This document shows, in pieces, positions 1-64,000 of a DNA stretch of 64,000 nucleotides (positions are counted from its first letter, which is position 1; each line of letters opens with the position of its first letter). The notes beneath the pieces were generated by a model that did not search any database, was not told where the DNA came from, and worked only from the letters and a program-made list of their open reading frames with translations. The position numbers and the translations under genes are program-made. Origin of the DNA: Caulobacter sp. Root343 (GTDB taxonomy: Bacteria > Pseudomonadota > Alphaproteobacteria > Caulobacterales > Caulobacteraceae); the NCBI RefSeq assembly GCF_001425745.1, contig NZ_LMDF01000011.1:218387-282386 (forward strand). The letters are read 5' to 3'.

Positions 1-569
1 GCACAATCATCGCTGTCCCCGTCGCAAGGGGAGGGCGCTTGGATCCGGCCCGAAGCGGCGATGGGGATAGGCTGAGCGGGGTCGCCGTTAGGTCCCCGGC
101 TGGCTCGTCAGGCCACGTGGCTTACTCTTTAGGAGCGCACGTGGGTGACGGACTTGTCGGGACAAGGCCGAGCGGCGAAACGACAGGGCGGTGATCGTAC
201 AAGCCGCCTATCGTGGATCGCCGAGCTGGAGACGGAGTAGCCGATCCAGTTGGTCCACGCCCGTCCGGGGGTAGCGGAGGCCCGAGCAGACAACGCTCAC
301 GCCCGCCGTCCTCACGGCAGAGAACAGCCTGGCGGAGCGGTAAGCGAGCCGAAACACACAAACACCCACGGTCATCCGGGTTCGCCCGGCCGCTCCGTCG
401 CCTCCCCACACACCTTCAGCGGCAAGCCGCGTGAAGCGGCGAAGCCATGGTCGCGGTTGACCCAACCCCAGGCAAACTCCCTCCGCTTTCAGACGAAAGC
501 CGTTTCATCCGGCCCTGAAAGCGCCTAGGTAAGCCTCAACCTGAGCATAACTTACCAGGGACCAGGAAG
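1..569. other. Non-coding leader region upstream of proA
   Basis: No reading frame here looks like a protein: the open frames are Arg/Pro/Gly-rich and show no domain or good ribosome site. The stretch does contain self-complementary elements. GGAGCGG near 333 can pair with CCGCTCC near 392. CGCTTTCAG at 484-492 pairs with CTGAAAGCG at 515-523. GGTAAG at 528-533 pairs with CTTACC at 551-556, around a smaller CTCA/TGAG stem. The last two hairpins sit directly before the proA ribosome site. I checked for RNase P, tmRNA and tRNA signatures by eye and did not find them. No proB tail is visible. Confidence 0.5.
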
Positions 570-1844
570 ATGGACGACGCGGGCGCGAGCCTCCAGGCGA
601 CGATGGCGGGGATGGGCCGGACGGCCCGCGAGGGCGCGCGCGCTCTGCGCCTGGCCACGCCAGAGCAGCGCACCGCCGCCATCCGGGCCATGGCCGCCGC
701 GATCCGCGAGGACGCCGCCGCGATCCTGGCCGCCAACGCCAAGGACCTGGCCCGCGCCGGCGCCAACGGCCTGACCGCGCCGATGCAGGAGCGCCTGCTG
801 CTGGACGAGGCGCGCCTGGAGGGCGTCGCCGCCGGCGTCGAGGCCGTGGCCGCCATTGCCGACCCGATCGGCGTGGCCACCGCGCGCTGGACCCGGCCCA
901 ACGGTCTGGACATCAGCCGCGTCCGCACCCCGATCGGCGTGATCGCCATGATCTATGAGAGCCGCCCGAACGTGACCGCCGACGCGGCGGCGCTGTGCGT
1001 GCGCTCGGGCAATGCGGTGATCCTGCGCGGCGGCTCGGAGTGCATCCACTCCAACCTCGCCATCCACGCGGCGATCGAGCGCGGCCTCAAGAGCGCCGGC
1101 CTGCCCGCCGCCGCCGTCCAGGCGGTGAAGACGTCCGACCGCGCCGCCGTCGGCGCGATCCTCTCGGGCCTCGACAAGGCCATCGACCTGATCATCCCGC
1201 GCGGCGGCAAGAGCCTGGTCGCCCGCGTCCAGGCCGAGGCCCGCGCCCCGGTGCTGGGCCACCTCGAGGGCCTGAACCACGTGTTCGTCCACGCGGCCGC
1301 CGATCCGAAGAAAGCCGTGGACATCGTCGTCAACGCCAAGCTGCGCCGGGTGTCGGTCTGTGGCGCGGCAGAGACCCTGCTGGTCGACAAGGCCGCCGCC
1401 GAGCGCCTGCTGCCGCCGATCGCCGACGCCCTGATCAAGGCCGGCTGCGAGCTGCGCGGCGACGCGACGGCCCGGGCCATCGAGCCGACCATGAGGAAGG
1501 CGACGGCGCAGGACTGGACCACCGAATATCTGGCCCCGATCCTGGCCGTGGCCGTGGTCGACGGCGTGGCCGGCGCGGCGGCGCACATCGCCGCCTACGG
1601 CTCGGGCCACACCGACGCCATCGTCACCGAGGACGCGGCCGCCGCCGACGCCTTCGTGAGCGAGGTCGACAGCGCCATCGTGCTGGTCAACGCCTCGACC
1701 CAGTTCGCCGACGGCGGCGAGTTCGGCTTCGGGGCCGAGATCGGCATCGCCACAGACAAGCTTCATGCCCGCGGCCCGGTCGGGGCCGAGCAACTGACGA
1801 CGTTCAAATATGTGGTTCGCGGGACCGGCCAGACTCGTCCCTGA
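570..1844 (+). CDS. proA: Glutamate-5-semialdehyde dehydrogenase (gamma-glutamyl phosphate reductase)
   Basis: Cytosolic NADPH-dependent enzyme of proline synthesis that reduces gamma-glutamyl phosphate, the ProB product, to glutamate-5-semialdehyde. The 424-residue length is normal for ProA. The aldehyde-dehydrogenase fold is clear: the substrate/cofactor segment has [15 protein letters not shown], and the catalytic cysteine lies in [14 protein letters not shown] near residue 268. The family usually has CNxAET, so CGAAET is a small variation. The ATG at 570 follows AGGAAG. Its stop lies inside the first codons of the longer nadD reading, so the two genes are probably translated together. proB is not adjacent on the sequence seen. 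Confidence 0.96.
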
Positions 1845-2460
1845 GGCCGGTCGGCCCAACGCCCAGCGCCTCGGGTTCCACCTGGAGCCCGGGATGCGCG
1901 TCGGCCTGTTCGGCGGCAGCTTCAACCCGGCGCACGAGGGCCACGCCCACGTCGCCGAGACGGCCATGCGCCGGCTGGAGCTGGACCGCGTCCTCTGGCT
2001 GGTGTCGCCGCAGAACCCGCTGAAGTCCGCCCACGAGACCCGCCCGCTGGCCGAGCGCCTGGCCGAGGCCCGTCGCTGGGCGCGCGGCTCGGGGATGATC
2101 GTCTCCGACGCCGAGACCCGCCTGGGCTCGCAATATACGATCGACACCCTGCGGGTGCTGCGGGCGCGTTTTCCGGGCGTGAAGTTCGTCTGGGTGATGG
2201 GCGCCGACAGCCTGGCCACCTTCCACCGCTGGCGCGGCTGGACCCAGATCATGCGCGAGGTCCCGGTGGCGGTGATCTCGCGGCCGTGGGCGGCGCTGAA
2301 GGCCCGCACCTCGCCCGCCGCCCGCCGTTTCGCCTTCGCCCGCTGGCCCGCCAGCGCCGCCGCCAAGCTGCCGGACGCCACCGCGCCGGCCTGGGTCTAT
2401 CTGACCGGACCGCTGAATTTCGCGTCCTCCACCGCCATGCGATCGAGGCAAAAAGGCTAA
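1810..2460 (+). CDS. nadD: Nicotinate-nucleotide adenylyltransferase
   Basis: Transfers AMP from ATP to nicotinate mononucleotide to form deamido-NAD in NAD synthesis. The nucleotidyltransferase signature [14 protein letters not shown] is present near residue 31, and the C-terminal SSTAMRSR matches the family's S-x-T-x-x-R block. The start is uncertain. The ATG at 1810 gives 216 residues and overlaps proA by 35 nt. An internal ATG at 1894 has GGAG six bases upstream and gives 188 residues. I kept the longer form because related alphaproteobacterial proteins carry a short conserved segment before the GLFGGSF motif. The C-terminus is basic and short. Confidence 0.93.
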
Positions 2461-2598
2461 AAGCCAAGCTTTTCAGCGTTGCCCGAACGCCTCAAGCGCT
2501 CGGTCGAATCGACGCGCCGGCGCCCTTTCTGGCGCGCCCCCTCACCTTTTCCTCAATTCCATGCTATGGAGGTTATCCACAGCGACCCCATAAGGAGC

Positions 2599-3036
2599 AT
2601 GACGCTGCGTAGCGACATCGCGCACAGTGCGCACGAGGGACCGGCCGGCGCCGAGTCCTCGATTGAAACGCCGGGCCTGAGTCCGGCCCTCGACATCAAG
2701 GCGCTGGAGCGCCTTATCCTGACCCGCCTGGACGACGACAAGGCGCAGGACATCGTCCACATCGACCTGACGGACAAGAGCTCGGTCGCCGACAGCCTAA
2801 TCGTGGCGTCCGGCCGTTCGCACCGTCACGTCGGCGCTTTGGCCGATCACCTGCTGCGGGCGCTGAAGGAAAACGGCTACGGCAAGGCGCGGGTCGAAGG
2901 CCTGCCGCACTGCGACTGGGTGCTGATCGACGCCGGCGACGTCGTCATCCACCTGTTCCGCCCCGAGGTGCGCAGCTTCTACAACATCGAGAAGATCTGG
3001 GCGGTCGACGCCCCGCACCGCACCGCGGCGAACTGA
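2599..3036 (+). CDS. rsfS: Ribosome silencing factor RsfS (Iojap/YbeB family)
   Basis: Binds ribosomal protein L14 on the 50S subunit and blocks subunit joining during starvation. The Iojap domain spans about residues 35-140: AQDIVHIDLTDKSSVADSLI, then SGRSHRHVGALADHL, then DWVLIDAGDVVIHLF and YNIEKIW. The frame is open from 2479, but the ATG at 2599 with AAGGAG just before it gives 145 residues, a normal size. The spacing of that site is tight, so the ATG at 2566 remains possible. It lies between nadD and rlmH, the usual bacterial neighbourhood for rsfS. Confidence 0.93.
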   Translation: MTLRSDIAHSAHEGPAGAESSIETPGLSPALDIKALERLILTRLDDDKAQDIVHIDLTDKSSVADSLIVASGRSHRHVGALADHLLRALKENGYGKARVEGLPHCDWVLIDAGDVVIHLFRPEVRSFYNIEKIWAVDAPHRTAAN

Positions 3037-3147
3037 TCTCTCGTGCTCGGCCGCCGTCCTGAAAGGGTCGGCGGCCTTGAGCGCTTTTGAGACCTGGCGC
3101 GTGGCGGGCGCCAAAACCGCTCACACTTTCGGCTGCCACGCTTGCCC

Positions 3148-3612
3148 ATGAAAATCACCGTCCTCACCGTTGGGAAGCTGGGCCGCATGGTCGAGGCGCA
3201 GCTGGCGCTCGACTACGCGTCCCGCGCCACCGCCTCGGGCCGCGCCCTGGCGCTCGGGCCGGTCGAGATCCTGGAGGTCGAGGCCCGCAAGCCCGGCAAG
3301 GCCGCCGAGGCCGAGGTGCTCCGCCCGCACCTGGAGGGCGCCCACGTCATCGCCTGCGACGAGCACGGCAAGGTCCACAAGAGCCGCGTCTTCGCCGATC
3401 ATCTCGCCAAGCTGCGCGACGACGGGACGCGACGAGTCGTCTTCCTGATCGGCGGGGCCGACGGCCTGGATCCTTCAATCCTGTCCACTGCCAACGAGAG
3501 CATGGCCTTCGGGCCGCAGACCTGGCCGCACGCCCTGGCCCGGGCGATGCTGGCCGAACAGATCTATCGCGCCGCCACCATCCTCTCGGGCTCGCCCTAC
3601 CACCGCGACTAG
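3148..3612 (+). CDS. rlmH: 23S rRNA (pseudouridine-1915-N3)-methyltransferase
   Basis: SPOUT-class enzyme that methylates pseudouridine 1915 in helix 69 of 23S rRNA on the assembled 70S ribosome. The SAM-binding trefoil knot is recognisable from FLIGGADGLDP and the C-terminal LARAMLAEQIYRAATILSG ending in SPYHRD, which is highly conserved in RlmH. An in-frame TTG at 3142 would add two residues; I chose the ATG at 3148. The 154-residue length is normal. rsfS and rlmH are commonly adjacent, and the EnvC-like gene begins 15 nt after the stop. Confidence 0.95.
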   Translation: MKITVLTVGKLGRMVEAQLALDYASRATASGRALALGPVEILEVEARKPGKAAEAEVLRPHLEGAHVIACDEHGKVHKSRVFADHLAKLRDDGTRRVVFLIGGADGLDPSILSTANESMAFGPQTWPHALARAMLAEQIYRAATILSGSPYHRD

Positions 3613-3627
3613 GGCAATAAGGTCGCG

Positions 3628-4698
3628 ATGCTTCGCCGCCCCCTGGTCATTGGCCTTCTCGTCGCCGCCCTCGCCGTTCCCACGGCCGTGGTCGGCTGGC
3701 AGCGCGCCGATCGGGCGATCGAAGCCCAGCGCGCGAGGGACCGCCAGACCGCCGCCGACACCCGCCGCGAGATCCAGGACCTGCGGGCCGAGCTGGACCG
3801 CCTGGACCATGCCCGCATCTCCGCCGGGACGGACGTCGGCGCCAAGCGCGCCCGGCTGGAGGCCCTGAACGCCCGCGAGCGCTCGATCCTGGCCGAGCTG
3901 GGCCGCAACCGGCAGCGGCTGTCGCTGCTGCTGTCGGCCCTGCAGCTGTTCCGCCGCGATCCGCCGCCGGCCCTGCTGGTCTCGCCCGCCAACGCCCGCG
4001 ACGCGGTGCGGGCGGCGATCCTGATCCGCGCCATGACCCCGGAGCTGCAACATCGCGCCGACGCCTATGCTCGCCAAGCCACGGCCGTCGGAACCCTGCG
4101 CCGCGAGGCCGCCGCCGCCTCGGCCGAGCTGTTCACCGCCGAGAGCGTGGTCGCCGACCGCAAGGGCGAGATCGAGCGGCTGATCATCGAGAAGACCCAG
4201 CTGGAACGCGCCTACGCCCAGGAAGCCCTGACCCAGGATAACGAACTGCGCACCCTGGGCGCCCTGACCGACGGCCTGAACACGCACGGGGATGGCCGGG
4301 TCGAGCCGACCGGCCCTCTCACCCTCCGCGCGCCGGCGGTCGGGGCCATCGTCCGCCGCTTCGGCCAGGAGATGCCGGCCGGCGGCCGGTCGCCCGGCCT
4401 GACCCTGCGCACCGGCAAGGGCCTCACGGTCAACGCCCCCGCCGCCGGAATCGTCGAATATGCCGGCGCGCTGAACGGCTGGGGCGCGGTGCTCATCCTG
4501 CGGTCACAAGGCGCCTATCACGTGGTCCTGGCCGGCCTGGATCAGATCACCGCCTCACCCGGACAATCTGTCGCGGCCGGCGCCCCCATCGGGAAGATGC
4601 CGGATCATGTATCTTCTGATCCGGAACTCTATCTCGAGGTCCGTGAGAACGGCGCGCCGGCGGACCCGGAACGCTGGCTCAAACAGGAGTCGCGGTAG
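3628..4698 (+). CDS. EnvC-like murein hydrolase activator (LytM domain, degenerate)
   Basis: Envelope protein with an N-terminal membrane segment or signal (residues 5-24), long coiled coils (about 28-230), and a C-terminal LytM/M23-type domain (about 245-350). In active M23 peptidases the zinc ligands lie in HxxxD and HxH. Here the matching positions read GLTLRTGKG and LYLEVREN, so the histidines are gone and the domain is predicted to be inactive. That is the pattern of EnvC, which activates amidases at the division site. Caulobacter has an EnvC-type LytM factor called LdpF, and this may be its orthologue (inference). It lies just upstream of ctpA, as in many alphaproteobacteria. Confidence 0.85.
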   Translation: MLRRPLVIGLLVAALAVPTAVVGWQRADRAIEAQRARDRQTAADTRREIQDLRAELDRLDHARISAGTDVGAKRARLEALNARERSILAELGRNRQRLSLLLSALQLFRRDPPPALLVSPANARDAVRAAILIRAMTPELQHRADAYARQATAVGTLRREAAAASAELFTAESVVADRKGEIERLIIEKTQLERAYAQEALTQDNELRTLGALTDGLNTHGDGRVEPTGPLTLRAPAVGAIVRRFGQEMPAGGRSPGLTLRTGKGLTVNAPAAGIVEYAGALNGWGAVLILRSQGAYHVVLAGLDQITASPGQSVAAGAPIGKMPDHVSSDPELYLEVRENGAPADPERWLKQESR

Positions 4699-4744
4699 AC
4701 GACTTTTTCGGTAATGGTGGCCGTAATTATACCAACGGCTACTG

Positions 4745-4798
4745 CTAGAGCCTGTCGGGTTCTGATGTTTCCATCTGAACCCGATCAACAGGCTCTAG
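4745..4798. repeat. Palindromic intergenic element
   Basis: A 54-nt inverted repeat between the EnvC-like gene and ctpA. CTAGAGCCTGT pairs with ACAGGCTCTAG, and CGGGTTC pairs with GAACCCG, with a small bulge between. A second palindrome, GAGCGCGTT-C-AACGCGCTC, follows at about 4811-4829. The arrangement resembles dispersed repeats of Caulobacter-type genomes. A run of T residues does not follow, so it is not a standard intrinsic terminator. The short open frame across it (4714-4896) looks like chance. Confidence 0.7.
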
Positions 4799-4895
4799 AT
4801 CCAAAGTTGGAGCGCGTTCAACGCGCTCTGGGGTTGGACGGGGCTAAACAATCGAAAGCGGCGCCACGCGCCGCCAGGGAGCCTTCTGGGCCTTA

Positions 4896-6287
4896 ATGCG
4901 CAAGTATCTGCTCATCGGAGTTTCGGCCTTCGTCCTCGGCGCGGGGGCCATGGCCTATGTCAGTCCCATCGCCCAGGCGAACAACGCCCCCAAGACCAAG
5001 ACCTACAAGATGCTGGAGCTCTTCGGCGACGTGCTGGGCACGGTCGAGGACCAGTACGTCACCGAGGTCGACGACAAGAAGCTGATCGAGGCGGCGCTGG
5101 ACGGCATGCTGACCAGCCTCGACCCGCACTCGGGCTACCTGTCGCCCGACAGCTACGAGGACATGCAGGACACCACCCGCGGTGAATATGGCGGCCTCGG
5201 CATCGAGGTCACCAGCGAGGACGGCGTGGTCAAGGTGATCTCGCCGATGGACGGCACCCCGGCCTCGCGCGCGGGCATCCAGGCCGGCGACTACATCACC
5301 GCCGTCAACGGCCAGAGCGTCCTGGGCCTGACCGTCACCGAAGCCGTCAAGCAGATGCGCGGCGTGGCCGGCGAAGCGGTCACCCTGACCATCGCCCGCG
5401 ACAAGACCGATCCGTTCGACGTGAAACTGGTCCGCGAAGTCATCAAGCCCAAGGCCGCCATCGCCAAGATGGAAGGCGACTACGGCTATGTCCGCCTGCC
5501 CGGTTTCAACGAGAAGGCCACCGACGCCCTGGTCAGCTCGATCAACGAGCTGAAGACCAAGAACCCGCAGATGAAGGGCCTGATCCTCGACCTGCGCAAC
5601 AATCCCGGCGGCCTGCTGGACCAGGCGGTCGGCGTGGCCGACGTGTTCCTGGACGGCGGCGAGGTGGTCAGCCAGCGCGGCCGCGACCCGCGCAACATCC
5701 AGCGCTACAACGCCCGCCCCGGCGACCTGCTGAACGGCATGAAGTTGGTCGTGCTGATCAACCAGGGCTCGGCCTCGGCGGCGGAAATCGTCGCCGGCGC
5801 GCTGCAGGATCGCCATCGCGCCGAACTGGTCGGCCTGACCAGCTTCGGCAAGGGTTCGGTCCAGACCGTGATCCCGCTGCGCGGCGGGGCCGACGGCGCT
5901 CTGAAGCTGACCACGGCCCGCTACTTCACGCCGTCGGGCCGCTCGATCCAGAAGACCGGCATCGCCCCGGACCTCGAGGTCGCCCAGACCCGCGACCAGG
6001 CCCAGGACATCGCTAACCGCGTCTGGTTCAGCGAAGCCAGCTTCAAGAACGCGCTGAATGCCGACGAGGGCAAGACCCGCCTGGGCGTCCACACCCCGGC
6101 CGAGGCGCCGCCGACCGGTTTCGACGACAAGAAGGACGACTTCCAGCTGCAGCGGGCCATCGCCGTGCTGAAGGCCGGTTCGGTCGCCGCCACGCCGAAG
6201 CTGCCCAAGCCCGCCGCCAAGATCGCCGAGGTCACCGCCAAGGCGGCCGCGGCGGCCAACAAGACGCCGGTCACCGAGACCAAGTAG
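4896..6287 (+). CDS. ctpA: Carboxy-terminal processing protease (S41 family)
   Basis: Periplasmic, membrane-anchored serine protease that trims or degrades envelope proteins from the C-terminus. Order of elements in the 463 residues: signal/anchor (1-28), N-terminal helical part, PDZ domain (about 90-175) with GLGIEV and AGIQAGDYI, then the S41 core with the serine in [11 protein letters not shown] and the lysine in [10 protein letters not shown]. The C-terminus ends in a Lys/Ala/Pro-rich tail after residue 420. The gene normally sits next to envC-like and DUF610 genes. Here the DUF610 gene is displaced about 4 kb downstream by an accessory insertion. Confidence 0.95.
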
Positions 6288-6312
6288 GGCGTCTCGCCTG
6301 ACTGAAGATCAG

Positions 6313-6343
6313 CGCCGCTCCGGGAAACCGGGGCGGCGTTTTT
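6313..6343 (+). terminator. Intrinsic terminator after ctpA
   Basis: GC-rich hairpin, CGCCGCTCCGG pairing with CCGGGGCGGCG around a GAAA-like loop, followed by TTTTT. It lies 26 nt after the ctpA stop, so it probably ends the proA-ctpA transcript. Confidence 0.85.
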
Positions 6344-6416
6344 CATGTCCGCAATTCTGTCCTGGCCGGCGGCGGCTTCACCGCTATGGTCCCCGAACAC
6401 CGTTCCGGGAGAGCGC

Positions 6417-7247
6417 ATGTCCCTGTCCATTCTCGCCGCCCTCGCCCTGGCCGCGACCGCCCCCAAACCGTTGCTACCCGGGATCGTCGACACCCCGGCC
6501 ACCGAGGTCCGCCCCGCCTTCAGCCCCGACGGGCGCTGCATCCTGTGGGGGTCGATCACCACCCAGGGCGACTGGAAGATCCTGCAGACGTGTCGGGAAA
6601 GTGAAGGATGGTCCAAGCCCGCGCCGGTAGCGTTCGACACGCCCGCCAACGAGTTCGACCCCGCCTTCTCACCGGACGGCCGCACCGTCTACTTCTTCTC
6701 CAACCGGCCCGGCGGCGCGGGCGGCGACGACCTGTGGGCGGTCGAACGGGATCCCGGAACCCTGGCCTTCGGGACGCCACGAAATCTCGGTCCGCGCTTC
6801 AACACCGCCGGCGACGAGTGGGCGCCGAGTCCCACCAACGACGGCAAGCTGATCTTCTCCTCGAACGGCCACGGCGGGGCTGGCGGCCAGGACCTGTTCG
6901 AGGGCGACCTGGCCGGAGACGCGCCGGTCCGCAACCTCGGCCCCGGCGTCAACGGCCCCAAGGACGACTTCGACGCCGCCCTGCTGGCTGGCGGGAAAAG
7001 TCTGGTCTTCGCCTCGGGCGACCTGAAGGCCGAGACCGGCGTGCTGCTGCACGTCGCCCGGCGCGGCGCCGACGGGAGGTTCACGGGCCGGCGGGCCCTG
7101 GCCGCGCCGGTCAACTGCTCGGCCGAGATCAACAACGGGCCGGCGATCGATCCGCGCCGGCCCGAAGTCTTCTTCTACTCAGCCTATTGCCCGGCCCTGG
7201 GCCTGGGTCGGATGGACATCTTCGAGGTCCCCGTTCCCAGCCGCTGA
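6417..7247 (+). CDS. PD40 (TolB-like beta-propeller) protein
   Basis: Predicted exported protein with a short hydrophobic N-terminus (SLSILAALALAAT) and several WD40-like PD40 blades, each with an FSPDGR-type motif: RPAFSPDGRCILW, DPAFSPDGRTVYFFSN, SPTNDGKLIFSSN. Such propellers occur in TolB and in OmpA/peptidase-linked surface proteins, but this one has no extra domain, so its partner is unknown. I chose the ATG at 6417 (GGGAGAG before it) over the one at 6345, which lies in the ctpA terminator. Its 3' end overlaps the convergent GNAT gene by about 70 nt. Confidence 0.8.
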   Translation: MSLSILAALALAATAPKPLLPGIVDTPATEVRPAFSPDGRCILWGSITTQGDWKILQTCRESEGWSKPAPVAFDTPANEFDPAFSPDGRTVYFFSNRPGGAGGDDLWAVERDPGTLAFGTPRNLGPRFNTAGDEWAPSPTNDGKLIFSSNGHGGAGGQDLFEGDLAGDAPVRNLGPGVNGPKDDFDAALLAGGKSLVFASGDLKAETGVLLHVARRGADGRFTGRRALAAPVNCSAEINNGPAIDPRRPEVFFYSAYCPALGLGRMDIFEVPVPSR

Positions 7248-7688
7248 GGCCAGCGCCAGGCCGTACTCGACGAAGGCCGTCTCGCGGGTCCAGCCAAGCC
7301 CTTCGTAGAGCGCCTGGGCCGATCGGTTCTCGACCCCGGTGACCAGCGACAGCCCGGCCGCGCCGACCCGGCGGGCGTGGGCGACCGCCGCCTCGACCAG
7401 GGCCCGTCCCGCGCCGGTCCGTCGGTGGTCGGCCTCCACATAGAGGTCGTTCAGGACGAAGGTCCGCGAGGTCCCGATCGACGAGAAGCCGGGATAGAGT
7501 TGGACGAAACCGATCGCCGTCTCCCCCTCGACGGCCAGGAACACCACCGACTCGCCGTTCCGCAGACGCTCGCCCAGGAAGCGGCGGGCGCGCTCGAGGT
7601 CGGACGGCTTGCCGTAGAACTGGCGATAGCGGTCGAACAGCGGCGCGACCAAGTCGAGGTCGGCCGGCAGGGCGCGATGCACGATCAT
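7179..7688 (-). CDS. GNAT-family N-acetyltransferase
   Basis: 169-residue acetyltransferase. The acetyl-CoA-binding motif A is visible as VEADHRRTGAGRALVEAAV (R/Q-x-x-G-x-G/A), followed by ENRSAQALYEGLGW, the usual motif B. The substrate cannot be told from sequence. The ATG at 7688 overlaps the TGA of the upstream gene as ATGA, so it is the last gene of a three-gene minus-strand operon. The gene's 3' end runs into the opposing PD40 gene. Confidence 0.88.
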   Translation of the reverse strand: MIVHRALPADLDLVAPLFDRYRQFYGKPSDLERARRFLGERLRNGESVVFLAVEGETAIGFVQLYPGFSSIGTSRTFVLNDLYVEADHRRTGAGRALVEAAVAHARRVGAAGLSLVTGVENRSAQALYEGLGWTRETAFVEYGLALASAAGNGDLEDVHPTQAQGRAIG

Positions 7689-8266
7689 CCGGCCACCTTG
7701 CTGTAGCGCATGATCCAGTTGGTCTCCCAGGTCGCCCCGCCGTCCGGCGAAAAGGCCTGCTCCCATTGGGCCTCCATCGGCGACAGCGAGCGGAACTGGC
7801 CGCGCACCTTGATCGGCCGTCCCTCGAAGCTATCGTCGGACAGGAAGGTCCCCACGCCGCCCACGAACCGTCCGATGCCGGGCGTGTCGATCGTGTGCGG
7901 ATTGGCGGCGCTCAGATACCAGTCGGCCCAGGTGTCGGTCCTGGCGTCATAAGCCCGCAGGCCGAGGCCAGCGGTGGGCCCGGTCTCGCGGCGGGCCAGG
8001 CTCTCGTTGAGGTTCACGACGCCGCCCAGGAGGCTCTGGCATCTTGTCATCCCGCTGAACTCTTCCCAGTCGGCGTCCCCCGCCAGCCGCTTGCGCAGCC
8101 GGCGGTGACGAACAGTCCACGCGCCGAGGAAGAAGTCGAAATCGTGGATCGAGCCGCGCGCGCTCGACGGCGGCGTCTCGGCCGCGAAGGCTTCGCGGGC
8201 GGCGATCAGGGCCGGTGTGGTCAAGGCGAGACCCAGCAGGTCCCGCCGACAGAGGTCCAGGCTCAT
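7685..8266 (-). CDS. Exported protein of unknown function, paralogue of its upstream neighbour
   Basis: 193 residues with a twin-arginine-type leader (CRRDLLGLALTTPALIAA), pointing to Tat export. The mature part begins FDFFLGAWTVRHRRLRKRL and ends WEQAFSPDGGATWETNW. The next gene upstream has the same framework (FDLRVGKWTATHRRLKERL, WEQAFSPDGGKTWEVNW), so the two are tandem duplicates. The WxxxHRRL core and C-terminal DGGxTWExNW recall DUF1579-like lipocalin-type proteins (inference). The start at 8266 lies 2 nt after the neighbour's stop. No catalytic motif is evident. Confidence 0.8.
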   Translation of the reverse strand: MSLDLCRRDLLGLALTTPALIAAREAFAAETPPSSARGSIHDFDFFLGAWTVRHRRLRKRLAGDADWEEFSGMTRCQSLLGGVVNLNESLARRETGPTAGLGLRAYDARTDTWADWYLSAANPHTIDTPGIGRFVGGVGTFLSDDSFEGRPIKVRGQFRSLSPMEAQWEQAFSPDGGATWETNWIMRYSKVAG

Positions 8267-8268
8267 GC

Positions 8269-8838
8269 TCAATCGGCCTTCTGGAAGTCGGTGTACCAGT
8301 TGACCTCCCAGGTCTTGCCGCCGTCGGGCGAGAAGGCCTGCTCCCAGTGGGCCGTGGTCGCGGTGATGCCCGACCAGGTGAACCGCATCTTGATCGGCTT
8401 TCCGCGCAGGGTGTCGTCGGCGTAGAAGGTCCCGACGCCGTTGACGAACTTGCCCTTGACCGGAACGTCGATCACGCCCGGCCGGCGGGCGTCCAACCAC
8501 CAGATCGCCCACTCGCCCGTCGCCGGGTCATAGGCTCGCGTGGTGAAGCCCCAATAGTCGCCGTCCGGCAGGCGCAGCAGATTGTCGTCGGCGTTGCCCT
8601 GGCCGTTCAGCGTCTTCCACCAGACCTGCTCGCCGGTGAACGTCTCCCAGCGGGTGTCGCCCACCAGGCGCTCCTTCAGGCGACGGTGCGTGGCGGTCCA
8701 CTTGCCGACCCGCAGGTCGAAGGCGTGCAGGCCGGAGAGGTCCTGGCCGGCCTTGAGCTTGACGTTGTCCTGGTCGGCCCGGGCCGGCGCGGCCAGCGCC
8801 ACGGCGGCCAGCAGGCCCATTACGATCGATCGCTTCAT
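8269..8838 (-). CDS. Secreted protein of unknown function, first of a tandem pair
   Basis: 189 residues with a Sec signal peptide (MKRSIVMGLLAAVALAAPARA). The mature domain matches the following gene along its length, sharing the HRRLKERL block, the GVGTFYADDTLRGKPIK block and WEQAFSPDGGKTWEVNW. The ATG at 8838 has a strong GAGGAGG site. It is the first gene of the minus-strand operon and diverges from the MocR-type regulator across about 130 nt, so that regulator may control it (inference). Confidence 0.82.
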   Translation of the reverse strand: MKRSIVMGLLAAVALAAPARADQDNVKLKAGQDLSGLHAFDLRVGKWTATHRRLKERLVGDTRWETFTGEQVWWKTLNGQGNADDNLLRLPDGDYWGFTTRAYDPATGEWAIWWLDARRPGVIDVPVKGKFVNGVGTFYADDTLRGKPIKMRFTWSGITATTAHWEQAFSPDGGKTWEVNWYTDFQKAD

Positions 8839-8968
8839 GAGGTTCCTCCTCTGCCGCCACGGTTCTGCGACCGCCGGGCAATGCGGACGAGAGCCAATCC
8901 CGGCGAACCTCGGGGCGCCATTGGGGCGTGACTTGAGCTGGCGCGCGCCCGCGCGCACAAAGGCGGCG

Positions 8969-10354
8969 ATGAGCGTCGTGCTGGAACTCGCGCTGCAACT
9001 GCCGCCCGCCGGATCGCGCGACGTGCGCCAGCGGCTGCACGCCCAGCTGAAGGCGGCGATCCTGGACGGTCGCCTGGCCGCCGGCGTCCAGCTGCCCGCC
9101 AGCCGGGCCCTGGCCGAGCAGCTGGGCGTCTCGCGCAACACCGCCATGGCGGTCTACGACCTGCTGCTGAGCGAGGGCCACATCGTCTCGCGGCCCGGCG
9201 CGGGGACCTTCGTGGCTGGCGCGGCGCCGAAGCCGTCTCCGGAACCTTGCGCGAGCCCGCGGGCGGAGGCGCTGTTCAACCTGCGCCCCGGGCGGCCCGA
9301 CACCGCCAGCTTTCCGTTCGACATCTGGGGGCGGCTCACGGGCCGCGCGCTGCGCCGCTTCAGCCGCACGACGACGAACTACCGCGAGCCCGCCGGCCAT
9401 CCCGCGCTGCGCGAGGCCATAGCCGGCCACCTGTCCTTCGCCCGCGCCCTGGCCTGTACGCCCGAGGACATCGTCGTCACGGTCGGCGCCCAGCAGGCCT
9501 TCGACCTGGTCGCCCGCACCCTGGTCGCGGCCGGCCGGACCGTGGTGGTCGAGGATCCCGGCTATCCCGCCGCGCGCGAGGCCTTCGCGGCCGCCGGGGC
9601 CAGGGTGGTCGCCGTCCCGGTCGACCGCGAGGGCCTGGTCGTCGAGGCCCTGCCGGAAGGCTCGGCCCTGGTTTGCGTCACCCCCTCGCAGCAGTACCCG
9701 CTGGGCGCCCCGCTCTCGCCGGCTCGTCGCGAGGCGCTGCTGGCCTATGCCGCGCGAAACGAGACCCTGATCGTCGAGGACGACTATGGCGGCGAGTTCC
9801 GCTTCGAGGGTCCGCCGCAGCCGACCCTGCGCGCCCAGGATCGTGACGGCCGGGTGGTCTATGTCGGCACCTTCTCCCAGAGCCTGCTGCCGGCCCTGCG
9901 CATCGGCTTCGTCGTCGCGCCGGAACGGGCCCGCGCCACCCTGACAGCGGCCCGCGAGCGCAGCGACTGGCACGGTCCGGCCATCGAGCACGCCACCCTG
10001 GCCGCCTTTATCGCCGAGGGTCACCTGGCCCGTCACGTGCGCAAGATGCGGCGGATCTACGCCGAGCGCCGGGTCGTGCTGCTGGCCGCCCTGACCGCGC
10101 ACGCCGAAGACCTGCTGGAGCCCATCCCCGCCCTGGCCGGCCTGCACATCACGGCCTTGCTGCGGCCGCCGATCGACGCACGCGGCGTGGTCCAGCGGGC
10201 CTCGGCCCTGGGAGTGGCGGTCGATGGTCTGGACGTCTACGCCGCCGGGGCGGCCTCGCCGCCGGGCCTGGTCCTGGGCTTCGGCCAGGTCGAGGCCATG
10301 CGGATCGACGAGGCGATCCGCCGTCTGGCCCAGGCGGTGCGCGAGCAGGCCTGA
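8969..10354 (+). CDS. MocR-type transcription regulator (GntR HTH fused to aminotransferase-like domain)
   Basis: 461 residues: GntR-type winged helix at about 15-80 (RALAEQLGVSRNTAMAVYDLL), linker, then a fold-type I aminotransferase-like domain (about 110-455). Family members bind PLP through a lysine in TFSKSL (GabR numbering K312). Here the motif reads GTFSQSLLPALRIGF, with glutamine at residue 304. A covalent PLP aldimine is therefore unlikely unless another lysine serves. It diverges from the tandem unknown-function genes, which are its probable targets. The frame is open far upstream, but the ATG at 8969 starts the HTH domain normally. Confidence 0.88.
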   Translation: MSVVLELALQLPPAGSRDVRQRLHAQLKAAILDGRLAAGVQLPASRALAEQLGVSRNTAMAVYDLLLSEGHIVSRPGAGTFVAGAAPKPSPEPCASPRAEALFNLRPGRPDTASFPFDIWGRLTGRALRRFSRTTTNYREPAGHPALREAIAGHLSFARALACTPEDIVVTVGAQQAFDLVARTLVAAGRTVVVEDPGYPAAREAFAAAGARVVAVPVDREGLVVEALPEGSALVCVTPSQQYPLGAPLSPARREALLAYAARNETLIVEDDYGGEFRFEGPPQPTLRAQDRDGRVVYVGTFSQSLLPALRIGFVVAPERARATLTAARERSDWHGPAIEHATLAAFIAEGHLARHVRKMRRIYAERRVVLLAALTAHAEDLLEPIPALAGLHITALLRPPIDARGVVQRASALGVAVDGLDVYAAGAASPPGLVLGFGQVEAMRIDEAIRRLAQAVREQA

Positions 10355-10439
10355 CCGCGTCGCCGCGCCGCACCGCCACGCGGCGCGCGACACGTCTTGT
10401 TAACCATATGTTCGGCCCTGATCCGCTAGCCTCGCGGTC

Positions 10440-11624
10440 ATGGCCGTCACCTTCTCGCGCAAGCCCGCCTACGCCGCCGCCGCGCCCGCTTCGGGCGGGT
10501 CGGGCGAGCTGCGCGCCAAGCTGATGGCGGCGGTGGCCAATCCCTATATCAGCGCCAGCGGCGCGGCCTGCCTGTTCCTGGCTTCGCTGGCGACGCTCGT
10601 CTTGATCACCAGCGACCCGCACGCCGGCTCGCCGGTGATTCGCCTGCCGCTGACCAAGATCGGCGCCACCAAGAACATCCCCGACGGCTGGCGCGAGGCG
10701 CTGGGCGCCGAGAGCGCGCACGAGGCCAGCCTGGTCCCGGGGCAGCTGGACCTGTCGAGCCATCCGTTCGCCCCCTCGACCACCGGCATTGGAGGCGAGA
10801 CGCCGCCGATGGACGGCCTGCAGGTCCTGCCGCCGATCCAACAGGGTCCGGGCCTGGCCCAGGCGCCGATCGCCGACCTGACCGCCCCCGGTCCCGGCGG
10901 CGGCCCACTGCCGATCATCGCCGCCGACGGCCGGACGGCCGCCGAGGCCTATGCCCGTCCTTTCACGCCCAATGGCCGCCCCAAGGTGTCGGTGGTCATC
11001 GGCGGCCTGGGCCTCAACGCCCAGACCACCCGCGCGGCGATCGAGACCCTGCCGGGCGAGATCACCCTGTCGTTCGCGCCCTATGCCGACGGCCTGCAGG
11101 GCTGGATCGACCTGGCTCGCGCCCACGGCCACGAGGTCCTGCTGGAGACGCCGATGGAGCCGGCCGACTATCCGGCCAATGATCCGGGCCCCTACACCCT
11201 GATCGCCGCCAACCGGCCGGAAGACACCGTGCGCAAGCTGGAATGGCTGATGTCGCGCGCCACCGGCTATTTCGGCCTGTCGAACTATCTGGGCGCCCGC
11301 TTCGTCGAGAACGACCAGGCGATGAACACCTTCAACGCCGTGCTGAAGGCGCGAGGCCTGGCCTTCGTCGACGACGGGCTGGCGTCGCGCCGCGGCGGTC
11401 CGATCCCGCGCGCCTCGGCCGACCGGGTGATCGACGACGAGCTGTCGGCCAGCGCCATCGACGCTCAGCTGCGGGCGCTGGAGAACGGCGCGGCCGGTCG
11501 CGGCCAGTCGCTGGGCTCGGGCTTCGCCTATCCGGTGACGATCAGCCAGGTGGGCGTCTGGGCCGCTGGCCTCCAGGCGCGCGGCCTGCAACTGGCCCCC
11601 GCTTCGGCCCTCGCACACCGCTAG
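10440..11624 (+). CDS. Divergent polysaccharide deacetylase family protein (DUF610/YibQ-like)
   Basis: 394 residues: a cytoplasmic N-terminus, one membrane segment (about 40-60), a Pro/Gly-rich periplasmic linker, and a YibQ-type NodB-like domain from about residue 178 (VSVVIGGLGLNAQTTRAAI; LSFAPYADGLQGWI; EVLLETPMEP). Family members lie next to ctpA and envC-like genes and are thought to act on the cell wall, with unproven catalysis. The usual VIDDLG start motif is VIGGLG here, losing the two aspartates expected for metal binding. Forty nucleotides separate its stop from rppH. Confidence 0.85.
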   Translation: MAVTFSRKPAYAAAAPASGGSGELRAKLMAAVANPYISASGAACLFLASLATLVLITSDPHAGSPVIRLPLTKIGATKNIPDGWREALGAESAHEASLVPGQLDLSSHPFAPSTTGIGGETPPMDGLQVLPPIQQGPGLAQAPIADLTAPGPGGGPLPIIAADGRTAAEAYARPFTPNGRPKVSVVIGGLGLNAQTTRAAIETLPGEITLSFAPYADGLQGWIDLARAHGHEVLLETPMEPADYPANDPGPYTLIAANRPEDTVRKLEWLMSRATGYFGLSNYLGARFVENDQAMNTFNAVLKARGLAFVDDGLASRRGGPIPRASADRVIDDELSASAIDAQLRALENGAAGRGQSLGSGFAYPVTISQVGVWAAGLQARGLQLAPASALAHR

Positions 11625-11663
11625 GCTGGCGTAGCGGCAAGTCTCCTGAGATAAGAGCTCGGC

Positions 11664-12152
11664 ATGACCGAGCTAGACTATCCGCAGCATCGCCCGAACG
11701 TCGGCGTCGTCCTGTTCCATCCGGACGGCCGCGTCTGGCTGGGTCGCCGGAACAAGCAGCCGCCGCCCTACAACTGGCAGTTCCCGCAAGGCGGGGTCGA
11801 CGACGGCGAGGACCTCGAGGCCGCCGCCCGTCGCGAGCTGGCCGAGGAGACCGGCGTCACTTCCGTCGAACTGCTGGGCCGCACCGAAGGCTGGGTTACG
11901 TACGACTTCCCGCCCGAGGTCCTGGCCAACGAAAAACGCTCGCGCGGCTGGCTTGGCCAGAAGCAGGTCTGGTTCGCCTATCGCTTCACCGGCGAGGAGT
12001 CCGAGATCGACCTGGAAGCGGACGAGCACGTCGAGTTCGACGCCTGGAAGTGGGGCAGGCTCGACGAAACGCCCGAACTGATCGTACCCTTCAAGCGCGG
12101 GGTCTACGAAGCGGTGGTCGCCGCGTTCCAGGGGTTCGCGCGGAGGGGCTGA
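11664..12152 (+). CDS. rppH: RNA pyrophosphohydrolase (Nudix)
   Basis: Removes pyrophosphate from the 5' end of triphosphorylated mRNA to trigger decay. The 162 residues carry the RppH hallmark RPNVGVVLFHPDGRVWLGRR, the WQFPQGGVDDGED segment and the Nudix-box core REL-x-EETG (REUxEExGU). The C-terminal EFDAWKWGRLDETPELIVPF is also typical. The gene follows the DUF610 gene, the common alphaproteobacterial order. Confidence 0.95.
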   Translation: MTELDYPQHRPNVGVVLFHPDGRVWLGRRNKQPPPYNWQFPQGGVDDGEDLEAAARRELAEETGVTSVELLGRTEGWVTYDFPPEVLANEKRSRGWLGQKQVWFAYRFTGEESEIDLEADEHVEFDAWKWGRLDETPELIVPFKRGVYEAVVAAFQGFARRG

Positions 12153-12181
12153 TCCTGGTCCCGTCGCGCTGGGGAGACGGA

Positions 12182-13678
12182 ATGGCGGAAACGGTTCTGT
12201 TGATTCACGGCTACGGCTGCGCGGGGGACGTCTGGGGTCCTGTCGCCGCGCGGCTGAAGGCCGAAGGCTATCGGGTCGTGGCCCCGACCATCCGGTCGGC
12301 GGTGCGCACCGTCGAAGGTCCCAGGGCCGGCCTGGCGGGCCTGACCTTGGCCGACTATGTCGCCGAGATGAGCGCCCTGGCCCAGACCCTGGCCAAGGAG
12401 ACCGGCAAGAAACCGCTGGTCGTCGGCCACTCGATGGGCGGTCTGATCGCTCAGAAGATCGCCGAGGCCGGCCACGCCGCGGGCCTGGTTCTGTTCGCCC
12501 CGGCCTCGCCCGCCGACGCGCGCGGCAAGCCGAAGCTCTCGCCGGTCTTCACCTTCCTGAACCTGGCCTTGCAGAGCAAGCCGGAGACCCGGGCGGGCAA
12601 GATGTGGAAGGCTGGCTTCAAGTACGGCGTCGTCAACGCGGTGCCGATCGCACGCCACGACGACCTTTACGCGACAATGGTCTATGACAGCGGTCAGGTG
12701 CTGGCCGATCTGGCCTGGCCCGCCAAGGATCCCCACAAGACCGCCCATGTCGACGCCGCCAAGGTGACCGTGCCCGTGCTGGTGCTGGCCGGCGCTCTCG
12801 ACCGCACGACCCCGACCTCGGACACCCGCCTGGTCGGCAAGAAGTACGCGAATGCCGACTACAACGAATATCCCAACAACGCCCACTACCTGATAGACGA
12901 GCCAAACACGATGAAGATCCTCGACGACGTGATCGCCTGGTTGACGGGCAAGAAACTGACGCCGGCCGCCGAGCCCGCGCCGAAACCCGAAGCGCCCAAG
13001 GCCGAAGCCCCGAAGGCCGAAGCGTCCAAGGCGGAGCCCGTGAAGGCGCCTGAACCGGCGCCGGCGCCTGCCCCGGTGAAGGCCGCTGAGCCGGCCCCGG
13101 CCGCCGCGACGCCGGCCGCCAAACCCGCGCCTGCGCCGAAGAAGGCTCCGGCCGCCAAGGCCGCCGCCAAGCCGAAGACGGAAGCCAAGGCCGCGCCCGC
13201 CCCCAAGGCGGCGGCGAAGCCCGCGGCCGCCAAGCCAGCCCCGAAGGCGGCGGCTCCGAAGGCCGCCCCCGCCAAGGCCGTTCCGGCCGCCAAGGCTCCG
13301 GCCAAGCCCGCCGCGCCGGCCGCCGAGAAGGCCGCCACGCCGAAGGCCACGGCCAAGCCGGCCGCCAAGGCCCCGCCCGCTCCGAAAGCCGCCCCGGCTG
13401 CTAAAGCCAAGGCCGCTCCCGCGCCCAAGGCGGCGGCGAAGCCCGTGGCCGCCAAGCCGGCTCCGAAGGCGGCCGCGCCGGCCAAGGCCCCGGCCAAGAC
13501 CGCCACCCCGAAGCCGGCCGCGAAAGCGCCGGCCAAGCCGAAGGCCGAAGCCGCCGCCAAGGCGCCCGTCGCCAAGGCTCCGGCCAAGGCCGCGGCCGCG
13601 CCCAAGGCGGCCGCCAAGGCTCCAGCCAAGCCTGCGACAAAGGCGCCCGCCAAAACCTCGCCCAAGGCCAAGAAGTAA
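12182..13678 (+). CDS. Alpha/beta hydrolase with long Ala/Lys/Pro-rich C-terminal tail
   Basis: 498 residues in two parts. Residues 1-260 are an alpha/beta hydrolase: LLIHGYG oxyanion-hole motif, nucleophile elbow GHSMGG, acid in LAGALDRTTP, and histidine in NNAHYLI. Residues from about 262 to 498 are almost only Ala, Lys and Pro in PAKAPAAKA-like units, like histone H1 or the tails of PHA-granule proteins. The tail is basic, disordered and probably binds nucleic acid or another polyanion (inference). The frame is open well upstream through rppH; the ATG at 12182 begins the hydrolase fold. The substrate is unknown. Confidence 0.85.
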   Translation: MAETVLLIHGYGCAGDVWGPVAARLKAEGYRVVAPTIRSAVRTVEGPRAGLAGLTLADYVAEMSALAQTLAKETGKKPLVVGHSMGGLIAQKIAEAGHAAGLVLFAPASPADARGKPKLSPVFTFLNLALQSKPETRAGKMWKAGFKYGVVNAVPIARHDDLYATMVYDSGQVLADLAWPAKDPHKTAHVDAAKVTVPVLVLAGALDRTTPTSDTRLVGKKYANADYNEYPNNAHYLIDEPNTMKILDDVIAWLTGKKLTPAAEPAPKPEAPKAEAPKAEASKAEPVKAPEPAPAPAPVKAAEPAPAAATPAAKPAPAPKKAPAAKAAAKPKTEAKAAPAPKAAAKPAAAKPAPKAAAPKAAPAKAVPAAKAPAKPAAPAAEKAATPKATAKPAAKAPPAPKAAPAAKAKAAPAPKAAAKPVAAKPAPKAAAPAKAPAKTATPKPAAKAPAKPKAEAAAKAPVAKAPAKAAAAPKAAAKAPAKPATKAPAKTSPKAKK

Positions 13679-13691
13679 GTGTAGGCTGATC

Positions 13692-13720
13692 TCCGCCGGC
13701 TGCTTCGCCGGCGGGGTTTG
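13692..13720 (+). terminator. Hairpin after the tailed hydrolase
   Basis: CCGCCGGC pairs with GCCGGCGG around TGCTTC and is followed by GGTTTGCTT. It is a moderate intrinsic terminator, 14 nt after the stop. Confidence 0.6.
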
Positions 13721-13732
13721 CTTAGGGCGTCC

Positions 13733-14482
13733 ATGCGCGCACCGGTGATCATGGTCCACGGCGCCTTTTGCGGCGGCTGGACCTTCGACGTGTTCCGTAC
13801 CCCTTTCGAGGCGGCCGGCCATCACGTCCTTACACCCGACCTGATCGGCCACGACGGCCAGAGCAGCGCGGCCGGCGTGTCGATGAGCGACTACGCCCGC
13901 CAGATCGCCCGCCTGGCCGAGGCCTGCGAGACGCCGCCCATCCTGATCGGCCACTCGATGGGCGGCCTGGTCGCCCAGATGGCCGCCAGCCGCGCCAAGG
14001 TCTCCAAACTGATCCTGCTGGCCCCGTCCGCCCCCTGGGGCGTCTCGGGCGCGACCCTGGAGGAGGCGGTCTCGGCCGTCAGCCTCTACGCCCTGGGCCC
14101 CTACTGGCTGCAGGCCGTCGCCCCGGACTATGGCGTCGTGCGCCGCTACAGCGTCGACCGGCTGGCTCGCCCCGAACGCAAGGCCATCTTCGCCCGCATG
14201 ACGGCCGAGAGCGGCCGGGCGTTGTGGGAGACCCTGAACTGGTGGCTGGACCCGTTCATGACCACCTCAGTCTCGTCACCCGGCTGCCCGGTGCTGGCCG
14301 TCGCCGGCGGCCAGGACGTCATCCACCCGCCCGCCACCGTCCGCCAGACGGCCGCGCGCCTGGGCGGCAGCGTCGAAGTCTTCCCCGAAATGAGCCATTG
14401 GCTGCCGGGCGAGCCTGGCTGGGAGGCGGTGGCCGCGCGCTGCCTCGAGTTCATCACGGCGGAAGACCGGGCGGCGGCTTAG
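13733..14482 (+). CDS. Alpha/beta hydrolase
   Basis: 249 residues with the hydrolase signatures MVHGAFCGGWTFD (oxyanion region), GHSMGGLVAQ (nucleophile serine near residue 78), an acid in VAGGQDVIHPP and histidine in EMSHWLPGEPGW. It resembles small esterase/lipase-type hydrolases; the substrate cannot be assigned. I used the ATG at 13733 instead of a TTG at 13718, which would lie in the preceding hairpin. It is separate from the tailed hydrolase and only distantly similar to it. Confidence 0.85.
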   Translation: MRAPVIMVHGAFCGGWTFDVFRTPFEAAGHHVLTPDLIGHDGQSSAAGVSMSDYARQIARLAEACETPPILIGHSMGGLVAQMAASRAKVSKLILLAPSAPWGVSGATLEEAVSAVSLYALGPYWLQAVAPDYGVVRRYSVDRLARPERKAIFARMTAESGRALWETLNWWLDPFMTTSVSSPGCPVLAVAGGQDVIHPPATVRQTAARLGGSVEVFPEMSHWLPGEPGWEAVAARCLEFITAEDRAAA

Positions 14483-14500
14483 TAGCCCTCTCCTCAACCG

Positions 14501-14628
14501 ACCTCCCCGGCGAAGGCCGGGGTCCAGATCGAGCCATGGCCCGTTCGGGTCTTGGCTCAGACCCGTGGCGCGAACGCGCGAGCCTCTCCGGATGAATCTG
14601 GGCCCCGGCCTTCGCCGGGGAGATCGGT
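14501..14628. repeat. CerM-like long palindromic intergenic repeat
   Basis: Left arm 14501-14529 (with CCCCGGCGAAGGCCGGGG) and right arm about 14596-14628 (with CCCCGGCCTTCGCCGGGG) form a long inverted repeat around a 66-nt centre. Each arm is also a hairpin by itself. A GAATC, the CcrM methylation site GANTC, lies at 14594-14598 at the start of the right arm. Caulobacter genomes carry intergenic repeats linked to GANTC sites (CerM), and this fits that type. It separates two convergent genes and may end both transcripts. Confidence 0.75.
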
Positions 14629-14650
14629 TTTCTAGATTTAGCCGGTCATC

Positions 14651-14974
14651 TCACGCCGCCGGCGAAAACACCTTCAGCCCCAGGATCCCCGCCACGATCA
14701 GGCCCAGGCAGACCAGCCGGGCGGCCGTGGCCGGCTCCTTGAACAGCATGATGCCGACGATGGCCGTGCCGACCGCGCCGACGCCGGTCCAGACCGCGTA
14801 GGCCGTACCCAGCGGCAGGGTCTTCACGGCCCAGCCCAGCAGGCCCATGGACAACACGAGGCTGATCGCCGTCAGGGCGATCGGGATCGGCTTGGTGAAG
14901 CCTTCGGTGAACTTCAGGCCCACGGCCCAGCCCACTTCGAACACGCCCGCGATGAGAAGGATGATCCAGGCCAC
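14651..14974 (-). CDS. SMR-family small multidrug/guanidinium exporter (SugE/Gdx-like)
   Basis: 107-residue inner-membrane protein with four membrane helices that works as a dual-topology dimer. The essential glutamate is residue 13 in [18 protein letters not shown], a context typical of the SugE/Gdx subgroup (guanidinium/H+ antiport) rather than Emr[12 protein letters not shown] also matches that subgroup. No ykkC guanidine riboswitch motif is visible upstream. It shares its strand with the next gene, whose terminator hairpin lies between them. Confidence 0.9.
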
Positions 14975-15014
14975 GACGAGCCCTTTCCTTAAAAGGCGGG
15001 GTCGTCCCCGGATA

Positions 15015-15044
15015 GAAAAAGGCGCGGGGTCGTCCCCGCGCCTT
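15015..15044 (-). terminator. Intrinsic terminator of the secreted-protein gene
   Basis: Read on the minus strand, AAGGCGCGGGG pairs with CCCCGCGCCTT and is followed by TTTC. A second shorter copy of the inner GGGGTCGTCCCC palindrome lies about 25 nt away, near 14999. Confidence 0.8.
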
Positions 15045-15080
15045 CGTCAGATAGGTCCGCCCGAAGGCGGAGCAACCGGG

Positions 15081-15794
15081 TTAGCGGCTGGTGGTGCTGT
15101 ACAGGATCTGGGCGCGCTCGAAGTTCTTGCCGACCGAGGTTTCGTCCAGCTTCTTCAGGCGCATATAGACCAGGCCCGCGTGGCCGCCGGCCCAGGCGTC
15201 GTCCCACGAGACGGTGAAGCGACGGAAGTCGCTGCCGACCGTCTGGTCGTTGCGGATCAGGCGCAGCTGCGGGCTGTTTTCCCAGGTCGCCCAATCGTGC
15301 AGGGCGTTGGCCAGTTCCTGGGCCTGCTCGGGGGTCTGCGAATAGTCGATGGTGACCGTGCAGACGTTCTTGTTCGAGCCCGGGTTGTCCAGGGTGATGT
15401 TGTACGGCTTCTCGAGGGCGAGGACCCACTGCTCCTTCTTCTTCTTGAAGCCGTAGTCCTTGACCAGCTGGGTGAAGTCACCGCCGGCGACCGACGGCTT
15501 GCAGACCTTGTCCAGCACGTCCATCAGGCGCACCGACAGCGGGTCGGTGGTGCGCGGACCGCGGGTCGGCGCGACATAGCTGTCGGCCGGGGCCTGGCCG
15601 GCGGCCGGCGCGGCGACCGGGGGCGCGGTCTGGTCGGCCGGCGCGGCCGGCGTCGTTTGAGCCGGAGCGCTCTGATCGGCCGGAGCCGGAGCGGCGGCGG
15701 GAGCCTGGGCGGGCGCCGGAGCGGTTTGCTCCTGGGCAAGGGCGGTGGTCGAGACCGCGCCGATGGCGATCAGGCTGACGAGCGCAAGGCGCAT
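15081..15794 (-). CDS. Secreted protein with Pro/Ala linker, unknown function
   Basis: 237 residues: Sec signal peptide (MRLALVSLIAIGAVSTTALA), an Ala/Pro/Gln-rich disordered stretch (about 22-75), then a folded domain with two cysteines (DVLDKVCKP and NVCTVTIDY). No known catalytic motif is seen. The C-terminal part has a beta-rich look (VSWDDAWAGGHAGLVYMRL). The ATG at 15794 is the first methionine that yields a proper signal peptide. It is transcribed on the same strand as the atp genes, but the atp terminator separates them. Confidence 0.75.
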   Translation of the reverse strand: MRLALVSLIAIGAVSTTALAQEQTAPAPAQAPAAAPAPADQSAPAQTTPAAPADQTAPPVAAPAAGQAPADSYVAPTRGPRTTDPLSVRLMDVLDKVCKPSVAGGDFTQLVKDYGFKKKKEQWVLALEKPYNITLDNPGSNKNVCTVTIDYSQTPEQAQELANALHDWATWENSPQLRLIRNDQTVGSDFRRFTVSWDDAWAGGHAGLVYMRLKKLDETSVGKNFERAQILYSTTSR

Positions 15795-15940
15795 AGGCTG
15801 GATATCCCCAACAAGACGAGAGGTCGGCATTAAAACCGACAGACGATCCCTCGCAACCCTTATGGCTACCGATTGAGACCAAGATTGGGCCACAGGTGTA
15901 ATTTTCTTATGGCCCGGGCGGAAAGGTTCGCGCTTGACGC

Positions 15941-15980
15941 GAAAACGCCCTCGATCCGGCAGGACCAAGGGCGTTTCAAA
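15941..15980 (-). terminator. Terminator of the atp operon
   Basis: On the minus strand AACGCCCT pairs with AGGGCGTT across a loop of about 16 nt and is followed by TTC. It lies just after atpC. The loop is longer than ideal, so strength is uncertain. Confidence 0.6.
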
Positions 15981-15997
15981 AGTCACGACAGGACGGA

Positions 15998-16258
15998 TCA
16001 GGCCGCTTCGACGGCGTGCTCGGCCAGGATCGTCAGGCCGTCGGGGCCGACGTCGGCGAAGCCGCCCTGGATGTCGAACACCTTGGTCGTCGCGCCGTCC
16101 TTCACGGTCACCTTGCCTTCGCGCAGGGTGGTCATGAACGGGGCGTGGCCGGCCAGGACGCCGAAATCGCCTTCCGTCCCCGGAGCCTGGACCAGGTCCA
16201 CGTCGCCGGAGAACAGTTCCCGTTCCGGAGCCACAAGGGAAAAGTGCAGCTTGGCCAT
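15998..16258 (-). CDS. atpC: ATP synthase F1 epsilon subunit
   Basis: Central-stalk subunit of F1. Its 86 residues cover the N-terminal beta-sandwich (LHFSLVAPERELFSGDVDLV; GDFGVLAGHAPFMTTLREG; FDIQGGFADV) and stop right after AEHAVEAA. The two-helix C-terminal domain, which inhibits ATP hydrolysis in many bacteria, is missing. The ATG shares one base with the TGA of the small zinc-ribbon gene upstream, indicating coupled translation. Confidence 0.93.
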   Translation of the reverse strand: MAKLHFSLVAPERELFSGDVDLVQAPGTEGDFGVLAGHAPFMTTLREGKVTVKDGATTKVFDIQGGFADVGPDGLTILAEHAVEAA

Positions 16259-16508
16259 CAGTTGAAAGTCTCCTCGACGCCGCCAAGCGCGGCTTCGATG
16301 TCCTCGTCGGTCTGGATCTCGGTCCCGCAGAACGGGCAGAAGCGAATCGTGGCCAGCACCAGGCCGGTCTCGCCCTCTTCTTCCCGTTCGCCGAGATTCA
16401 GCAGGATCAGGCCGCTGTCATGCTCGATGAGGCTGGCGGCGGGGTCCGGAGACACCGCTTCGGCCAGCTCCTCGCAGCAGAAATGGCCGAGATCGGCGTC
16501 TTCGGTCA

Positions 16509-16509
<1 letters not shown>
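16258..16509 (-). CDS. Small zinc-ribbon-like protein within the atp operon
   Basis: 83 residues, acidic, not recognised as an ATP synthase subunit. Two cysteine pairs are visible: CCEE near the N-terminus and FCPFCGTE near residue 60, a CxxC zinc-ribbon knuckle. The ATG at 16509 overlaps the atpD stop by one base, and its own stop overlaps the atpC start by one base. It is therefore fully embedded in and co-translated with the operon. A metal- or redox-linked assembly role is only a guess. Confidence 0.8.
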
Positions 16510-18170
<1,661 letters not shown>

Positions 18171-18181
18171 TTAGGCTTGGA

Positions 18182-19057
18182 TCAGACGGCTTCGGCGCCG
18201 GAGATGATCTCGATCAGCTCCTTGGTGATCTGGGCCTGGCGGGAACGATTGTACTCGAGGGTGTAGCGCTTGATCATGTCGCCGGCGTTGCGCGTGGCGT
18301 TGTCCATGGCGGTCATCTGGCTGGCGTAGAAGCCGGCCATGTTGTCCAGCAGGGCCGACAGGATCTGGACCGTCAGGTTGCGCGGCAGCAGGGTCTCGAG
18401 GATGGCCTCTTCCGAGGGCTCGTACTCGTAGACCGCCGTCGGGCCCGAAGGCGCTTCGACGCCCTCGACCGTGGCGGGGATCAGCTGCAGGCCCGTCGGG
18501 ATCTGCTGCACCACCGACTTGAAGCGGCTGTAGAACAGGGTGACCACGTCGGTCTCGCCGGCTTCATACAGGCGCGTGACCGCGTCTGCGATCGGCTGGG
18601 CCACCGACAGCGTGAACTGGCGGTAGGCCGAGAGGTCGAACGTCTCGACGACCTTGCCGGCGTAGGGACGGGCGAGCTGCGCCGTCACCTTCTTGCCGAC
18701 GCAGATCACCTGCACCGTCTTGCCCTGGGCGATCAGCCCGTCGATGTGGACCCGCGCGGCGCGGACGATCGACGAGGTGAAGCCGCCCGCCAGGCCACGA
18801 TCGGCGGCGGCGACCACCACCAGATGGCGGTCGTCGCGGCCCGTCCCGGCCAGGAGCTTCGGCGCGCCGTCACCGGACACGCCGGCGGCGAGGTTGGCGA
18901 TGACAGTGGCCAGGCGCCGAGCGTAAGGACGGGCGGATTCCGCCGCGTCCTGGCTCCGGCGCAGCTTGGCCGCCGCCACCATCTGCATCGCTTTCGTGAT
19001 CTTCTGCGTCGCCTTGACGCTCGAGATCCGATTGCGCATTTCCTTCAAGCTGGCCAT
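18182..19057 (-). CDS. atpG: ATP synthase F1 gamma subunit
   Basis: Rotor shaft of F1. The 291-residue protein has the conserved N-terminal coiled coil ([20 protein letters not shown], then [15 protein letters not shown]) and the C-terminal coil [15 protein letters not shown] with [17 protein letters not shown] central insertion is not obvious. It lies 34 nt downstream of atpA and 47 nt upstream of atpD. Confidence 0.97.
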
Positions 19058-19091
19058 TCGGCGCTACTCTCTCCGAGCGTTCCGAGGGGGC

Positions 19092-21413
<2,322 letters not shown>

Positions 21414-21653
21414 TCAGTCTCCGGCGCGGCGGAACACGGCCGAGGCCGAAGCCGCCAGCGCGCCGTCGGGACGACGCAGCTCGCCTTGTGTGAACACCAG
21501 GCTGCGGGTGGCCCGCTCGACCCAAGCCTTCGGCTCCAGATCGTCGGCCGGGCTCTCGCTTCCGTAGTCGACGGTCATCGACGCCAAGGCTGTTCCTTCG
21601 CCCGCGGCCTTGCGCAGAACGGATTCCAGCTGGGCGGCGAGGCTCGTGTCCAT
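21414..21653 (-). CDS. Small protein, possibly a partial hot-dog fold
   Basis: 79 residues, not firmly recognised. The C-terminal half ([20 protein letters not shown], then ASASAVFRR) resembles the last beta strands of hot-dog thioesterases, where a strand is followed by a DGxLxAxAxAxF ending. The catalytic N-terminal half of such enzymes is absent, so it may be a remnant or a chance likeness. ATG at 21653; an ATG at 21662 is also possible. It lies between atpH and the CC_3452-family gene, on the same strand. Confidence 0.6.
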
Positions 21654-21675
21654 GGCCTTCAACTAATCCCTGACC

Positions 21676-21713
21676 CGAAAAAGAAAAGAGGCGGCGGGAA
21701 GGACCCGCCGCCC
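21676..21713 (-). terminator. Intrinsic terminator downstream of the CC_3452-family gene
   Basis: On the minus strand GGCGGCGGG pairs with CCCGCCGCC around TCCTT and is followed by TCTTTTCTTTTTC. Strong U-tract. Confidence 0.85.
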
Positions 21714-21806
21714 CGTTCAGGCGAATGCTCGAGGAAACAGCCAGACGAGGCCGGAGAAACGACGGCCCCTAAGCGTCCGGTACTTAAGGCAAAGCGATAC
21801 GTGTTC

Positions 21807-22145
21807 TTACTTAGCCGAAGCCAGGGCGGAACCGCCCTTGGCCGAGGCGTTGCAGCGGGTCAGGTCGTCGGCGTCCAGCGACTTGGTTTCGCCGCCGAAA
21901 GCCGCGACGCGGCCCACTTCCTTGGCGAGGGCTTTGCAGGCCACCGCGGTGAGGGCCCGCGAAGGGGCTTGGGTCGAGACGCACTCGGCGCCTTCGCAGA
22001 CGAAGACGGCGCCGCCGGCGACGACCTTGGTCTTGGCGGCGACCGGCGCGTCCAGGGCGGCGGCGATGCGGCCGTCGGCGAAGGCCGAACCGGCGAACAT
22101 GGAGAAGGCGATGGCGGCCACGGCCGTCAGGGAACGGAGCTTCAT
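21807..22145 (-). CDS. CC_3452-family secreted protein
   Basis: 112 residues with a clear Sec signal peptide (MKLRSLTAVAAIAFSMFAGSAFA). The mature part has three cysteines (VFVCEGAECVS, VACKALAKEVG) and ends LTRCNASAKGGSALASAK. I recall a named family CC_3452 from Caulobacter with this layout, next to the F1 genes as here. The assignment is from memory of that family and its position. Function is unknown. It has its own terminator downstream. Confidence 0.75.
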   Translation of the reverse strand: MKLRSLTAVAAIAFSMFAGSAFADGRIAAALDAPVAAKTKVVAGGAVFVCEGAECVSTQAPSRALTAVACKALAKEVGRVAAFGGETKSLDADDLTRCNASAKGGSALASAK

Positions 22146-22589
22146 CAGAAAGCCCTCCGGTGTTGGGGAAGTTGCGGTCAGATCGATGATCGGCGAAAAG
22201 CGGTACTGGCCGCCCGGACCCGGGGACTAGGAGCGCCGGTATCCCCACCGGTGCTTCGGATCCGAACTAAGCATCGCTTAGATATCAGTGATAAGAAATT
22301 GCGCAAGCGGAATTTCGCGGGCGCGTCGATTTTTCGGAAAACGGGGATTCCTGAGGAAACGCGGCGAGGGCTAAGCGGAAACGGCGAGGGTGCGGCGCCC
22401 CACTCCGGCTCGCGCCACCTCCAAAACCGCCTTCCTCGCCCTCGTGGCGAGGATCCAGGGCGCGGCTAGGCTCGGGAGATGAGCGGTGAACGCCGCCAGC
22501 GCGGGTGCGTTCGGCTCAAGACATTGCAAGCTGAACGCTGGGCCTAGGCATGAAGCCTAGGAAGGGCCGGGTTTCTTGAGGAGCGCAGC
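22146..22589. other. Intergenic region with one palindrome
   Basis: No credible gene. It must hold the promoter of the CC_3452-family gene on the minus strand, but no sigma-factor boxes stand out. CCTAGGC-ATGAA-GCCTAGG at 22543-22561 is a perfect 7-bp inverted repeat downstream of the membrane-protein gene at 22590. It lacks a U-tract, so it is a weak terminator or a regulatory palindrome. Confidence 0.4.
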
Positions 22590-23015
22590 CTACAGCCCCA
22601 GGATCTGGTCGATCCGGCTTTCGGCCTTGGCGTGGATGGCGCGGTCCTCGACCATGCCCTGGACACGCGAATAGCGGCCGTCCTTGCCCGCGTGGCGGCG
22701 GATGCCGTCGGCGGTCAGCAGCGGCTCGACCTTGGTCGGATCGGTGAAGGCGCTCATCACGGCGGCCATCAGCGCGCCGATCAGGGCGGCGATCACCGGC
22801 CCCATCGCGCCGATCCAGCCTTCGCCGAAGATCGACTGCAGGCGCTCGACCAGCAGTTCGCGGTTCGGCTGCTTCGCCATCACCCCAACCGTCCAGAAGA
22901 CGCCGCCCTGGACGATGGCCGCCAGCATGACTGGCAGGGCGACGCCCAGCATCCGCGGCCGGACCAGAAGTCCGAGCGCAGCGCCGAGGATCGCGAAGGC
23001 GGCCATGATAATCAT
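22590..23015 (-). CDS. Small inner-membrane protein of unknown function
   Basis: 141 residues with about three membrane segments (AAFAILGAALGLLV; VALPVMLAAIVQGGVFWTVG; IGAMGPVIAALIGALMAAVM) and a charged C-terminal tail containing RRHAGKDGRYSRVQGMVEDR. No family recognised. Start at 23015 or at an ATG three codons further on. It is divergent from the LemA operon. Confidence 0.7.
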   Translation of the reverse strand: MIIMAAFAILGAALGLLVRPRMLGVALPVMLAAIVQGGVFWTVGVMAKQPNRELLVERLQSIFGEGWIGAMGPVIAALIGALMAAVMSAFTDPTKVEPLLTADGIRRHAGKDGRYSRVQGMVEDRAIHAKAESRIDQILGL

Positions 23016-23327
23016 GCCGGAAATCTACGCCCGGCCTGGTCAAGAGCGGGTTAAGGTCTTGTTTCGCAAGGACATGGCTGGCCGCGGCTACTCGTCGCGC
23101 CTAGTCTTCCGTGGAAGAGCGCCTCGCGCACGCGCGCCGTCCCTCTCGGCCTATCTCGATGAGACTTTCGCGCAAACTCGCGCCTTTTCTTCCCCGACCT
23201 CAACCCGAACGGGGATGCCGCGTTTGCTCATGGACAAGGTTTAATCCGTCGCGACCTGACGTGTATCAAGGGACGCGCTATCTAACAGCGATACGCGAGC
23301 ATACATGTTCGCATGGAGGGATACTTG
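23016..23327. other. Intergenic region between divergent membrane-protein and lemA genes
   Basis: I see no gene, no terminator and no clear CtrA (TTAA-N7-TTAAC) box here. Short open frames are Arg/Pro-rich and look random. Promoters for both flanking genes must lie within it. Confidence 0.4.
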
Positions 23328-23963
23328 ATGAACCGTCTCGTCCGTAACGCCGCCCGCGTCGCCGTGATCGTCGCTGTTCCGGCGACTCTGGCTGGCTGCG
23401 GAATCAACACCATCCCGACCCAGGACGAGGCGACCAAGGCCGCCTGGGCCGAGGTGCAGAACCAGTACCAGCGCCGGGCCGACCTGGTGCCGAACCTGGT
23501 CGCCACGGTGAAGGGCTACGCGGCCCAGGAAAAGGACGTGCTGACCGCCGTCACCCAGGCCCGCGCCAGCGCCACCCAGGTCAAGGTCGACGCCTCGACC
23601 ATCACCGACCCGGCCCAGTTCCAGAAATTCGCCGCCGCCCAGGACCAGTTGTCGGGCGTGCTGGGCCGGCTGATGGTCATTCAGGAACAGTATCCGGAGC
23701 TGAAGTCGAACCAGAACTTCCTGGCCCTGCAGAGCCAGTTGGAAGGCACCGAAAACCGCATCACGATCGCGCGCCGCGACTACAATTCGACGGCCCAGAA
23801 ATACAACACCACCCTGCGCACCTTCCCCAGCGTGTTCTGGGCCAAGACGATGTACAGCGGCCAGAAGCCGGCCCAGCTGTTCCAGGCCTCGGCGGCGGCG
23901 CAGAGCGCCCCGACCGTGGACTTCAGCGCCCCGCCGACGGCGACGCCGCCGAAGGTGCAGTAG
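23328..23963 (+). CDS. lemA: LemA family lipoprotein
   Basis: 211-residue envelope protein with a lipoprotein signal (lipobox LAGC, cysteine near residue 24) and the LemA helical domain. The signature AEVQNQYQRRADLVPNLVAT is intact, followed by QDQLSGVLGRLMVIQEQYPE and the C-terminal TTLRTFPSVFWAKTMY. Function is poorly known; LemA commonly pairs with TPM-domain proteins, and two TPM genes follow here. The ATG at 23328 has GGAGGGA upstream. Confidence 0.93.
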   Translation: MNRLVRNAARVAVIVAVPATLAGCGINTIPTQDEATKAAWAEVQNQYQRRADLVPNLVATVKGYAAQEKDVLTAVTQARASATQVKVDASTITDPAQFQKFAAAQDQLSGVLGRLMVIQEQYPELKSNQNFLALQSQLEGTENRITIARRDYNSTAQKYNTTLRTFPSVFWAKTMYSGQKPAQLFQASAAAQSAPTVDFSAPPTATPPKVQ

Positions 23964-23973
23964 GGCTGTGACG

Positions 23974-24810
23974 ATGGCCGCCTTCGTCGTCTCCCGTCAC
24001 GCGGGGGAGGCGCCCTCGACCGCCTGGCTGAGGGCCTGCCTCCTGGCGCTGGCGGTGATCGTTTTCGCCTTCCCCGCCTTCGCCGAACCTAAGTTCCCGC
24101 CCCTGACCGGGCGGGTGGTCGACGAGGCCCAGGTGCTGTCGCCCGACGTCGAGCGCGACCTGACCGACAAGCTGGAAAACCTGGAGGCCACGACCGGTCG
24201 CCAGCTGGTGGTCGCCACCGTGCCCAGCCTGCAGGGCTATCCGATCGAAGACTTCGGCTACCAGTTGGGCCGGACCTGGGGCATCGGCGAGAAGGACAAG
24301 AACACCGGCGCGATCCTGCTGGTGGCGCCCAATGATCGCAAGGTGCGGATCGAGGTCGGCTACGGCCTGGAGCCGGTGCTGACCGACGCCCTGTCCAGCG
24401 TCATCATCCAAAGCGCCATCCTGCCCAAGTTCCGCGACGGCGACCTGCCGGGCGGCGTCGTGGCCGGGACGGACGCCCTGGTCGAGCAGCTCAGCCTACC
24501 CGCCGACCAGGCCAAGGTCCGCATCGCCGAGGCCAGCCGGCCTGAACGCCACAAGGCCAAGGGCTCGCCTCTGGTCGGCCTGATGATCGGCCTGTTCCTG
24601 ATCATCCTGTTCTCCAGCCTGTTCCGAGGTCGACGCGGGCGCAGCGGCCTGGGCTCGGCCCTGCCGTGGATCATCCTGGGCGCGCTGAACAACGGCGGCC
24701 GAGGCGGCGGCTGGAGCGGCGGTGGCGGAAGCAGCTGGGGCGGCGGCGGGGGAGGTTTCTCCGGCGGCGGCGGCTCGTTCGGCGGCGGCGGCAGTTCGGG
24801 GAGCTGGTGA
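23974..24810 (+). CDS. TPM-domain membrane protein (YgcG family)
   Basis: 278 residues: signal peptide (LLALAVIVFAFPAFA), periplasmic TPM domain (about 40-180; LTGRVVDEAQVLS, YGYQ-like FGYQLGRTWGIGEK, KVRIEVGYGLEPVLTDA), one membrane helix (GLMIGLFLIILFSSLF), and a Gly/Ser-rich tail after residue 235. This is the classic YgcG layout. GTG at 23968 or ATG at 23974. Second gene of the lemA operon, 10 nt after lemA. Confidence 0.92.
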   Translation: MAAFVVSRHAGEAPSTAWLRACLLALAVIVFAFPAFAEPKFPPLTGRVVDEAQVLSPDVERDLTDKLENLEATTGRQLVVATVPSLQGYPIEDFGYQLGRTWGIGEKDKNTGAILLVAPNDRKVRIEVGYGLEPVLTDALSSVIIQSAILPKFRDGDLPGGVVAGTDALVEQLSLPADQAKVRIAEASRPERHKAKGSPLVGLMIGLFLIILFSSLFRGRRGRSGLGSALPWIILGALNNGGRGGGWSGGGGSSWGGGGGGFSGGGGSFGGGGSSGSW

Positions 24811-24811
24811 G

Positions 24812-25513
24812 ATGGCGATACGCATGACCCCTCAGGACCTCGACCGCATCGCCGGCGCGGTGGCGCAGGCCGAGAAGACCACCGCCGGCGAGATCTTCTG
24901 CGTCCTGGCGCCGGAGGTTTCGGACTATCGCGAAACCCCGCTGGTCTGGGCGGCGGCCGCGGCCCTGGTTCTGCCGGCCGCGGCCCTGTTCGCGGGTTTC
25001 CGGCCCGAGATGCTGACCCGGCTGTTCGGCGGCTGGAGCATCGGCCACGCCGCGGCCCTGGACGGCGCCATCCTGTCGGCCCTGTCGACCTATATCGCCC
25101 TGCAGTTGGTGGTGTTCGTCGTCGCGGCCCTGGCCGTCTCGATCCCGGCGGTCCGGCGCGCCCTGACGCCTGGTTCGCTGAAGACCGCCCGGGTCAGGCG
25201 CGCGGCGATGGAGCAGTTCCTGAGCCACGGCCTCCATCTCACCCGCGACCGCACCGGCGTGCTGATCTTCGCCGCCCTGGCCGAACATCGGGTCGAGGTC
25301 ATCGCCGACGAGGGCATATACAAGGCCGCGCCGAACACGGTGTGGGACGAGGTGGCGGCCGACCTGGTCGGCGGGCTGAGGGCCGGCAAGGCCGCCGACG
25401 GCTTCGTCGCCGCCGTGGCCCGCACCGGCGCCATCCTGGCCGCCCATGTCCCGCCGCGCGGCGACGACCGCAACGAACTGCCGGACGGGCTGACCGTCCT
25501 GCCGAAACGCTAG
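24812..25513 (+). CDS. TPM-domain integral membrane protein
   Basis: 233 residues and the third gene of the lemA operon, one base after the previous stop. The TPM fold is interrupted by two membrane segments (LVWAAAAALVLPAAALFAG and YIALQLVVFVVAALAVSI). The remaining TPM core follows (RTGVLIFAALAEHRVEVIAD, then EGIYKAAPNTVWDEV). This arrangement is common for the second TPM gene beside lemA. Function is unknown; a role in envelope or membrane-protein quality control is inferred from the family only. Confidence 0.9.
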   Translation: MAIRMTPQDLDRIAGAVAQAEKTTAGEIFCVLAPEVSDYRETPLVWAAAAALVLPAAALFAGFRPEMLTRLFGGWSIGHAAALDGAILSALSTYIALQLVVFVVAALAVSIPAVRRALTPGSLKTARVRRAAMEQFLSHGLHLTRDRTGVLIFAALAEHRVEVIADEGIYKAAPNTVWDEVAADLVGGLRAGKAADGFVAAVARTGAILAAHVPPRGDDRNELPDGLTVLPKR

Positions 25514-25585
25514 CCTGCGCGAGACGCCGAAAGGATACGGACGCGGGCTCGCGCGCTTCCTCTTGTGACGACCGCGGAGAGCGCC

Positions 25586-26005
25586 ATGTCCGATTTCGAC
25601 GCCTTCCTGGAGATCCGCCGACAGGCGGCCCAGGCCTATGTGAACGGCAAGGCCGGCCCGCTGGATCAGATGGTCGCCACGGCCTGCCCGGCCACCTTCT
25701 TCCCCCCGGGCGGCGGGCGCGAGGAAGGGGCCTATCGGGTGGCCGATGTCTATGCGCACGACGCCGGCGCGTTCGCCGAGGGCGGCGAGACGACCTTGGA
25801 GATCCTGCACAGCGACGCCGACGGCGACCTCGCCTATTGGACCGGCCTGCAGCACGCCAAGGTGCGGCTGGTTGGCCACGACGAGGCGATCGAGATGCAC
25901 CTGCGGATCACCGAACTCTTCCGACGCGAGGACGGCGCCTGGAAGCTGATCCATCGCCACGCCGATCCCCTGGCCAAGGAAAAGGCCGAGGAAAAGGCGG
26001 GCTAG
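25586..26005 (+). CDS. SnoaL/NTF2-like (ketosteroid-isomerase fold) protein
   Basis: 139 residues. The small alpha+beta cone shows in an N-terminal helix (FDAFLEIRRQAAQAYVNG), a central DADGDLAYWTGLQHAK strand pair and the C-terminal EMHLRITELFRREDGAWKLI, typical of DUF4440/SnoaL-like proteins (xxRxTxxFRRxDGxWKxxHxH). No catalytic assignment is possible. A GTG at 25565 is an alternative start, but the ATG at 25586 follows GGAGAG. It ends with a Lys/Glu-rich tail. Confidence 0.8.
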   Translation: MSDFDAFLEIRRQAAQAYVNGKAGPLDQMVATACPATFFPPGGGREEGAYRVADVYAHDAGAFAEGGETTLEILHSDADGDLAYWTGLQHAKVRLVGHDEAIEMHLRITELFRREDGAWKLIHRHADPLAKEKAEEKAG

Positions 26006-26037
26006 AAAAAGGCGGCCGCGCGGGACGACCGCCTTTC
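26005..26037 (-). terminator. Terminator of the TonB-dependent receptor gene
   Basis: Minus-strand hairpin AAAGGCGG/CCGCCTTT followed by TTC. It lies between convergent genes and may act on both strands, since the plus strand also reads CCGCCTTTC. Confidence 0.7.
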
Positions 26038-26041
26038 GGGT

Positions 26042-28450
26042 CTAGAACGACTTGCGCACCGTCACGCCGGCCGTGCGCGGCTGGCCGATCGAGTAGCCCA
26101 GGCGCGCCCGGCCGCCGCGTTCCCGGTCGAACGACAGCAGGGCGTTCTCGTCGAACAGGTTGTTGACGTAGAGGGTCAGGTCGACCCCGTCGGCCATCTC
26201 CAGCCCGGCGCTGAGATTGACGATCTCGTAGCTCGGCAGCTTCAGGTCGACGACGGTCGGAACCAGGCCCGTCGCGCCGCCGAACGGCAGGTTGGAGATG
26301 AACGAGCGCGGGTTGTTCTCCTGGTCGCTGGCCTGGGTGAAGCGGCTGCCGACGTGCTGGACCGAGGCCTTCAGATAGCCGTTGACGCCGTCGCGCACCT
26401 CGCGGCTGTAGGTGACGTCGAACGAGACCTGGAACTTCGGCACCGACGGCAGGCGGTTGCCCTCGCGGATGCCGCCGATCACCGCCCCCGTGCCGTCCTT
26501 CACGGTCGAGTCGAACTCGGCTTCGAGCAGACTGCCCGACAGGCCGATGTCGAGGCCCGAAGCCAGGCGCGCGGTCAGCTCGCCCTCGATGCCCTTGGTG
26601 TGGGCCTTGGGCACGTTGAACACCACGCGCGAGGAACACGAACCGGCGTCCAGGGTCGTCTGCAGGTTCTTGATGTCGGTGTAGAACACCGCGCCGTTGA
26701 AGGTGACGCCGCCGAAGCGCGACTTCACGCCGCCCTCGTAGTTCCACAGCGTCTCGTCGTCATAGTTCTGATAGCCGCCGAAGATCGCCGCGTCCTGGGC
26801 CGAGCACAGCGGCAGGTTCAGCGGGTCGTTGACACCGCCGAGGCGGAAGCCCTTCGAGGCCTGGGCGTTGAAGGTGACGTGGTCGGCCGCCTCGTAGCTG
26901 AGCAGGAAGCGCGGGGTGAAGCCGTCGGACGAGGTCTTGTCGGTGCGGTTGTCGCCGTTGGCGAACAGGCCGCCCGACTTGAACTGCCGCGTCTCGCTGA
27001 AGTCGTAGTAGCGGCCGCCGGCCGTCGCGGTCAGCTTGCCCAGGGTGTAGTTGACCTCGCCGAACACCGCCTTCTGCTTGATGTCGTAGGGCAGGTAGGC
27101 GTCGTAGGGCGAGTTGGCCTCGAAGCCGTTGGCCACCGCCGCCGAGGTGCCGGCGCCCAGGACGGCGTCGGTATAGGCGTCGTAGCCGGGGGTCGGCAGG
27201 CGCTGGTTGTAGACGCGGTCGACCTTCGAATAGAAGCCGCCGATCACCCACTGGAACGGCCCGTCGCCGGTCGAGGCCAGGCGCAGCTCCTGGGTGAACT
27301 GCTCGAGGTCGGTGGTGTCGACCAGCTTGGACGGCAGCAGCACCGCCGCGGCCGGGAAGCCGAGATCGACCGAGACGCTGCCCGAAAGAGCGCTGGCGTC
27401 GCGGTTCACGGCGATGTCGCGGTTGATGTAGCTGGTCACCGAGGTCAGGGTCGCGCCGCCGAGGTTCACATTGGCGGTCAGGTCGGCCAGCAGGGTGTCG
27501 TCGGCGAAGCTCTCGTCCAGCAGCAGGTACTGCTCGCGCTTGCCCAGCTGGATTTTCGGCCGGGTCGTGGTGTTGTTGTTGGCGAACAGGTTGAACGATT
27601 CCTGGCGGTTGAAGCCGTGCGCCCGGATCTCCTGATAAACTACGCGTGGGGTGAAGCTGAACGTCTCGTTCGGCTGGATCAGGAACGCGATCCGCCCGCC
27701 GCGCCGCGTGCCGTCGTTGACGTTCTTGTCGACCTTGCCGCCTTCCTTGCGAGCATCGACGAAACCGCCGTAGCGCGTCAGGTAGCCGACCGCCCGCATG
27801 GCGACCTTGTCGGAGATCGGGACGTTGACCGCGCCCTTCACGTGGCCGCCGAAGCTGTCGCCGCCGACCAGGTTGGCGTTGGCCTCGAACGTGCCTTGGG
27901 ACACGCCCAGTTTGGGCTGGTTAGTGATGTAGCGGATCGTGCCGCCCACCGAGCCCGAGCCGAACAGCGTGCCCTGAGGGCCGCGCAGGGTCTCGACCCG
28001 GTTCAGGTCGAACAGGTCGATGTCCGGCGTGAACAGCGACAGCGAGATCACGGATTCGTCGAGATAGACCCCGACCTGCTCCTTGACGCCGGGCTGGTCG
28101 CGAACCACCTGGCCGGCCGAGACGCCGCGCACCGACACCTGGCTCTGGCCCGGGCCGAGGTTCTGGATCGTCAGGCCGGCGACGTTGCGCGACAGGTCCT
28201 CAAGGGTCACCGCCCCGGAGCGCTGGATGTCCTTTTCCGTCTGGGCGTTGATCGAGAAGGGGATGTCCTGGATCGTCGCGTCGCGCTTGGTGGCGGTGAC
28301 GATGATCTCCTCGATGGCGTTCTGGTCGGCCTGCTGTCGAGCGGCGGCCAGGGTCGGAACGGCCAGGACGGCCGCTCCGACGATCGTCGAGAGCGCGCTG
28401 GCGCCCAGCAGCGTCCGACGCGCCCGGCGGCGCGGTGTAGCGATGGTCAT
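26042..28450 (-). CDS. TonB-dependent outer-membrane receptor
   Basis: 802 residues: signal region with an Arg-rich start (residues 1-37), TonB box EEIIVTATKRD, plug domain (about 55-165) including DLFDLNRVETLRGPQGTLFG and GGTIRYIT, then a 22-strand barrel ending in VTVRKSF with the terminal phenylalanine needed for barrel assembly. The ligand is unknown. This type is abundant in Caulobacter and often takes up plant oligosaccharides or iron compounds. The ATG at 28450 has GGGAGGT upstream. No sigma or sensor gene is adjacent. Confidence 0.93.
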   Translation of the reverse strand: MTIATPRRRARRTLLGASALSTIVGAAVLAVPTLAAARQQADQNAIEEIIVTATKRDATIQDIPFSINAQTEKDIQRSGAVTLEDLSRNVAGLTIQNLGPGQSQVSVRGVSAGQVVRDQPGVKEQVGVYLDESVISLSLFTPDIDLFDLNRVETLRGPQGTLFGSGSVGGTIRYITNQPKLGVSQGTFEANANLVGGDSFGGHVKGAVNVPISDKVAMRAVGYLTRYGGFVDARKEGGKVDKNVNDGTRRGGRIAFLIQPNETFSFTPRVVYQEIRAHGFNRQESFNLFANNNTTTRPKIQLGKREQYLLLDESFADDTLLADLTANVNLGGATLTSVTSYINRDIAVNRDASALSGSVSVDLGFPAAAVLLPSKLVDTTDLEQFTQELRLASTGDGPFQWVIGGFYSKVDRVYNQRLPTPGYDAYTDAVLGAGTSAAVANGFEANSPYDAYLPYDIKQKAVFGEVNYTLGKLTATAGGRYYDFSETRQFKSGGLFANGDNRTDKTSSDGFTPRFLLSYEAADHVTFNAQASKGFRLGGVNDPLNLPLCSAQDAAIFGGYQNYDDETLWNYEGGVKSRFGGVTFNGAVFYTDIKNLQTTLDAGSCSSRVVFNVPKAHTKGIEGELTARLASGLDIGLSGSLLEAEFDSTVKDGTGAVIGGIREGNRLPSVPKFQVSFDVTYSREVRDGVNGYLKASVQHVGSRFTQASDQENNPRSFISNLPFGGATGLVPTVVDLKLPSYEIVNLSAGLEMADGVDLTLYVNNLFDENALLSFDRERGGRARLGYSIGQPRTAGVTVRKSF

Positions 28451-28714
28451 GGGTACCTCCCGGACTTGGTTTTTTCGCGCCGCGAGGTCGAGCTCGGAGC
28501 GCAACTCCAGCGTTCATACCCGAATCGGGGAAAGTCAACGCGAAACGAAGCTTGAGAGAAATCAGTATTTTAGACACCGGTGTCCCGCGCCTTCGAAAAA
28601 GCCGTACGGTTACCGGTCCCATTTCCCTTTACGCACGCGTGACCTTTCGCACCGGAAAAAGCCGGTCTAGGGTGGGCCCAATTCAAACTAACGTTTAACG
28701 GGGAGTGCGCCCTC

Positions 28715-29902
28715 ATGCGCGAAGCGGTCATCGTCTCTTACGCCCGCACGGGCTTGGCCAAGTCCAACCGCGGCGGGTTCAACAACACCCATGGCGCGGC
28801 CATGGCCGGTCACGCGATCCAGCATGCGGTGAGCCGCGCGGGCCTGGACGGCGCCGAGGTCGAGGACGTGGTCCTGGGCTGCGGCGGCCCCGAAGGCGCC
28901 ACCGGCATGAACGTGGCCCGCAACGCCGCCATCTGGGCCGGCCTGCCGGTCACCACCTCGGGCCAGACCGTCAACCGCTTCTGCTCCTCGGGCCTGCAGG
29001 CGATCGCCACGGCCGCCAACTATGTCCGCAACGACGGCGCCCCGGTCGCGATCGGCGGCGGCGTGGAGTCGATCTCGCTGGTTCAGGGCGGCGGTCACAT
29101 GAACCGCTTCCACATCACCGAAGACAAGCTGATGAAGGAAAAGCCGGCCCTGTGGATGGCGATGATCGACACCGCCGACATCGTCGCCAAGCGCTACGGT
29201 GTCAGCCGGGAGTACCAGGACGAATATTCGCTGCGCAGCCAGCAGCGCATCGCCGCGGCCCAAGCCAGCGGCTTGTTCGACCAGGAAATCGTGCCGATGG
29301 CCACCAAGATGAAGGTGGTCAACAAGGAGACCAAGGAAGAGAGCCTGGTCGACTACGTCGTCACCAAGGACGAGTGCAATCGTCCCGAAACGACGCTGGA
29401 AGGCCTGGCCAAGCTGGAGCCGGTCAAGGGCCCGGGCAACTTCGTCACCGCCGGCAACGCCAGCCAGCTGTCGGACGGCGCGGCCGCCGTGGTGGTGATG
29501 GAGGCCAAGGAGGCCGCCCGCCGCAACCTAGAGCCTCTGGGCCTGTTCAGGGGCTTCGCCATCGCCGGTTGCGAACCCGACGAGATGGGCATCGGTCCGG
29601 TCTTCGCCGTGCCGCGCCTGTTGGAACGCCACGGCCTGAAGGTCGAGGACATCGACCTGTGGGAGCTGAACGAGGCCTTCGCCAGTCAGTGCCTCTACAG
29701 CCGCGATCGCCTGGGCATCGATCCGGAGAAGTACAACGTCAACGGCGGCTCGATCGCCATCGGCCACCCGTTCGGCATGACCGGCGCCCGCTGCGCCGGC
29801 CACCTGCTGCTGGAAGGTAAGCGCCGCAAGGCCAAACTGGGCGTGGTCACCATGTGCATCGGCGGTGGGATGGGCGCCGCCGGCCTGTTCGAAATCTTCT
29901 GA
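28715..29902 (+). CDS. Acetyl-CoA acyltransferase (thiolase)
   Basis: 395-residue thiolase that cleaves or condenses acyl-CoA. Catalytic elements are all present: nucleophilic cysteine in [14 protein letters not shown], histidine in [17 protein letters not shown], and the second cysteine in [20 protein letters not shown] is also conserved. Whether it acts in beta-oxidation or in acetoacetyl-CoA formation cannot be told. ATG at 28715 after GGGGAG. No FadB-like partner is adjacent, so it is a single gene with its own terminator. Confidence 0.95.
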
Positions 29903-30006
29903 TTTCGATCAGGACGGAGGACGGCGCCCATCAACGAAAAGTGGCTGAGATCGCTTTCGCGATCTCAGCGTGGCGCCGCTGGTCTGTTCGAAATCTTCTG
30001 ATTTCG
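29886..30006 (+). repeat. Short direct duplication of the thiolase 3' end with an 11-bp stem between copies
   Basis: CTGTTCGAAATCTTCTGATT occurs at 29886-29905, covering the last codons and stop of the thiolase gene, and again at about 29983-30004. Between the two copies lies a perfect inverted repeat, GCTGAGATCGC (29944-29954) with GCGATCTCAGC (29959-29969). The second copy carries no gene. Confidence 0.85.
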
Positions 30007-30024
30007 CGCCCTCGAGACGCGTAA

Positions 30025-30065
30025 GAAGGCCGGAAACCGCCTGGGCGGTTTCCGGCCTTCTTTGT
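30025..30065 (+). terminator. Strong terminator after the thiolase gene
   Basis: A 16-bp perfect stem, AAGGCCGGAAACCGCC with GGCGGTTTCCGGCCTT, around TGG, followed by CTTTGTT. Confidence 0.85.
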
Positions 30066-30199
30066 TCGATCAGGACACCTTCAAGCCCTGCGAGAAACCC
30101 TCGTTCGGTGGGACCTTGAACGTGGCGCGGACGGGGCCATCTGAGCCTCCGTCAGCGTCCGCGATGATCGCTCCAAGGCGCCAGACCCGAGAAAGAGCC

Positions 30200-30334
30200 A
30201 TGGCCATCAAGGCCTCCTTCACCGCCGCCCTCTTCGTTTCCGTCGCGATCGGCCTCGTGCTGCCGGCGCCCAACGCGAACCGGACGCAGCCGACCCAGTC
30301 GGCATTCGAAACCGTGCACCTGAAGCGCGGCTGA
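30200..30334 (+). CDS. Possible small secreted peptide
   Basis: 44 residues, MAIKASFTAALFVSVAIGLV followed by a short polar end. The N-terminus looks like a signal peptide or single membrane helix. A weak GAAAGAG site precedes the ATG. The frame is also open upstream from 30062, but that part lies in the thiolase terminator. It could be a genuine short gene or chance. Confidence 0.4.
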   Translation: MAIKASFTAALFVSVAIGLVLPAPNANRTQPTQSAFETVHLKRG

Positions 30335-30339
30335 ATGCG

Positions 30340-30371
30340 AAACGGGCTCCCCGGTCGCCCGGAGAGCCCGC
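30340..30371. terminator. Hairpin between the small ORF and the chemoreceptor gene
   Basis: CGGGCTCCCC / CCGGAGAGCCCG inverted repeat. On the minus strand it is followed by TTTCGC. It probably ends the chemoreceptor transcript. Confidence 0.5.
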
Positions 30372-30395
30372 TGATCCTCATCGATCAGGACGCGA

Positions 30396-32288
30396 TCAGA
30401 ACTCTTGCCAATCCTCGTTGACCGCCACGGCGGCCGAGCCCCGCGAGACGGGCGCGGAGGGGCGCGACATCGGCCGCGAGGCCGGACGCGCGGCCGCGGT
30501 GGGACGCGACGGAGCAGCGGCGGCTCTCGGCGCCGCGCCAGCCACGCGGAAGCGCGAGACCAGTTCAGCCAGATTGCCGGCTTCGTTCTTCAGCGAATGG
30601 GTGGCGGCGGTGGCTTCCTCGACCATGGCGGCGTTCTGCTGAACGACCTGGTCCATCTGGTTCACGGCCGAATTGACCTCGTTCAGGCCGGTGGCCTGTT
30701 CGGTGGTCGAGGCCGAGATCTCCTTCATCAGCGCGTCGATCGAGGCGACCTGCTCGACGATGCGGCTCAGCGCCTCGCCGGTCTGGCCGACCAGGTCCAC
30801 GCCGGCCCCGACCTGCTGGGTCGAGGTCGAGATCAGGGAACGCTGGGCCAGGGCCCGGACTTCCTGGGCGACGACGGCGAAGCCGCGACCGGCTTCACCC
30901 GCCCGCGCCGCCTCGACCCCGGCGTTCAGGGCCAGCAGGTTGGTCTGGAAAGCGATCTCGTCGATGACGCCGATGATCTGGCTGACCTGGGTGGACGAGG
31001 TCTCGATCTCGGTCATCGCCGAGACGGCCTGGCTGACAATCCGGCCCGAGCGCTCGGCGTCGGAGCGGGCGGCGGCCACGACCTGCGAGGCTTCCTGAGC
31101 GCCCGAGGCGGTCTTGCGAACCGTGGCGGTGATCTCGTCGAGGGCGGCGGCGGTCTCTTCCAGGCTGGCGGCCTGTTGTTCGGTGCGGCGCGACAGGTTG
31201 TCGGAGGCCGAGGCGATCTCGTCCGCGCCGGCGTTGACGCCGCCGGTGGCCGCGACGATCGCCTTCATGGCGTCTTCCAGCTTCAGGACGGCCTTGTTGA
31301 AGTCGTCGCGCAGCTGCTGATAGCGGCCGGCGAACGGCGCGTCGATGCGGCAGGTCAGGTCGCCATCGGCCAGGCGCGACAGGCTCGAGGCCAGGGCCTC
31401 GACCACCTGGGCCTGCTCGGCGGCGGTGGCCCGGCGCTCGTCGTCATTGGCGGCGCGGTCGCGCTCGGCGGCGGTGCGAGTCTGTTCGGCTTCGCTCTCG
31501 ATACGGATCTTGGCGATGGCCGCTTCCTTGAAGTGGACCACGGCGGCGGCCATCTGGCCAACCTCGTCGGCGCGGTCGACAGCGGGAATCTCGATGGCGT
31601 TGTCGCCCGAGGCCAGGCGGCGCATGGCCGCGGTCATGGCGGCCACCGGCTTGGCGATCGAGCTGGACAGCAGCAGGCCGCCGCCCAGGGCGATGGCGCC
31701 GCTCAGCAGGATGCCGGCCATCAGCACCAGGTTCGAGATGGCCTGGGCCTTCTTCTGAGCCAGGGCTTCGGCTTCGATGCGCCCCTGGGCCGAGGCCTGG
31801 ATGGCGTCCAGGGCGTCCTCGACCGGCACCACGGCCTTGTCGGCGACGCCGTCGTTACGGACCAGTTCCACGGCCTGCGGACGGGTCGCCGGATCAGCGC
31901 CCAGGCGCAGGGCCGGGTCGATGGCTTCCTTGCGGTAGCCGGCATAGGCGTCGCGGATCGCCTGCACCTGGGCATGGTCGGCGCCCAGCGTGTCCAGCTT
32001 GTCCAGGGCGCCGAAGAACTTGACCTTGTGCACGGTCTCGATGCGCTTGACGTAATAGTCGTCGCCCGAGAGCAGGTAGCCGCGCAGCGAGTTTTCCTGC
32101 CGGGTCAGGCGATAGGTGGCCGTGTCGGCCGCCTGCATCACCTGATAGGCGCGCTCGGACCGCGCGACCGACTTCTCCAGCACCATGGAGTTGACGAACA
32201 GCGCCAGGCCCATGGTCGCGATGGTCGCCAGCAGCACGCCGAACACGACCAGCAGCTTCGTGGGGATCCTGAAATTGCCGAACTTCAC
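30396..32288 (-). CDS. Methyl-accepting chemotaxis protein with shortened signalling hairpin
   Basis: 630-residue chemoreceptor: membrane helix 1 ([20 protein letters not shown]), periplasmic helical sensor (about 35-190), helix 2 ([20 protein letters not shown]), HAMP, a second HAMP-like unit ([16 protein letters not shown]), and the signalling domain. The C-terminus NEDWQEF is a WxxF-type CheR/CheB docking pentapeptide. The tip sequence [20 protein letters not shown] is intact, but EVRALAQRS runs straight into [10 protein letters not shown]. The usual AEAAKEIKx between them, about nine residues, is missing. GTG start at 32288 with a clear GGAGG. Confidence 0.92.
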
Positions 32289-32552
32289 CGCAGCCTCCAA
32301 GGTTCTTGGGCAGGCTCGGCAGGCGGATTCGCCACGACGGCGCTTCCGCAACCGAGCACGGCTCCATGTTTGGGCCGCGCAAGGTTGCTGGGCTGTTAAC
32401 TCTACTGTGGCGCAATGTCGCAGAGTTCGACATTGAGAATCTGTCGCGATCTCAAGCACTTGCCTCTGGTTGCAGAAGCACTCTCGACACGTGCGCGCTG
32501 CTGACCGGAGAGGGCGGCGAAGACTGCTGCAACCCTCCGGACACGGATTGAT
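32289..32552. other. Intergenic region upstream of the chemoreceptor gene
   Basis: No gene seen. AATGTCG at 32414-32420 and CGACATT at 32428-32434 form a perfect inverted repeat with a 7-nt spacer, a plausible operator for the chemoreceptor promoter. A GTTAAC lies nearby at about 32395. Confidence 0.45.
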
Positions 32553-35444
32553 TTAGTGCGCTTCGTCCCAGTTGAGCGCGGCGCGGGCCTCCACGGTCAG
32601 CGGCACCGACAGCGCCACCGCCGGATCGGCGGCCTTCTCCATGACCTCGCGGATCACGGCGCAGGCGCGGTCGGCCTCGGCCTCGGGGGTCTCGAAGACC
32701 AGTTCGTCGTGCACCTGCAGCAGCATCCGCGACTCCAGGCCGGCGGCCTCGAGGGCGGCGGGCATGCGGATCATGGCCCGGCGCATGACGTCTGCGGCCG
32801 CGCCCTGGATCGGGGCGTTGATCGCCGCCCGCTCGGCGAACTGCCGGTGGGCGGCCGACTTGGCCTGGATGTCGGGGATGTTGATCTTCCGCCCGAAGAT
32901 GGTGGTGACATAGCCGTGCTCGCGCACGAAGGCCTTGGTCGCGTCCATATAGGCCTGGATGCCCGGGAAGCGCTCGAAGTAGGTCTTGATATAGGCCCCG
33001 GCCTCGCCCTGGCCGATGCCCAGCTGGTTGGCGAGACCGAAGGCGCTGATCCCGTAGACGATGCCGAAATTGATCGCCTTGGCCCGGCGGCGGATCATTG
33101 GGTCCATGCCCTCGATCGGCGTATCGAACATCTCCGAGGCCGTCATGGCGTGGATGTCGAGGCCTTCCTGGAAGGCGCGCTTCAGCTGCGGGATGTCGCC
33201 GATGTGGGCCAGCAGGCGCAGCTCGATCTGGCTGTAGTCGGCGCTGATCAGCACCCTGCCCTTGTCGGCGATGAACGCCTTGCGGATCTTGCGACCCTCC
33301 TCGGTGCGGACCGGGATGTTCTGTAGGTTGGGATCCGACGACGACAGCCGGCCCGTGGTCGTGGCGGCCAGGGCGTAGGAGGTGTGGACCCGGCCGGTGC
33401 CCGGCGCGATGGCGGCGATCAGGTTCTCGGTATAGGTGCCCTTCAGCTTCGACAGCTGGCGCCAGTCCAGCAGGACGCGCGGCAGCTCGTGCTCCAGGGC
33501 CAGGCTCTCCAGCACGTCGCTGTCGGTCGACCACTGGCCGGTGGCGGTCTTCTTGCCGCCCTTCATCTGCATCTCGCCGAACAGCACGTCGCCGATCTGC
33601 TTGGGGCTGCCCAGGTTGAAGGGCCGGCCGACGATCTCCTGGGCCCGCTCCTCGTACTTGGCCATGCGCATCGAGAACTCGTTGGAGAGCAGGCGCAGCG
33701 CCTCGGGATCCACCTTGACCCCGTTGTTCTCCATCATCGCCAGCACCGCCGGCAGCGGCCGCTCCAGCGTCTCGTAGACGGTCGACAGGCCCTCGCGCGC
33801 CAGGCGCGGCTTCAGGGTCTGATAGAGCCGCAGGGTGACGTCGGCGTCCTCGGCGGCGTAGGCGGTGGCCTCGGTCAGGCCCACGTGCTTGAAGCTGATC
33901 TGGCCCTTGCCGGTCCCGGCCACCTGCTTGAACGGAATCGGCTTGTGGCCCAGCCACAGCTCCGACAGCTCGTCCATGCCGTGGCCGTGCAGGCCCGCCT
34001 CCAGCACGTAGCTGATCAGCATGGTGTCCTCGATCGGCGCGACCTGGATCCCGTATCGCGAGAGCACGGCGATGTCGTACTTGGCGTTCTGGGCCACCTT
34101 CAGCACCGCCGGATCTTCCAGCAGCGGCTTCAGGGCGGCCATCGCCTCGTCCAGCGGGATCTGCACCAGGTCGGCGGCGGCTTCCAGCGCCAGGCCGTCC
34201 TTCTCGCAGTGGCCGACCGGGATGTAGCAGGCCTCGCCCGGATTGATGGCCAGCGATACGCCGCACAGGCCGGCCGTGGCCGAGGACAGGGCGTCGGTCT
34301 CGGTGTCGAACGCCACCAGGCCCTTGGCCGTCGCCTTGGCGACCCAGGCCTTCAGGGTGTCGAGATCCTGGATCCGGACATAGGTGGCGTGGTCGATGCT
34401 GATCGGCTCGGCCACCGGATTGGCGGCGGCGCGCGCGGCGGCTCCCATGTACGAGACACTGGTGACCGGAGCCTTGGGCTGGGCGGGAGCGCGATCGAGC
34501 GTACCGGGCGTCGCCGCGGCCGAGCCGTCGCCGACCCGGCGGGCCAGGGTGCGGAACTCCATCTGCTCCAGGAAGGCGGCCAGGACCTCCTTGTCGGGCT
34601 CACGCACCTTCAGCTCGTCCAGCGGCTGGGGCAGCGGCGTGTCGCAGTCCAGCTTCACCAGGGCTCGCGACAGGCGGATCTGGTCCGCGAACTCGATCAG
34701 GGTCTCGCGGCGCTTGGGCTGCTTGATCTCGCCGGCCCGGGCCAGCAGCGTGTCGAGGTCGCCGTATTCGGTGATCAGCTGGGCGGCGGTCTTGATGCCG
34801 ATGCCGGGGGCGCCCGGCACGTTGTCGACGCTGTCGCCGCACAGGGCCTGAACGTCGACGACCTTGTCCGGATAGACGCCGAACTTCTCGAACACCTGCT
34901 CGCGCTCGATCCGCACGCCCTTCATCGGGTCGAACATCGAGACGCCGTCGCCGACCAGCTGCATCAGGTCCTTGTCGGACGAGACGATGATCGCCTCGCC
35001 GCCGACGTCGCGAGCCTTGCAGGCATAGGCGGCGATCAGGTCGTCGGCCTCGTAGCCCGGCAGCTCGATGGCCGGCACGCCGAAGGCCAGGGTCGCCTCA
35101 CGCACCAGCGGGAACTGCGGGATCAGGTCCTCGGGCGGCGGGGGCCGGTGGGCCTTGTACTTGTCGTAGAGATTGTTGCGGAACGTCTTTTCGGAGTGGT
35201 CCCAGATCACCGCCAGATGGGTGGGCGTGTCGCCCTGCATGTCGCGCATCAGCTTCCACAGCATGTTGCAGAAGCCTTGGACGGCGCCCACCGGCAGGCC
35301 GTCGCTCTTGCGGGTCAACGGCGGCAGGGCGTGGTAGGCGCGGAACAGATAGGCCGAGCCGTCCACCAGGAACAGCCGGACGGCGGGGCCGTCCTGGGTC
35401 AGCTCGGAAACGTTCGGAAGGGGGGGCGCGGCGACGTCGGTCAT
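32553..35444 (-). CDS. polA: DNA polymerase I
   Basis: Repair and Okazaki-fragment polymerase, 963 residues. The 5'-3' exonuclease domain (about 20-310) starts FLVDGSAYLFRAYHALPPLT and has the helix-hairpin-helix GIGIKTAAQLI. The 3'-5' exonuclease domain (about 360-560) shows VAFDTETDALSS, so DxE is intact and proofreading is expected. The polymerase domain has ADYSQIELRLLAHI (motif A), RRRAKAINFGIVYGISAFGL (motif B) and LQVHDELVFE (motif C). Starts at 35444 and 35456 are both possible. It diverges from the TonB-C-repeat gene. Confidence 0.97.
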   Translation of the reverse strand: MTDVAAPPLPNVSELTQDGPAVRLFLVDGSAYLFRAYHALPPLTRKSDGLPVGAVQGFCNMLWKLMRDMQGDTPTHLAVIWDHSEKTFRNNLYDKYKAHRPPPPEDLIPQFPLVREATLAFGVPAIELPGYEADDLIAAYACKARDVGGEAIIVSSDKDLMQLVGDGVSMFDPMKGVRIEREQVFEKFGVYPDKVVDVQALCGDSVDNVPGAPGIGIKTAAQLITEYGDLDTLLARAGEIKQPKRRETLIEFADQIRLSRALVKLDCDTPLPQPLDELKVREPDKEVLAAFLEQMEFRTLARRVGDGSAAATPGTLDRAPAQPKAPVTSVSYMGAAARAAANPVAEPISIDHATYVRIQDLDTLKAWVAKATAKGLVAFDTETDALSSATAGLCGVSLAINPGEACYIPVGHCEKDGLALEAAADLVQIPLDEAMAALKPLLEDPAVLKVAQNAKYDIAVLSRYGIQVAPIEDTMLISYVLEAGLHGHGMDELSELWLGHKPIPFKQVAGTGKGQISFKHVGLTEATAYAAEDADVTLRLYQTLKPRLAREGLSTVYETLERPLPAVLAMMENNGVKVDPEALRLLSNEFSMRMAKYEERAQEIVGRPFNLGSPKQIGDVLFGEMQMKGGKKTATGQWSTDSDVLESLALEHELPRVLLDWRQLSKLKGTYTENLIAAIAPGTGRVHTSYALAATTTGRLSSSDPNLQNIPVRTEEGRKIRKAFIADKGRVLISADYSQIELRLLAHIGDIPQLKRAFQEGLDIHAMTASEMFDTPIEGMDPMIRRRAKAINFGIVYGISAFGLANQLGIGQGEAGAYIKTYFERFPGIQAYMDATKAFVREHGYVTTIFGRKINIPDIQAKSAAHRQFAERAAINAPIQGAAADVMRRAMIRMPAALEAAGLESRMLLQVHDELVFETPEAEADRACAVIREVMEKAADPAVALSVPLTVEARAALNWDEAH

Positions 35445-35595
35445 GGCCGGCAACATAGGGGGCGCGACCCGCCCCGAAAACCCTCTGGAAAAACCTTTGG
35501 AGGAACCCTCTGGCGGGCCGCCACAGGATCACATAACCTCCACCTAGGGTCGAGCGCCGAAGGGGTCGCGCGCCGACTTGGCTCGGGGTTCTATC

Positions 35596-36945
35596 GTGCT
35601 CTCGCGTAAGCTTCTGCTGGCCTTGCTGGCGGCCAGCCTCTCCACCGCCGTCCTTGCACAAAACGATGATGACGACGAAGCGCCGAAAGGTTGGCGGCCG
35701 AACTTCGTCGTCCATGTCCCGCCCTCGAAGATGAAGGCCGCATTCCCGAAGGGCGCGACGATGACCGGCAAGGCCGTGCTCGGCTGCGTCGCGGCCAAGG
35801 ACGGGCGACTGAGCGACTGCAAGGTGGTGCGCGAGGACCCCGTCGGTCAGGGCTTCGGCGAAGCGGCGCTGTCGGTTGTCGGCTACGAACGGATCGCCCC
35901 GAAAGACGGAACGGGGGCCTCGGTGGAAGGCCGGCCCGTCCGCACCAGCTTCGAGTTCCTGGCGCCCGGTGACGCCAATCCTGACTGGGTGCGCAAGCCC
36001 GACGGGCGCGACCTGGCCAACGTCTTCCCGAAGAAGGCGCTGGACAAGCATGTCGGCGGCCGCGCCACGATCCAGTGCCGGGTCACGGTCGAAGGCTTCC
36101 TCGACGCGTGCAAGGTTGTCTTCGAATCGCCCGCGGGCCTGGACTTCGGCGGCGCCGGCCTGCAGCTGGCCCCTCAGTTCCGCATGTCGCCGAAGATCCG
36201 CGGCGGCCACGCCGTGCCGGGCGGCCAAGTCACCATCCCGATCAATTGGGAACCCCCACGCGGGATCGCGACGATCACCAGCACGCCGGTCGTGCTGGAT
36301 CCGCCGTGGAACCGAGTCCCGACCCAGGCCGAGATCAACGCCGCCTGGCCCAAGGCCGCGGCGGGCGCGCCCTCGGGCCAAGCGGCCCTGCGCTGCGACC
36401 TCGTGAAGACTGGCCAGCTTCGGTCCTGCGACGTCATCTCCGAGAACCCGCGCGGCAAGGGCTTCGGCAAGGCCGCGCTAGAGCTGTCGAAGCTGTTCCA
36501 GATCCCCGTGAACCCCAGTGAGGCCAAGACGGTCAGGGACTATCAGGTCGACCTGCCATTCCGCTTCCGTGACCCGGCCACGCCCGATGGCCGCAAGCTG
36601 ACCAAGCCGCGCTGGATCCGCACCCTGACCGCCGAGGGCATGGCCGAGGTCTATCCGCAGGCGGCTATCAAAGCCGGGATCAAGTCGGGCCTGGGCGTGG
36701 TCTCCTGCACCGTCACCGCGACGGGCGAACTTACCGCCTGCCAGGCCGTCCGCGAGCAGCCCGCCGGCCTCGACTTCGGCGCGGCGGCGATCAAGGCGGT
36801 CTCGGTGATGCGCATGAACCCGTGGACCAAGGAAGGCGACACGGTCGACGGCTTGGTCATCACCATCCCGATCCAGTTCACGTTCGAGGACGACGCCCCG
36901 CCGGCGGAGCCGGCCAAACCTTCGTCGTCGTCAAAGCCGGACTGA
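35596..36945 (+). CDS. Periplasmic protein with four TonB-C-like repeats
   Basis: 449 residues: signal peptide (LLLALLAASLSTAVLA) followed by four tandem domains of about 100 residues. Each has the TonB C-terminal pattern: a cysteine strand, an xDGxLxxC turn, PxGxGFGxAA and a final strand of VTIPINW type. The cysteine pairs are LGCVAAKDGRLSDC, IQCRVTVEGFLDAC, LRCDLVKTGQLRSC and VSCTVTATGELTAC, one probable disulfide per repeat. There is no TonB membrane anchor or Pro-rich spacer, so it is not a classical energy transducer. GTG start at 35596 gives the best signal peptide. Confidence 0.82.
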   Translation: MLSRKLLLALLAASLSTAVLAQNDDDDEAPKGWRPNFVVHVPPSKMKAAFPKGATMTGKAVLGCVAAKDGRLSDCKVVREDPVGQGFGEAALSVVGYERIAPKDGTGASVEGRPVRTSFEFLAPGDANPDWVRKPDGRDLANVFPKKALDKHVGGRATIQCRVTVEGFLDACKVVFESPAGLDFGGAGLQLAPQFRMSPKIRGGHAVPGGQVTIPINWEPPRGIATITSTPVVLDPPWNRVPTQAEINAAWPKAAAGAPSGQAALRCDLVKTGQLRSCDVISENPRGKGFGKAALELSKLFQIPVNPSEAKTVRDYQVDLPFRFRDPATPDGRKLTKPRWIRTLTAEGMAEVYPQAAIKAGIKSGLGVVSCTVTATGELTACQAVREQPAGLDFGAAAIKAVSVMRMNPWTKEGDTVDGLVITIPIQFTFEDDAPPAEPAKPSSSSKPD

Positions 36946-37059
36946 TTGGACCGCCAGCTTTCCTCGCCTTGCGCCCGGAGGGCATGAGGCGTAACGGAAC
37001 CCGGCTCCGCGATCTGTCGCGGAACATCAGCCGTTTTTGGTAGTATTCAGGAGAGCGCG

Positions 37060-38088
37060 ATGGGTTACCGGGTCGCGGTGGTCGGCGCCACGGGCAATGT
37101 GGGCCGCGAGATGTTCAACATCCTCGAGGAAGTCAAATTCCCCGTCGACAAGATGCACGCCATCGCCAGCCGCAAATCCATTGGCGTCGAGGTTTCGTTC
37201 GGCAACGAGATCCTGCGCTGCCAGGACCTCGAGCAGTTCGACTTCTCGAAGGTTGACATCGTGCTGATGAGCGCCGGCGGCGCGATCTCCAAGGCCTGGG
37301 GCGAGAAGATCGGCGCGGCCGGTCCGATCGTGATCGACAATTCCAGCCACTTCCGGATGGACCCGGACGTGCCGCTGGTCGTGCCGGAAGTGAACCCCGA
37401 GGCGGTCAACACGCTGCCGAAGAACATCATCGCCAACCCCAACTGCTCGACTGCCCAGCTGGTGGTGGTGCTCGCGCCCCTGCACGCCGAAGCCAAGATC
37501 AAGCGCGTCGTCGTCTCGACCTACCAGTCGGTGTCGGGCGCGGGCAAGGAAGGCATGGACGAGCTGTGGGAGCAGACCAAGGGCGTGTTCGTCCTGGGCG
37601 CTCCGCCGCCCAAGAAGTTCACCAAGCAGATCGCCTTCAACGTCATTCCGCACATCGACGTCTTCATGGAAGACGGCTTCACCAAGGAAGAGTGGAAGAT
37701 GATGGCGGAGACCAAGAAGATCCTGGATCCGTCGATCAAGCTGACCGCCACCTGCGTGCGCGTGCCGGTCATGGTCGGCCACGCCGAATCCGTGAACATC
37801 GAGTTCGAGAGCCCGCTGGACGAGGACGACGTCCGCGAGATCCTGCGCGACGCCGATGGCGTGGAAGTCATCGATAAGCGCGAGGACGGCGGCTACATGA
37901 CGCCGAAGGAAAGCGCCGGCGAGTTCCCGGTCTATGTCTCGCGCATCCGCACCGACCCCACCGTCGAGAACGGCATCGCGCTGTGGTGCGTCGCCGACAA
38001 CCTGCGCAAGGGCGCGGCGCTGAACGCCGTGCAGATCGCCCAGCTCCTCCACGACAAGGGCCTGATCAAGCAGAAGCTCCCGGCCTAA
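37060..38088 (+). CDS. asd: Aspartate-semialdehyde dehydrogenase
   Basis: Reduces aspartyl phosphate to aspartate semialdehyde, the branch point to lysine, diaminopimelate, threonine and methionine. The 342 residues show the NADP fold (VAVVGATGNVGREMF), the catalytic cysteine in IIANPNCSTAQLVV, and the acid/histidine region VRVPVMVGHAESV. The ATG at 37060 has AGGAG upstream. It stands alone with a clear terminator. Confidence 0.97.
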   Translation: MGYRVAVVGATGNVGREMFNILEEVKFPVDKMHAIASRKSIGVEVSFGNEILRCQDLEQFDFSKVDIVLMSAGGAISKAWGEKIGAAGPIVIDNSSHFRMDPDVPLVVPEVNPEAVNTLPKNIIANPNCSTAQLVVVLAPLHAEAKIKRVVVSTYQSVSGAGKEGMDELWEQTKGVFVLGAPPPKKFTKQIAFNVIPHIDVFMEDGFTKEEWKMMAETKKILDPSIKLTATCVRVPVMVGHAESVNIEFESPLDEDDVREILRDADGVEVIDKREDGGYMTPKESAGEFPVYVSRIRTDPTVENGIALWCVADNLRKGAALNAVQIAQLLHDKGLIKQKLPA

Positions 38089-38121
38089 AGACCACTCTCC
38101 GCAACAAGCGGGTGGAAATCA

Positions 38122-38158
38122 GGGCTCCCGGGGCAGACCTCCCGGGAGCCCTTTTTCA
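38122..38158 (+). terminator. Intrinsic terminator after asd
   Basis: GGGCTCCCGGG pairs with CCCGGGAGCCC around a short CAGACCT-type loop and is followed by TTTTT. Confidence 0.9.
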
Positions 38159-38182
38159 TTTCTGATCATGAAGGACGACGCC

Positions 38183-39097
38183 ATGTCGGCGAGCGTGAAC
38201 GAGACCGAGGCCGAAAGCCGCTCCGCCTACGCCGCCGGCGTCGGCTGCTACGTCCTGTGGGGCTTCCTGCCCCTGTATTTCCACCTGCTGTCGAACCTGG
38301 GCGTCTCGTCGTGGGAAATGATCGCCCACCGCTCACTTTGGTCGGTCCTGTGGGCCGGCGGCCTGGTGCTGATCGCCAGGCAGGGCGGCCAGGTCGCGGC
38401 GGTGCTGCGCCAGCCCAAGACCCTCGGCGTGCTGGCGCTGTCGACCCTGGCGATCTTCAGCAACTGGACGATCTACGTCTTCGCGGTCAACGCCGGCCAC
38501 GTGATCGAAGCCAGCCTCGGCTACTACATCAATCCGCTGATGAACATGGCGGCCGGCGCCCTGCTGTTCCGCGAGCGCATGTCGACCGAGGGCAAGATCG
38601 CCATCGGCTTCGCCGCCGTCGGGGTGGCGATCCAGACCATCGCCCTGGGTCACCTGCCGATCGTCTCGCTGGGCCTGGCCCTGACATTCTGCGCCTACGC
38701 CATCCTGCGTAAGCAGGTGAAGGCCGACGCCCAAACCGGCCTGTTCGTCGAGTGCGCCTATCTGGCCTTGCCCGGCCTCTTCTACGTCCTGCACCTGCAG
38801 TCGACGGGCCAGAGCCATTTCGGCGCCGGGGCCGGCGTCACCGGCCTGCTGGCCCTGGCTGGGCCGGCCACCGTGGTTCCGCTGGCCCTGTTCGCCTGGT
38901 CGGCTCGCCGCCTGCCGCTGTCGGCGGTCGGCTTCCTGCAGTTCATCGCCCCGACCCTGCAGTTCCTGTTGGGCGTGGCGTTCGGCGAGCCGTTCACGCC
39001 GCTGCGGGCCCTGTCGTTTGTGTTCATCTGGCTGGGCGTGGCCACCTTCGCCTATGGCGCGTGGAAGAAAACGCGGGCGCTGGCGCCGGCGGCCTGA
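38183..39097 (+). CDS. rarD: RarD-like EamA-family transporter
   Basis: 304-residue inner-membrane protein with about ten helices. RarD features are clear: YVLWGFLPLYFHLL near the start, AHRSLWSVL, VNAGHVIEASLGYYINPLMN and FLQFIAPTLQFLLGV. Substrate not established for the family; chloramphenicol resistance has been claimed for relatives. The ATG at 38183 has AAGGA seven bases upstream, better than the ATG at 38168, which follows the terminator directly. Confidence 0.9.
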   Translation: MSASVNETEAESRSAYAAGVGCYVLWGFLPLYFHLLSNLGVSSWEMIAHRSLWSVLWAGGLVLIARQGGQVAAVLRQPKTLGVLALSTLAIFSNWTIYVFAVNAGHVIEASLGYYINPLMNMAAGALLFRERMSTEGKIAIGFAAVGVAIQTIALGHLPIVSLGLALTFCAYAILRKQVKADAQTGLFVECAYLALPGLFYVLHLQSTGQSHFGAGAGVTGLLALAGPATVVPLALFAWSARRLPLSAVGFLQFIAPTLQFLLGVAFGEPFTPLRALSFVFIWLGVATFAYGAWKKTRALAPAA

Positions 39098-39115
39098 AGC
39101 GATCTAGGCTGCGGA

Positions 39116-40414
39116 ATGACGACCCGACGCTTCGTCCTCGCCGCCGGCGGCTCTCTCGCGCTTCCCTTGTTCGCCGGCGCCGCCGCGCTCGATCCCTACA
39201 ACGCGCTGCTGACCGGCGACGGCGATCCGAATGCGGCCCTGCCCGCCCTGGCCGGCTGCGCGTTCGACCGGGGCGGCGACCGGTTCCGTCTGGCGCGCGG
39301 CCTGGCCGACGTGACCAACGGCCGGGCCATGACGCCTACCTCGCCGGCCCGCATCGCCTCGATCTCCAAGCTGGTCGCGGCGCTTGGCTTCATGACGCTC
39401 GTAGAGGCCGGCAAGGTCGGGCTGGACGACGACGCCGGCGAGATCCTGGGCTTTCCCCTCCGCCACCCGCGTTTCCCGGCCGCGCGGATCACGCCCCGAC
39501 AGCTGCTCTCGCACACCAGCGGCCTGCGCAATGGGCCCAGCTATCCGGTCGCCTTCGGCCGCCCGCTAAGCGCGGCGCTGGCGCCCGGCGGCGTCCAGTG
39601 GGACGACGGAGCCTGGTTCGGCCCCGCCACCGAGTCGCCGGGCGACTGGTTCGCCTATGCCGACGTCAACTACGCCCTGGTCGCTCAGCTGATCGAGGCG
39701 GTCAGCGGTGAGCGGTTCGACCGCTTCATGGCGCGCGTGGTCTTCGCGCCGCTGGGCCTGTCCTGCGGCTACAACTGGAGCGGCGTTCCGCAAGACGTTC
39801 GCGACCGCCGCGCCGTCCTCTATCGCAAGGCCCCGTCCGACGACGGGCCATGGGACGCCAAGGGCCCGTGGATCGCCCAGTTGGACGCCGCCGTCCCGCC
39901 CGCGCCGGAGCCCGCCGTCCGCACCGCCCCCGAGGCTGCCGGACGAAGCCTCGACAGCTATCGCCCCGGTGAAAACGGCTTCGTGTTCGGTCCGCAGGGC
40001 GGCCTGCGCGCCTCGGTCATGGACCTGGCCGTCATTGGTCGCGTCCTGTTGGCCAAGGGCGCGCCGATCCTGAAGCCCGCGACCTTCGTCCGAATGACCG
40101 CCCCGGCCTGGCGCTTCGATCCCAAACATCCGAACGGCGAGGGCTATGGCGGCCTGATCGCCGCCTACAGCCTGGGCGTCCAGACCCTGACCGGCGGAAC
40201 GGGCGACAACGTCTTCGACGGCTGCGCGAGCTGGTTCGGCCACGCCGGCGACGCCTATGGCCTCACCTCGGGCCTCTGGGTCGATCCGAGGTCCGGACGC
40301 GGGATCGCCTATCTGATCACCGGCCAGGCCGCGCCGCTGAAGACCAACAAGGGCCGCTCGATGTTGACCCGCCAGGAAGAGCGGTTGGCGAGTCTTCTGA
40401 TCGAAGCGTTCTAG
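39116..40414 (+). CDS. Serine hydrolase, beta-lactamase/class C type
   Basis: 432 residues with a twin-arginine-like leader (MTTRRFVLAAGGSLALPLFA), so exported. The nucleophile motif SISK is in ARIASISKLVAALGFM near residue 84. The second motif appears as AYADVNYALVAQLIE, a YxxxN variant of YxN, and the third as WFGHAGDAYGL (HxG). Such proteins are esterases, peptidases or remodelling enzymes more often than true beta-lactamases. Substrate unknown. 18 nt after rarD, same strand. Confidence 0.87.
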   Translation: MTTRRFVLAAGGSLALPLFAGAAALDPYNALLTGDGDPNAALPALAGCAFDRGGDRFRLARGLADVTNGRAMTPTSPARIASISKLVAALGFMTLVEAGKVGLDDDAGEILGFPLRHPRFPAARITPRQLLSHTSGLRNGPSYPVAFGRPLSAALAPGGVQWDDGAWFGPATESPGDWFAYADVNYALVAQLIEAVSGERFDRFMARVVFAPLGLSCGYNWSGVPQDVRDRRAVLYRKAPSDDGPWDAKGPWIAQLDAAVPPAPEPAVRTAPEAAGRSLDSYRPGENGFVFGPQGGLRASVMDLAVIGRVLLAKGAPILKPATFVRMTAPAWRFDPKHPNGEGYGGLIAAYSLGVQTLTGGTGDNVFDGCASWFGHAGDAYGLTSGLWVDPRSGRGIAYLITGQAAPLKTNKGRSMLTRQEERLASLLIEAF

Positions 40415-40447
40415 CCAGCTGCCGCGCGCCGGGTCATCGTCACGGCC

Positions 40448-41878
40448 ATGACCAGAGAGCAGACCTCCCCCGACGAGACGATCTCGCCCGCGCGCGGCCG
40501 CCTGATCCTGGCGGCCACCGTGCTGGGCTCCAGCCTGGCCTTCATCGACGGCTCGGTCGTCAATGTCGCCCTGCCCGCCATCCGCCAGGCGCTGAACGCG
40601 CGGCCCGAGCAGATCCAGTGGATCGTCAACGCCTACCTGCTGCTGCTGGGCTCGCTGGTCCTGATCGGCGGCTCGGCCGGCGACCGCTGGGGCCGGCGCA
40701 AGGTGTTCGTCATCGGCGTCACCCTGTTCGCCCTCGCCTCCCTGGGCTGCGCGCTCTCGCCGAGCATCGCCTTCCTGATCGCCGCCCGCGCCCTGCAGGG
40801 GATCGCCGCGGCGATGGTCGTGCCGGCCAGCCTGGCCATCCTGGGCGCCGCGTTCGACGAGAAGGCGCGCGGCCCGATGATCGGAGCCTGGGCCGGCTTC
40901 GGGGCGGTGACCGGGGCGTTCGGACCGGTGCTGGGCGGCTGGCTGGTCGACGCCGTCTCCTGGCGGGCCATCTTCCTGATCAACCTGCCGATCGCCGCCG
41001 CCACCGTCTGGCTGACCCTGAAGGCCGTGCCCGAGAGCCGCGACCCGGACGTCGAGCACCTGGACTGGCGCGGCGCCGTCCTCGCCGCCTCGGGCCTGGG
41101 CGCCCTGACCTGGGGCCTGACGGCCGCCGGCGCCCGCGGCTGGCAGAGCCTGACCGTGTGGAGCGCCCTCGCGGCCGGCGCGGCGATCCTGGTCGGCTTC
41201 GTCGTGCTGCAGGGTCGCGAGAAGCACCCGATGATGCCGCTGACCCTCTATCGCTCGACCACGTTCAGCGGCGCCAACCTGCTGACCCTGGCGCTGTATT
41301 TCGGTCTGACCGGGGCGATGTTCTTCCTGCCCTACGAACTGATCGCCAAGCACGGCTACAGCGCCGCCGGGGCCGGGGCGACCCTGCTGCCGATCTCGGC
41401 GGTGATGGGGACGCTGTCGGGGTTCGCCGGTCGGATGGCCAACAAGGTCGGGGCGCGGGCCATGCTGACCGTGGGTCCGATCGTCGCCGGCCTCGGCTTC
41501 GCCCTGCTGGCCGCGCCCTGGCTGGGAAGCGGCTTCTGGACCGGGGTGCTGCCCGGCCTGCTGGTGCTGGCCCTGGGCATGACGATCAGCGTCGCGCCGC
41601 TGACCAGCACGGTGATGGCGGCGGTCCCGTCCAGCCATGCCGGCGTCGCCTCGGGCATCAACAACGCCGTCGCCCGGGTCGCGGGCCTGCTGGCCGTGGC
41701 GGTCCTGGGCCTCGTCTATTTCGCCCCCGGCGGCGGAGGCTATCCGTGGGTGATGGGGATCAGCGCCGTGGCGGCGATCGTGGCGGGTCTCGTCGGTGCG
41801 GCCACGATCAGAACCGATGCGCCTAGAAGCGGTGAGCGAGACCGATCACCAGCTCCAGGTCCGGAGTCCGGCGATTGA
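40448..41878 (+). CDS. DHA2-type MFS drug exporter (EmrB/QacA-like)
   Basis: 476 residues with 14 predicted membrane helices. Hallmarks: SSLAFIDGSVVNVALPAI (helix 1 motif D), GDRWGRRKVFVIG (motif A), and GAWAGFGAVTGAFGPVLGGW, the antiporter motif C. Probable proton-coupled exporter of small toxic compounds, substrate unknown. No TetR regulator or membrane-fusion partner adjoins it. Its last 56 nt overlap the convergent outer-membrane protein gene. Confidence 0.92.
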   Translation: MTREQTSPDETISPARGRLILAATVLGSSLAFIDGSVVNVALPAIRQALNARPEQIQWIVNAYLLLLGSLVLIGGSAGDRWGRRKVFVIGVTLFALASLGCALSPSIAFLIAARALQGIAAAMVVPASLAILGAAFDEKARGPMIGAWAGFGAVTGAFGPVLGGWLVDAVSWRAIFLINLPIAAATVWLTLKAVPESRDPDVEHLDWRGAVLAASGLGALTWGLTAAGARGWQSLTVWSALAAGAAILVGFVVLQGREKHPMMPLTLYRSTTFSGANLLTLALYFGLTGAMFFLPYELIAKHGYSAAGAGATLLPISAVMGTLSGFAGRMANKVGARAMLTVGPIVAGLGFALLAAPWLGSGFWTGVLPGLLVLALGMTISVAPLTSTVMAAVPSSHAGVASGINNAVARVAGLLAVAVLGLVYFAPGGGGYPWVMGISAVAAIVAGLVGAATIRTDAPRSGERDRSPAPGPESGD

Positions 41879-42623
41879 GACCGGCATAGGCCGAGGCGTC
41901 CAGCTGGACGTCGGGCCAGGCCTTGGGCGTCCAGGCGGCGGTCAGGTCGAAGCTGGCCTGGGTGATCCGCCCCGAAGGATCGTCGTCGACATCGACCCAC
42001 AGCTCCGCGCCCAAGTTGACCGGCCCGACCGCGCGGCCCACGCCGCCGGCCAGGGCATAGCCCGCGTGACGCCCGGAGCCGCTGGCGTTGACCCGCGCGT
42101 CCAGCTCGGGCGCCAGGCTCAGCGACCAGTCGGCGTTCAGCGGGATCGAGACGGGGACGATGACGCCGCCTTGCCAAGCGTCGGCGCCGATCCCCTCCGC
42201 GCCCGTCGGGGCGACGACGAAGGGCTGGACCGCGACCGAGACGCCGTCGCCGGCCGGGTTCCGCAGCGACCACCGCAGGGCCAGGCCCAGGTCGCCGGCG
42301 CCTGAGACGGTCGAGGTCGCGCCGCCGGTCTTGGTCCGCACCCGCTCGCGGGCGGTCCAGCTCAGCTGACCCTCGAGCGTTGAGGCCAGGCCGAGGCGCA
42401 ATTCGAGGCCGCCGTAGGAAACGTCGTCGACCGAGGTCCCGCCGCCGCGGCTGAAGACCGCGTCGACCCCGCCCAGCTCGGCCTGGAAGCGCCCCGCGTC
42501 CAGCACGCAAGGCGGCGAGCCTTTGCCGGGCCGGTCGGCGCAGAAGTCACGGTCCTGGGCGTCGGCCGCGCCAGCCAGCACAAGAGCGGTGAGCGCCAGC
42601 GAGGCGATGCGGATCGGGGCCAT
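41823..42623 (-). CDS. Outer-membrane beta-barrel protein (phenol MetA-pathway-like transporter fold)
   Basis: 266 residues with a signal peptide (IRIASLALTALVLAGAADA) and alternating beta strands typical of a small barrel: LELRLGLASTLEGQLSW, DLGLALRWSLRN, DVQLDASAYAGLN, ending LVIGLAHRF with terminal phenylalanine. It resembles the transporter family linked to phenol meta-pathway clusters (PF13557-like, inference). Two cysteines (FCADRPGKGSPPCVL) near the mature N-terminus. Start at 42623, where the signal peptide begins. Confidence 0.78.
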   Translation of the reverse strand: MAPIRIASLALTALVLAGAADAQDRDFCADRPGKGSPPCVLDAGRFQAELGGVDAVFSRGGGTSVDDVSYGGLELRLGLASTLEGQLSWTARERVRTKTGGATSTVSGAGDLGLALRWSLRNPAGDGVSVAVQPFVVAPTGAEGIGADAWQGGVIVPVSIPLNADWSLSLAPELDARVNASGSGRHAGYALAGGVGRAVGPVNLGAELWVDVDDDPSGRITQASFDLTAAWTPKAWPDVQLDASAYAGLNRRTPDLELVIGLAHRF

Positions 42624-42682
42624 GCTCTCTCCTTCGCCCGGAAACACGACAAGCAACGCCATAAGCTAGGCCGCGACGGCCG

Positions 42683-43807
42683 CTAAAGCGAGGCGTAGGC
42701 GGCCTCGATCAGGCGCACGGCGCGCGGGTCGCCGATCAGCGCATTGCCCTGCTTGTTCATCACATACGAGCCCGACACCCCACGCGTCGGGTCGGCGAAG
42801 GCGCACGAGCCGCCCCAGCCCGAATGGCCGAACGCCTCGGCCGTTGGGCCGTAGAACATGTTGGGCTCGTTGCGCATGAAGCCCGCGCCCCAGCTGATCA
42901 CATAGGGCAGGACGAGGTCCTGACCGACGATGCGCTGGACCGTGGCGGCCTTGATCCCGGCCGGGGTGATCAGCGAACGGCCATCCAGGCTGCCGCCGCT
43001 GGCCAGGGCGCCCATCAGCCGGGCCAGGGCCGCGGCGGTGGCGTGGCCGTTGGCGGACGGGATCTCGACCCGCCGCCACTCGGCCGCGCCCCTGCCGCCG
43101 GGCGAGGACCACGGCTTCAGGAAGGCGGCCGTCACGGCGGCGTTGAGCTCGCCGAACTTGGGCAGGGCGGTCGGCCGCATCAACTCGGCGACACGGCCGT
43201 GCTCGCTGTCGGGCAGGCCGATCCACAGGTCCAGGCCCAGCGGAACCGCGATGTCCTCGCGCAGCGCCGTGCCCATGGTGCGGCCGTCGACGCGGCGGAA
43301 GATCTCGCCGGCGAGGTAGCCGAAGGTGACAGGGTGATAGCCGCTGGCCGAGCCGATCGGGAACAACGGGGCCATGGCCGCCAGCTTGGCGCAGGTGGCG
43401 TCCCAGTCGAACCACAGGGCCGGGTCGGTCTCGTCGGGGAAGCCGGAGAGGCCGGCCTGGTGCGACAGCGCCTGCTCGATCGTGACCGCCTGCTTGCCGT
43501 TCTGGGCGAACTCGGGCCAGACGTCGGCGACGGGCTGGTCGTAGGCCAGGCGGCCCTCATCGACCAGGCGGGCGACCAGCAGGGCGGCGATCGCCTTGGT
43601 GGTCGAGAACAGGGCCGTCAGGGTGTCGGGACCGAACGGGACCTCCCGCTTGCGGTCGGCGAAGCCGCCCATCAGGTCGACGACGATCTCGCCGTCGATG
43701 GCGAAGGCGAAGCGCGCGCCCAGCTCGCCACTATTGGCGAAATTGGCCTCGAAGGCGTCGCGGACGCGGGCGAAGCGGTCGGGGCAGAGGCCGGTGATCT
43801 CGGTCAT
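42683..43807 (-). CDS. Serine hydrolase (beta-lactamase-fold, family VIII esterase-like)
   Basis: 374 residues, no signal peptide. The nucleophile lies in ALFSTTKAIAALLV (SxxK, near residue 68), tyrosine in SGYHPVTFGYLAGE, and the third motif in EAFGHSGWGGS. This matches EstB/EstA-type esterases with the class C beta-lactamase fold; substrate unknown. Second gene of a possible pdxY-first operon? No: on the minus strand it is upstream of pdxY, whose start lies at 44652, and it instead follows pdxY, with its ATG overlapping the pdxY stop as ATGA. Confidence 0.9.
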   Translation of the reverse strand: MTEITGLCPDRFARVRDAFEANFANSGELGARFAFAIDGEIVVDLMGGFADRKREVPFGPDTLTALFSTTKAIAALLVARLVDEGRLAYDQPVADVWPEFAQNGKQAVTIEQALSHQAGLSGFPDETDPALWFDWDATCAKLAAMAPLFPIGSASGYHPVTFGYLAGEIFRRVDGRTMGTALREDIAVPLGLDLWIGLPDSEHGRVAELMRPTALPKFGELNAAVTAAFLKPWSSPGGRGAAEWRRVEIPSANGHATAAALARLMGALASGGSLDGRSLITPAGIKAATVQRIVGQDLVLPYVISWGAGFMRNEPNMFYGPTAEAFGHSGWGGSCAFADPTRGVSGSYVMNKQGNALIGDPRAVRLIEAAYASL

Positions 43808-44652
43808 GCAAGCCGCTCGATGCGCACGGTCGGCGAGGTCTGCTTGATCCGCGCGCCCATGGCCACGATCGGCAGCTCGGGGGCGTTCCAGATGTTGGCG
43901 GCGGTGACCGTCTCGGCCACCCCGCCGACGGCGCGGGCCAGGCCGTACGAGAAGGTCTGGCCCTCCAGGATCGAGGCGGCGTAGAGGGCGGTCAGCAGGT
44001 CGCCGGTGCCGTTGGGCGAGCGCTCGGCCTTGGCGTGGGCGGCCAGCCAGGCCTCCTTCTTGTCGGCCAGCACGACGCCGATCTCGGCTCCGCGCTGGAC
44101 CGAGGAGACCAGGGTCGTCTTGCCCAGCAGCCGGGCGGCCTTCATGGCCGAGACCGGGTCGCGGGCGTCGGTTCCGGTCAGCTTCTTCAGCTCCCAGGAA
44201 TTGCAGGCCACGACGTCGGCGCGCGGGATCAGGTCGGCGATGATCTCGTCGGCGGTCTCGGCCGGGATGTAGAGGCCCTTGCCGGCGTCGCCCATGGTCG
44301 GATCGACGATGACGACCGGCTTGCGGGTGGCCGCGCCCTGGCGCGGGCTCGCGCGCACCGCGTCGATCACGCGCGCAGCGGACCGGGCCTGGGCGGAGGT
44401 GGCGAAGTAGCCGGTGATGACCACGTCCACCAGGCCGAACAGGCCGTTGGCCTCGATGCCGTCCAGCATGCCCTCGAACACCTCGATCGGCACCGGGGCT
44501 CCGCCGGGCAAGCCCCAGCCGGGATGCCGGCCGTACAGCACCGTCGGCACGACCATCGAGTCGATCCGGAACTGGGCCAGGGCGGTGGCTTGCGCCGTCG
44601 CGCCCACCTGGCTGCCGGCGACATGGCTGGAGATGATCAAGGCTAGCGGCAT
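43804..44652 (-). CDS. pdxY: Pyridoxal kinase (PdxY-like)
   Basis: Phosphorylates pyridoxal for PLP salvage. 282 residues of the ribokinase-like fold: an N-terminal SSHVAGSQVG, then VVPTVLYGRHPGWG with its substrate loop, VVIVDPTMGDAGKGLYIP (PdxK/Y signature) and the ATP/anion-hole motif SPNGTGDLLTALYA with catalytic Asp. Its stop overlaps the start of the family VIII hydrolase, so the two are co-translated. ATG at 44652. It lies 166 nt downstream of ahcY and behind its terminator. Confidence 0.92.
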   Translation of the reverse strand: MPLALIISSHVAGSQVGATAQATALAQFRIDSMVVPTVLYGRHPGWGLPGGAPVPIEVFEGMLDGIEANGLFGLVDVVITGYFATSAQARSAARVIDAVRASPRQGAATRKPVVIVDPTMGDAGKGLYIPAETADEIIADLIPRADVVACNSWELKKLTGTDARDPVSAMKAARLLGKTTLVSSVQRGAEIGVVLADKKEAWLAAHAKAERSPNGTGDLLTALYAASILEGQTFSYGLARAVGGVAETVTAANIWNAPELPIVAMGARIKQTSPTVRIERLA

Positions 44653-44710
44653 GGCAAAGCGATTAGCGGAGCATTGAGGACTTGAATAGGGCGGTTGCGC
44701 GGGGGAGGCC

Positions 44711-44744
44711 AAAAGAGAAAGGCCCGCCGTCGCCAGCGGGCCTT
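44711..44744 (-). terminator. Terminator after ahcY
   Basis: Minus-strand stem GGCCCGC/GCGGGCC with flanking AA/TT, followed by TTCTCTTTT. Three small hairpins lie between the ahcY stop and it. Confidence 0.8.
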
Positions 44745-44818
44745 CCCTTTGGAAAATCAGGCAATTTCCGTAGCGGAAACGTCGCTCTTTATAGCGACAA
44801 GCCTCCTGGTCCCCAGGC

Positions 44819-46210
<1,392 letters not shown>

Positions 46211-46256
46211 GGTCGGCTCCTGCGGAAGTCGTGAGAATGAAGTGTCTTGGGCGGGG

Positions 46257-46285
46257 CTTATACAGCCCCGAGCCCTTCCGAGCAA
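46257..46285 (-). promoter_or_regulatory. Predicted housekeeping promoter of ahcY
   Basis: On the minus strand TTGCTC (46285-46280) is the -35 box and TATAAG (46262-46257) the -10 box, with an exact 17-nt spacer. It lies about 45 nt upstream of the GTG start. The -10 box sits inside a GGGGCT/AGCCCC stem. Confidence 0.65.
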
Positions 46286-46289
46286 TTAA

Positions 46290-46311
46290 CGCATAAAGAT
46301 ATCCTTATGCG
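46290..46311. promoter_or_regulatory. Palindromic operator upstream of the ahcY -35 box
   Basis: A 22-bp near-perfect palindrome: outer arms CGCATAA and TTATGCG, centre GATATC, one mismatched pair. It ends 4 nt before the -35 box. ArsR-type SahR/SamR regulators bind palindromes near methionine-cycle genes including ahcY in proteobacteria, so this is a candidate site (inference). Confidence 0.6.
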
Positions 46312-46340
46312 ATGTGGGTGGTGCGGGTCGCGAGCCGTCG

Positions 46341-47396
46341 CTAACGGCTGCGATAGGTCTCGACCCAGAACTCTTCGGGCAGGCCTCGGCAAACCGAAAG
46401 TTCGCTGCGATCGGCCAGGACGAAGGCCTTGCCGGTCCAGACACGGGTCTCGGTGATCCCGCAGTCGGCGACGCCCCGGCCCTTGGCGTAGCTGTAGAGC
46501 TTCTGCTGGTCGGCGTCGTAGTTGGCGTTGGTGGCCATGGCCCGTTCGTCGGCGGCGCGCGGACCGCCCCCTTCCCCATCGCCCAGGTCGGCGAGACGCG
46601 CATGGCCGCCCGCCTCGTCGGCCAGCACCAGGGCCGAGGCGGTCTGGTAGGCGCCCACCCAGCAGGGGATCACCCACAGCACCAGGCCCGGCCCCAGTCG
46701 GCTCGACTCCGGAGCCTCCAGCGCCGGATTGTCGGACGTGCAGTCCAGGCCCGCGATGCGCTTGCGCACCAAGGCCGGGAGCTTGTCGGTCAGGCCCTTC
46801 TGGCTGACGGCTCGAGCGGCGCGGATGACCGGGGCCGGCGGCGGCGCGGGAACGGCGGCGGCGGGCGCGGCCCCCTTGGCGACCAGGGCGGTGACGCCGC
46901 CCACTCGCTTTTGCCGGTCGTCGATCCAGCGCAGGACGGCCGAAGCGCCGGACAGCGACACCGTCGCCACGGCTTTCTTGCCGGCTCTCAGCTCTAGCCC
47001 GGCGCCCCGCGCGATCGCCGCCGAAAGCGCCGCGCCGTCCGCCACGGCCCAGGTGCGGAAGTCCTCGTTGCCGCCTTCCGGAGCGTCGGTTCGCGCCACG
47101 GCCTTGCCGTCGATGAACAGGTCCAGGGCCCCCGCGACGCCTCGGCCCTGCTCGGGTCCCAGCACCAGGTCGAACAGGGGTGGAGCGTTCCGTCCGGCGT
47201 CGCGGCGGACGCGCAGGGCCACGCCGTCGACATCATCCGACGAAAAGCCGTAGGCCGTGCAGGCCCGGACATTGTCGCAGGCGCCCCACCAGTCCTTGAT
47301 CTCCAGCTTGTCGCGGGCGGCGGCCGGCCCAGCCAGCAGGAGGACGGCGCACAGTACGGCCCATGGGGCCGGCGTCGGGACCACCAGCCGGATCAT
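46341..47396 (-). CDS. DUF1176 family protein
   Basis: 351 residues with a signal peptide (APWAVLCAVLLLAGPAAA). The mature start DKLEIKDWWGACDNVRACTA with paired cysteines, the middle VLRWIDDRQKRVGG and the C-terminal WTGKAFVLADRSELSVCRG are characteristic of DUF1176. Function unknown; probably periplasmic with disulfides. The ATG at 47396 lies one base after the divL stop, so it is co-transcribed with divL. The 3' end lies close to the ahcY operator region. Confidence 0.82.
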   Translation of the reverse strand: MIRLVVPTPAPWAVLCAVLLLAGPAAARDKLEIKDWWGACDNVRACTAYGFSSDDVDGVALRVRRDAGRNAPPLFDLVLGPEQGRGVAGALDLFIDGKAVARTDAPEGGNEDFRTWAVADGAALSAAIARGAGLELRAGKKAVATVSLSGASAVLRWIDDRQKRVGGVTALVAKGAAPAAAVPAPPPAPVIRAARAVSQKGLTDKLPALVRKRIAGLDCTSDNPALEAPESSRLGPGLVLWVIPCWVGAYQTASALVLADEAGGHARLADLGDGEGGGPRAADERAMATNANYDADQQKLYSYAKGRGVADCGITETRVWTGKAFVLADRSELSVCRGLPEEFWVETYRSR

Positions 47397-47397
47397 C

Positions 47398-49710
47398 CTA
47401 GAAGCCCAGCTCGGGCTGCATCGCCCCCGGCTGCTGGGTCTCGGGCAGGTGACAGGTGAAGGTCGATCCGGCCCCCGGTTCGCTTTCCAGCGCCACCCAG
47501 CCGCCGTGCAGCTCGACCAGCGCCTTGACCAGGGCCAGGCCCAGGCCCGGACCGCCCCGGTCGCGGCCGACGAAGCGGTCGAAGATGTGGGCCTGGACGT
47601 GGAACGGCACGCCCCGGCCGGTGTCGGAAACGTCCAGCCGCACCTCGCCCAGGGCTCGGCGAGCCTGCAGGGTGACCCGGCCGCCGGGCGGGGTCTGGCG
47701 CAGGGCATTCTCGACCAGATGGTCCAGGGTCTGGGTCAGGCGCTTGGCGTCGCCGCGGATCAAGCCGACGTCCTCCTCGCACTCCACCGCGAGCGTCACC
47801 CCACCCAGTTGGGCGTCCTTCAGGGCGCGCTCCTGGGCGTTCAGCAGCAGGTCGGCGACGCGGATGTCCTCGATCTCCAGCGCCATCTCGCCGGCGTCGA
47901 TCTGGGCCATGTCCAGCACGTCGTCGATCGAGCGGGCCAGTTGGGTGGCGGCGGCGCGGACGGCGGCGACGTGGTTGCGGCCCCGCTCGGAAATGCCGTC
48001 GGCCCGCTCCAGCAGCTCGGAATAGCCGATGATCGTGGTCAGCGGCGTGCGCAGCTCGTACGAGACGTTGCCGACGAAGTCGCGCTTCAGCCGTTCGGCC
48101 TCGGCCAAGGCCGCTGAGCGGTCAGCAAGAGCGCTTTGCAGGTCGCGGGTGTCGGTGACGTCGGCGAAGGCGATCAGGGTCGCGCCATCGGGCAGCGGCC
48201 GGCTCTGATAGACGACGATGCGATCGTCCGAGGTCCGCACCTCGCCCGAGGTGGGGGCGCGCATCTGCGGGTCGGGATCGGCCACTCGCCCCTTCAGGTC
48301 GCGCCAGAAGGCCAGGTCGTGCAGGCGCGGCACGCACAGCTCGACCACGCCCTCGAAGTCGCCGGCCGCCTCCAGGGCGTGCGGGGTGACGTTCCAGAAC
48401 GTCTCGAACGCCTCGTTGTGCAGGCGCAGGCGGCCGTCCGAGCCGAACACCGCGACCGCGTCGTTCAGCTTGTCCAGCGTGGCCTGCTGCACCTGGATCA
48501 GGGCGTTGTATTGGGCCCGCAGCTTCAGCTCACCGGTGATGTCGGAATAGATCAGCAGCATGCCGCCCAGCGGGTGCGGCTGGCGCACGACCTTCAGGGT
48601 CCGGCCGTCGGGCAGGTGCCAGAGGTCGTCGGCCTGGGGCCCCAGGTCCTCGTAGCGGGCCAGTTCGGCCGCCTTCCAGCTGGCGTAGTCGATGGTCTCG
48701 GGCAGACGGCGGCGCTGGCGCAGGCGGTCCAGCACCTCGCCGTGGGTCGGCCGCTCGTCCAGCCAGGCCCGCTCCAGGCCCCACAGCTCGGCGAAGGCGG
48801 TGTTGTGGTACGACAGGCGTCGCGTCTGGCTGAAGATCGCCACCGCCTCGGCGATGTGGTTCAAGGTCTCGTCGTGGGCCTCGACGTGCTTCTTGAAAGC
48901 GTCGCGGACGTCCTCGATCTCGGTGACGTCGGCGCAGAACACGCCCACCCCGCCGCCGTCCAGCGGCTGGGCCGACAGGCGGAACGCGCGGCGGCGGCCC
49001 TCCAGATTGATCCAGCGCAGGGCTTCGCGGCGTTCGCCCTTCTCGGCGGCCTCGATGACCAGGGCGTCGGCGGCGCGGTCGAAGGTCTTGCCGACCAGGG
49101 CCGGCGCGGCGGCCGAGGTTGCTCCGACGGCGCGGACAAAAGCCTCGTTGCCCCAGACCGCCTGGCCGTCAGATCCAGCCACCCAGGCCGGTTCGGCGAC
49201 GCTGTCGACGAAGGCGGCGAAGCGGGCCGCCGACGGCAGGCCGGAATCCGCGCCGGTGACCGCCGACATCCGCAGCCAGGCCAGGGCCCCGGCCGCGCGG
49301 CCCTCGACCGACACCGAACCGCTCGGACCTCGGACCTCGAAGGCGCAGGCTTCGCCGCGCTCGAACAGGGCCGAAAGCTTGTGGGCGTGGTCGGGATCGG
49401 CCTGACCCAAAGCCGCGACCACCGCATTGACGTCATGGCCGACACCCAGCGCCTGGGCGCAGGCCGACAGGCTCTCGACGCCCGAGACCAGGCCGGCCTG
49501 GCCGCCCTCGACCTCGATCACGGCCGTGTCGAAGGCCTCGGCCCACGCCTGGGCGCCGGACGCCCCGCCCTCCTGCCGGGCCAGGCGCGCCTTGAGCGCG
49601 GCGATGCGGGCCTCGAAGCTCCGGCGCTGCCCCAGCGACCACAGGGTGGCGCAAATGGCGAGGCAGACCGCGCCGGCCGCCGCCGCGAGGATCAGGTCAT
49701 TCGAAGTCAT
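47398..49710 (-). CDS. divL: Cell-polarity kinase-like protein DivL
   Basis: 770 residues: one N-terminal membrane helix (3-25), coiled coil, several PAS domains (about 160-270, 285-400, 405-530), and a HisKA/HATPase module. The dimerisation motif reads FVGNVSYELRTPLTTIIGY, with tyrosine at residue 551 instead of histidine. This is the mark of DivL, which binds DivK~P and controls CckA in Caulobacter polarity (known). N, G1 and G2 boxes (HLVENALRQTPPGG, DTGRGVP, GPGLGLALVKAL) are present. Two GANTC sites lie just upstream. Confidence 0.95.
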   Translation of the reverse strand: MTSNDLILAAAAGAVCLAICATLWSLGQRRSFEARIAALKARLARQEGGASGAQAWAEAFDTAVIEVEGGQAGLVSGVESLSACAQALGVGHDVNAVVAALGQADPDHAHKLSALFERGEACAFEVRGPSGSVSVEGRAAGALAWLRMSAVTGADSGLPSAARFAAFVDSVAEPAWVAGSDGQAVWGNEAFVRAVGATSAAAPALVGKTFDRAADALVIEAAEKGERREALRWINLEGRRRAFRLSAQPLDGGGVGVFCADVTEIEDVRDAFKKHVEAHDETLNHIAEAVAIFSQTRRLSYHNTAFAELWGLERAWLDERPTHGEVLDRLRQRRRLPETIDYASWKAAELARYEDLGPQADDLWHLPDGRTLKVVRQPHPLGGMLLIYSDITGELKLRAQYNALIQVQQATLDKLNDAVAVFGSDGRLRLHNEAFETFWNVTPHALEAAGDFEGVVELCVPRLHDLAFWRDLKGRVADPDPQMRAPTSGEVRTSDDRIVVYQSRPLPDGATLIAFADVTDTRDLQSALADRSAALAEAERLKRDFVGNVSYELRTPLTTIIGYSELLERADGISERGRNHVAAVRAAATQLARSIDDVLDMAQIDAGEMALEIEDIRVADLLLNAQERALKDAQLGGVTLAVECEEDVGLIRGDAKRLTQTLDHLVENALRQTPPGGRVTLQARRALGEVRLDVSDTGRGVPFHVQAHIFDRFVGRDRGGPGLGLALVKALVELHGGWVALESEPGAGSTFTCHLPETQQPGAMQPELGF

Positions 49711-49740
49711 CAGGCGCGTCGCTTACCCCAGCGGGTCGTC

Positions 49741-49751
49741 GAATCAGAATC
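49741..49751. promoter_or_regulatory. Paired GANTC (CcrM) sites in the divL upstream region
   Basis: GAATC at 49741-49745 and again at 49747-49751, between the divergent divL and zincin genes. In Caulobacter, methylated GANTC sites are read by GcrA at cell-cycle promoters; a role here is inferred. Confidence 0.55.
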
Positions 49752-49864
49752 CCAGATTAGTCCGGCCATGACCAGAGCGCGATCAAGGCCGCACGTGACG
49801 GTCTGTCGCTATTTCGCCGAAGGACCGGATGGCGCTCGCCTTCAATCGCTCTATTTGGAGGGTC

Positions 49865-50614
49865 ATGACCTGGTCCGACCGCCTCGCCCCGTCGCTCGAC
49901 GACTTCGCCGCCCTGGCCAAACAGGTGCTCGACGCCCTGCCCGCCAACTTCCGCGCCCGATCTGGCAGGGTGGCGGGCCAGGTGGCGGTGCGCGTCGAGG
50001 ATTTCCCGTCCGAGGCGATGCTGGACGACCAAGGGATCGAGGATCCGTTCGCGCTGACGGGCCTCTACCAGAACGCCGACCCGGCGGTGTTGCTCTTCCG
50101 CCGCCCCATCCTCGATGAATGGGCCGAGCGCGGCGACGTCTCGCTCGGCGACCTGATCAGCCAGGTGCTAGTCGAAGAACTGGGCGGGGATGCGCGTGTC
50201 ATCGGAGCCGCGTCCCCCATCGAAGGGTTGCTCGGCCTCAAGGCGCCGTCCTCCGCCTATTTCGCGGAGATCGCGAACCAGACGCATACAGGCCTTCCGC
50301 CCGCGATCCGGTCGGCGGTCGGCGAAACGCGTGTGATCGTCGAGGATTTCGCCAACGAAGCCCTGCTGGCGTCCTTGGACATCGAGGATCCGTTCGAACT
50401 GACCGGCGTGTACGAAGGCGTCGACCTCACCCAGCGCAGCGTCCTCGACCTCGTGCCCATGCCCTCGACCATCCGCCTCTTCCGACGCCCGATCCTGGAC
50501 GAATGGTTCGATTCCGACACCGGCATCGCCTCGCTGATCGAGCACGTCTTCGTACACGAGGTCGCCCACCACTTCGGGTACAGCGACGCGGACATCGAAC
50601 GCGCCGAGGGTTAG
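49865..50614 (+). CDS. Duplicated zincin metallopeptidase with inactive first copy
   Basis: 249 residues made of two copies of the minimal zincin domain (PF06262-like). Copy 2 (about 140-249) has VFVHEVAHHFGYSD, an intact HExxH near residue 231. Copy 1 (about 15-125) aligns over VEDFPSEAML/VEDFANEALL, IEDPFALTGLY/IEDPFELTGVY and FRRPILDEW/FRRPILDEW. At the zinc site, however, it reads VLVEELGGD and lacks both histidines. Substrate unknown. ATG at 49865 follows GGAGGG; the upstream ATG at 49829 is less likely. It diverges from divL. Confidence 0.85.
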   Translation: MTWSDRLAPSLDDFAALAKQVLDALPANFRARSGRVAGQVAVRVEDFPSEAMLDDQGIEDPFALTGLYQNADPAVLLFRRPILDEWAERGDVSLGDLISQVLVEELGGDARVIGAASPIEGLLGLKAPSSAYFAEIANQTHTGLPPAIRSAVGETRVIVEDFANEALLASLDIEDPFELTGVYEGVDLTQRSVLDLVPMPSTIRLFRRPILDEWFDSDTGIASLIEHVFVHEVAHHFGYSDADIERAEG

Positions 50615-50872
50615 CGGCCGAAGGCTCCAGCCCGCCCAGCCTTTAGAGTTTCACCTGCAGCCGATCGCTACCGATCGGCCAAGCCCCGGCTCTTGGCGCT
50701 AGAACAACACGCGAAACCGGCGCTGGCGTCCGCGACGGTTTGACCGCTTCCACGGTCAAGCTCGTTCAGGCGCGCTTCATCTTGGAAGGGAGATGCTTCG
50801 GCCCGCGCAGACGGCAGGCCCCGACGGGCTCGCGATCGTCTGCGCCTGCCCACCGGCGACGAGGACCGAGCA
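50615..50872. other. Upstream region of the GTPase/SEDS/PBP operon
   Basis: No gene seen. It must contain the operon promoter; no clear -35/-10 pair or operator is visible. CGATCGCTACCGATCGGCC near 50663 carries a short CGATCG repeat. Confidence 0.4.
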
Positions 50873-51502
50873 ATGGCGGACGGCCATTTTCCAGACGTCG
50901 AACTTCTGCGGCGCGAACTCGCGGTCCTGATCCTCGAATGGGCCGGGAAGGCGGTGAAGGACGACCCGGACGGCGCGATGTCGATCGCCCTGACCCGCGC
51001 CGTGAGCGAAGCCGCCCGTGGCGCCGTCGCCGAGCAGCACCGGATCCTGACCGCCGACGCCGCCGATCGGATCGCCGAGGCGCTCGAACGCCGCGGCAAG
51101 AGCGGCGGCCTTCTTCGGGTCGCGTCCCCTTGGGGCCTCGGCCTCATCGCCGTCGCCGCGATCGCGCTGCTGGCCGCCGCCTTCCTCCTCGGGGTGCGGA
51201 CGGGCAGAACCGAAGGCGCCCTGGCGGCGGCGCCGCCGCCGGCCGCGTCGGTCGCCGCGCCAATCGCACCGCTTGTCCCGGAACCCGACGCGCCGGCGCA
51301 GGCTCCGCCCCGCCCCACGGCCGAGCGGCCTCACTCTGCTCAGCGCGCCGCCCCGGTCCCCGCCAAGCCAGCCGCAAGGACGCCGCCACGCACCCTGGGA
51401 CGGCCGGCCACGGCCAGCGGCGACGCCTCGGCGCATTCAGCCCAGCCGGTCGGCGCCGCTACGACGCCGCCAGCCGCTCCGACACCGGCGACGCCCCAAT
51501 GA
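50873..51502 (+). CDS. Single-pass membrane protein, first gene of the GTPase operon
   Basis: 209 residues, no known family recognised. A cytoplasmic helical N-terminus (FPDVELLRRELAVLILEWAG and following, about 1-80), one membrane helix (GLGLIAVAAIALLAAAFLLG, about 85-105), then a Pro/Ala-rich tail of 100 residues likely to cross the periplasm. Its stop and the next start share ATGA. The layout fits an adaptor tethering the cytoplasmic components to the envelope (inference). Confidence 0.8.
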   Translation: MADGHFPDVELLRRELAVLILEWAGKAVKDDPDGAMSIALTRAVSEAARGAVAEQHRILTADAADRIAEALERRGKSGGLLRVASPWGLGLIAVAAIALLAAAFLLGVRTGRTEGALAAAPPPAASVAAPIAPLVPEPDAPAQAPPRPTAERPHSAQRAAPVPAKPAARTPPRTLGRPATASGDASAHSAQPVGAATTPPAAPTPATPQ

Positions 51503-53037
51503 CCGTCTTGGTCCCAACCGCCGTCATCGGCCCGAAGGCCCAGGGCCGCAACTACGGCCTGCGTCGCTACGCCGGTCCGCGCCTGACCTCCGAAAGCCAG
51601 GCGGGTCTCGCCGACTTCGCCCTCTCCCTGGCCGGGTGGGCCATGCTGCGACGGCGTCGTTTCGTCGCCATGCTGCCGCTCGCCGGCGACGGTTCACGCT
51701 TCGCCGTGGCGCGGGCGCGTCACCTGGGCGAGGGCGAACTTGGCCCGGTGGCCGTCGCCCATCTGCTCGTCGTCGACGCCGACTTGCTCGAAGCGCTCGA
51801 CTGGGCTTCGCCCCGCCTGTTGCGTCTGTTGCCCGAACCGGAAGACGCCGCCTTCGGCCTCGAGCCGATCACGGTCTCGCCCGGCGACCTGACCTGCGCC
51901 GTCGCCCGGCCGCTGACCGCATCGCGCGTGGGCTGGGCCGACGTCGCTGTCGACGTCGGCGACGAGGATCCTGAAACAGTGCTCTGCGCCCTGGTCGAGG
52001 GCGTCGAGTCCTCGACCCGGCGGGCGCGCCTCACCGGATGGGCCAGCACCAGCCTGGTCGCGCCGGCTGGCGATCTCGATCCGGCCCGCGCCTTCAAGCT
52101 CGTGACCTACGCCTCGGCCGAGAGCCCGGCGGCTTTCCAGGCCACGCATGAGCTGCTGTCGCTCAGGGCGCTCGCCGAACCGTCCCTGGCCTGGAAGGCC
52201 TGGCTGAAGCTGGCCGCGATCGCGGAGCGAGAGCCGGCCGCCGCCGCCCTGCGCTCGGCCCGGTGGTCGCAGGACAAGGCCCGCCTGCCCGCCGACGACG
52301 TGATGTTCGAGGAGATCGCCTCGGCCTGCGCCGCTCTGACCCCCGCGGCGATGATCGCGCTGCTGCGCGCGGTGATACGCCATGCCGGCGGCGCCGACGC
52401 GGTCAGCGCGGCGCTGCGGGAGGGCGTGTCCGAGACGTTCAACGCCGTGGTCGCGGTCGCCGACGCGGAGGGGGCCGCCTTCTATGTGCGCGGCCTGGTC
52501 GACGGCGCTGATCCCGTCGCCCTGACGGCCTTGCCGGGCCTGGACGAGGTGATGGCCCGCCCCGCCGTCGCGGCCTGGCTGGGCGACATCGTCCATCGCC
52601 TGGACCTCACCGGCGTCGTCCGTCTGTGGGCGACGCGGCTCGCGGCCGACCCCGCCTTCGCCGAGGCCATCGCGCCGGTCGGGGCCGCCTTCCTCGACGC
52701 CACGCTCGACGCCGCCCTGGCCCGTCTCGACGACGAGGACACGCGGTGGCTGGCCGGAACCTTGTTGCGCCTGCGATGCGCGCGCGGAGCGGTGGAGGGC
52801 GCTCGCCTTCGCATCGCCCTTTCGGCCTTGCTCGCCGCGCCGCCGACCAGCGCCGACGCCGCCCTCGCCGACCCGAAGGTGCTGGAGGTCGCCAAGGCCT
52901 TCGCCCCCGAACTGTCGGCCACGCTGGCGGCTCGGGCCATCCCCGCCGGCCTGCGCCAAGCGCGCCATCCGGCCGAGTTCACCCGCGCCGCCTGGGCCCT
53001 GGTCGCCGCGGCCGGCGCGGAGAGGGCGGCGCGATGA
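51499..53037 (+). CDS. GTPase-associated protein 1-like (GAP1) component
   Basis: 512 residues, probably cytosolic. The N-terminus has a strand-rich region (GRNYGLRRYAGPRLTSES) followed by AVARARHLGEGELGPVAVAH, which resembles the GAP1-N domain where a LGxxxxGPxxxHxLL segment is typical. The rest is helical repeats rich in Ala/Leu. GAP1 proteins are companions of double-GTPase proteins in predicted NTP-dependent systems (known association). The similarity is from memory and not computed. Its ATG and stop both overlap neighbours by 4 nt. Confidence 0.6.
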   Translation: MTVLVPTAVIGPKAQGRNYGLRRYAGPRLTSESQAGLADFALSLAGWAMLRRRRFVAMLPLAGDGSRFAVARARHLGEGELGPVAVAHLLVVDADLLEALDWASPRLLRLLPEPEDAAFGLEPITVSPGDLTCAVARPLTASRVGWADVAVDVGDEDPETVLCALVEGVESSTRRARLTGWASTSLVAPAGDLDPARAFKLVTYASAESPAAFQATHELLSLRALAEPSLAWKAWLKLAAIAEREPAAAALRSARWSQDKARLPADDVMFEEIASACAALTPAAMIALLRAVIRHAGGADAVSAALREGVSETFNAVVAVADAEGAAFYVRGLVDGADPVALTALPGLDEVMARPAVAAWLGDIVHRLDLTGVVRLWATRLAADPAFAEAIAPVGAAFLDATLDAALARLDDEDTRWLAGTLLRLRCARGAVEGARLRIALSALLAAPPTSADAALADPKVLEVAKAFAPELSATLAARAIPAGLRQARHPAEFTRAAWALVAAAGAERAAR

Positions 53038-54608
53038 TCTATTGTGAAGTGTGCACCAACGCGTTCTCCGGCGAAGACTTCGCCGACTGCCCGCACTGCG
53101 CCCTGGCCGAGGGCCGCGCGGCCACGCCCGCGGTTCGCGCCTCCGACGCGCCCACCCCCACGCCCGGTGTGACCATGGGCGAGGTGATCGACACCCTGCG
53201 CCGCATGACGCCGCCCGAAGCCAAGCCTCAGGCGCCGCCGACATCCGAGCCGCAGCCGCCCGAGGGCCTGAGCGAAAGCCTGCGCGCACTGGTCGAGCAG
53301 AAGGTCGACCAGGCCGCCGCCGCGGCGTCGGAAGCGCCGACCTTCGCGTCCGAGCCGACCGAGGCCGAGCCCGCCGCCAACGGCCCCATCGTCGGCCAGG
53401 CCGCCCGCGAGCTGGACATCGAGACCCTGCGCCGCATCCGCGAGTCCGGCGTGTTCACCGTGGTGCTGCTGGGCTTTCCGACGGCCGGCAAGACCTGGTT
53501 TCTGAACCGGCTGAAGTATGAACTGCAGGAGGGCGACGCCTATGCCTGCTATCCGCGCCGCGCGCCGCCGGGCGACGTGGAGAACACCGTGCAGTTCACG
53601 GCCCACCGCTTCCGCAAGGGGGCCAACGACTTCTACGTCATCGACATTCCGGGCGAGCGTTTCCTGCGCGCCGTGGAGGGCTCGTTCCTCGGTGAGTCCA
53701 ACACCCTGATGCGGCACGTGATCCATACCGGCCAGGCCTTCCTGACCCTGCTGCCGGCCGACGAGACCCTGCTGTCGGAGCTGGCCCACGACGTGCTGTG
53801 GCGTCGCGCCGCCGCTGGCGGGACCGCGGCGGTCGATCCGGCCGGCCTGCCGCCGCCCCAGGCGCTGATCGACCGGGTCGACACGCTGAAGCGGATGATC
53901 TCCCAGGCGCGCAAGGCGACGGAGGCCGGCGACGGCAAGGCTCAGGCCAAGCTCAAGGCCCTGGTCCGCGAGCGCAGGCGCCTGTTGGAGGGCGGCGTCG
54001 AACAGGCGCTGCAGCGCCTGGCCTCCAAGCACGAGGAGCTCGGCGAATATATCAGCGGCGTCGGCCTCATGGCCCAGCTGATGGTGGTGATGGAGGAGCG
54101 CGGCGGCCCCGACCTGGACCCGTCGATCGACGCCTACGCCGTGTTCGACCGCAGCCGCGACGCCGAGCGCAAGAAGCCGACCAAGCCGATGTTCATCGTC
54201 CTCTCCAAGAGCGACGACCTCACCCACCGCTCCGACGCGGTGCAATTGCCGATCCGCCGGCTACTGCAGGGCCATCCGCGCGCGGCCCATCTGCTGCGCG
54301 TTCTCCGGCGCGAGCCGCGCAAGGCCGACGCCTTCGCGACCCTCAACGCCTTGCGGCCGGGGGTCGCGCGCCAGATCGACGAATGGTTCGCCCTCGCCAG
54401 CTTCCAGTTCGCCACCGCCTTCGAAGGCGTGGCGCGCGGCTCGACGACCATCAATTACCGGCTGGGCCATGTCGGGGTCACCGAGCTGATCCGCGCCCTG
54501 CTGCGCTTGAAGGAACACACCGAGAAGCGGCGCGCCTGGGACGGGGTGGCCAGCCTGTTCCGTCGGCGTCAGCCGGCCGAGGCGCCGCTGGCGGAGCCGG
54601 CCCCGTGA
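53034..54608 (+). CDS. Zinc-ribbon GTPase (double-GTPase-like)
   Basis: 524 residues. Residues 4-22 form a zinc ribbon (CEVC-11-CPHC). A disordered acidic linker follows. The G domain (about 135-510) has GFPTAGKT at 147-154 (G1), a Walker B aspartate in FYVIDIPGERF (G3) and LSKSDD (G4-like, replacing NKxD). The long insertion with coiled-coil character (TLKRMISQARKATEAGDGKA onward) is unusual for TRAFAC GTPases but fits double-GTPase (DO-GTPase) proteins found beside GAP1. ATG overlaps the preceding stop as ATGA. Confidence 0.8.
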   Translation: MIYCEVCTNAFSGEDFADCPHCALAEGRAATPAVRASDAPTPTPGVTMGEVIDTLRRMTPPEAKPQAPPTSEPQPPEGLSESLRALVEQKVDQAAAAASEAPTFASEPTEAEPAANGPIVGQAARELDIETLRRIRESGVFTVVLLGFPTAGKTWFLNRLKYELQEGDAYACYPRRAPPGDVENTVQFTAHRFRKGANDFYVIDIPGERFLRAVEGSFLGESNTLMRHVIHTGQAFLTLLPADETLLSELAHDVLWRRAAAGGTAAVDPAGLPPPQALIDRVDTLKRMISQARKATEAGDGKAQAKLKALVRERRRLLEGGVEQALQRLASKHEELGEYISGVGLMAQLMVVMEERGGPDLDPSIDAYAVFDRSRDAERKKPTKPMFIVLSKSDDLTHRSDAVQLPIRRLLQGHPRAAHLLRVLRREPRKADAFATLNALRPGVARQIDEWFALASFQFATAFEGVARGSTTINYRLGHVGVTELIRALLRLKEHTEKRRAWDGVASLFRRRQPAEAPLAEPAP

Positions 54609-55159
54609 ACCGGCGCGGCGGCGCTGCGCCGTTGGTCGCCAGCGGTCTCCTGGCCATGCTGGCCATGGTCGGGCTCGCCTGGGCTTTCGGCCTGACGCCG
54701 CACCTCGGGACCTCGACGGTCGGCGCTGCCCCCACCCGGGGCGGGGGGACGTGGATCGAGCGTCTGGGCCTGTCGCAGCTCGAGCCCTGGTCGTCGCCGA
54801 CGCCGGCCTTTGCCGAGCGCCTCGCGGCCCTGGGCGACACGCCGCATGGCGCGGCGCTGAAGCGAGACCTCTGCCAGGGCGCCGGCATGGACACCGATCC
54901 GGCCTTCCGCGAGGCGCGGCGGGCCCTGGTGCGCAACGACGCCGAGCTTTGTCCAGCACCCATCGAGCACGTGGCGGCGGTCTCGCCGGTGATCGTGACC
55001 CTCGGCCCGCGCCTCGGCTGGCCATGCCTGGTCGCGGCGGCGATCGCGGGCGTGGGCCTGGCGCTGTGGCGGCTCCTGGCCCTGAAGCGGGCGCTCGACC
55101 GCTGGCGGCTGCTGGGCCGATCCACCTTCGGGGCCGCGCGGAGGGCGGGCAGCGGATGA
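54605..55159 (+). CDS. Small two-pass membrane protein
   Basis: 184 residues from a GTG that overlaps the GTPase stop (GTGA). Two membrane segments (about 9-28, SGLLAMLAMVGLAWAF; and about 138-156, CLVAAAIAGVGLALWRLLAL) enclose a periplasmic segment with three cysteines (RDLCQGAG, DAELCPAP, WPCLV). No family recognised. It would bridge the GTPase and the SEDS-like protein in the membrane (inference). Confidence 0.8.
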   Translation: MNRRGGAAPLVASGLLAMLAMVGLAWAFGLTPHLGTSTVGAAPTRGGGTWIERLGLSQLEPWSSPTPAFAERLAALGDTPHGAALKRDLCQGAGMDTDPAFREARRALVRNDAELCPAPIEHVAAVSPVIVTLGPRLGWPCLVAAAIAGVGLALWRLLALKRALDRWRLLGRSTFGAARRAGSG

Positions 55160-57921
55160 GCGGCGTCCTGCTGGGTGTGACCTGCCTGGCGCTCGGTCTG
55201 GCGTTCTGGCGTGTGGCGACGGACGGCGGATCCGCGCGACGCAAACCTTCGGCCTCGCGCATCGCGGCCCTCGCCGTGGGCGTTGCGGCGCCGGCCGTGC
55301 TGGTCGTGGGATGCCTGTTGACGGCGACGCTCCAGGGCAGGACAGGCGAGCTTCGCCTGTCCTTGGTTCGGCTGACGGCCGAGGTCCGCCAATTCCCGCT
55401 GCGTCTCGGCGGCGACGCCAGCCGTGACGACCTCGTCGTTCCCCGGCTGCCCGCCGGCTTCGCCACGGTCGAGCCCGATCTTTCGCGTGGCGGCGAGGCC
55501 CCGCCGCTGGCGCTGGTCATCGCCGGCACCGACGCCGCGCCGCCACAGACCGTGATCGGCCTGCGCCAGGGCCGACGCCTCGCCTGGCCCACCGCCCTGG
55601 CCTTCGCCGACGGGGACGCCGTCTGTGTCCAGGCGCCCTGCGAGAAGGCCGGCGCCGCCTGGGCCGTGCTGCGCGGGCGGGTGCTGATCCCCGCGAACTG
55701 GCGCGACGGCGAGGTCGTGGCGCGGCCCGGCGCCGGCGCCGGTCCGACCATGCCGGCGCGCAAGACCCTGCTGGCCTTCGGCGGCGTCAACGATTGGACC
55801 CCGGTTCAGGCGATCCATCCGTTGCGCGATTTCTTTCCTCGTCGCGGCGCCCCCGACTCCGGCGGCCTGCTAGCCGACTGCGATCGCTGGCTCTGCGTCG
55901 GCAAGGCCGGAACCCGCGCTCCGGCCCGCAGCTTCCTGTTTCAGCAAGGCGGGTTCGGCGGCTCGGCCTGGTCGATCATTCTCGCCGACCCGGGCGCGCG
56001 CATCGCGCGAGGCGGCCGGGTCGTTCCCTACGCTCCGCCCGTGGCCATCCCGCTCGGAACGGGAATCACGGTGGAGATCTTCGAACCACGCTTCGTCGAT
56101 GGCGATCTCGATCAGCCGGACGCGCGCCGAGGTCGCCTGCAGCTGCGCCGCGGCCTGACCTTCGCCGAGCGTGACGGCCTCGCCGAAATCGCCTTCAGGA
56201 CGCCGCCGACCGAGGTGGTCGGCCGTTGCGAGCCAAGTGGGACGCCGCGACGCTTGGGGCTCGAGGCGGCCATTGTCGGCGGGCTCACGGCCGACGCGCT
56301 TCGTGCGGCGCCGGTCGCGCCCCAGGGACCAGCCTGCGCCAGCTTCACCCACGCCAGGCTGGACGCGCCCGCCGCCGGCCCCGCCCTGCGCACCGCGCAT
56401 CTCGCGCTGGATCGGCTGGCGGCGCCCTGGCCGGCGGTGCTGATCATCCTGGCCTGGACCGTCAGCGTCCTCGTCGCCGGCCGCGACCTATTCCATCGTC
56501 GCCCCGCCTTGTGGACGATCCTCAGCCTGCTGCATCTGCTGCTGGCCCTGCGGCTGCTGATCGGCCTGGCCGCCGCCGAGGCTGATCCGACGCTGGACTG
56601 GCGCGAGATCCTCGGCGACGCCGCCGTCGCCTATGTCGCCGTTCCGGCCGCCCTGCTCGCCTGGGCGCGGGCCGGCGAGCCGCGCCAGTCCGGCGACCTG
56701 ACGCTGGATCTCGCCCCGCCGCTGACCGCCACCGCCGTGCTGGCCTGGACCCATCACCTCAGCGTCCTGGCCCTGTTGCTGATCGGCGCCTGGGGTCTCG
56801 CCGTGCTCTGGCGCGCCGCGAACACGCCGCCGGCCAAGGGCGCCGCCCCTTCGACCCTCGGTCGTCTCGCCGCGCGCTGGCGACAGCCGCCCTCCTCCCA
56901 ACCACGATGGCTGTCCGGCGTCCTGCTGCTCGTCATCGTCCTGGTGGCCCGCCTCGCGGTCGGGGCTGTCGGCTGGAAGGAGCGCATCGACCTCGGGGTC
57001 ACGGTGCTGGCGATCAGCGTCGTCTACACGCCCCTGATCCTGATCGGTTTCGGTCGCGTCCTGGCCGCCAGCGAAACCCGGCCGACCGGATGGCTTCGTC
57101 CGGGCGTCTTCTGGACGCTGCTGGCCCTGGCGACCTTCGTCGTCCCGTTCACGGTGCGCGACAGCGGCTACGCCCTGATGTTCCTGCCGATCGCCGGAGT
57201 CGCCGCCGGCCTGGCCTGGCGTCGGCGGGTCGCGCGCCTCCCGTGGACAGCGCCGGCGGCGGCGGCGATGGCCGTGCTACTCGTCCTGCCCATCCTGGGC
57301 GCCGTCGGCGCCGCCCGCGCCGATCGCCTGGGCCAGACCGCCCAGATGTCGCGCGGCCTGAGCGACGAGCAGGCCTTGGCGTCGCTGGACCGTCAGGCCA
57401 AGGCCAGCCAGAACCTGCTGCGGCTCTACCTGATCGCCGCCCCCGAGGCGTTGGGCGCGGACGCCTCGACCGAGGCCGAAGCCCTGAAGATCTGGTCGGC
57501 CCAGCTTTCGGACTATACGGGCTCGCTGTTCGGTCGCGGCTACCTGTCGCCGGCCAATCTCACGGCTCTCAAGCCGGTGCAGGCCACCGACAACCTGACC
57601 GCCATCCACCTGATGTCGCCGTTCGGACGCCTGGCGACTGGCCTGCTCCTGGCCCTGCTGGCGGCCGCAGCCATCGCCGTCCAGTTCATGACACGCACGA
57701 TCGGTCTCGACGCGCGTCGCGCCACGGGCCTTCTGGCCCTGTGGTGCCTGTTCGGCGCCGCCACCTACATGACCCTGGCCAACCTGCAGCTGGTCCCCTT
57801 TACCGGCCGCAACGCCTATCTCCTGGCCCCGACCTCTGGGGGCGACCTGCTGGAGGGGGCGATCCTGGTCGCCCTCGCCGTCTGGGGCCTGGCCGAGCGC
57901 GCTTCGGAGGCGAAGCGATGA
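55156..57921 (+). CDS. Large polytopic membrane protein with SEDS-like (FtsW/RodA) C-terminal half
   Basis: 921 residues: two N-terminal helices, a periplasmic beta-rich domain (about 65-430, with cysteines and disulfide potential), then about ten membrane helices. The C-terminal part has GSLFGRGYLSPANL followed by QATDNLTAIHLMSPFG and NLQLVPFTGRNAYLL. In SEDS glycan polymerases, a loop between helices ends in a TDF-type aspartate and the final helices carry N-x-PxTG. The candidate catalytic aspartate is D812. I infer SEDS, supported by the PBP gene directly after it. Unusually large for the family (370-480). Confidence 0.7.
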   Translation: MSGVLLGVTCLALGLAFWRVATDGGSARRKPSASRIAALAVGVAAPAVLVVGCLLTATLQGRTGELRLSLVRLTAEVRQFPLRLGGDASRDDLVVPRLPAGFATVEPDLSRGGEAPPLALVIAGTDAAPPQTVIGLRQGRRLAWPTALAFADGDAVCVQAPCEKAGAAWAVLRGRVLIPANWRDGEVVARPGAGAGPTMPARKTLLAFGGVNDWTPVQAIHPLRDFFPRRGAPDSGGLLADCDRWLCVGKAGTRAPARSFLFQQGGFGGSAWSIILADPGARIARGGRVVPYAPPVAIPLGTGITVEIFEPRFVDGDLDQPDARRGRLQLRRGLTFAERDGLAEIAFRTPPTEVVGRCEPSGTPRRLGLEAAIVGGLTADALRAAPVAPQGPACASFTHARLDAPAAGPALRTAHLALDRLAAPWPAVLIILAWTVSVLVAGRDLFHRRPALWTILSLLHLLLALRLLIGLAAAEADPTLDWREILGDAAVAYVAVPAALLAWARAGEPRQSGDLTLDLAPPLTATAVLAWTHHLSVLALLLIGAWGLAVLWRAANTPPAKGAAPSTLGRLAARWRQPPSSQPRWLSGVLLLVIVLVARLAVGAVGWKERIDLGVTVLAISVVYTPLILIGFGRVLAASETRPTGWLRPGVFWTLLALATFVVPFTVRDSGYALMFLPIAGVAAGLAWRRRVARLPWTAPAAAAMAVLLVLPILGAVGAARADRLGQTAQMSRGLSDEQALASLDRQAKASQNLLRLYLIAAPEALGADASTEAEALKIWSAQLSDYTGSLFGRGYLSPANLTALKPVQATDNLTAIHLMSPFGRLATGLLLALLAAAAIAVQFMTRTIGLDARRATGLLALWCLFGAATYMTLANLQLVPFTGRNAYLLAPTSGGDLLEGAILVALAVWGLAERASEAKR

Positions 57922-60503
57922 GCCGCCGGCCGAAACGCTCCGCGAGCTGGACCCGCGTCCTGACCATCGCCGCGCCGTTGGCCGCCGTCGTCGCCCTTGT
58001 CGCCGGCGCTCCGGCGGTGCTCGCCGCCCTCGGACGGCCGTCGGGCCAGGGTGTCGCCAGCGGCTATGATCGCCTGGTCGACGCCATCGCCCAGCGGCAA
58101 TGGCTGTCGGTGCGCTACGACGCCCACGGCGAGCCGCGGATCGCCCTGCGCGACGGCCCGGTCGGCGACGACCGGCGTCTGCGCGCCTTCGTCAACGAGT
58201 CCTATCTGCGCAACGATCTCCAGGACCCGGCGGTCTGGCGGCTCAGCGACGACGGCCAATGGGTCGAGGGCATCGATCCCTACGCCCACCAGATCGATCG
58301 GCCGTTCTCGGGCGGCGGCGCCTGGAACGGGCCGATCCTGTTCCGCGCCGGCCCCTCGCCGGGTCCGCGCCTGCAGCCGCTGGGCGAGCCGCTCCCGCCC
58401 CCCATCGTTCTGGAACCGCGGGGCGCGCCCGCCGCCGCTTGCGACATCCTTATGCCGACGCGCCGCGCGAGCGCGCCCGGGCCGCGCCGGGCCCTCTCGA
58501 TCTGCCTGAAGGATGGCGACGCCCCGCCGCACGCCGTCGGCTCGGTGATCCTGATCGGAGACCAGGCCGTCGTCCGGGTGCAGACCCCGTCGATCCTGGA
58601 AATCCGCGTCGGCGGCCGAGACGCGCGGCCGCGCGCCGACGGCGAGGTAACCCTGACGCCCCTCCCACGAGGCGAGACCCTGACCTTGCGGACCGGCCAG
58701 TCGGTGCTGCGCCTGCGCCTCGACGGCGGGCCGACCGATATCGCCCACGGCGAACCATCGGGCGCCCGCGCCTACTTCCCGGCGCTACAGCCCCTGGCGC
58801 AGCCGGTCGAACGCGCCATGGCCGGTCGACCGCCCAAGCCCCTGCGGCTGTCGCTCGACGCGCGCCTGCAACAGGAAGCCCAGGACGCCCTGTCCGCCGG
58901 TGTCGCCACGGTGCGCGCCAGCCCGTCGCCAGACGCCAAGCCAGACCCCGGCGACGCCTTCAAGGCCGCTGTCACGGTGATGGACACGACCAGCGGCCAG
59001 GTGTTGGCCGTCGCCTCCTGGCCGCTGATCGAGAACGATCTCGCGCCCGCTCAGCGCCGCATGCGCCGTGGCCAGAACCTGATCGACCAGAACCACAATT
59101 TCGAGCGCCTGCCTGTCGGCTCGATGGCCAAGGGGCCGTTCTCCCTGGCGATCCTCGACGCCGATCCGGGCTTGGCGACGTTGAAGATCCAAGGCGGCGC
59201 CACCGGCCGCGTCCGCACTGTGCTGGGCATGGATCTCGGCAAGGGCGGGTTCGACAACCACGGGCTCGGCATGACCGATTTCCCGACCTTCCTGGAGCAT
59301 TCCAACAACCGCTACGCCCTGGCGCTGATGATGCTGGCCTATCGCGATCCGGCCGCGCCGTCCGCACCGGCGCGCGCCCAGCCGCCGCCGGTTGAGGCCT
59401 GGTCGCTGGAAGGGCGAAGCCGCACCGACACCCCGCCCTTGCCAGTGTTCGGCGAGGCGACGGCGCCGGGGCCGTTCGGATGGGTCCTGCGCCCGCCGCC
59501 CGGACGCGGCCCGGCCTGGACCGATCGCCTGGCCCGGCTGTTCGACCTCGACGCAGGCCAGGGCGGAGGCTGTCATTACGATGTCGGCGTCTGGCGGGGC
59601 CTGGCCGGGGCGACGCCGCCCTGCGCCTCGCCCTTGGCCGGCGCCGCGCCGGAGCGCGAGCACCTCGGGTTCGACGCCGTCGCCTCCTTCCGCAACGACT
59701 ATCTGATGGCCGTGCTCGGCGGCAGCCGCTCGACCTGGAGCGCCATCAAGATGGCCGAGGTCTATTCGCGGATCGTCACCGGCCGCCAGGTGCGAGCCCG
59801 CCTCACCCCCGCCGCCGATCCGCCAGCCGCCGACCTGCCGATGCGCAGCCCTGGCGTCCGCGCCACGGTGCTCGACGGCCTGTCGCGCGTGGTGAAGAGC
59901 GGCACCGCCGCCTGGCTCGGCCGCGAGTTCGCCGGCATGGGCTACGGCCCGGACGTCGCGCTGTTCGGCAAGACCGGCACCATGAAGGTCGCCGGCGAGG
60001 CGCCCAGCGAACCAGGCGCGATCCTGCTGCGGCAACTTGCGCGCAGCGACTGCGGCTTGCGATGGGACGCCGCGGCCGGCGTGCTCAAGTTCGGCTTCGT
60101 CGCGCCGCGCGACCGGGCCGAGGCGGCGCGGCAGATCCTGGGCCTCAAGGAGACCCGCTGCCGGGTGCGCGTCGCGAGCCGGCGCGATCTCGCCGACCAG
60201 GCGGCGGCGGAGATGCAGCGCTACGCCTGCGGCTACCGCAACTGTCAGCCGGGGGATTTCGAGCCCGAGCCGGACGGCCGCGTCGTCACCCTCCCGCTGC
60301 GTCCGGTCGAGCCTCCGTTGCTCGACGGGCACGCCATCGCCGTCGTCGCCGTGCGTCAGGAGGGCGGGCGGCCCGTGCGAGGCCTGACCATCGTCGTCAA
60401 TCTGCAGGACAAGCGCCAGGCCGAGACACCCGCCCTGGCGGTGGCGGCGGCCATCCTGCGCTCGCCCGCCGCCCATGCCTGGATCGCCGGAGGCGGGACA
60501 TGA
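57918..60503 (+). CDS. Penicillin-binding transpeptidase (class B-like)
   Basis: 861 residues: one N-terminal membrane anchor (about 14-34), a large periplasmic non-catalytic region (about 35-310), and a transpeptidase domain. Catalytic motifs are complete: SMAK at 402-405, SNN at 462-464, and KTGT at 685-688. The spacing from SxN to KTG is wide (223 residues against about 150 in FtsI), with a Pro-rich and Cys-containing insertion. Partner of the preceding SEDS-like protein, as in RodA-PBP2 and FtsW-FtsI. ATGA overlaps at both ends. Confidence 0.85.
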   Translation: MSRRPKRSASWTRVLTIAAPLAAVVALVAGAPAVLAALGRPSGQGVASGYDRLVDAIAQRQWLSVRYDAHGEPRIALRDGPVGDDRRLRAFVNESYLRNDLQDPAVWRLSDDGQWVEGIDPYAHQIDRPFSGGGAWNGPILFRAGPSPGPRLQPLGEPLPPPIVLEPRGAPAAACDILMPTRRASAPGPRRALSICLKDGDAPPHAVGSVILIGDQAVVRVQTPSILEIRVGGRDARPRADGEVTLTPLPRGETLTLRTGQSVLRLRLDGGPTDIAHGEPSGARAYFPALQPLAQPVERAMAGRPPKPLRLSLDARLQQEAQDALSAGVATVRASPSPDAKPDPGDAFKAAVTVMDTTSGQVLAVASWPLIENDLAPAQRRMRRGQNLIDQNHNFERLPVGSMAKGPFSLAILDADPGLATLKIQGGATGRVRTVLGMDLGKGGFDNHGLGMTDFPTFLEHSNNRYALALMMLAYRDPAAPSAPARAQPPPVEAWSLEGRSRTDTPPLPVFGEATAPGPFGWVLRPPPGRGPAWTDRLARLFDLDAGQGGGCHYDVGVWRGLAGATPPCASPLAGAAPEREHLGFDAVASFRNDYLMAVLGGSRSTWSAIKMAEVYSRIVTGRQVRARLTPAADPPAADLPMRSPGVRATVLDGLSRVVKSGTAAWLGREFAGMGYGPDVALFGKTGTMKVAGEAPSEPGAILLRQLARSDCGLRWDAAAGVLKFGFVAPRDRAEAARQILGLKETRCRVRVASRRDLADQAAAEMQRYACGYRNCQPGDFEPEPDGRVVTLPLRPVEPPLLDGHAIAVVAVRQEGGRPVRGLTIVVNLQDKRQAETPALAVAAAILRSPAAHAWIAGGGT

Positions 60504-60886
60504 AGCCCTGGGTCCCGCGCCTCGGCGTCGCCGTGCTGTGGCTCGCCGCCATCGGCCTTGGCGCCGGGATGGCCCGGCCTTCGCCGGCGCCGCGTGTCGA
60601 CGCCACGGCGCCGCGCTGGCTTACCGTGGACGTCGCGGCCGACAGCCCCGCCGCGCGCGACTGGCCGCACTTCTTCGCCTGCTCCGGCCTTGCCGGCGAT
60701 CCCGTCCTGATGCGCGCCACCCTCGGACTCAACGGTGGAGGCTCGGAAAGCGTTTGGCGTCGAGACGGTTCGGACACGCCGATCCGCGTGGCCCTCGTCC
60801 CCCTCGAGACCCCGGCGGCGGACGAGGCCGATCGGATCATAGAGGCGGCGACCCGAGCCGTCGCCGATTGTGGAGACACGCCATGA
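60500..60886 (+). CDS. Small secreted protein of the GTPase/PBP operon
   Basis: 128 residues with a signal peptide or anchor (RLGVAVLWLAAIGLGAGMA). The mature part has two cysteines (FFACSGLAGDP and VADCGDTP). No family recognised. ATGA overlaps with both neighbours. Confidence 0.75.
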   Translation: MKPWVPRLGVAVLWLAAIGLGAGMARPSPAPRVDATAPRWLTVDVAADSPAARDWPHFFACSGLAGDPVLMRATLGLNGGGSESVWRRDGSDTPIRVALVPLETPAADEADRIIEAATRAVADCGDTP

Positions 60887-63105
60887 CGGTCCTCCGGACC
60901 GAGACGCCGCTCCGTCTAAAGGTCGACGGCTTCCGCAAGCCGCTGCGCCTGCGGCCGTTGCGCCGCGAAGGCGCTTTGGAGACGTTCGCGGTCGAGGGCG
61001 AGACGCTGGAGGCTGTGCGCTTCGCCCCGACTGGCGTCGTGCGCGACGTCGGCGGCCGGCTGACGGCCCTCCCTGACGTGGCCGACCTCTACGCGGCGGC
61101 GCAGGACGCTTTCGAGGCGCTCGGCCGGCGGCTGCGGGCCGTCGCGCCTCGCGCCGCCCTGCCCGTCGAGGACGTCGTCCGGGCGGCGAGCGGCTGCTTC
61201 TGGCTGCAGCCCCCGCCCGGCCCGTCCCTCGAGATGTGGTTGGCCGGCCATCCCGGCCCCGTGGCCGAGCCTGTCGTCGCCGCCTTCGCCCGCCGCTTGG
61301 CCGAGGCCCTCGGCGAGCTGCACGCGGCCGGCGTTGTCCACGGGGATCTGTCGCCTCGAGCCGTGCTGATCGATGACGGCGAGGTTCGCCTGACCGGTTT
61401 CATGATCGATCGCCGCCCGTTCTTCCGCGTGCTGCGCGGCCAGCAAGGCCTGGTCGAGTCCGGCTATGCGCCGCCGGAAGCCCACGACGGCGCCCTGCGC
61501 CATCCCATCGGCCCGGCCGCGGATCTCTACGCCGCCAGCGCCCTGCTCCAGCGTCTGCTGACCGGCAACGCGCCGCCGGCCGCCAACCTCGCCGCCCGTG
61601 TGGCCGGCGACAACGTCTGGCCGAGCGGCGTCGTGATGTCCGCCGGCTTGCGCGTCGGGATCGAGGCGGGCTTGGCGCCGGTCGCGGCGGATCGTCCCGC
61701 CAGCGCGGCGGCGTGGTTGGCCGGCCTGGATCTCGGCCCCGAGCCCGAGGAGAGCCCCTGGTTCGACGGCTTGGCGAAGGCGCCGCCAGCCCCTCCGTCG
61801 CCGGAGCCGGAACCGGAGACCGATCCGTTCGTCGTGCCGCCTCCGCCGGCGGTCGAGGCCGAGGCTGATCCGTCCGCACCGGCGCCGGCCGTCGCCGAAG
61901 CCCCGCTGACGCTCGCCCGCGACACGCCGGCCCGTCGCCGGCTGGGCCTGTGGACCGGCGCCGTCAGCCTCGCGGTGGTCGCCGTTGCCGTGGCCGCCGC
62001 CCTTGTCGGCCCCAAGCTCAATCCACGTCCGCCTTCCCGCGCCGAGGCGCCCGAAGCCGTCGCCCCCGCCGCGCCGACGGGCTGCCAGTGGCTTTCGGCC
62101 GCCGATGGCTGGCGGCTGCGCTGCCCGGACGCGCCGGCCCAAGGCCTGCGCTTGCCCGAACGGTTCGACGCCCAGACGACGGCGCGCGCCGCGGCGGGCG
62201 AGCCAGCGGCCATGGAGCGGCTGGGCGCCTTCTATCGCCTGCGGGCCGGCGAGACGGCCAATCCCGACCGCGGCGCCTATGCCTATCAGGCGCTGGGCTG
62301 GCTGCAGCGCGCCGCTGGCGCTGCCGACGACGGTCGACCCGACACGGCGCGGGCGCGCGACGACGCGGCCCTGGCGCTCGGCCAGATGCTGGCCCACGGC
62401 GAGGGCGGCCGCGCCCCGGACCCCGCCGCCGCCGAAGCGCGCCTTCGCCAGGCCGCGGCCGGCAGCCGGGCCGACGCCGTGCTCGCGCTCGGCCAGCTCC
62501 TGGAATCCCAGGCCGGCGGCGATGCCGATCGACTGGCCGAGGCGCGCGGCCTCTATGCCCGGGTGGCCCAGCTCGGCGACGGTTCGATCCTGCAGCGCGA
62601 GGGCGAACGCGGCCTCGCCCGCATCGACGCGGTCGCCAAGCCGCCGCCGGTCGAAGTCGAGGCGCGACCCAAGCCGCCGATCGACGAAAAGCCCGTGCAA
62701 AAGCCGGCTCCGGCGCGGAAGCCTATCCCGCCCAAGGCCAAGCCGTCGCCCGTCAAGGCCGTCGCGAAGCCGCCCGCCCCGAAGATCGAACCACCCAAGC
62801 GGGCCGCGCCCGTTGTTCCCGCCCCGCCGAAGCCCGCGCCCCTCCCGCCTCGCCGCCCCGTCGCGCCCGTGCGTGCGCCGACACCAACGCCGGCGCCGGC
62901 CCTGCGCACCTGGACCGCCTCGACCTTCGTGAAGGTCGATCCGACGGCGAACTTCTCTTCCGCGGTGGAGCTGGCCGGCCGGGCCGCCTGCGACAGCGAA
63001 GGCGGCGAGACCCTGTCGGTCCGCGCCGGCGACACTCTCTGCCCCAACGGCGTCAACTACTGCCAGGTGCGCGCCGTCGCCACCTGCCAAGGAGCCAGAC
63101 CATGA
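60883..63105 (+). CDS. Membrane-anchored pseudokinase with Sel1-like repeats and Cys-rich C-terminus
   Basis: 740 residues. Residues about 1-300 form a protein-kinase-like domain. The catalytic loop is HGDLSPRAVL at 153-162, against HRDLKPENIL normally, so the Asn is lost. The DFG motif is replaced by LTGFM. C-lobe elements PPEAHD and GPAADLYAASALLQRLLTG remain. Then come a Pro-rich spacer, a membrane helix (about 350-372), Sel1/TPR-like repeats (about 400-570, ALALGQMLAHGEGGRA), a Pro/Lys-rich linker, and a C-terminal domain with four cysteines. Predicted sensor or scaffold rather than an active kinase. Confidence 0.8.
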   Translation: MTVLRTETPLRLKVDGFRKPLRLRPLRREGALETFAVEGETLEAVRFAPTGVVRDVGGRLTALPDVADLYAAAQDAFEALGRRLRAVAPRAALPVEDVVRAASGCFWLQPPPGPSLEMWLAGHPGPVAEPVVAAFARRLAEALGELHAAGVVHGDLSPRAVLIDDGEVRLTGFMIDRRPFFRVLRGQQGLVESGYAPPEAHDGALRHPIGPAADLYAASALLQRLLTGNAPPAANLAARVAGDNVWPSGVVMSAGLRVGIEAGLAPVAADRPASAAAWLAGLDLGPEPEESPWFDGLAKAPPAPPSPEPEPETDPFVVPPPPAVEAEADPSAPAPAVAEAPLTLARDTPARRRLGLWTGAVSLAVVAVAVAAALVGPKLNPRPPSRAEAPEAVAPAAPTGCQWLSAADGWRLRCPDAPAQGLRLPERFDAQTTARAAAGEPAAMERLGAFYRLRAGETANPDRGAYAYQALGWLQRAAGAADDGRPDTARARDDAALALGQMLAHGEGGRAPDPAAAEARLRQAAAGSRADAVLALGQLLESQAGGDADRLAEARGLYARVAQLGDGSILQREGERGLARIDAVAKPPPVEVEARPKPPIDEKPVQKPAPARKPIPPKAKPSPVKAVAKPPAPKIEPPKRAAPVVPAPPKPAPLPPRRPVAPVRAPTPTPAPALRTWTASTFVKVDPTANFSSAVELAGRAACDSEGGETLSVRAGDTLCPNGVNYCQVRAVATCQGARP

Positions 63106-63833
63106 TCCGAGCGACGCGATCCCTCGTGGCGGCGGTCGCCGTCGCCCTGCTGTCGGGCGCGAGCCAAGCCCACGCCCAGAACGCCTTTCGGGGCGATTGC
63201 GAGCAGGCGCGGCGGTTCGCCGACTCCGTCGCCTTCAAAGCGTCGTATCGCGGCGTGCAGCGCATGACGCCCCAGGCCGCCGATCCCTGCGGGCGGGACG
63301 TGGTCGCGATCTACGATCTGAAGCGGCGCAACGAATCCAACGCCAACTACGACCTGGTGGGGCGCTACTATTATCTGTGGCCCGACAACGCCGCCTGCCG
63401 CGAGGAGGTCCACGACCGTCTAGCCGGCGTCGCCCGCATCACCCAGGAGGTGCGGCCCAACGGCCTGCTCTGCGAGGTGCAGCTGCACCTCGACTTCGAC
63501 GTGGCCGAGGACGAGAAATACGGCCCCAACCGGTTCTCCAAGCTGATCACCCTGGTCGGCGCCGACACCTCGCGCTTCGCCGCCACCGCGCCGGGCGAGA
63601 CCGGCGGGACGGTCTTCTACGAAGCCCCGGCCCATACGGTCGATCGCGCCGCCGGCCCCGCCGACGAAAACAGCGACGTCGTCACGGACCGCGCCGAGGC
63701 GCCGCCCCCCGCCGCCGCCAATCCCTACACGCCCGGGCGCCGCCAGTTCTTCGACCGGCGGCTGGGCCGCTTCTATTATTACGACCCGTTGCGCGAGGCC
63801 TACTTCTGGGAGAATGGCGAGCCTCGCGACTAG
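63102..63833 (+). CDS. Secreted protein, last overlapping gene of the operon
   Basis: 243 residues with a Sec signal peptide (SLVAAVAVALLSGASQAHA). The mature part has six cysteines, including GDCEQARRF, ADPCGRD and NAACREEV, and is aromatic-rich at the end (RRLGRFYYYDPLREAYFW). No family recognised. Its ATG overlaps the pseudokinase stop; no gene overlaps its own stop. Confidence 0.78.
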   Translation: MIRATRSLVAAVAVALLSGASQAHAQNAFRGDCEQARRFADSVAFKASYRGVQRMTPQAADPCGRDVVAIYDLKRRNESNANYDLVGRYYYLWPDNAACREEVHDRLAGVARITQEVRPNGLLCEVQLHLDFDVAEDEKYGPNRFSKLITLVGADTSRFAATAPGETGGTVFYEAPAHTVDRAAGPADENSDVVTDRAEAPPPAAANPYTPGRRQFFDRRLGRFYYYDPLREAYFWENGEPRD

Positions 63834-63947
63834 GGGCCCGCGCCGGCCAGCGAAGGTTCGAAAGGCCTGGGTGGGCGGCACGAACGACGGTATTGGATGC
63901 GCCCCACACCGCGTGGAACGACGACACCACCGCATCGAGGACGAGGA

Positions 63948-64000
63948 ATGAGCCTTTTCGATCTGGACGCCTGGCGCGAGCGCATGGACGAGCGCTGGTT
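63948..64000 (+). CDS. Partial gene running off the window end
   Basis: ATG at 63948 after GAGGACGAGGA, translating MSLFDLDAWRERMDERW. It starts 115 nt after the previous stop, so it may be a new transcription unit or a spaced operon member. Too short to assign. Confidence 0.6.
   Translation, partial: MSLFDLDAWRERMDERW

Follow-up and report, generated by a model that had tools for sequence, protein, structure and literature searches.

Known pairs of a SEDS protein and a penicillin-binding protein (PBP) serve housekeeping functions and are linked to filaments of the cytoskeleton (MreB, FtsZ). The operon analysed here lies at positions 50873-63833 of the window, by which we mean the whole stretch of 64,000 nucleotides that was analysed, and carries nine genes (g1 to g9), all on the forward strand. 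Like RodA-PBP2 and FtsW-FtsI, it contains adjacent genes for a SEDS-like protein and a PBP, with a long periplasmic loop that carries a conserved Asp and with the motifs SxxK, SxN and KTGT. In contrast to these pairs, its SEDS protein would be the third beside two canonical PF01098 proteins, this protein (g5) carries an extra periplasmic domain of ~360 residues, and the operon also encodes a GTPase and a longin-like protein. A locus of actinobacteria holds rodA, pbpA, pknA, pknB and pstP. As in this locus, a SEDS protein, a PBP and a transmembrane kinase-type protein are encoded together in the operon. However, the kinase domain of the operon is that of a pseudokinase, and a GTPase/longin pair replaces the kinase/phosphatase switch.

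The second group of related systems is centred on GTPases. GAP1/DO-GTPase systems have been proposed to act in biological conflicts (Kaur et al. 2020, PMC7159879). They resemble the operon in a zinc-ribbon P-loop GTPase with a Glu after DxPG, a large adjoining partner gene, membrane components and mobile-looking neighbourhoods. On the other hand, the proteins of the operon show no membership in the GAP1 or DO-GTPase families by sequence, and the partner gene is located upstream of the GTPase gene. FtsW, SEDS and transpeptidase have no mention in the main text of PMC7159879, and no match to FNIII or GASH was observed among the nine proteins in Pfam searches. MglA/MglB and Rag-GATOR/FLCN modules are alike in arrangement, with a GTPase adjoining a protein with a longin-like domain, whereas the GTPase of the operon is larger and carries a zinc ribbon. 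No module of either type together with SEDS/PBP was found among the literature matches listed.

We read the operon as an additional peptidoglycan synthase that is gated by a dedicated GTPase switch, and we give this reading about even credence; the gating and the purpose are what we infer. The first-pass annotation had suggested GTPase control of localised cell-wall synthesis and had pointed to known GAP1/double-GTPase pairs. This interpretation stands in part: gene order, parts, compartments and the test of gene neighbours support it, but membership in the GAP1 and DO-GTPase families is not supported by sequence.

Gene layout and distribution of the operon

Neighbouring genes overlap by 4 bp (ATGA or GTGA) at all eight junctions, with starts picked among the candidate starts. 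The G+C content across the region is ~70-77%, at which chance open frames are expected on both strands. Further genomes of the genus contain homologues of all nine genes in an unchanged arrangement, and three pairwise comparisons per gene revealed purifying selection on every one of them (omega 0.07-0.40). Because of the conserved order and these omega values, the nine genes are taken as real despite the high G+C content. Together with the overlaps, both results confirm the nine same-strand genes in the order given by the first-pass annotation, from a membrane adaptor to a second secreted protein, and the predicted topology supports its distribution of the parts over cytosol, membrane and periplasm. 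In segments assigned to the periplasm that contain cysteines, the number of Cys is always even (2, 4, 6 or 8), which is what disulfide bonding would predict.

Seven loci of the genus carry the operon (type A), either complete or truncated where a contig ends. Type B consists of two divergent loci, of which one belongs to the genus and the other to a different family, and protein identity between the types is only 19-38%. Both type B loci keep GTPase, upstream partner, SEDS-like protein and PBP in the order of type A. The SEDS-like gene adjoins the PBP gene in all nine loci, and the GTPase and its upstream partner are located beside SEDS and PBP in 7/7 loci that are long enough (window, L015, L016, L031, L032, L012 and L033). 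The refutation named at first, random neighbours of the GTPase and its partner in relatives, thus failed. G153 and G220 (22 and 17 bits, internal stops) were left out of the counts; L017, L019, L022, L023 and L027 are duplicates of L005, L012, L016, L015 and L018, respectively. A GTPase profile gave no true match away from a SEDS/PBP pair in 385 genomes of the class or in 398 genomes of the phylum; a match in G199 was rejected as a false positive, namely an AAA ATPase. When 61 relatives of G044 were searched for the PBP, only G044 itself was recovered. Plasmids yielded nothing for the SEDS query at 1e-5 or for the type B longin query at E≤10, and the four matches of the type B GTPase query were attributed to chance. 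Distant copies may have been missed, since the contig scan used two peptide patterns only and the single-protein GTPase search, limited in sensitivity, missed the divergent GTPase of G019.

Overall, 8 of the 75 genus genomes contain the operon, and its flanks, compared at the DNA level and downstream from the end of g9, are mostly unrelated between genomes. Owing to this rarity and the mostly different flanks, it looks like an accessory and probably mobile cassette. Since most relatives lack the operon, an accessory use seems likely, for example in wall repair or as a reserve synthase when the cell is attacked or its wall synthesis inhibited. Rarity and changing flanks, which are also seen in mobile defence cassettes, would fit a conflict system as well as an accessory synthase. 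In such a conflict or defence cassette, the GTPase and the longin protein would sense an invader, and SEDS and PBP would be the guarded target or a means to rebuild or alter the wall under attack. The zinc-ribbon GTPase with its DxPGE motif and the membrane components resemble the GTPase-centric systems of PMC7159879. We nevertheless regard a conflict cassette as rather unlikely: the only PADLOC match at E≤0.01 was due to the generic kinase domain in g8, GAP1 and DO-GTPase membership is unsupported by sequence, and no variable effector was seen, the nine genes being constant in type A and following one order across types.

The GTPase g3 and its partner g2

The g3 gene (53034-54608, + strand) encodes a zinc-ribbon P-loop GTPase of 524 aa with the motifs GxxxxGKT, DxPGE and SxxD and a zinc ribbon of the form CxxC-x11-CxxC, and these motifs bear out its initial assignment. 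The GTPase motifs are invariant in the six sequences aligned, and omega of g3 is 0.07-0.17. In the GTPase of L012, both the zinc ribbon and the NKxD-like motif's lysine are missing. In Pfam, g3 matches MMR_HSR1 below the cut-off (E 0.005). For DO-GTPases, a conserved Glu at Walker B and, in about 60%, an N-terminal zinc ribbon are reported (PMC7159879). The g3 family resembles them in both features, with DxPGE in 6/6 and the zinc ribbon in 5/6 of the GTPase sequences. In Pfam hmmscan, however, g3 reached only E 0.13 with DO-GTPase1 and had no match to DO-GTPase2, and the L012 GTPase matched DO-GTPase2 below the cut-off (E 0.024). PF19993 was not matched at E≤0.01 in the genome that carries g3. 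In hhalign, g3 scored 22.0-36.6 against four single DO-GTPases and 44.9 against a DO-GTPase alignment; the latter score was set aside because Era alone gave 43.5. With Era equally close and the family models below cut-off, DO-GTPase membership of g3 was rejected on sequence.

The partner g2 (51499-53037, + strand; 512 aa) is a candidate GTPase regulator with a putative longin-like N-terminal domain (about residues 1-130) and a helical remainder. Its AlphaFold model has a pLDDT of 67-89 for residues 1-130 and of 56.8 as a whole. The top Foldseek match of the N-terminal domain was TagF of type VI secretion (9t0n), which was not significant (E 0.05), and Pfam detected no type VI secretion family among the nine proteins. 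With residues 1-135, the best 22 VIA matches were chains that we take, in part by title, to be longin-type (92-163 residues, Z 5.5-7.1, below the tool's safe level of 8). The longin-type matches include many GTPase regulators and scaffolds, such as GATOR1, FLCN, DENN and MglB, and also TagF. From the predicted structure, the N-terminal domain of g2 is likely to be longin-like. PAS and helical-repeat proteins were also present among the structural matches.

The earlier description of g2 as GAP1-like is unsupported by sequence. In the whole genome, no protein matched PF20013 (GAP1-N2) at E≤10, and a survey of 150 genomes of the phylum for GAP1-N2 found none. For g2 itself, hmmscan gave no family at E≤1 and no GAP1 model. 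When compared by hhalign with two PF20012-positive (GAP1-N1) proteins, the scores of the N-terminal domain and of whole g2 were reached by 24/200 and 71/200 permutations, respectively. With Pfam silent and hhalign at chance, a GAP1 identity was rejected.

The VIA matches of g2 also comprise roadblock proteins, MglB among them, with Z 4.4-4.9. The GTPase and the longin protein might mark a pole or another site in the manner of MglA/MglB and recruit the synthase for a local structure, which corresponds to the localised synthesis suggested at first, and three membrane connectors could serve to dock the synthase. We consider such a spatial switch improbable, as only 8/75 genomes of the genus possess the operon and it is therefore not needed for a structure found throughout the genus.

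The SEDS-like protein g5 and the PBP g6

The g5 gene (55156-57921, + strand) encodes a SEDS-like protein of 921 aa with two N-terminal TM segments, a periplasmic domain of ~360 residues (six Cys) and a multi-TM core. At the threshold used, 11 TM segments were called. After the Asp-containing loop, three TM segments were called in L012 and fewer in g5 and L033 at that threshold. Asp812 is located in a 98-residue loop (724-821), is invariant in seven sequences and, in profile alignments, falls on or beside the catalytic Asp of SEDS proteins (FtsW ...TDF...). We relied on hhalign with a 54-sequence template and permutations (hhalign probability 20%): the g5 profile scored 34.6, compared to a mean of 17.8 (sd 3.1, maximum 27.4) for 200 permutations, and both reversed controls were lower. 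With smaller templates, the hhalign matches were weak, P being 0.45 for two template sequences and 0.009-0.011 for 33. Single sequences of the g5 family scored 19.5-29.7 in hhalign and six unrelated polytopic decoys 16.4-20.1, so that five of the seven sequences were above all decoys and two within the decoy range. PF01098 did not match g5. In hmmsearch with --max, the best E value was 0.006 for one of the seven sequences and 0.05-7 for the others. The SEDS protein of G047 provided no link as an intermediate, with no E value better than 0.26 after its addition, and PDB searches with the SEDS, GTPase and longin-protein profiles returned nothing useful. The AlphaFold model of g5 has a mean pLDDT of 35.3, which is too low to show a fold. 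As fold prediction failed, the SEDS fold is argued from sequence. The permutation test at profile level and the invariant Asp812 support the proposed SEDS-like nature of g5, although the two single sequences within the decoy range do not; g5 is probably a remote SEDS homologue, with clearer support for the profile than for single sequences. Two canonical PF01098 proteins are present besides g5 in G000, as are two in G044, so that g5 would be the third SEDS protein.

The g6 gene (57918-60503, + strand) encodes a class B PBP-like protein of 861 aa with one N-terminal TM segment and the motifs S402xxK405, S462xN464 and K685TGT688. SxxK, SxN and KTGT are invariant in nine sequences. The protein matches TIGR03423 (pbp2_mrdA) with E 7.8e-8, below the equivalog cut-off, and reaches 18.1 bits with PF00905 (cut-off 22.1); the alignment of its family matches PDB 6pl5 with E 4.1e-8. 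Pfam gave no further family at E≤1, and no glycosyltransferase domain was found. The transpeptidase predicted at first is borne out by the motifs and by the TIGR03423 and 6pl5 matches. It is quite improbable that the substrate of g5, as a SEDS-like transferase, is a different lipid-linked glycan and that g6 is its diverged partner, so that something other than ordinary peptidoglycan is made: the distance of g5 from known SEDS proteins and its large extra periplasmic domain would fit, but a PBP with intact transpeptidase motifs adjoins it in 9/9 loci and Asp812 coincides with or adjoins the SEDS catalytic Asp.

Putative connector proteins and proposed mechanism

For the additional, GTPase-gated synthase that we favour, the following mechanism can be proposed. 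As RodA-PBP2 and FtsW-FtsI do, the pair would divide the work, with the SEDS protein g5 polymerising lipid II and g6 cross-linking the resulting strands. In the cytosol, g3 and g2 would form a switch in which g2 regulates g3. Three proteins with parts on both the cytosolic and the periplasmic side, namely g1, g4 and the pseudokinase g8, may relay the GTP-dependent state to the synthase and so control wall synthesis, with g7 and g9 as putative periplasmic partners. Such an arrangement suggests an unrecognised way to switch on or to place bacterial wall synthesis. More tentatively, and with some doubt, the operon could be a mobile wall-building or wall-repair cassette that spreads like a defence system, in which the GTPase/longin switch acts through three transmembrane connectors, including the pseudokinase, to gate a third SEDS-class B PBP pair. 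If true, the operon would offer a compact experimental system in which to address a long-standing question, namely how glycan polymerisation across the membrane is turned on by a nucleotide switch in the cytoplasm. It would also provide one PBP and one SEDS enzyme overlooked by Pfam models, and might be relevant to antibiotics that target the wall and to microbial attack.

The g8 protein (60883-63105, + strand; 740 aa) is predicted to comprise a cytosolic pseudokinase domain, one TM segment (353-381), and a periplasmic repeat-like region with a C-terminal domain and six Cys. It matches Pkinase (PF00069) over the cut-off (E 5.8e-8). At the DFG position, TGF is present in 6/6 orthologues aligned, a set that excludes the split copy of L032, whereas HGD is kept. 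The Pkinase match and the loss of the DFG Asp agree with the membrane pseudokinase assigned at first.

The first connector, g1 (50873-51502, + strand; 209 aa), would be a membrane adaptor with a helical-looking N-terminus, one TM segment (79-112) and an Ala/Pro-rich tail. In type B, this position is taken by longer proteins with a C-terminal periplasmic part. The second, g4 (54605-55159, + strand; 184 aa, GTG start), has two predicted TM segments with a loop of ~96 residues between them. Its type B counterpart by position has the same topology, a loop of 393-437 residues and weak TPR matches. By tblastn, neither g1 nor g4 could be linked to its positional counterparts in type B. The g7 protein (60500-60886, + strand; 128 aa) has one N-terminal TM segment or signal anchor, a predicted periplasmic location and two Cys. 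Both type B loci encode a small protein of the same topology in the position of g7, with tblastn homology that is not significant. The g9 protein (63102-63833, + strand; 243 aa) has an N-terminal signal-like segment and four Cys; it was found in 7/7 type A loci and, by tblastn, not in type B loci.

A conserved block of 29 bp (50757..50785, + strand), a candidate promoter or operator, is located 88 bp 5′ of g1. No copy was found in type B loci with up to five mismatches allowed. In all five type A loci with upstream DNA, the block precedes g1 with 0-2 mismatches, and it hints at possible control by LexA.

Operon anatomy, relatives and rarity

The nine genes g1 to g9 (50873-63833, + strand) overlap by 4 bp at each of the 8 consecutive junctions. 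Omega values for all nine genes, estimated by Nei-Gojobori from three pairwise comparisons for each gene, range from 0.07 to 0.40, and the GTPase gene g3 shows the lowest (0.07-0.17). The host genome of 5.36 Mb is assembled in 12 contigs, with the window on contig C11. Nine operon loci were found. Seven of them, all in the window's genus, carry the same genes as the window (type A). All nine genes are present in the window, L015, L016, L031 and L032, and L005 and L018 are cut by contig ends. L031 and L032 lie in single-contig genomes. L031 is complete; in L032, g3 (12972-14530) and the pseudokinase gene g8 (4629-6742) are each broken by a frame change and extend across two frames, due either to sequencing error or to operon decay. 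The two divergent loci form type B: L033 comes from the same genus and a genome assembled as one contig, L012 from another family of the class. Their gene order is adaptor, longin-type protein, GTPase, two-TM protein, SEDS, PBP and small secreted protein; the two-TM protein has about 560 residues with weak TPR matches, and g8 and g9 were not found in either locus. With tblastn, the two types are connected only through their SEDS (31-38% identity to the window), PBP (31-33%), GTPase (25-28%) and longin-type (19-27%) genes, and the adaptor, two-TM and small proteins were paired by place and topology.

The first-pass annotation had linked the GTPase and its partner to cell-wall synthesis genes. 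Random neighbours, which would have counted against this link, were not seen, since the GTPase and longin-type genes lie directly upstream of the two-TM, SEDS and PBP genes in all 7 sufficiently long loci; in L005, the end of the GTPase gene is visible at the contig edge. In samples of the genome collection, the SEDS profile matched 8 of 75 genus genomes and 1 of 398 in the phylum. A search with the single SEDS protein gave matches in 4 of 289 class genomes (E<=0.001), of which G153 and G220 were removed as weak fragments, leaving the window's genome and G044. GTPase profiles matched 2 of 385 class genomes, identical to the two SEDS-positive genomes, and 2 of 398 phylum genomes, one match being an AAA ATPase. 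The single-protein GTPase search detected 2 of 41 relatives (the window's own genome and G016) and overlooked the divergent copy of G019, which was later recovered with the SEDS profile. A contig scan with two peptide patterns yielded 5 loci. The operon is real, conserved and rare.

The synthase pair

The class B PBP-like protein g6 carries a single N-terminal TM, and its motifs S402xxK, S462xN and K685TGT do not vary among the nine sequences compared. The protein matches PBP2 (TIGR03423, E 7.8e-8; PDB 6pl5, E 4.1e-8). Its neighbour g5 consists of two N-terminal TMs, a domain of ~360 residues with six Cys that is predicted to be periplasmic, and a multi-TM core with D812 in a 98-residue loop. 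No Pfam SEDS model matched g5. The g5 family alignment, set against a 54-sequence SEDS profile, scored 34.6 over 285 columns, compared with a mean of 17.8 (sd 3.1, maximum 27.4) for 200 permutations preserving the hydrophobic pattern and with 20.1 and 23.3 for reversed controls. Scored singly, the seven operon proteins reached 19.5-29.7 and six unrelated polytopic decoys 16.4-20.1; five of the seven lie above every decoy, and those of L031 and L033 do not. Unfiltered hmmsearch gave E 0.006 for one of the seven and 0.05-7 for the rest, and adding the SEDS-like protein of G047 brought no gain. In two alignments, the ATDN segment of g5 falls on or beside QTDF of FtsW. An AlphaFold model of g5 built from five sequences was of unusable quality. 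We take g5 as a putative remote SEDS protein. Two canonical SEDS genes are kept in the host and likewise in G044.

A different divergent pair was observed in G047 (L065, 2973-7973), where a PBP of 843 residues adjoins a SEDS-like protein of 814 residues with a long N-terminal extension and a PF01098 match of 45.9 bits, which hmmscan with default filters overlooked. No GTPase was found among the larger open frames of this 12-kb contig. Accessory SEDS-PBP pairs may extend beyond those linked to a GTPase.

The GTPase, its partner and the membrane connectors

In g3, the GxxxxGKT, DxPGE and SxxD motifs are invariant in six sequences, five of which retain the zinc ribbon. By profile, g3 is a predicted P-loop GTPase, with DO-GTPases no closer than Era. 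ARAGORN called a tRNA-Ser antisense within g3 (54147-54241); in coding DNA this rich in G+C, the call is almost certainly spurious.

In the AlphaFold model of g2, residues 1-130 form a block with pLDDT 67-89 and the remainder is mostly worse. Foldseek gave TagF as best match (E 0.05). In VIA, rows 1-22 are longin-type chains (Z 5.5-7.1), including GATOR1, FLCN, DENN and a Lokiarchaeal longin; MglB follows lower in the list (Z 4.8). As Z values below 8 may reflect a common arrangement, a longin fold of the g2 N-terminus is likely rather than proven. The earlier description of g2 as GAP1-like was not borne out at the sequence level, because similarity to two genuine GAP1-N1 proteins (PF20012) was at chance level. 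Two GAP1-N1 systems of other Pseudomonadota, with GASH, DO-GTPase2, DO-GTPase1 and GAP1 (L109, 4662-10185; L110, 5532-11122), are useful as references.

Hydropathy indicates that g1, g4 and g8 all cross the membrane. All six aligned g8 orthologues retain HGD and carry TGF in place of DFG, features of a predicted pseudokinase. Predicted periplasmic segments contain 2 (g4 loop), 6 (g5), 8 (g6), 2 (g7), 6 (g8) and 4 (g9) Cys; in type B, they contain 2-6, even wherever non-zero, with the L012 PBP left out of the count. The g1 tail and the L033 small protein have none. The even counts support the compartment assignment.

From this anatomy, we infer that the nine proteins most likely form one complex. 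Contacting g2, g3 would bind GTP under its control, and the GTP state would be relayed via g1, g4 and g8 to a third, putatively catalytic SEDS-PBP pair, which the cell would put to use. In the GTPase-centric systems described by Kaur et al. 2020 (PMC7159879), tubulin, HSP70, kinase, phosphatase, FNIII and vWA proteins are among the partners; FtsW, SEDS and transpeptidase have 0 occurrences in the main text of that paper. A passage of PMC11237479 notes a DO-GTPase within psp operons. No description of this operon was found in the open-licence literature searched. The novelty lies in the combination, as most parts have known relatives.

Flanking DNA and mobility

Flanks of 2.1-13.3 kb per side were compared by DNA similarity (E<=1e-10). 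None was detected between loci except in the downstream flanks of L015 and L016 (3.9 kb, 82% identity) and in strips of 37-116 bp just upstream of g1. L015 and L016 share no upstream flank, reflecting either rearrangement or a different insertion. In translated comparison, the only additions are short matches of 43-82 residues at 31-40% identity: L018 with L015 or L016 on the downstream side, L031 with the window on the upstream side, and the two flanks of the window with each other. Since the flanks are mostly dissimilar, the cassette lies at mostly different genomic places, for which horizontal transfer would be the simplest cause. No plasmid match was found. The operon may instead serve as a conflict system, a reading that its rarity and changing flanks fit as well. 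The window's upstream neighbour is a Zincin_1 metallopeptidase-like gene (49829-50614, + strand; PF06262, E 6.9e-44), whose DNA was not found upstream of the other copies (E<=1e-10).

The strip before g1 includes a 29-bp block (window 50757-50785) with 0-2 mismatches in all five type A loci for which upstream DNA is available. It contains GTTC-N7-CTTC, one base off the alphaproteobacterial LexA box GTTC-N7-GTTC, and SOS control through this block is possible.
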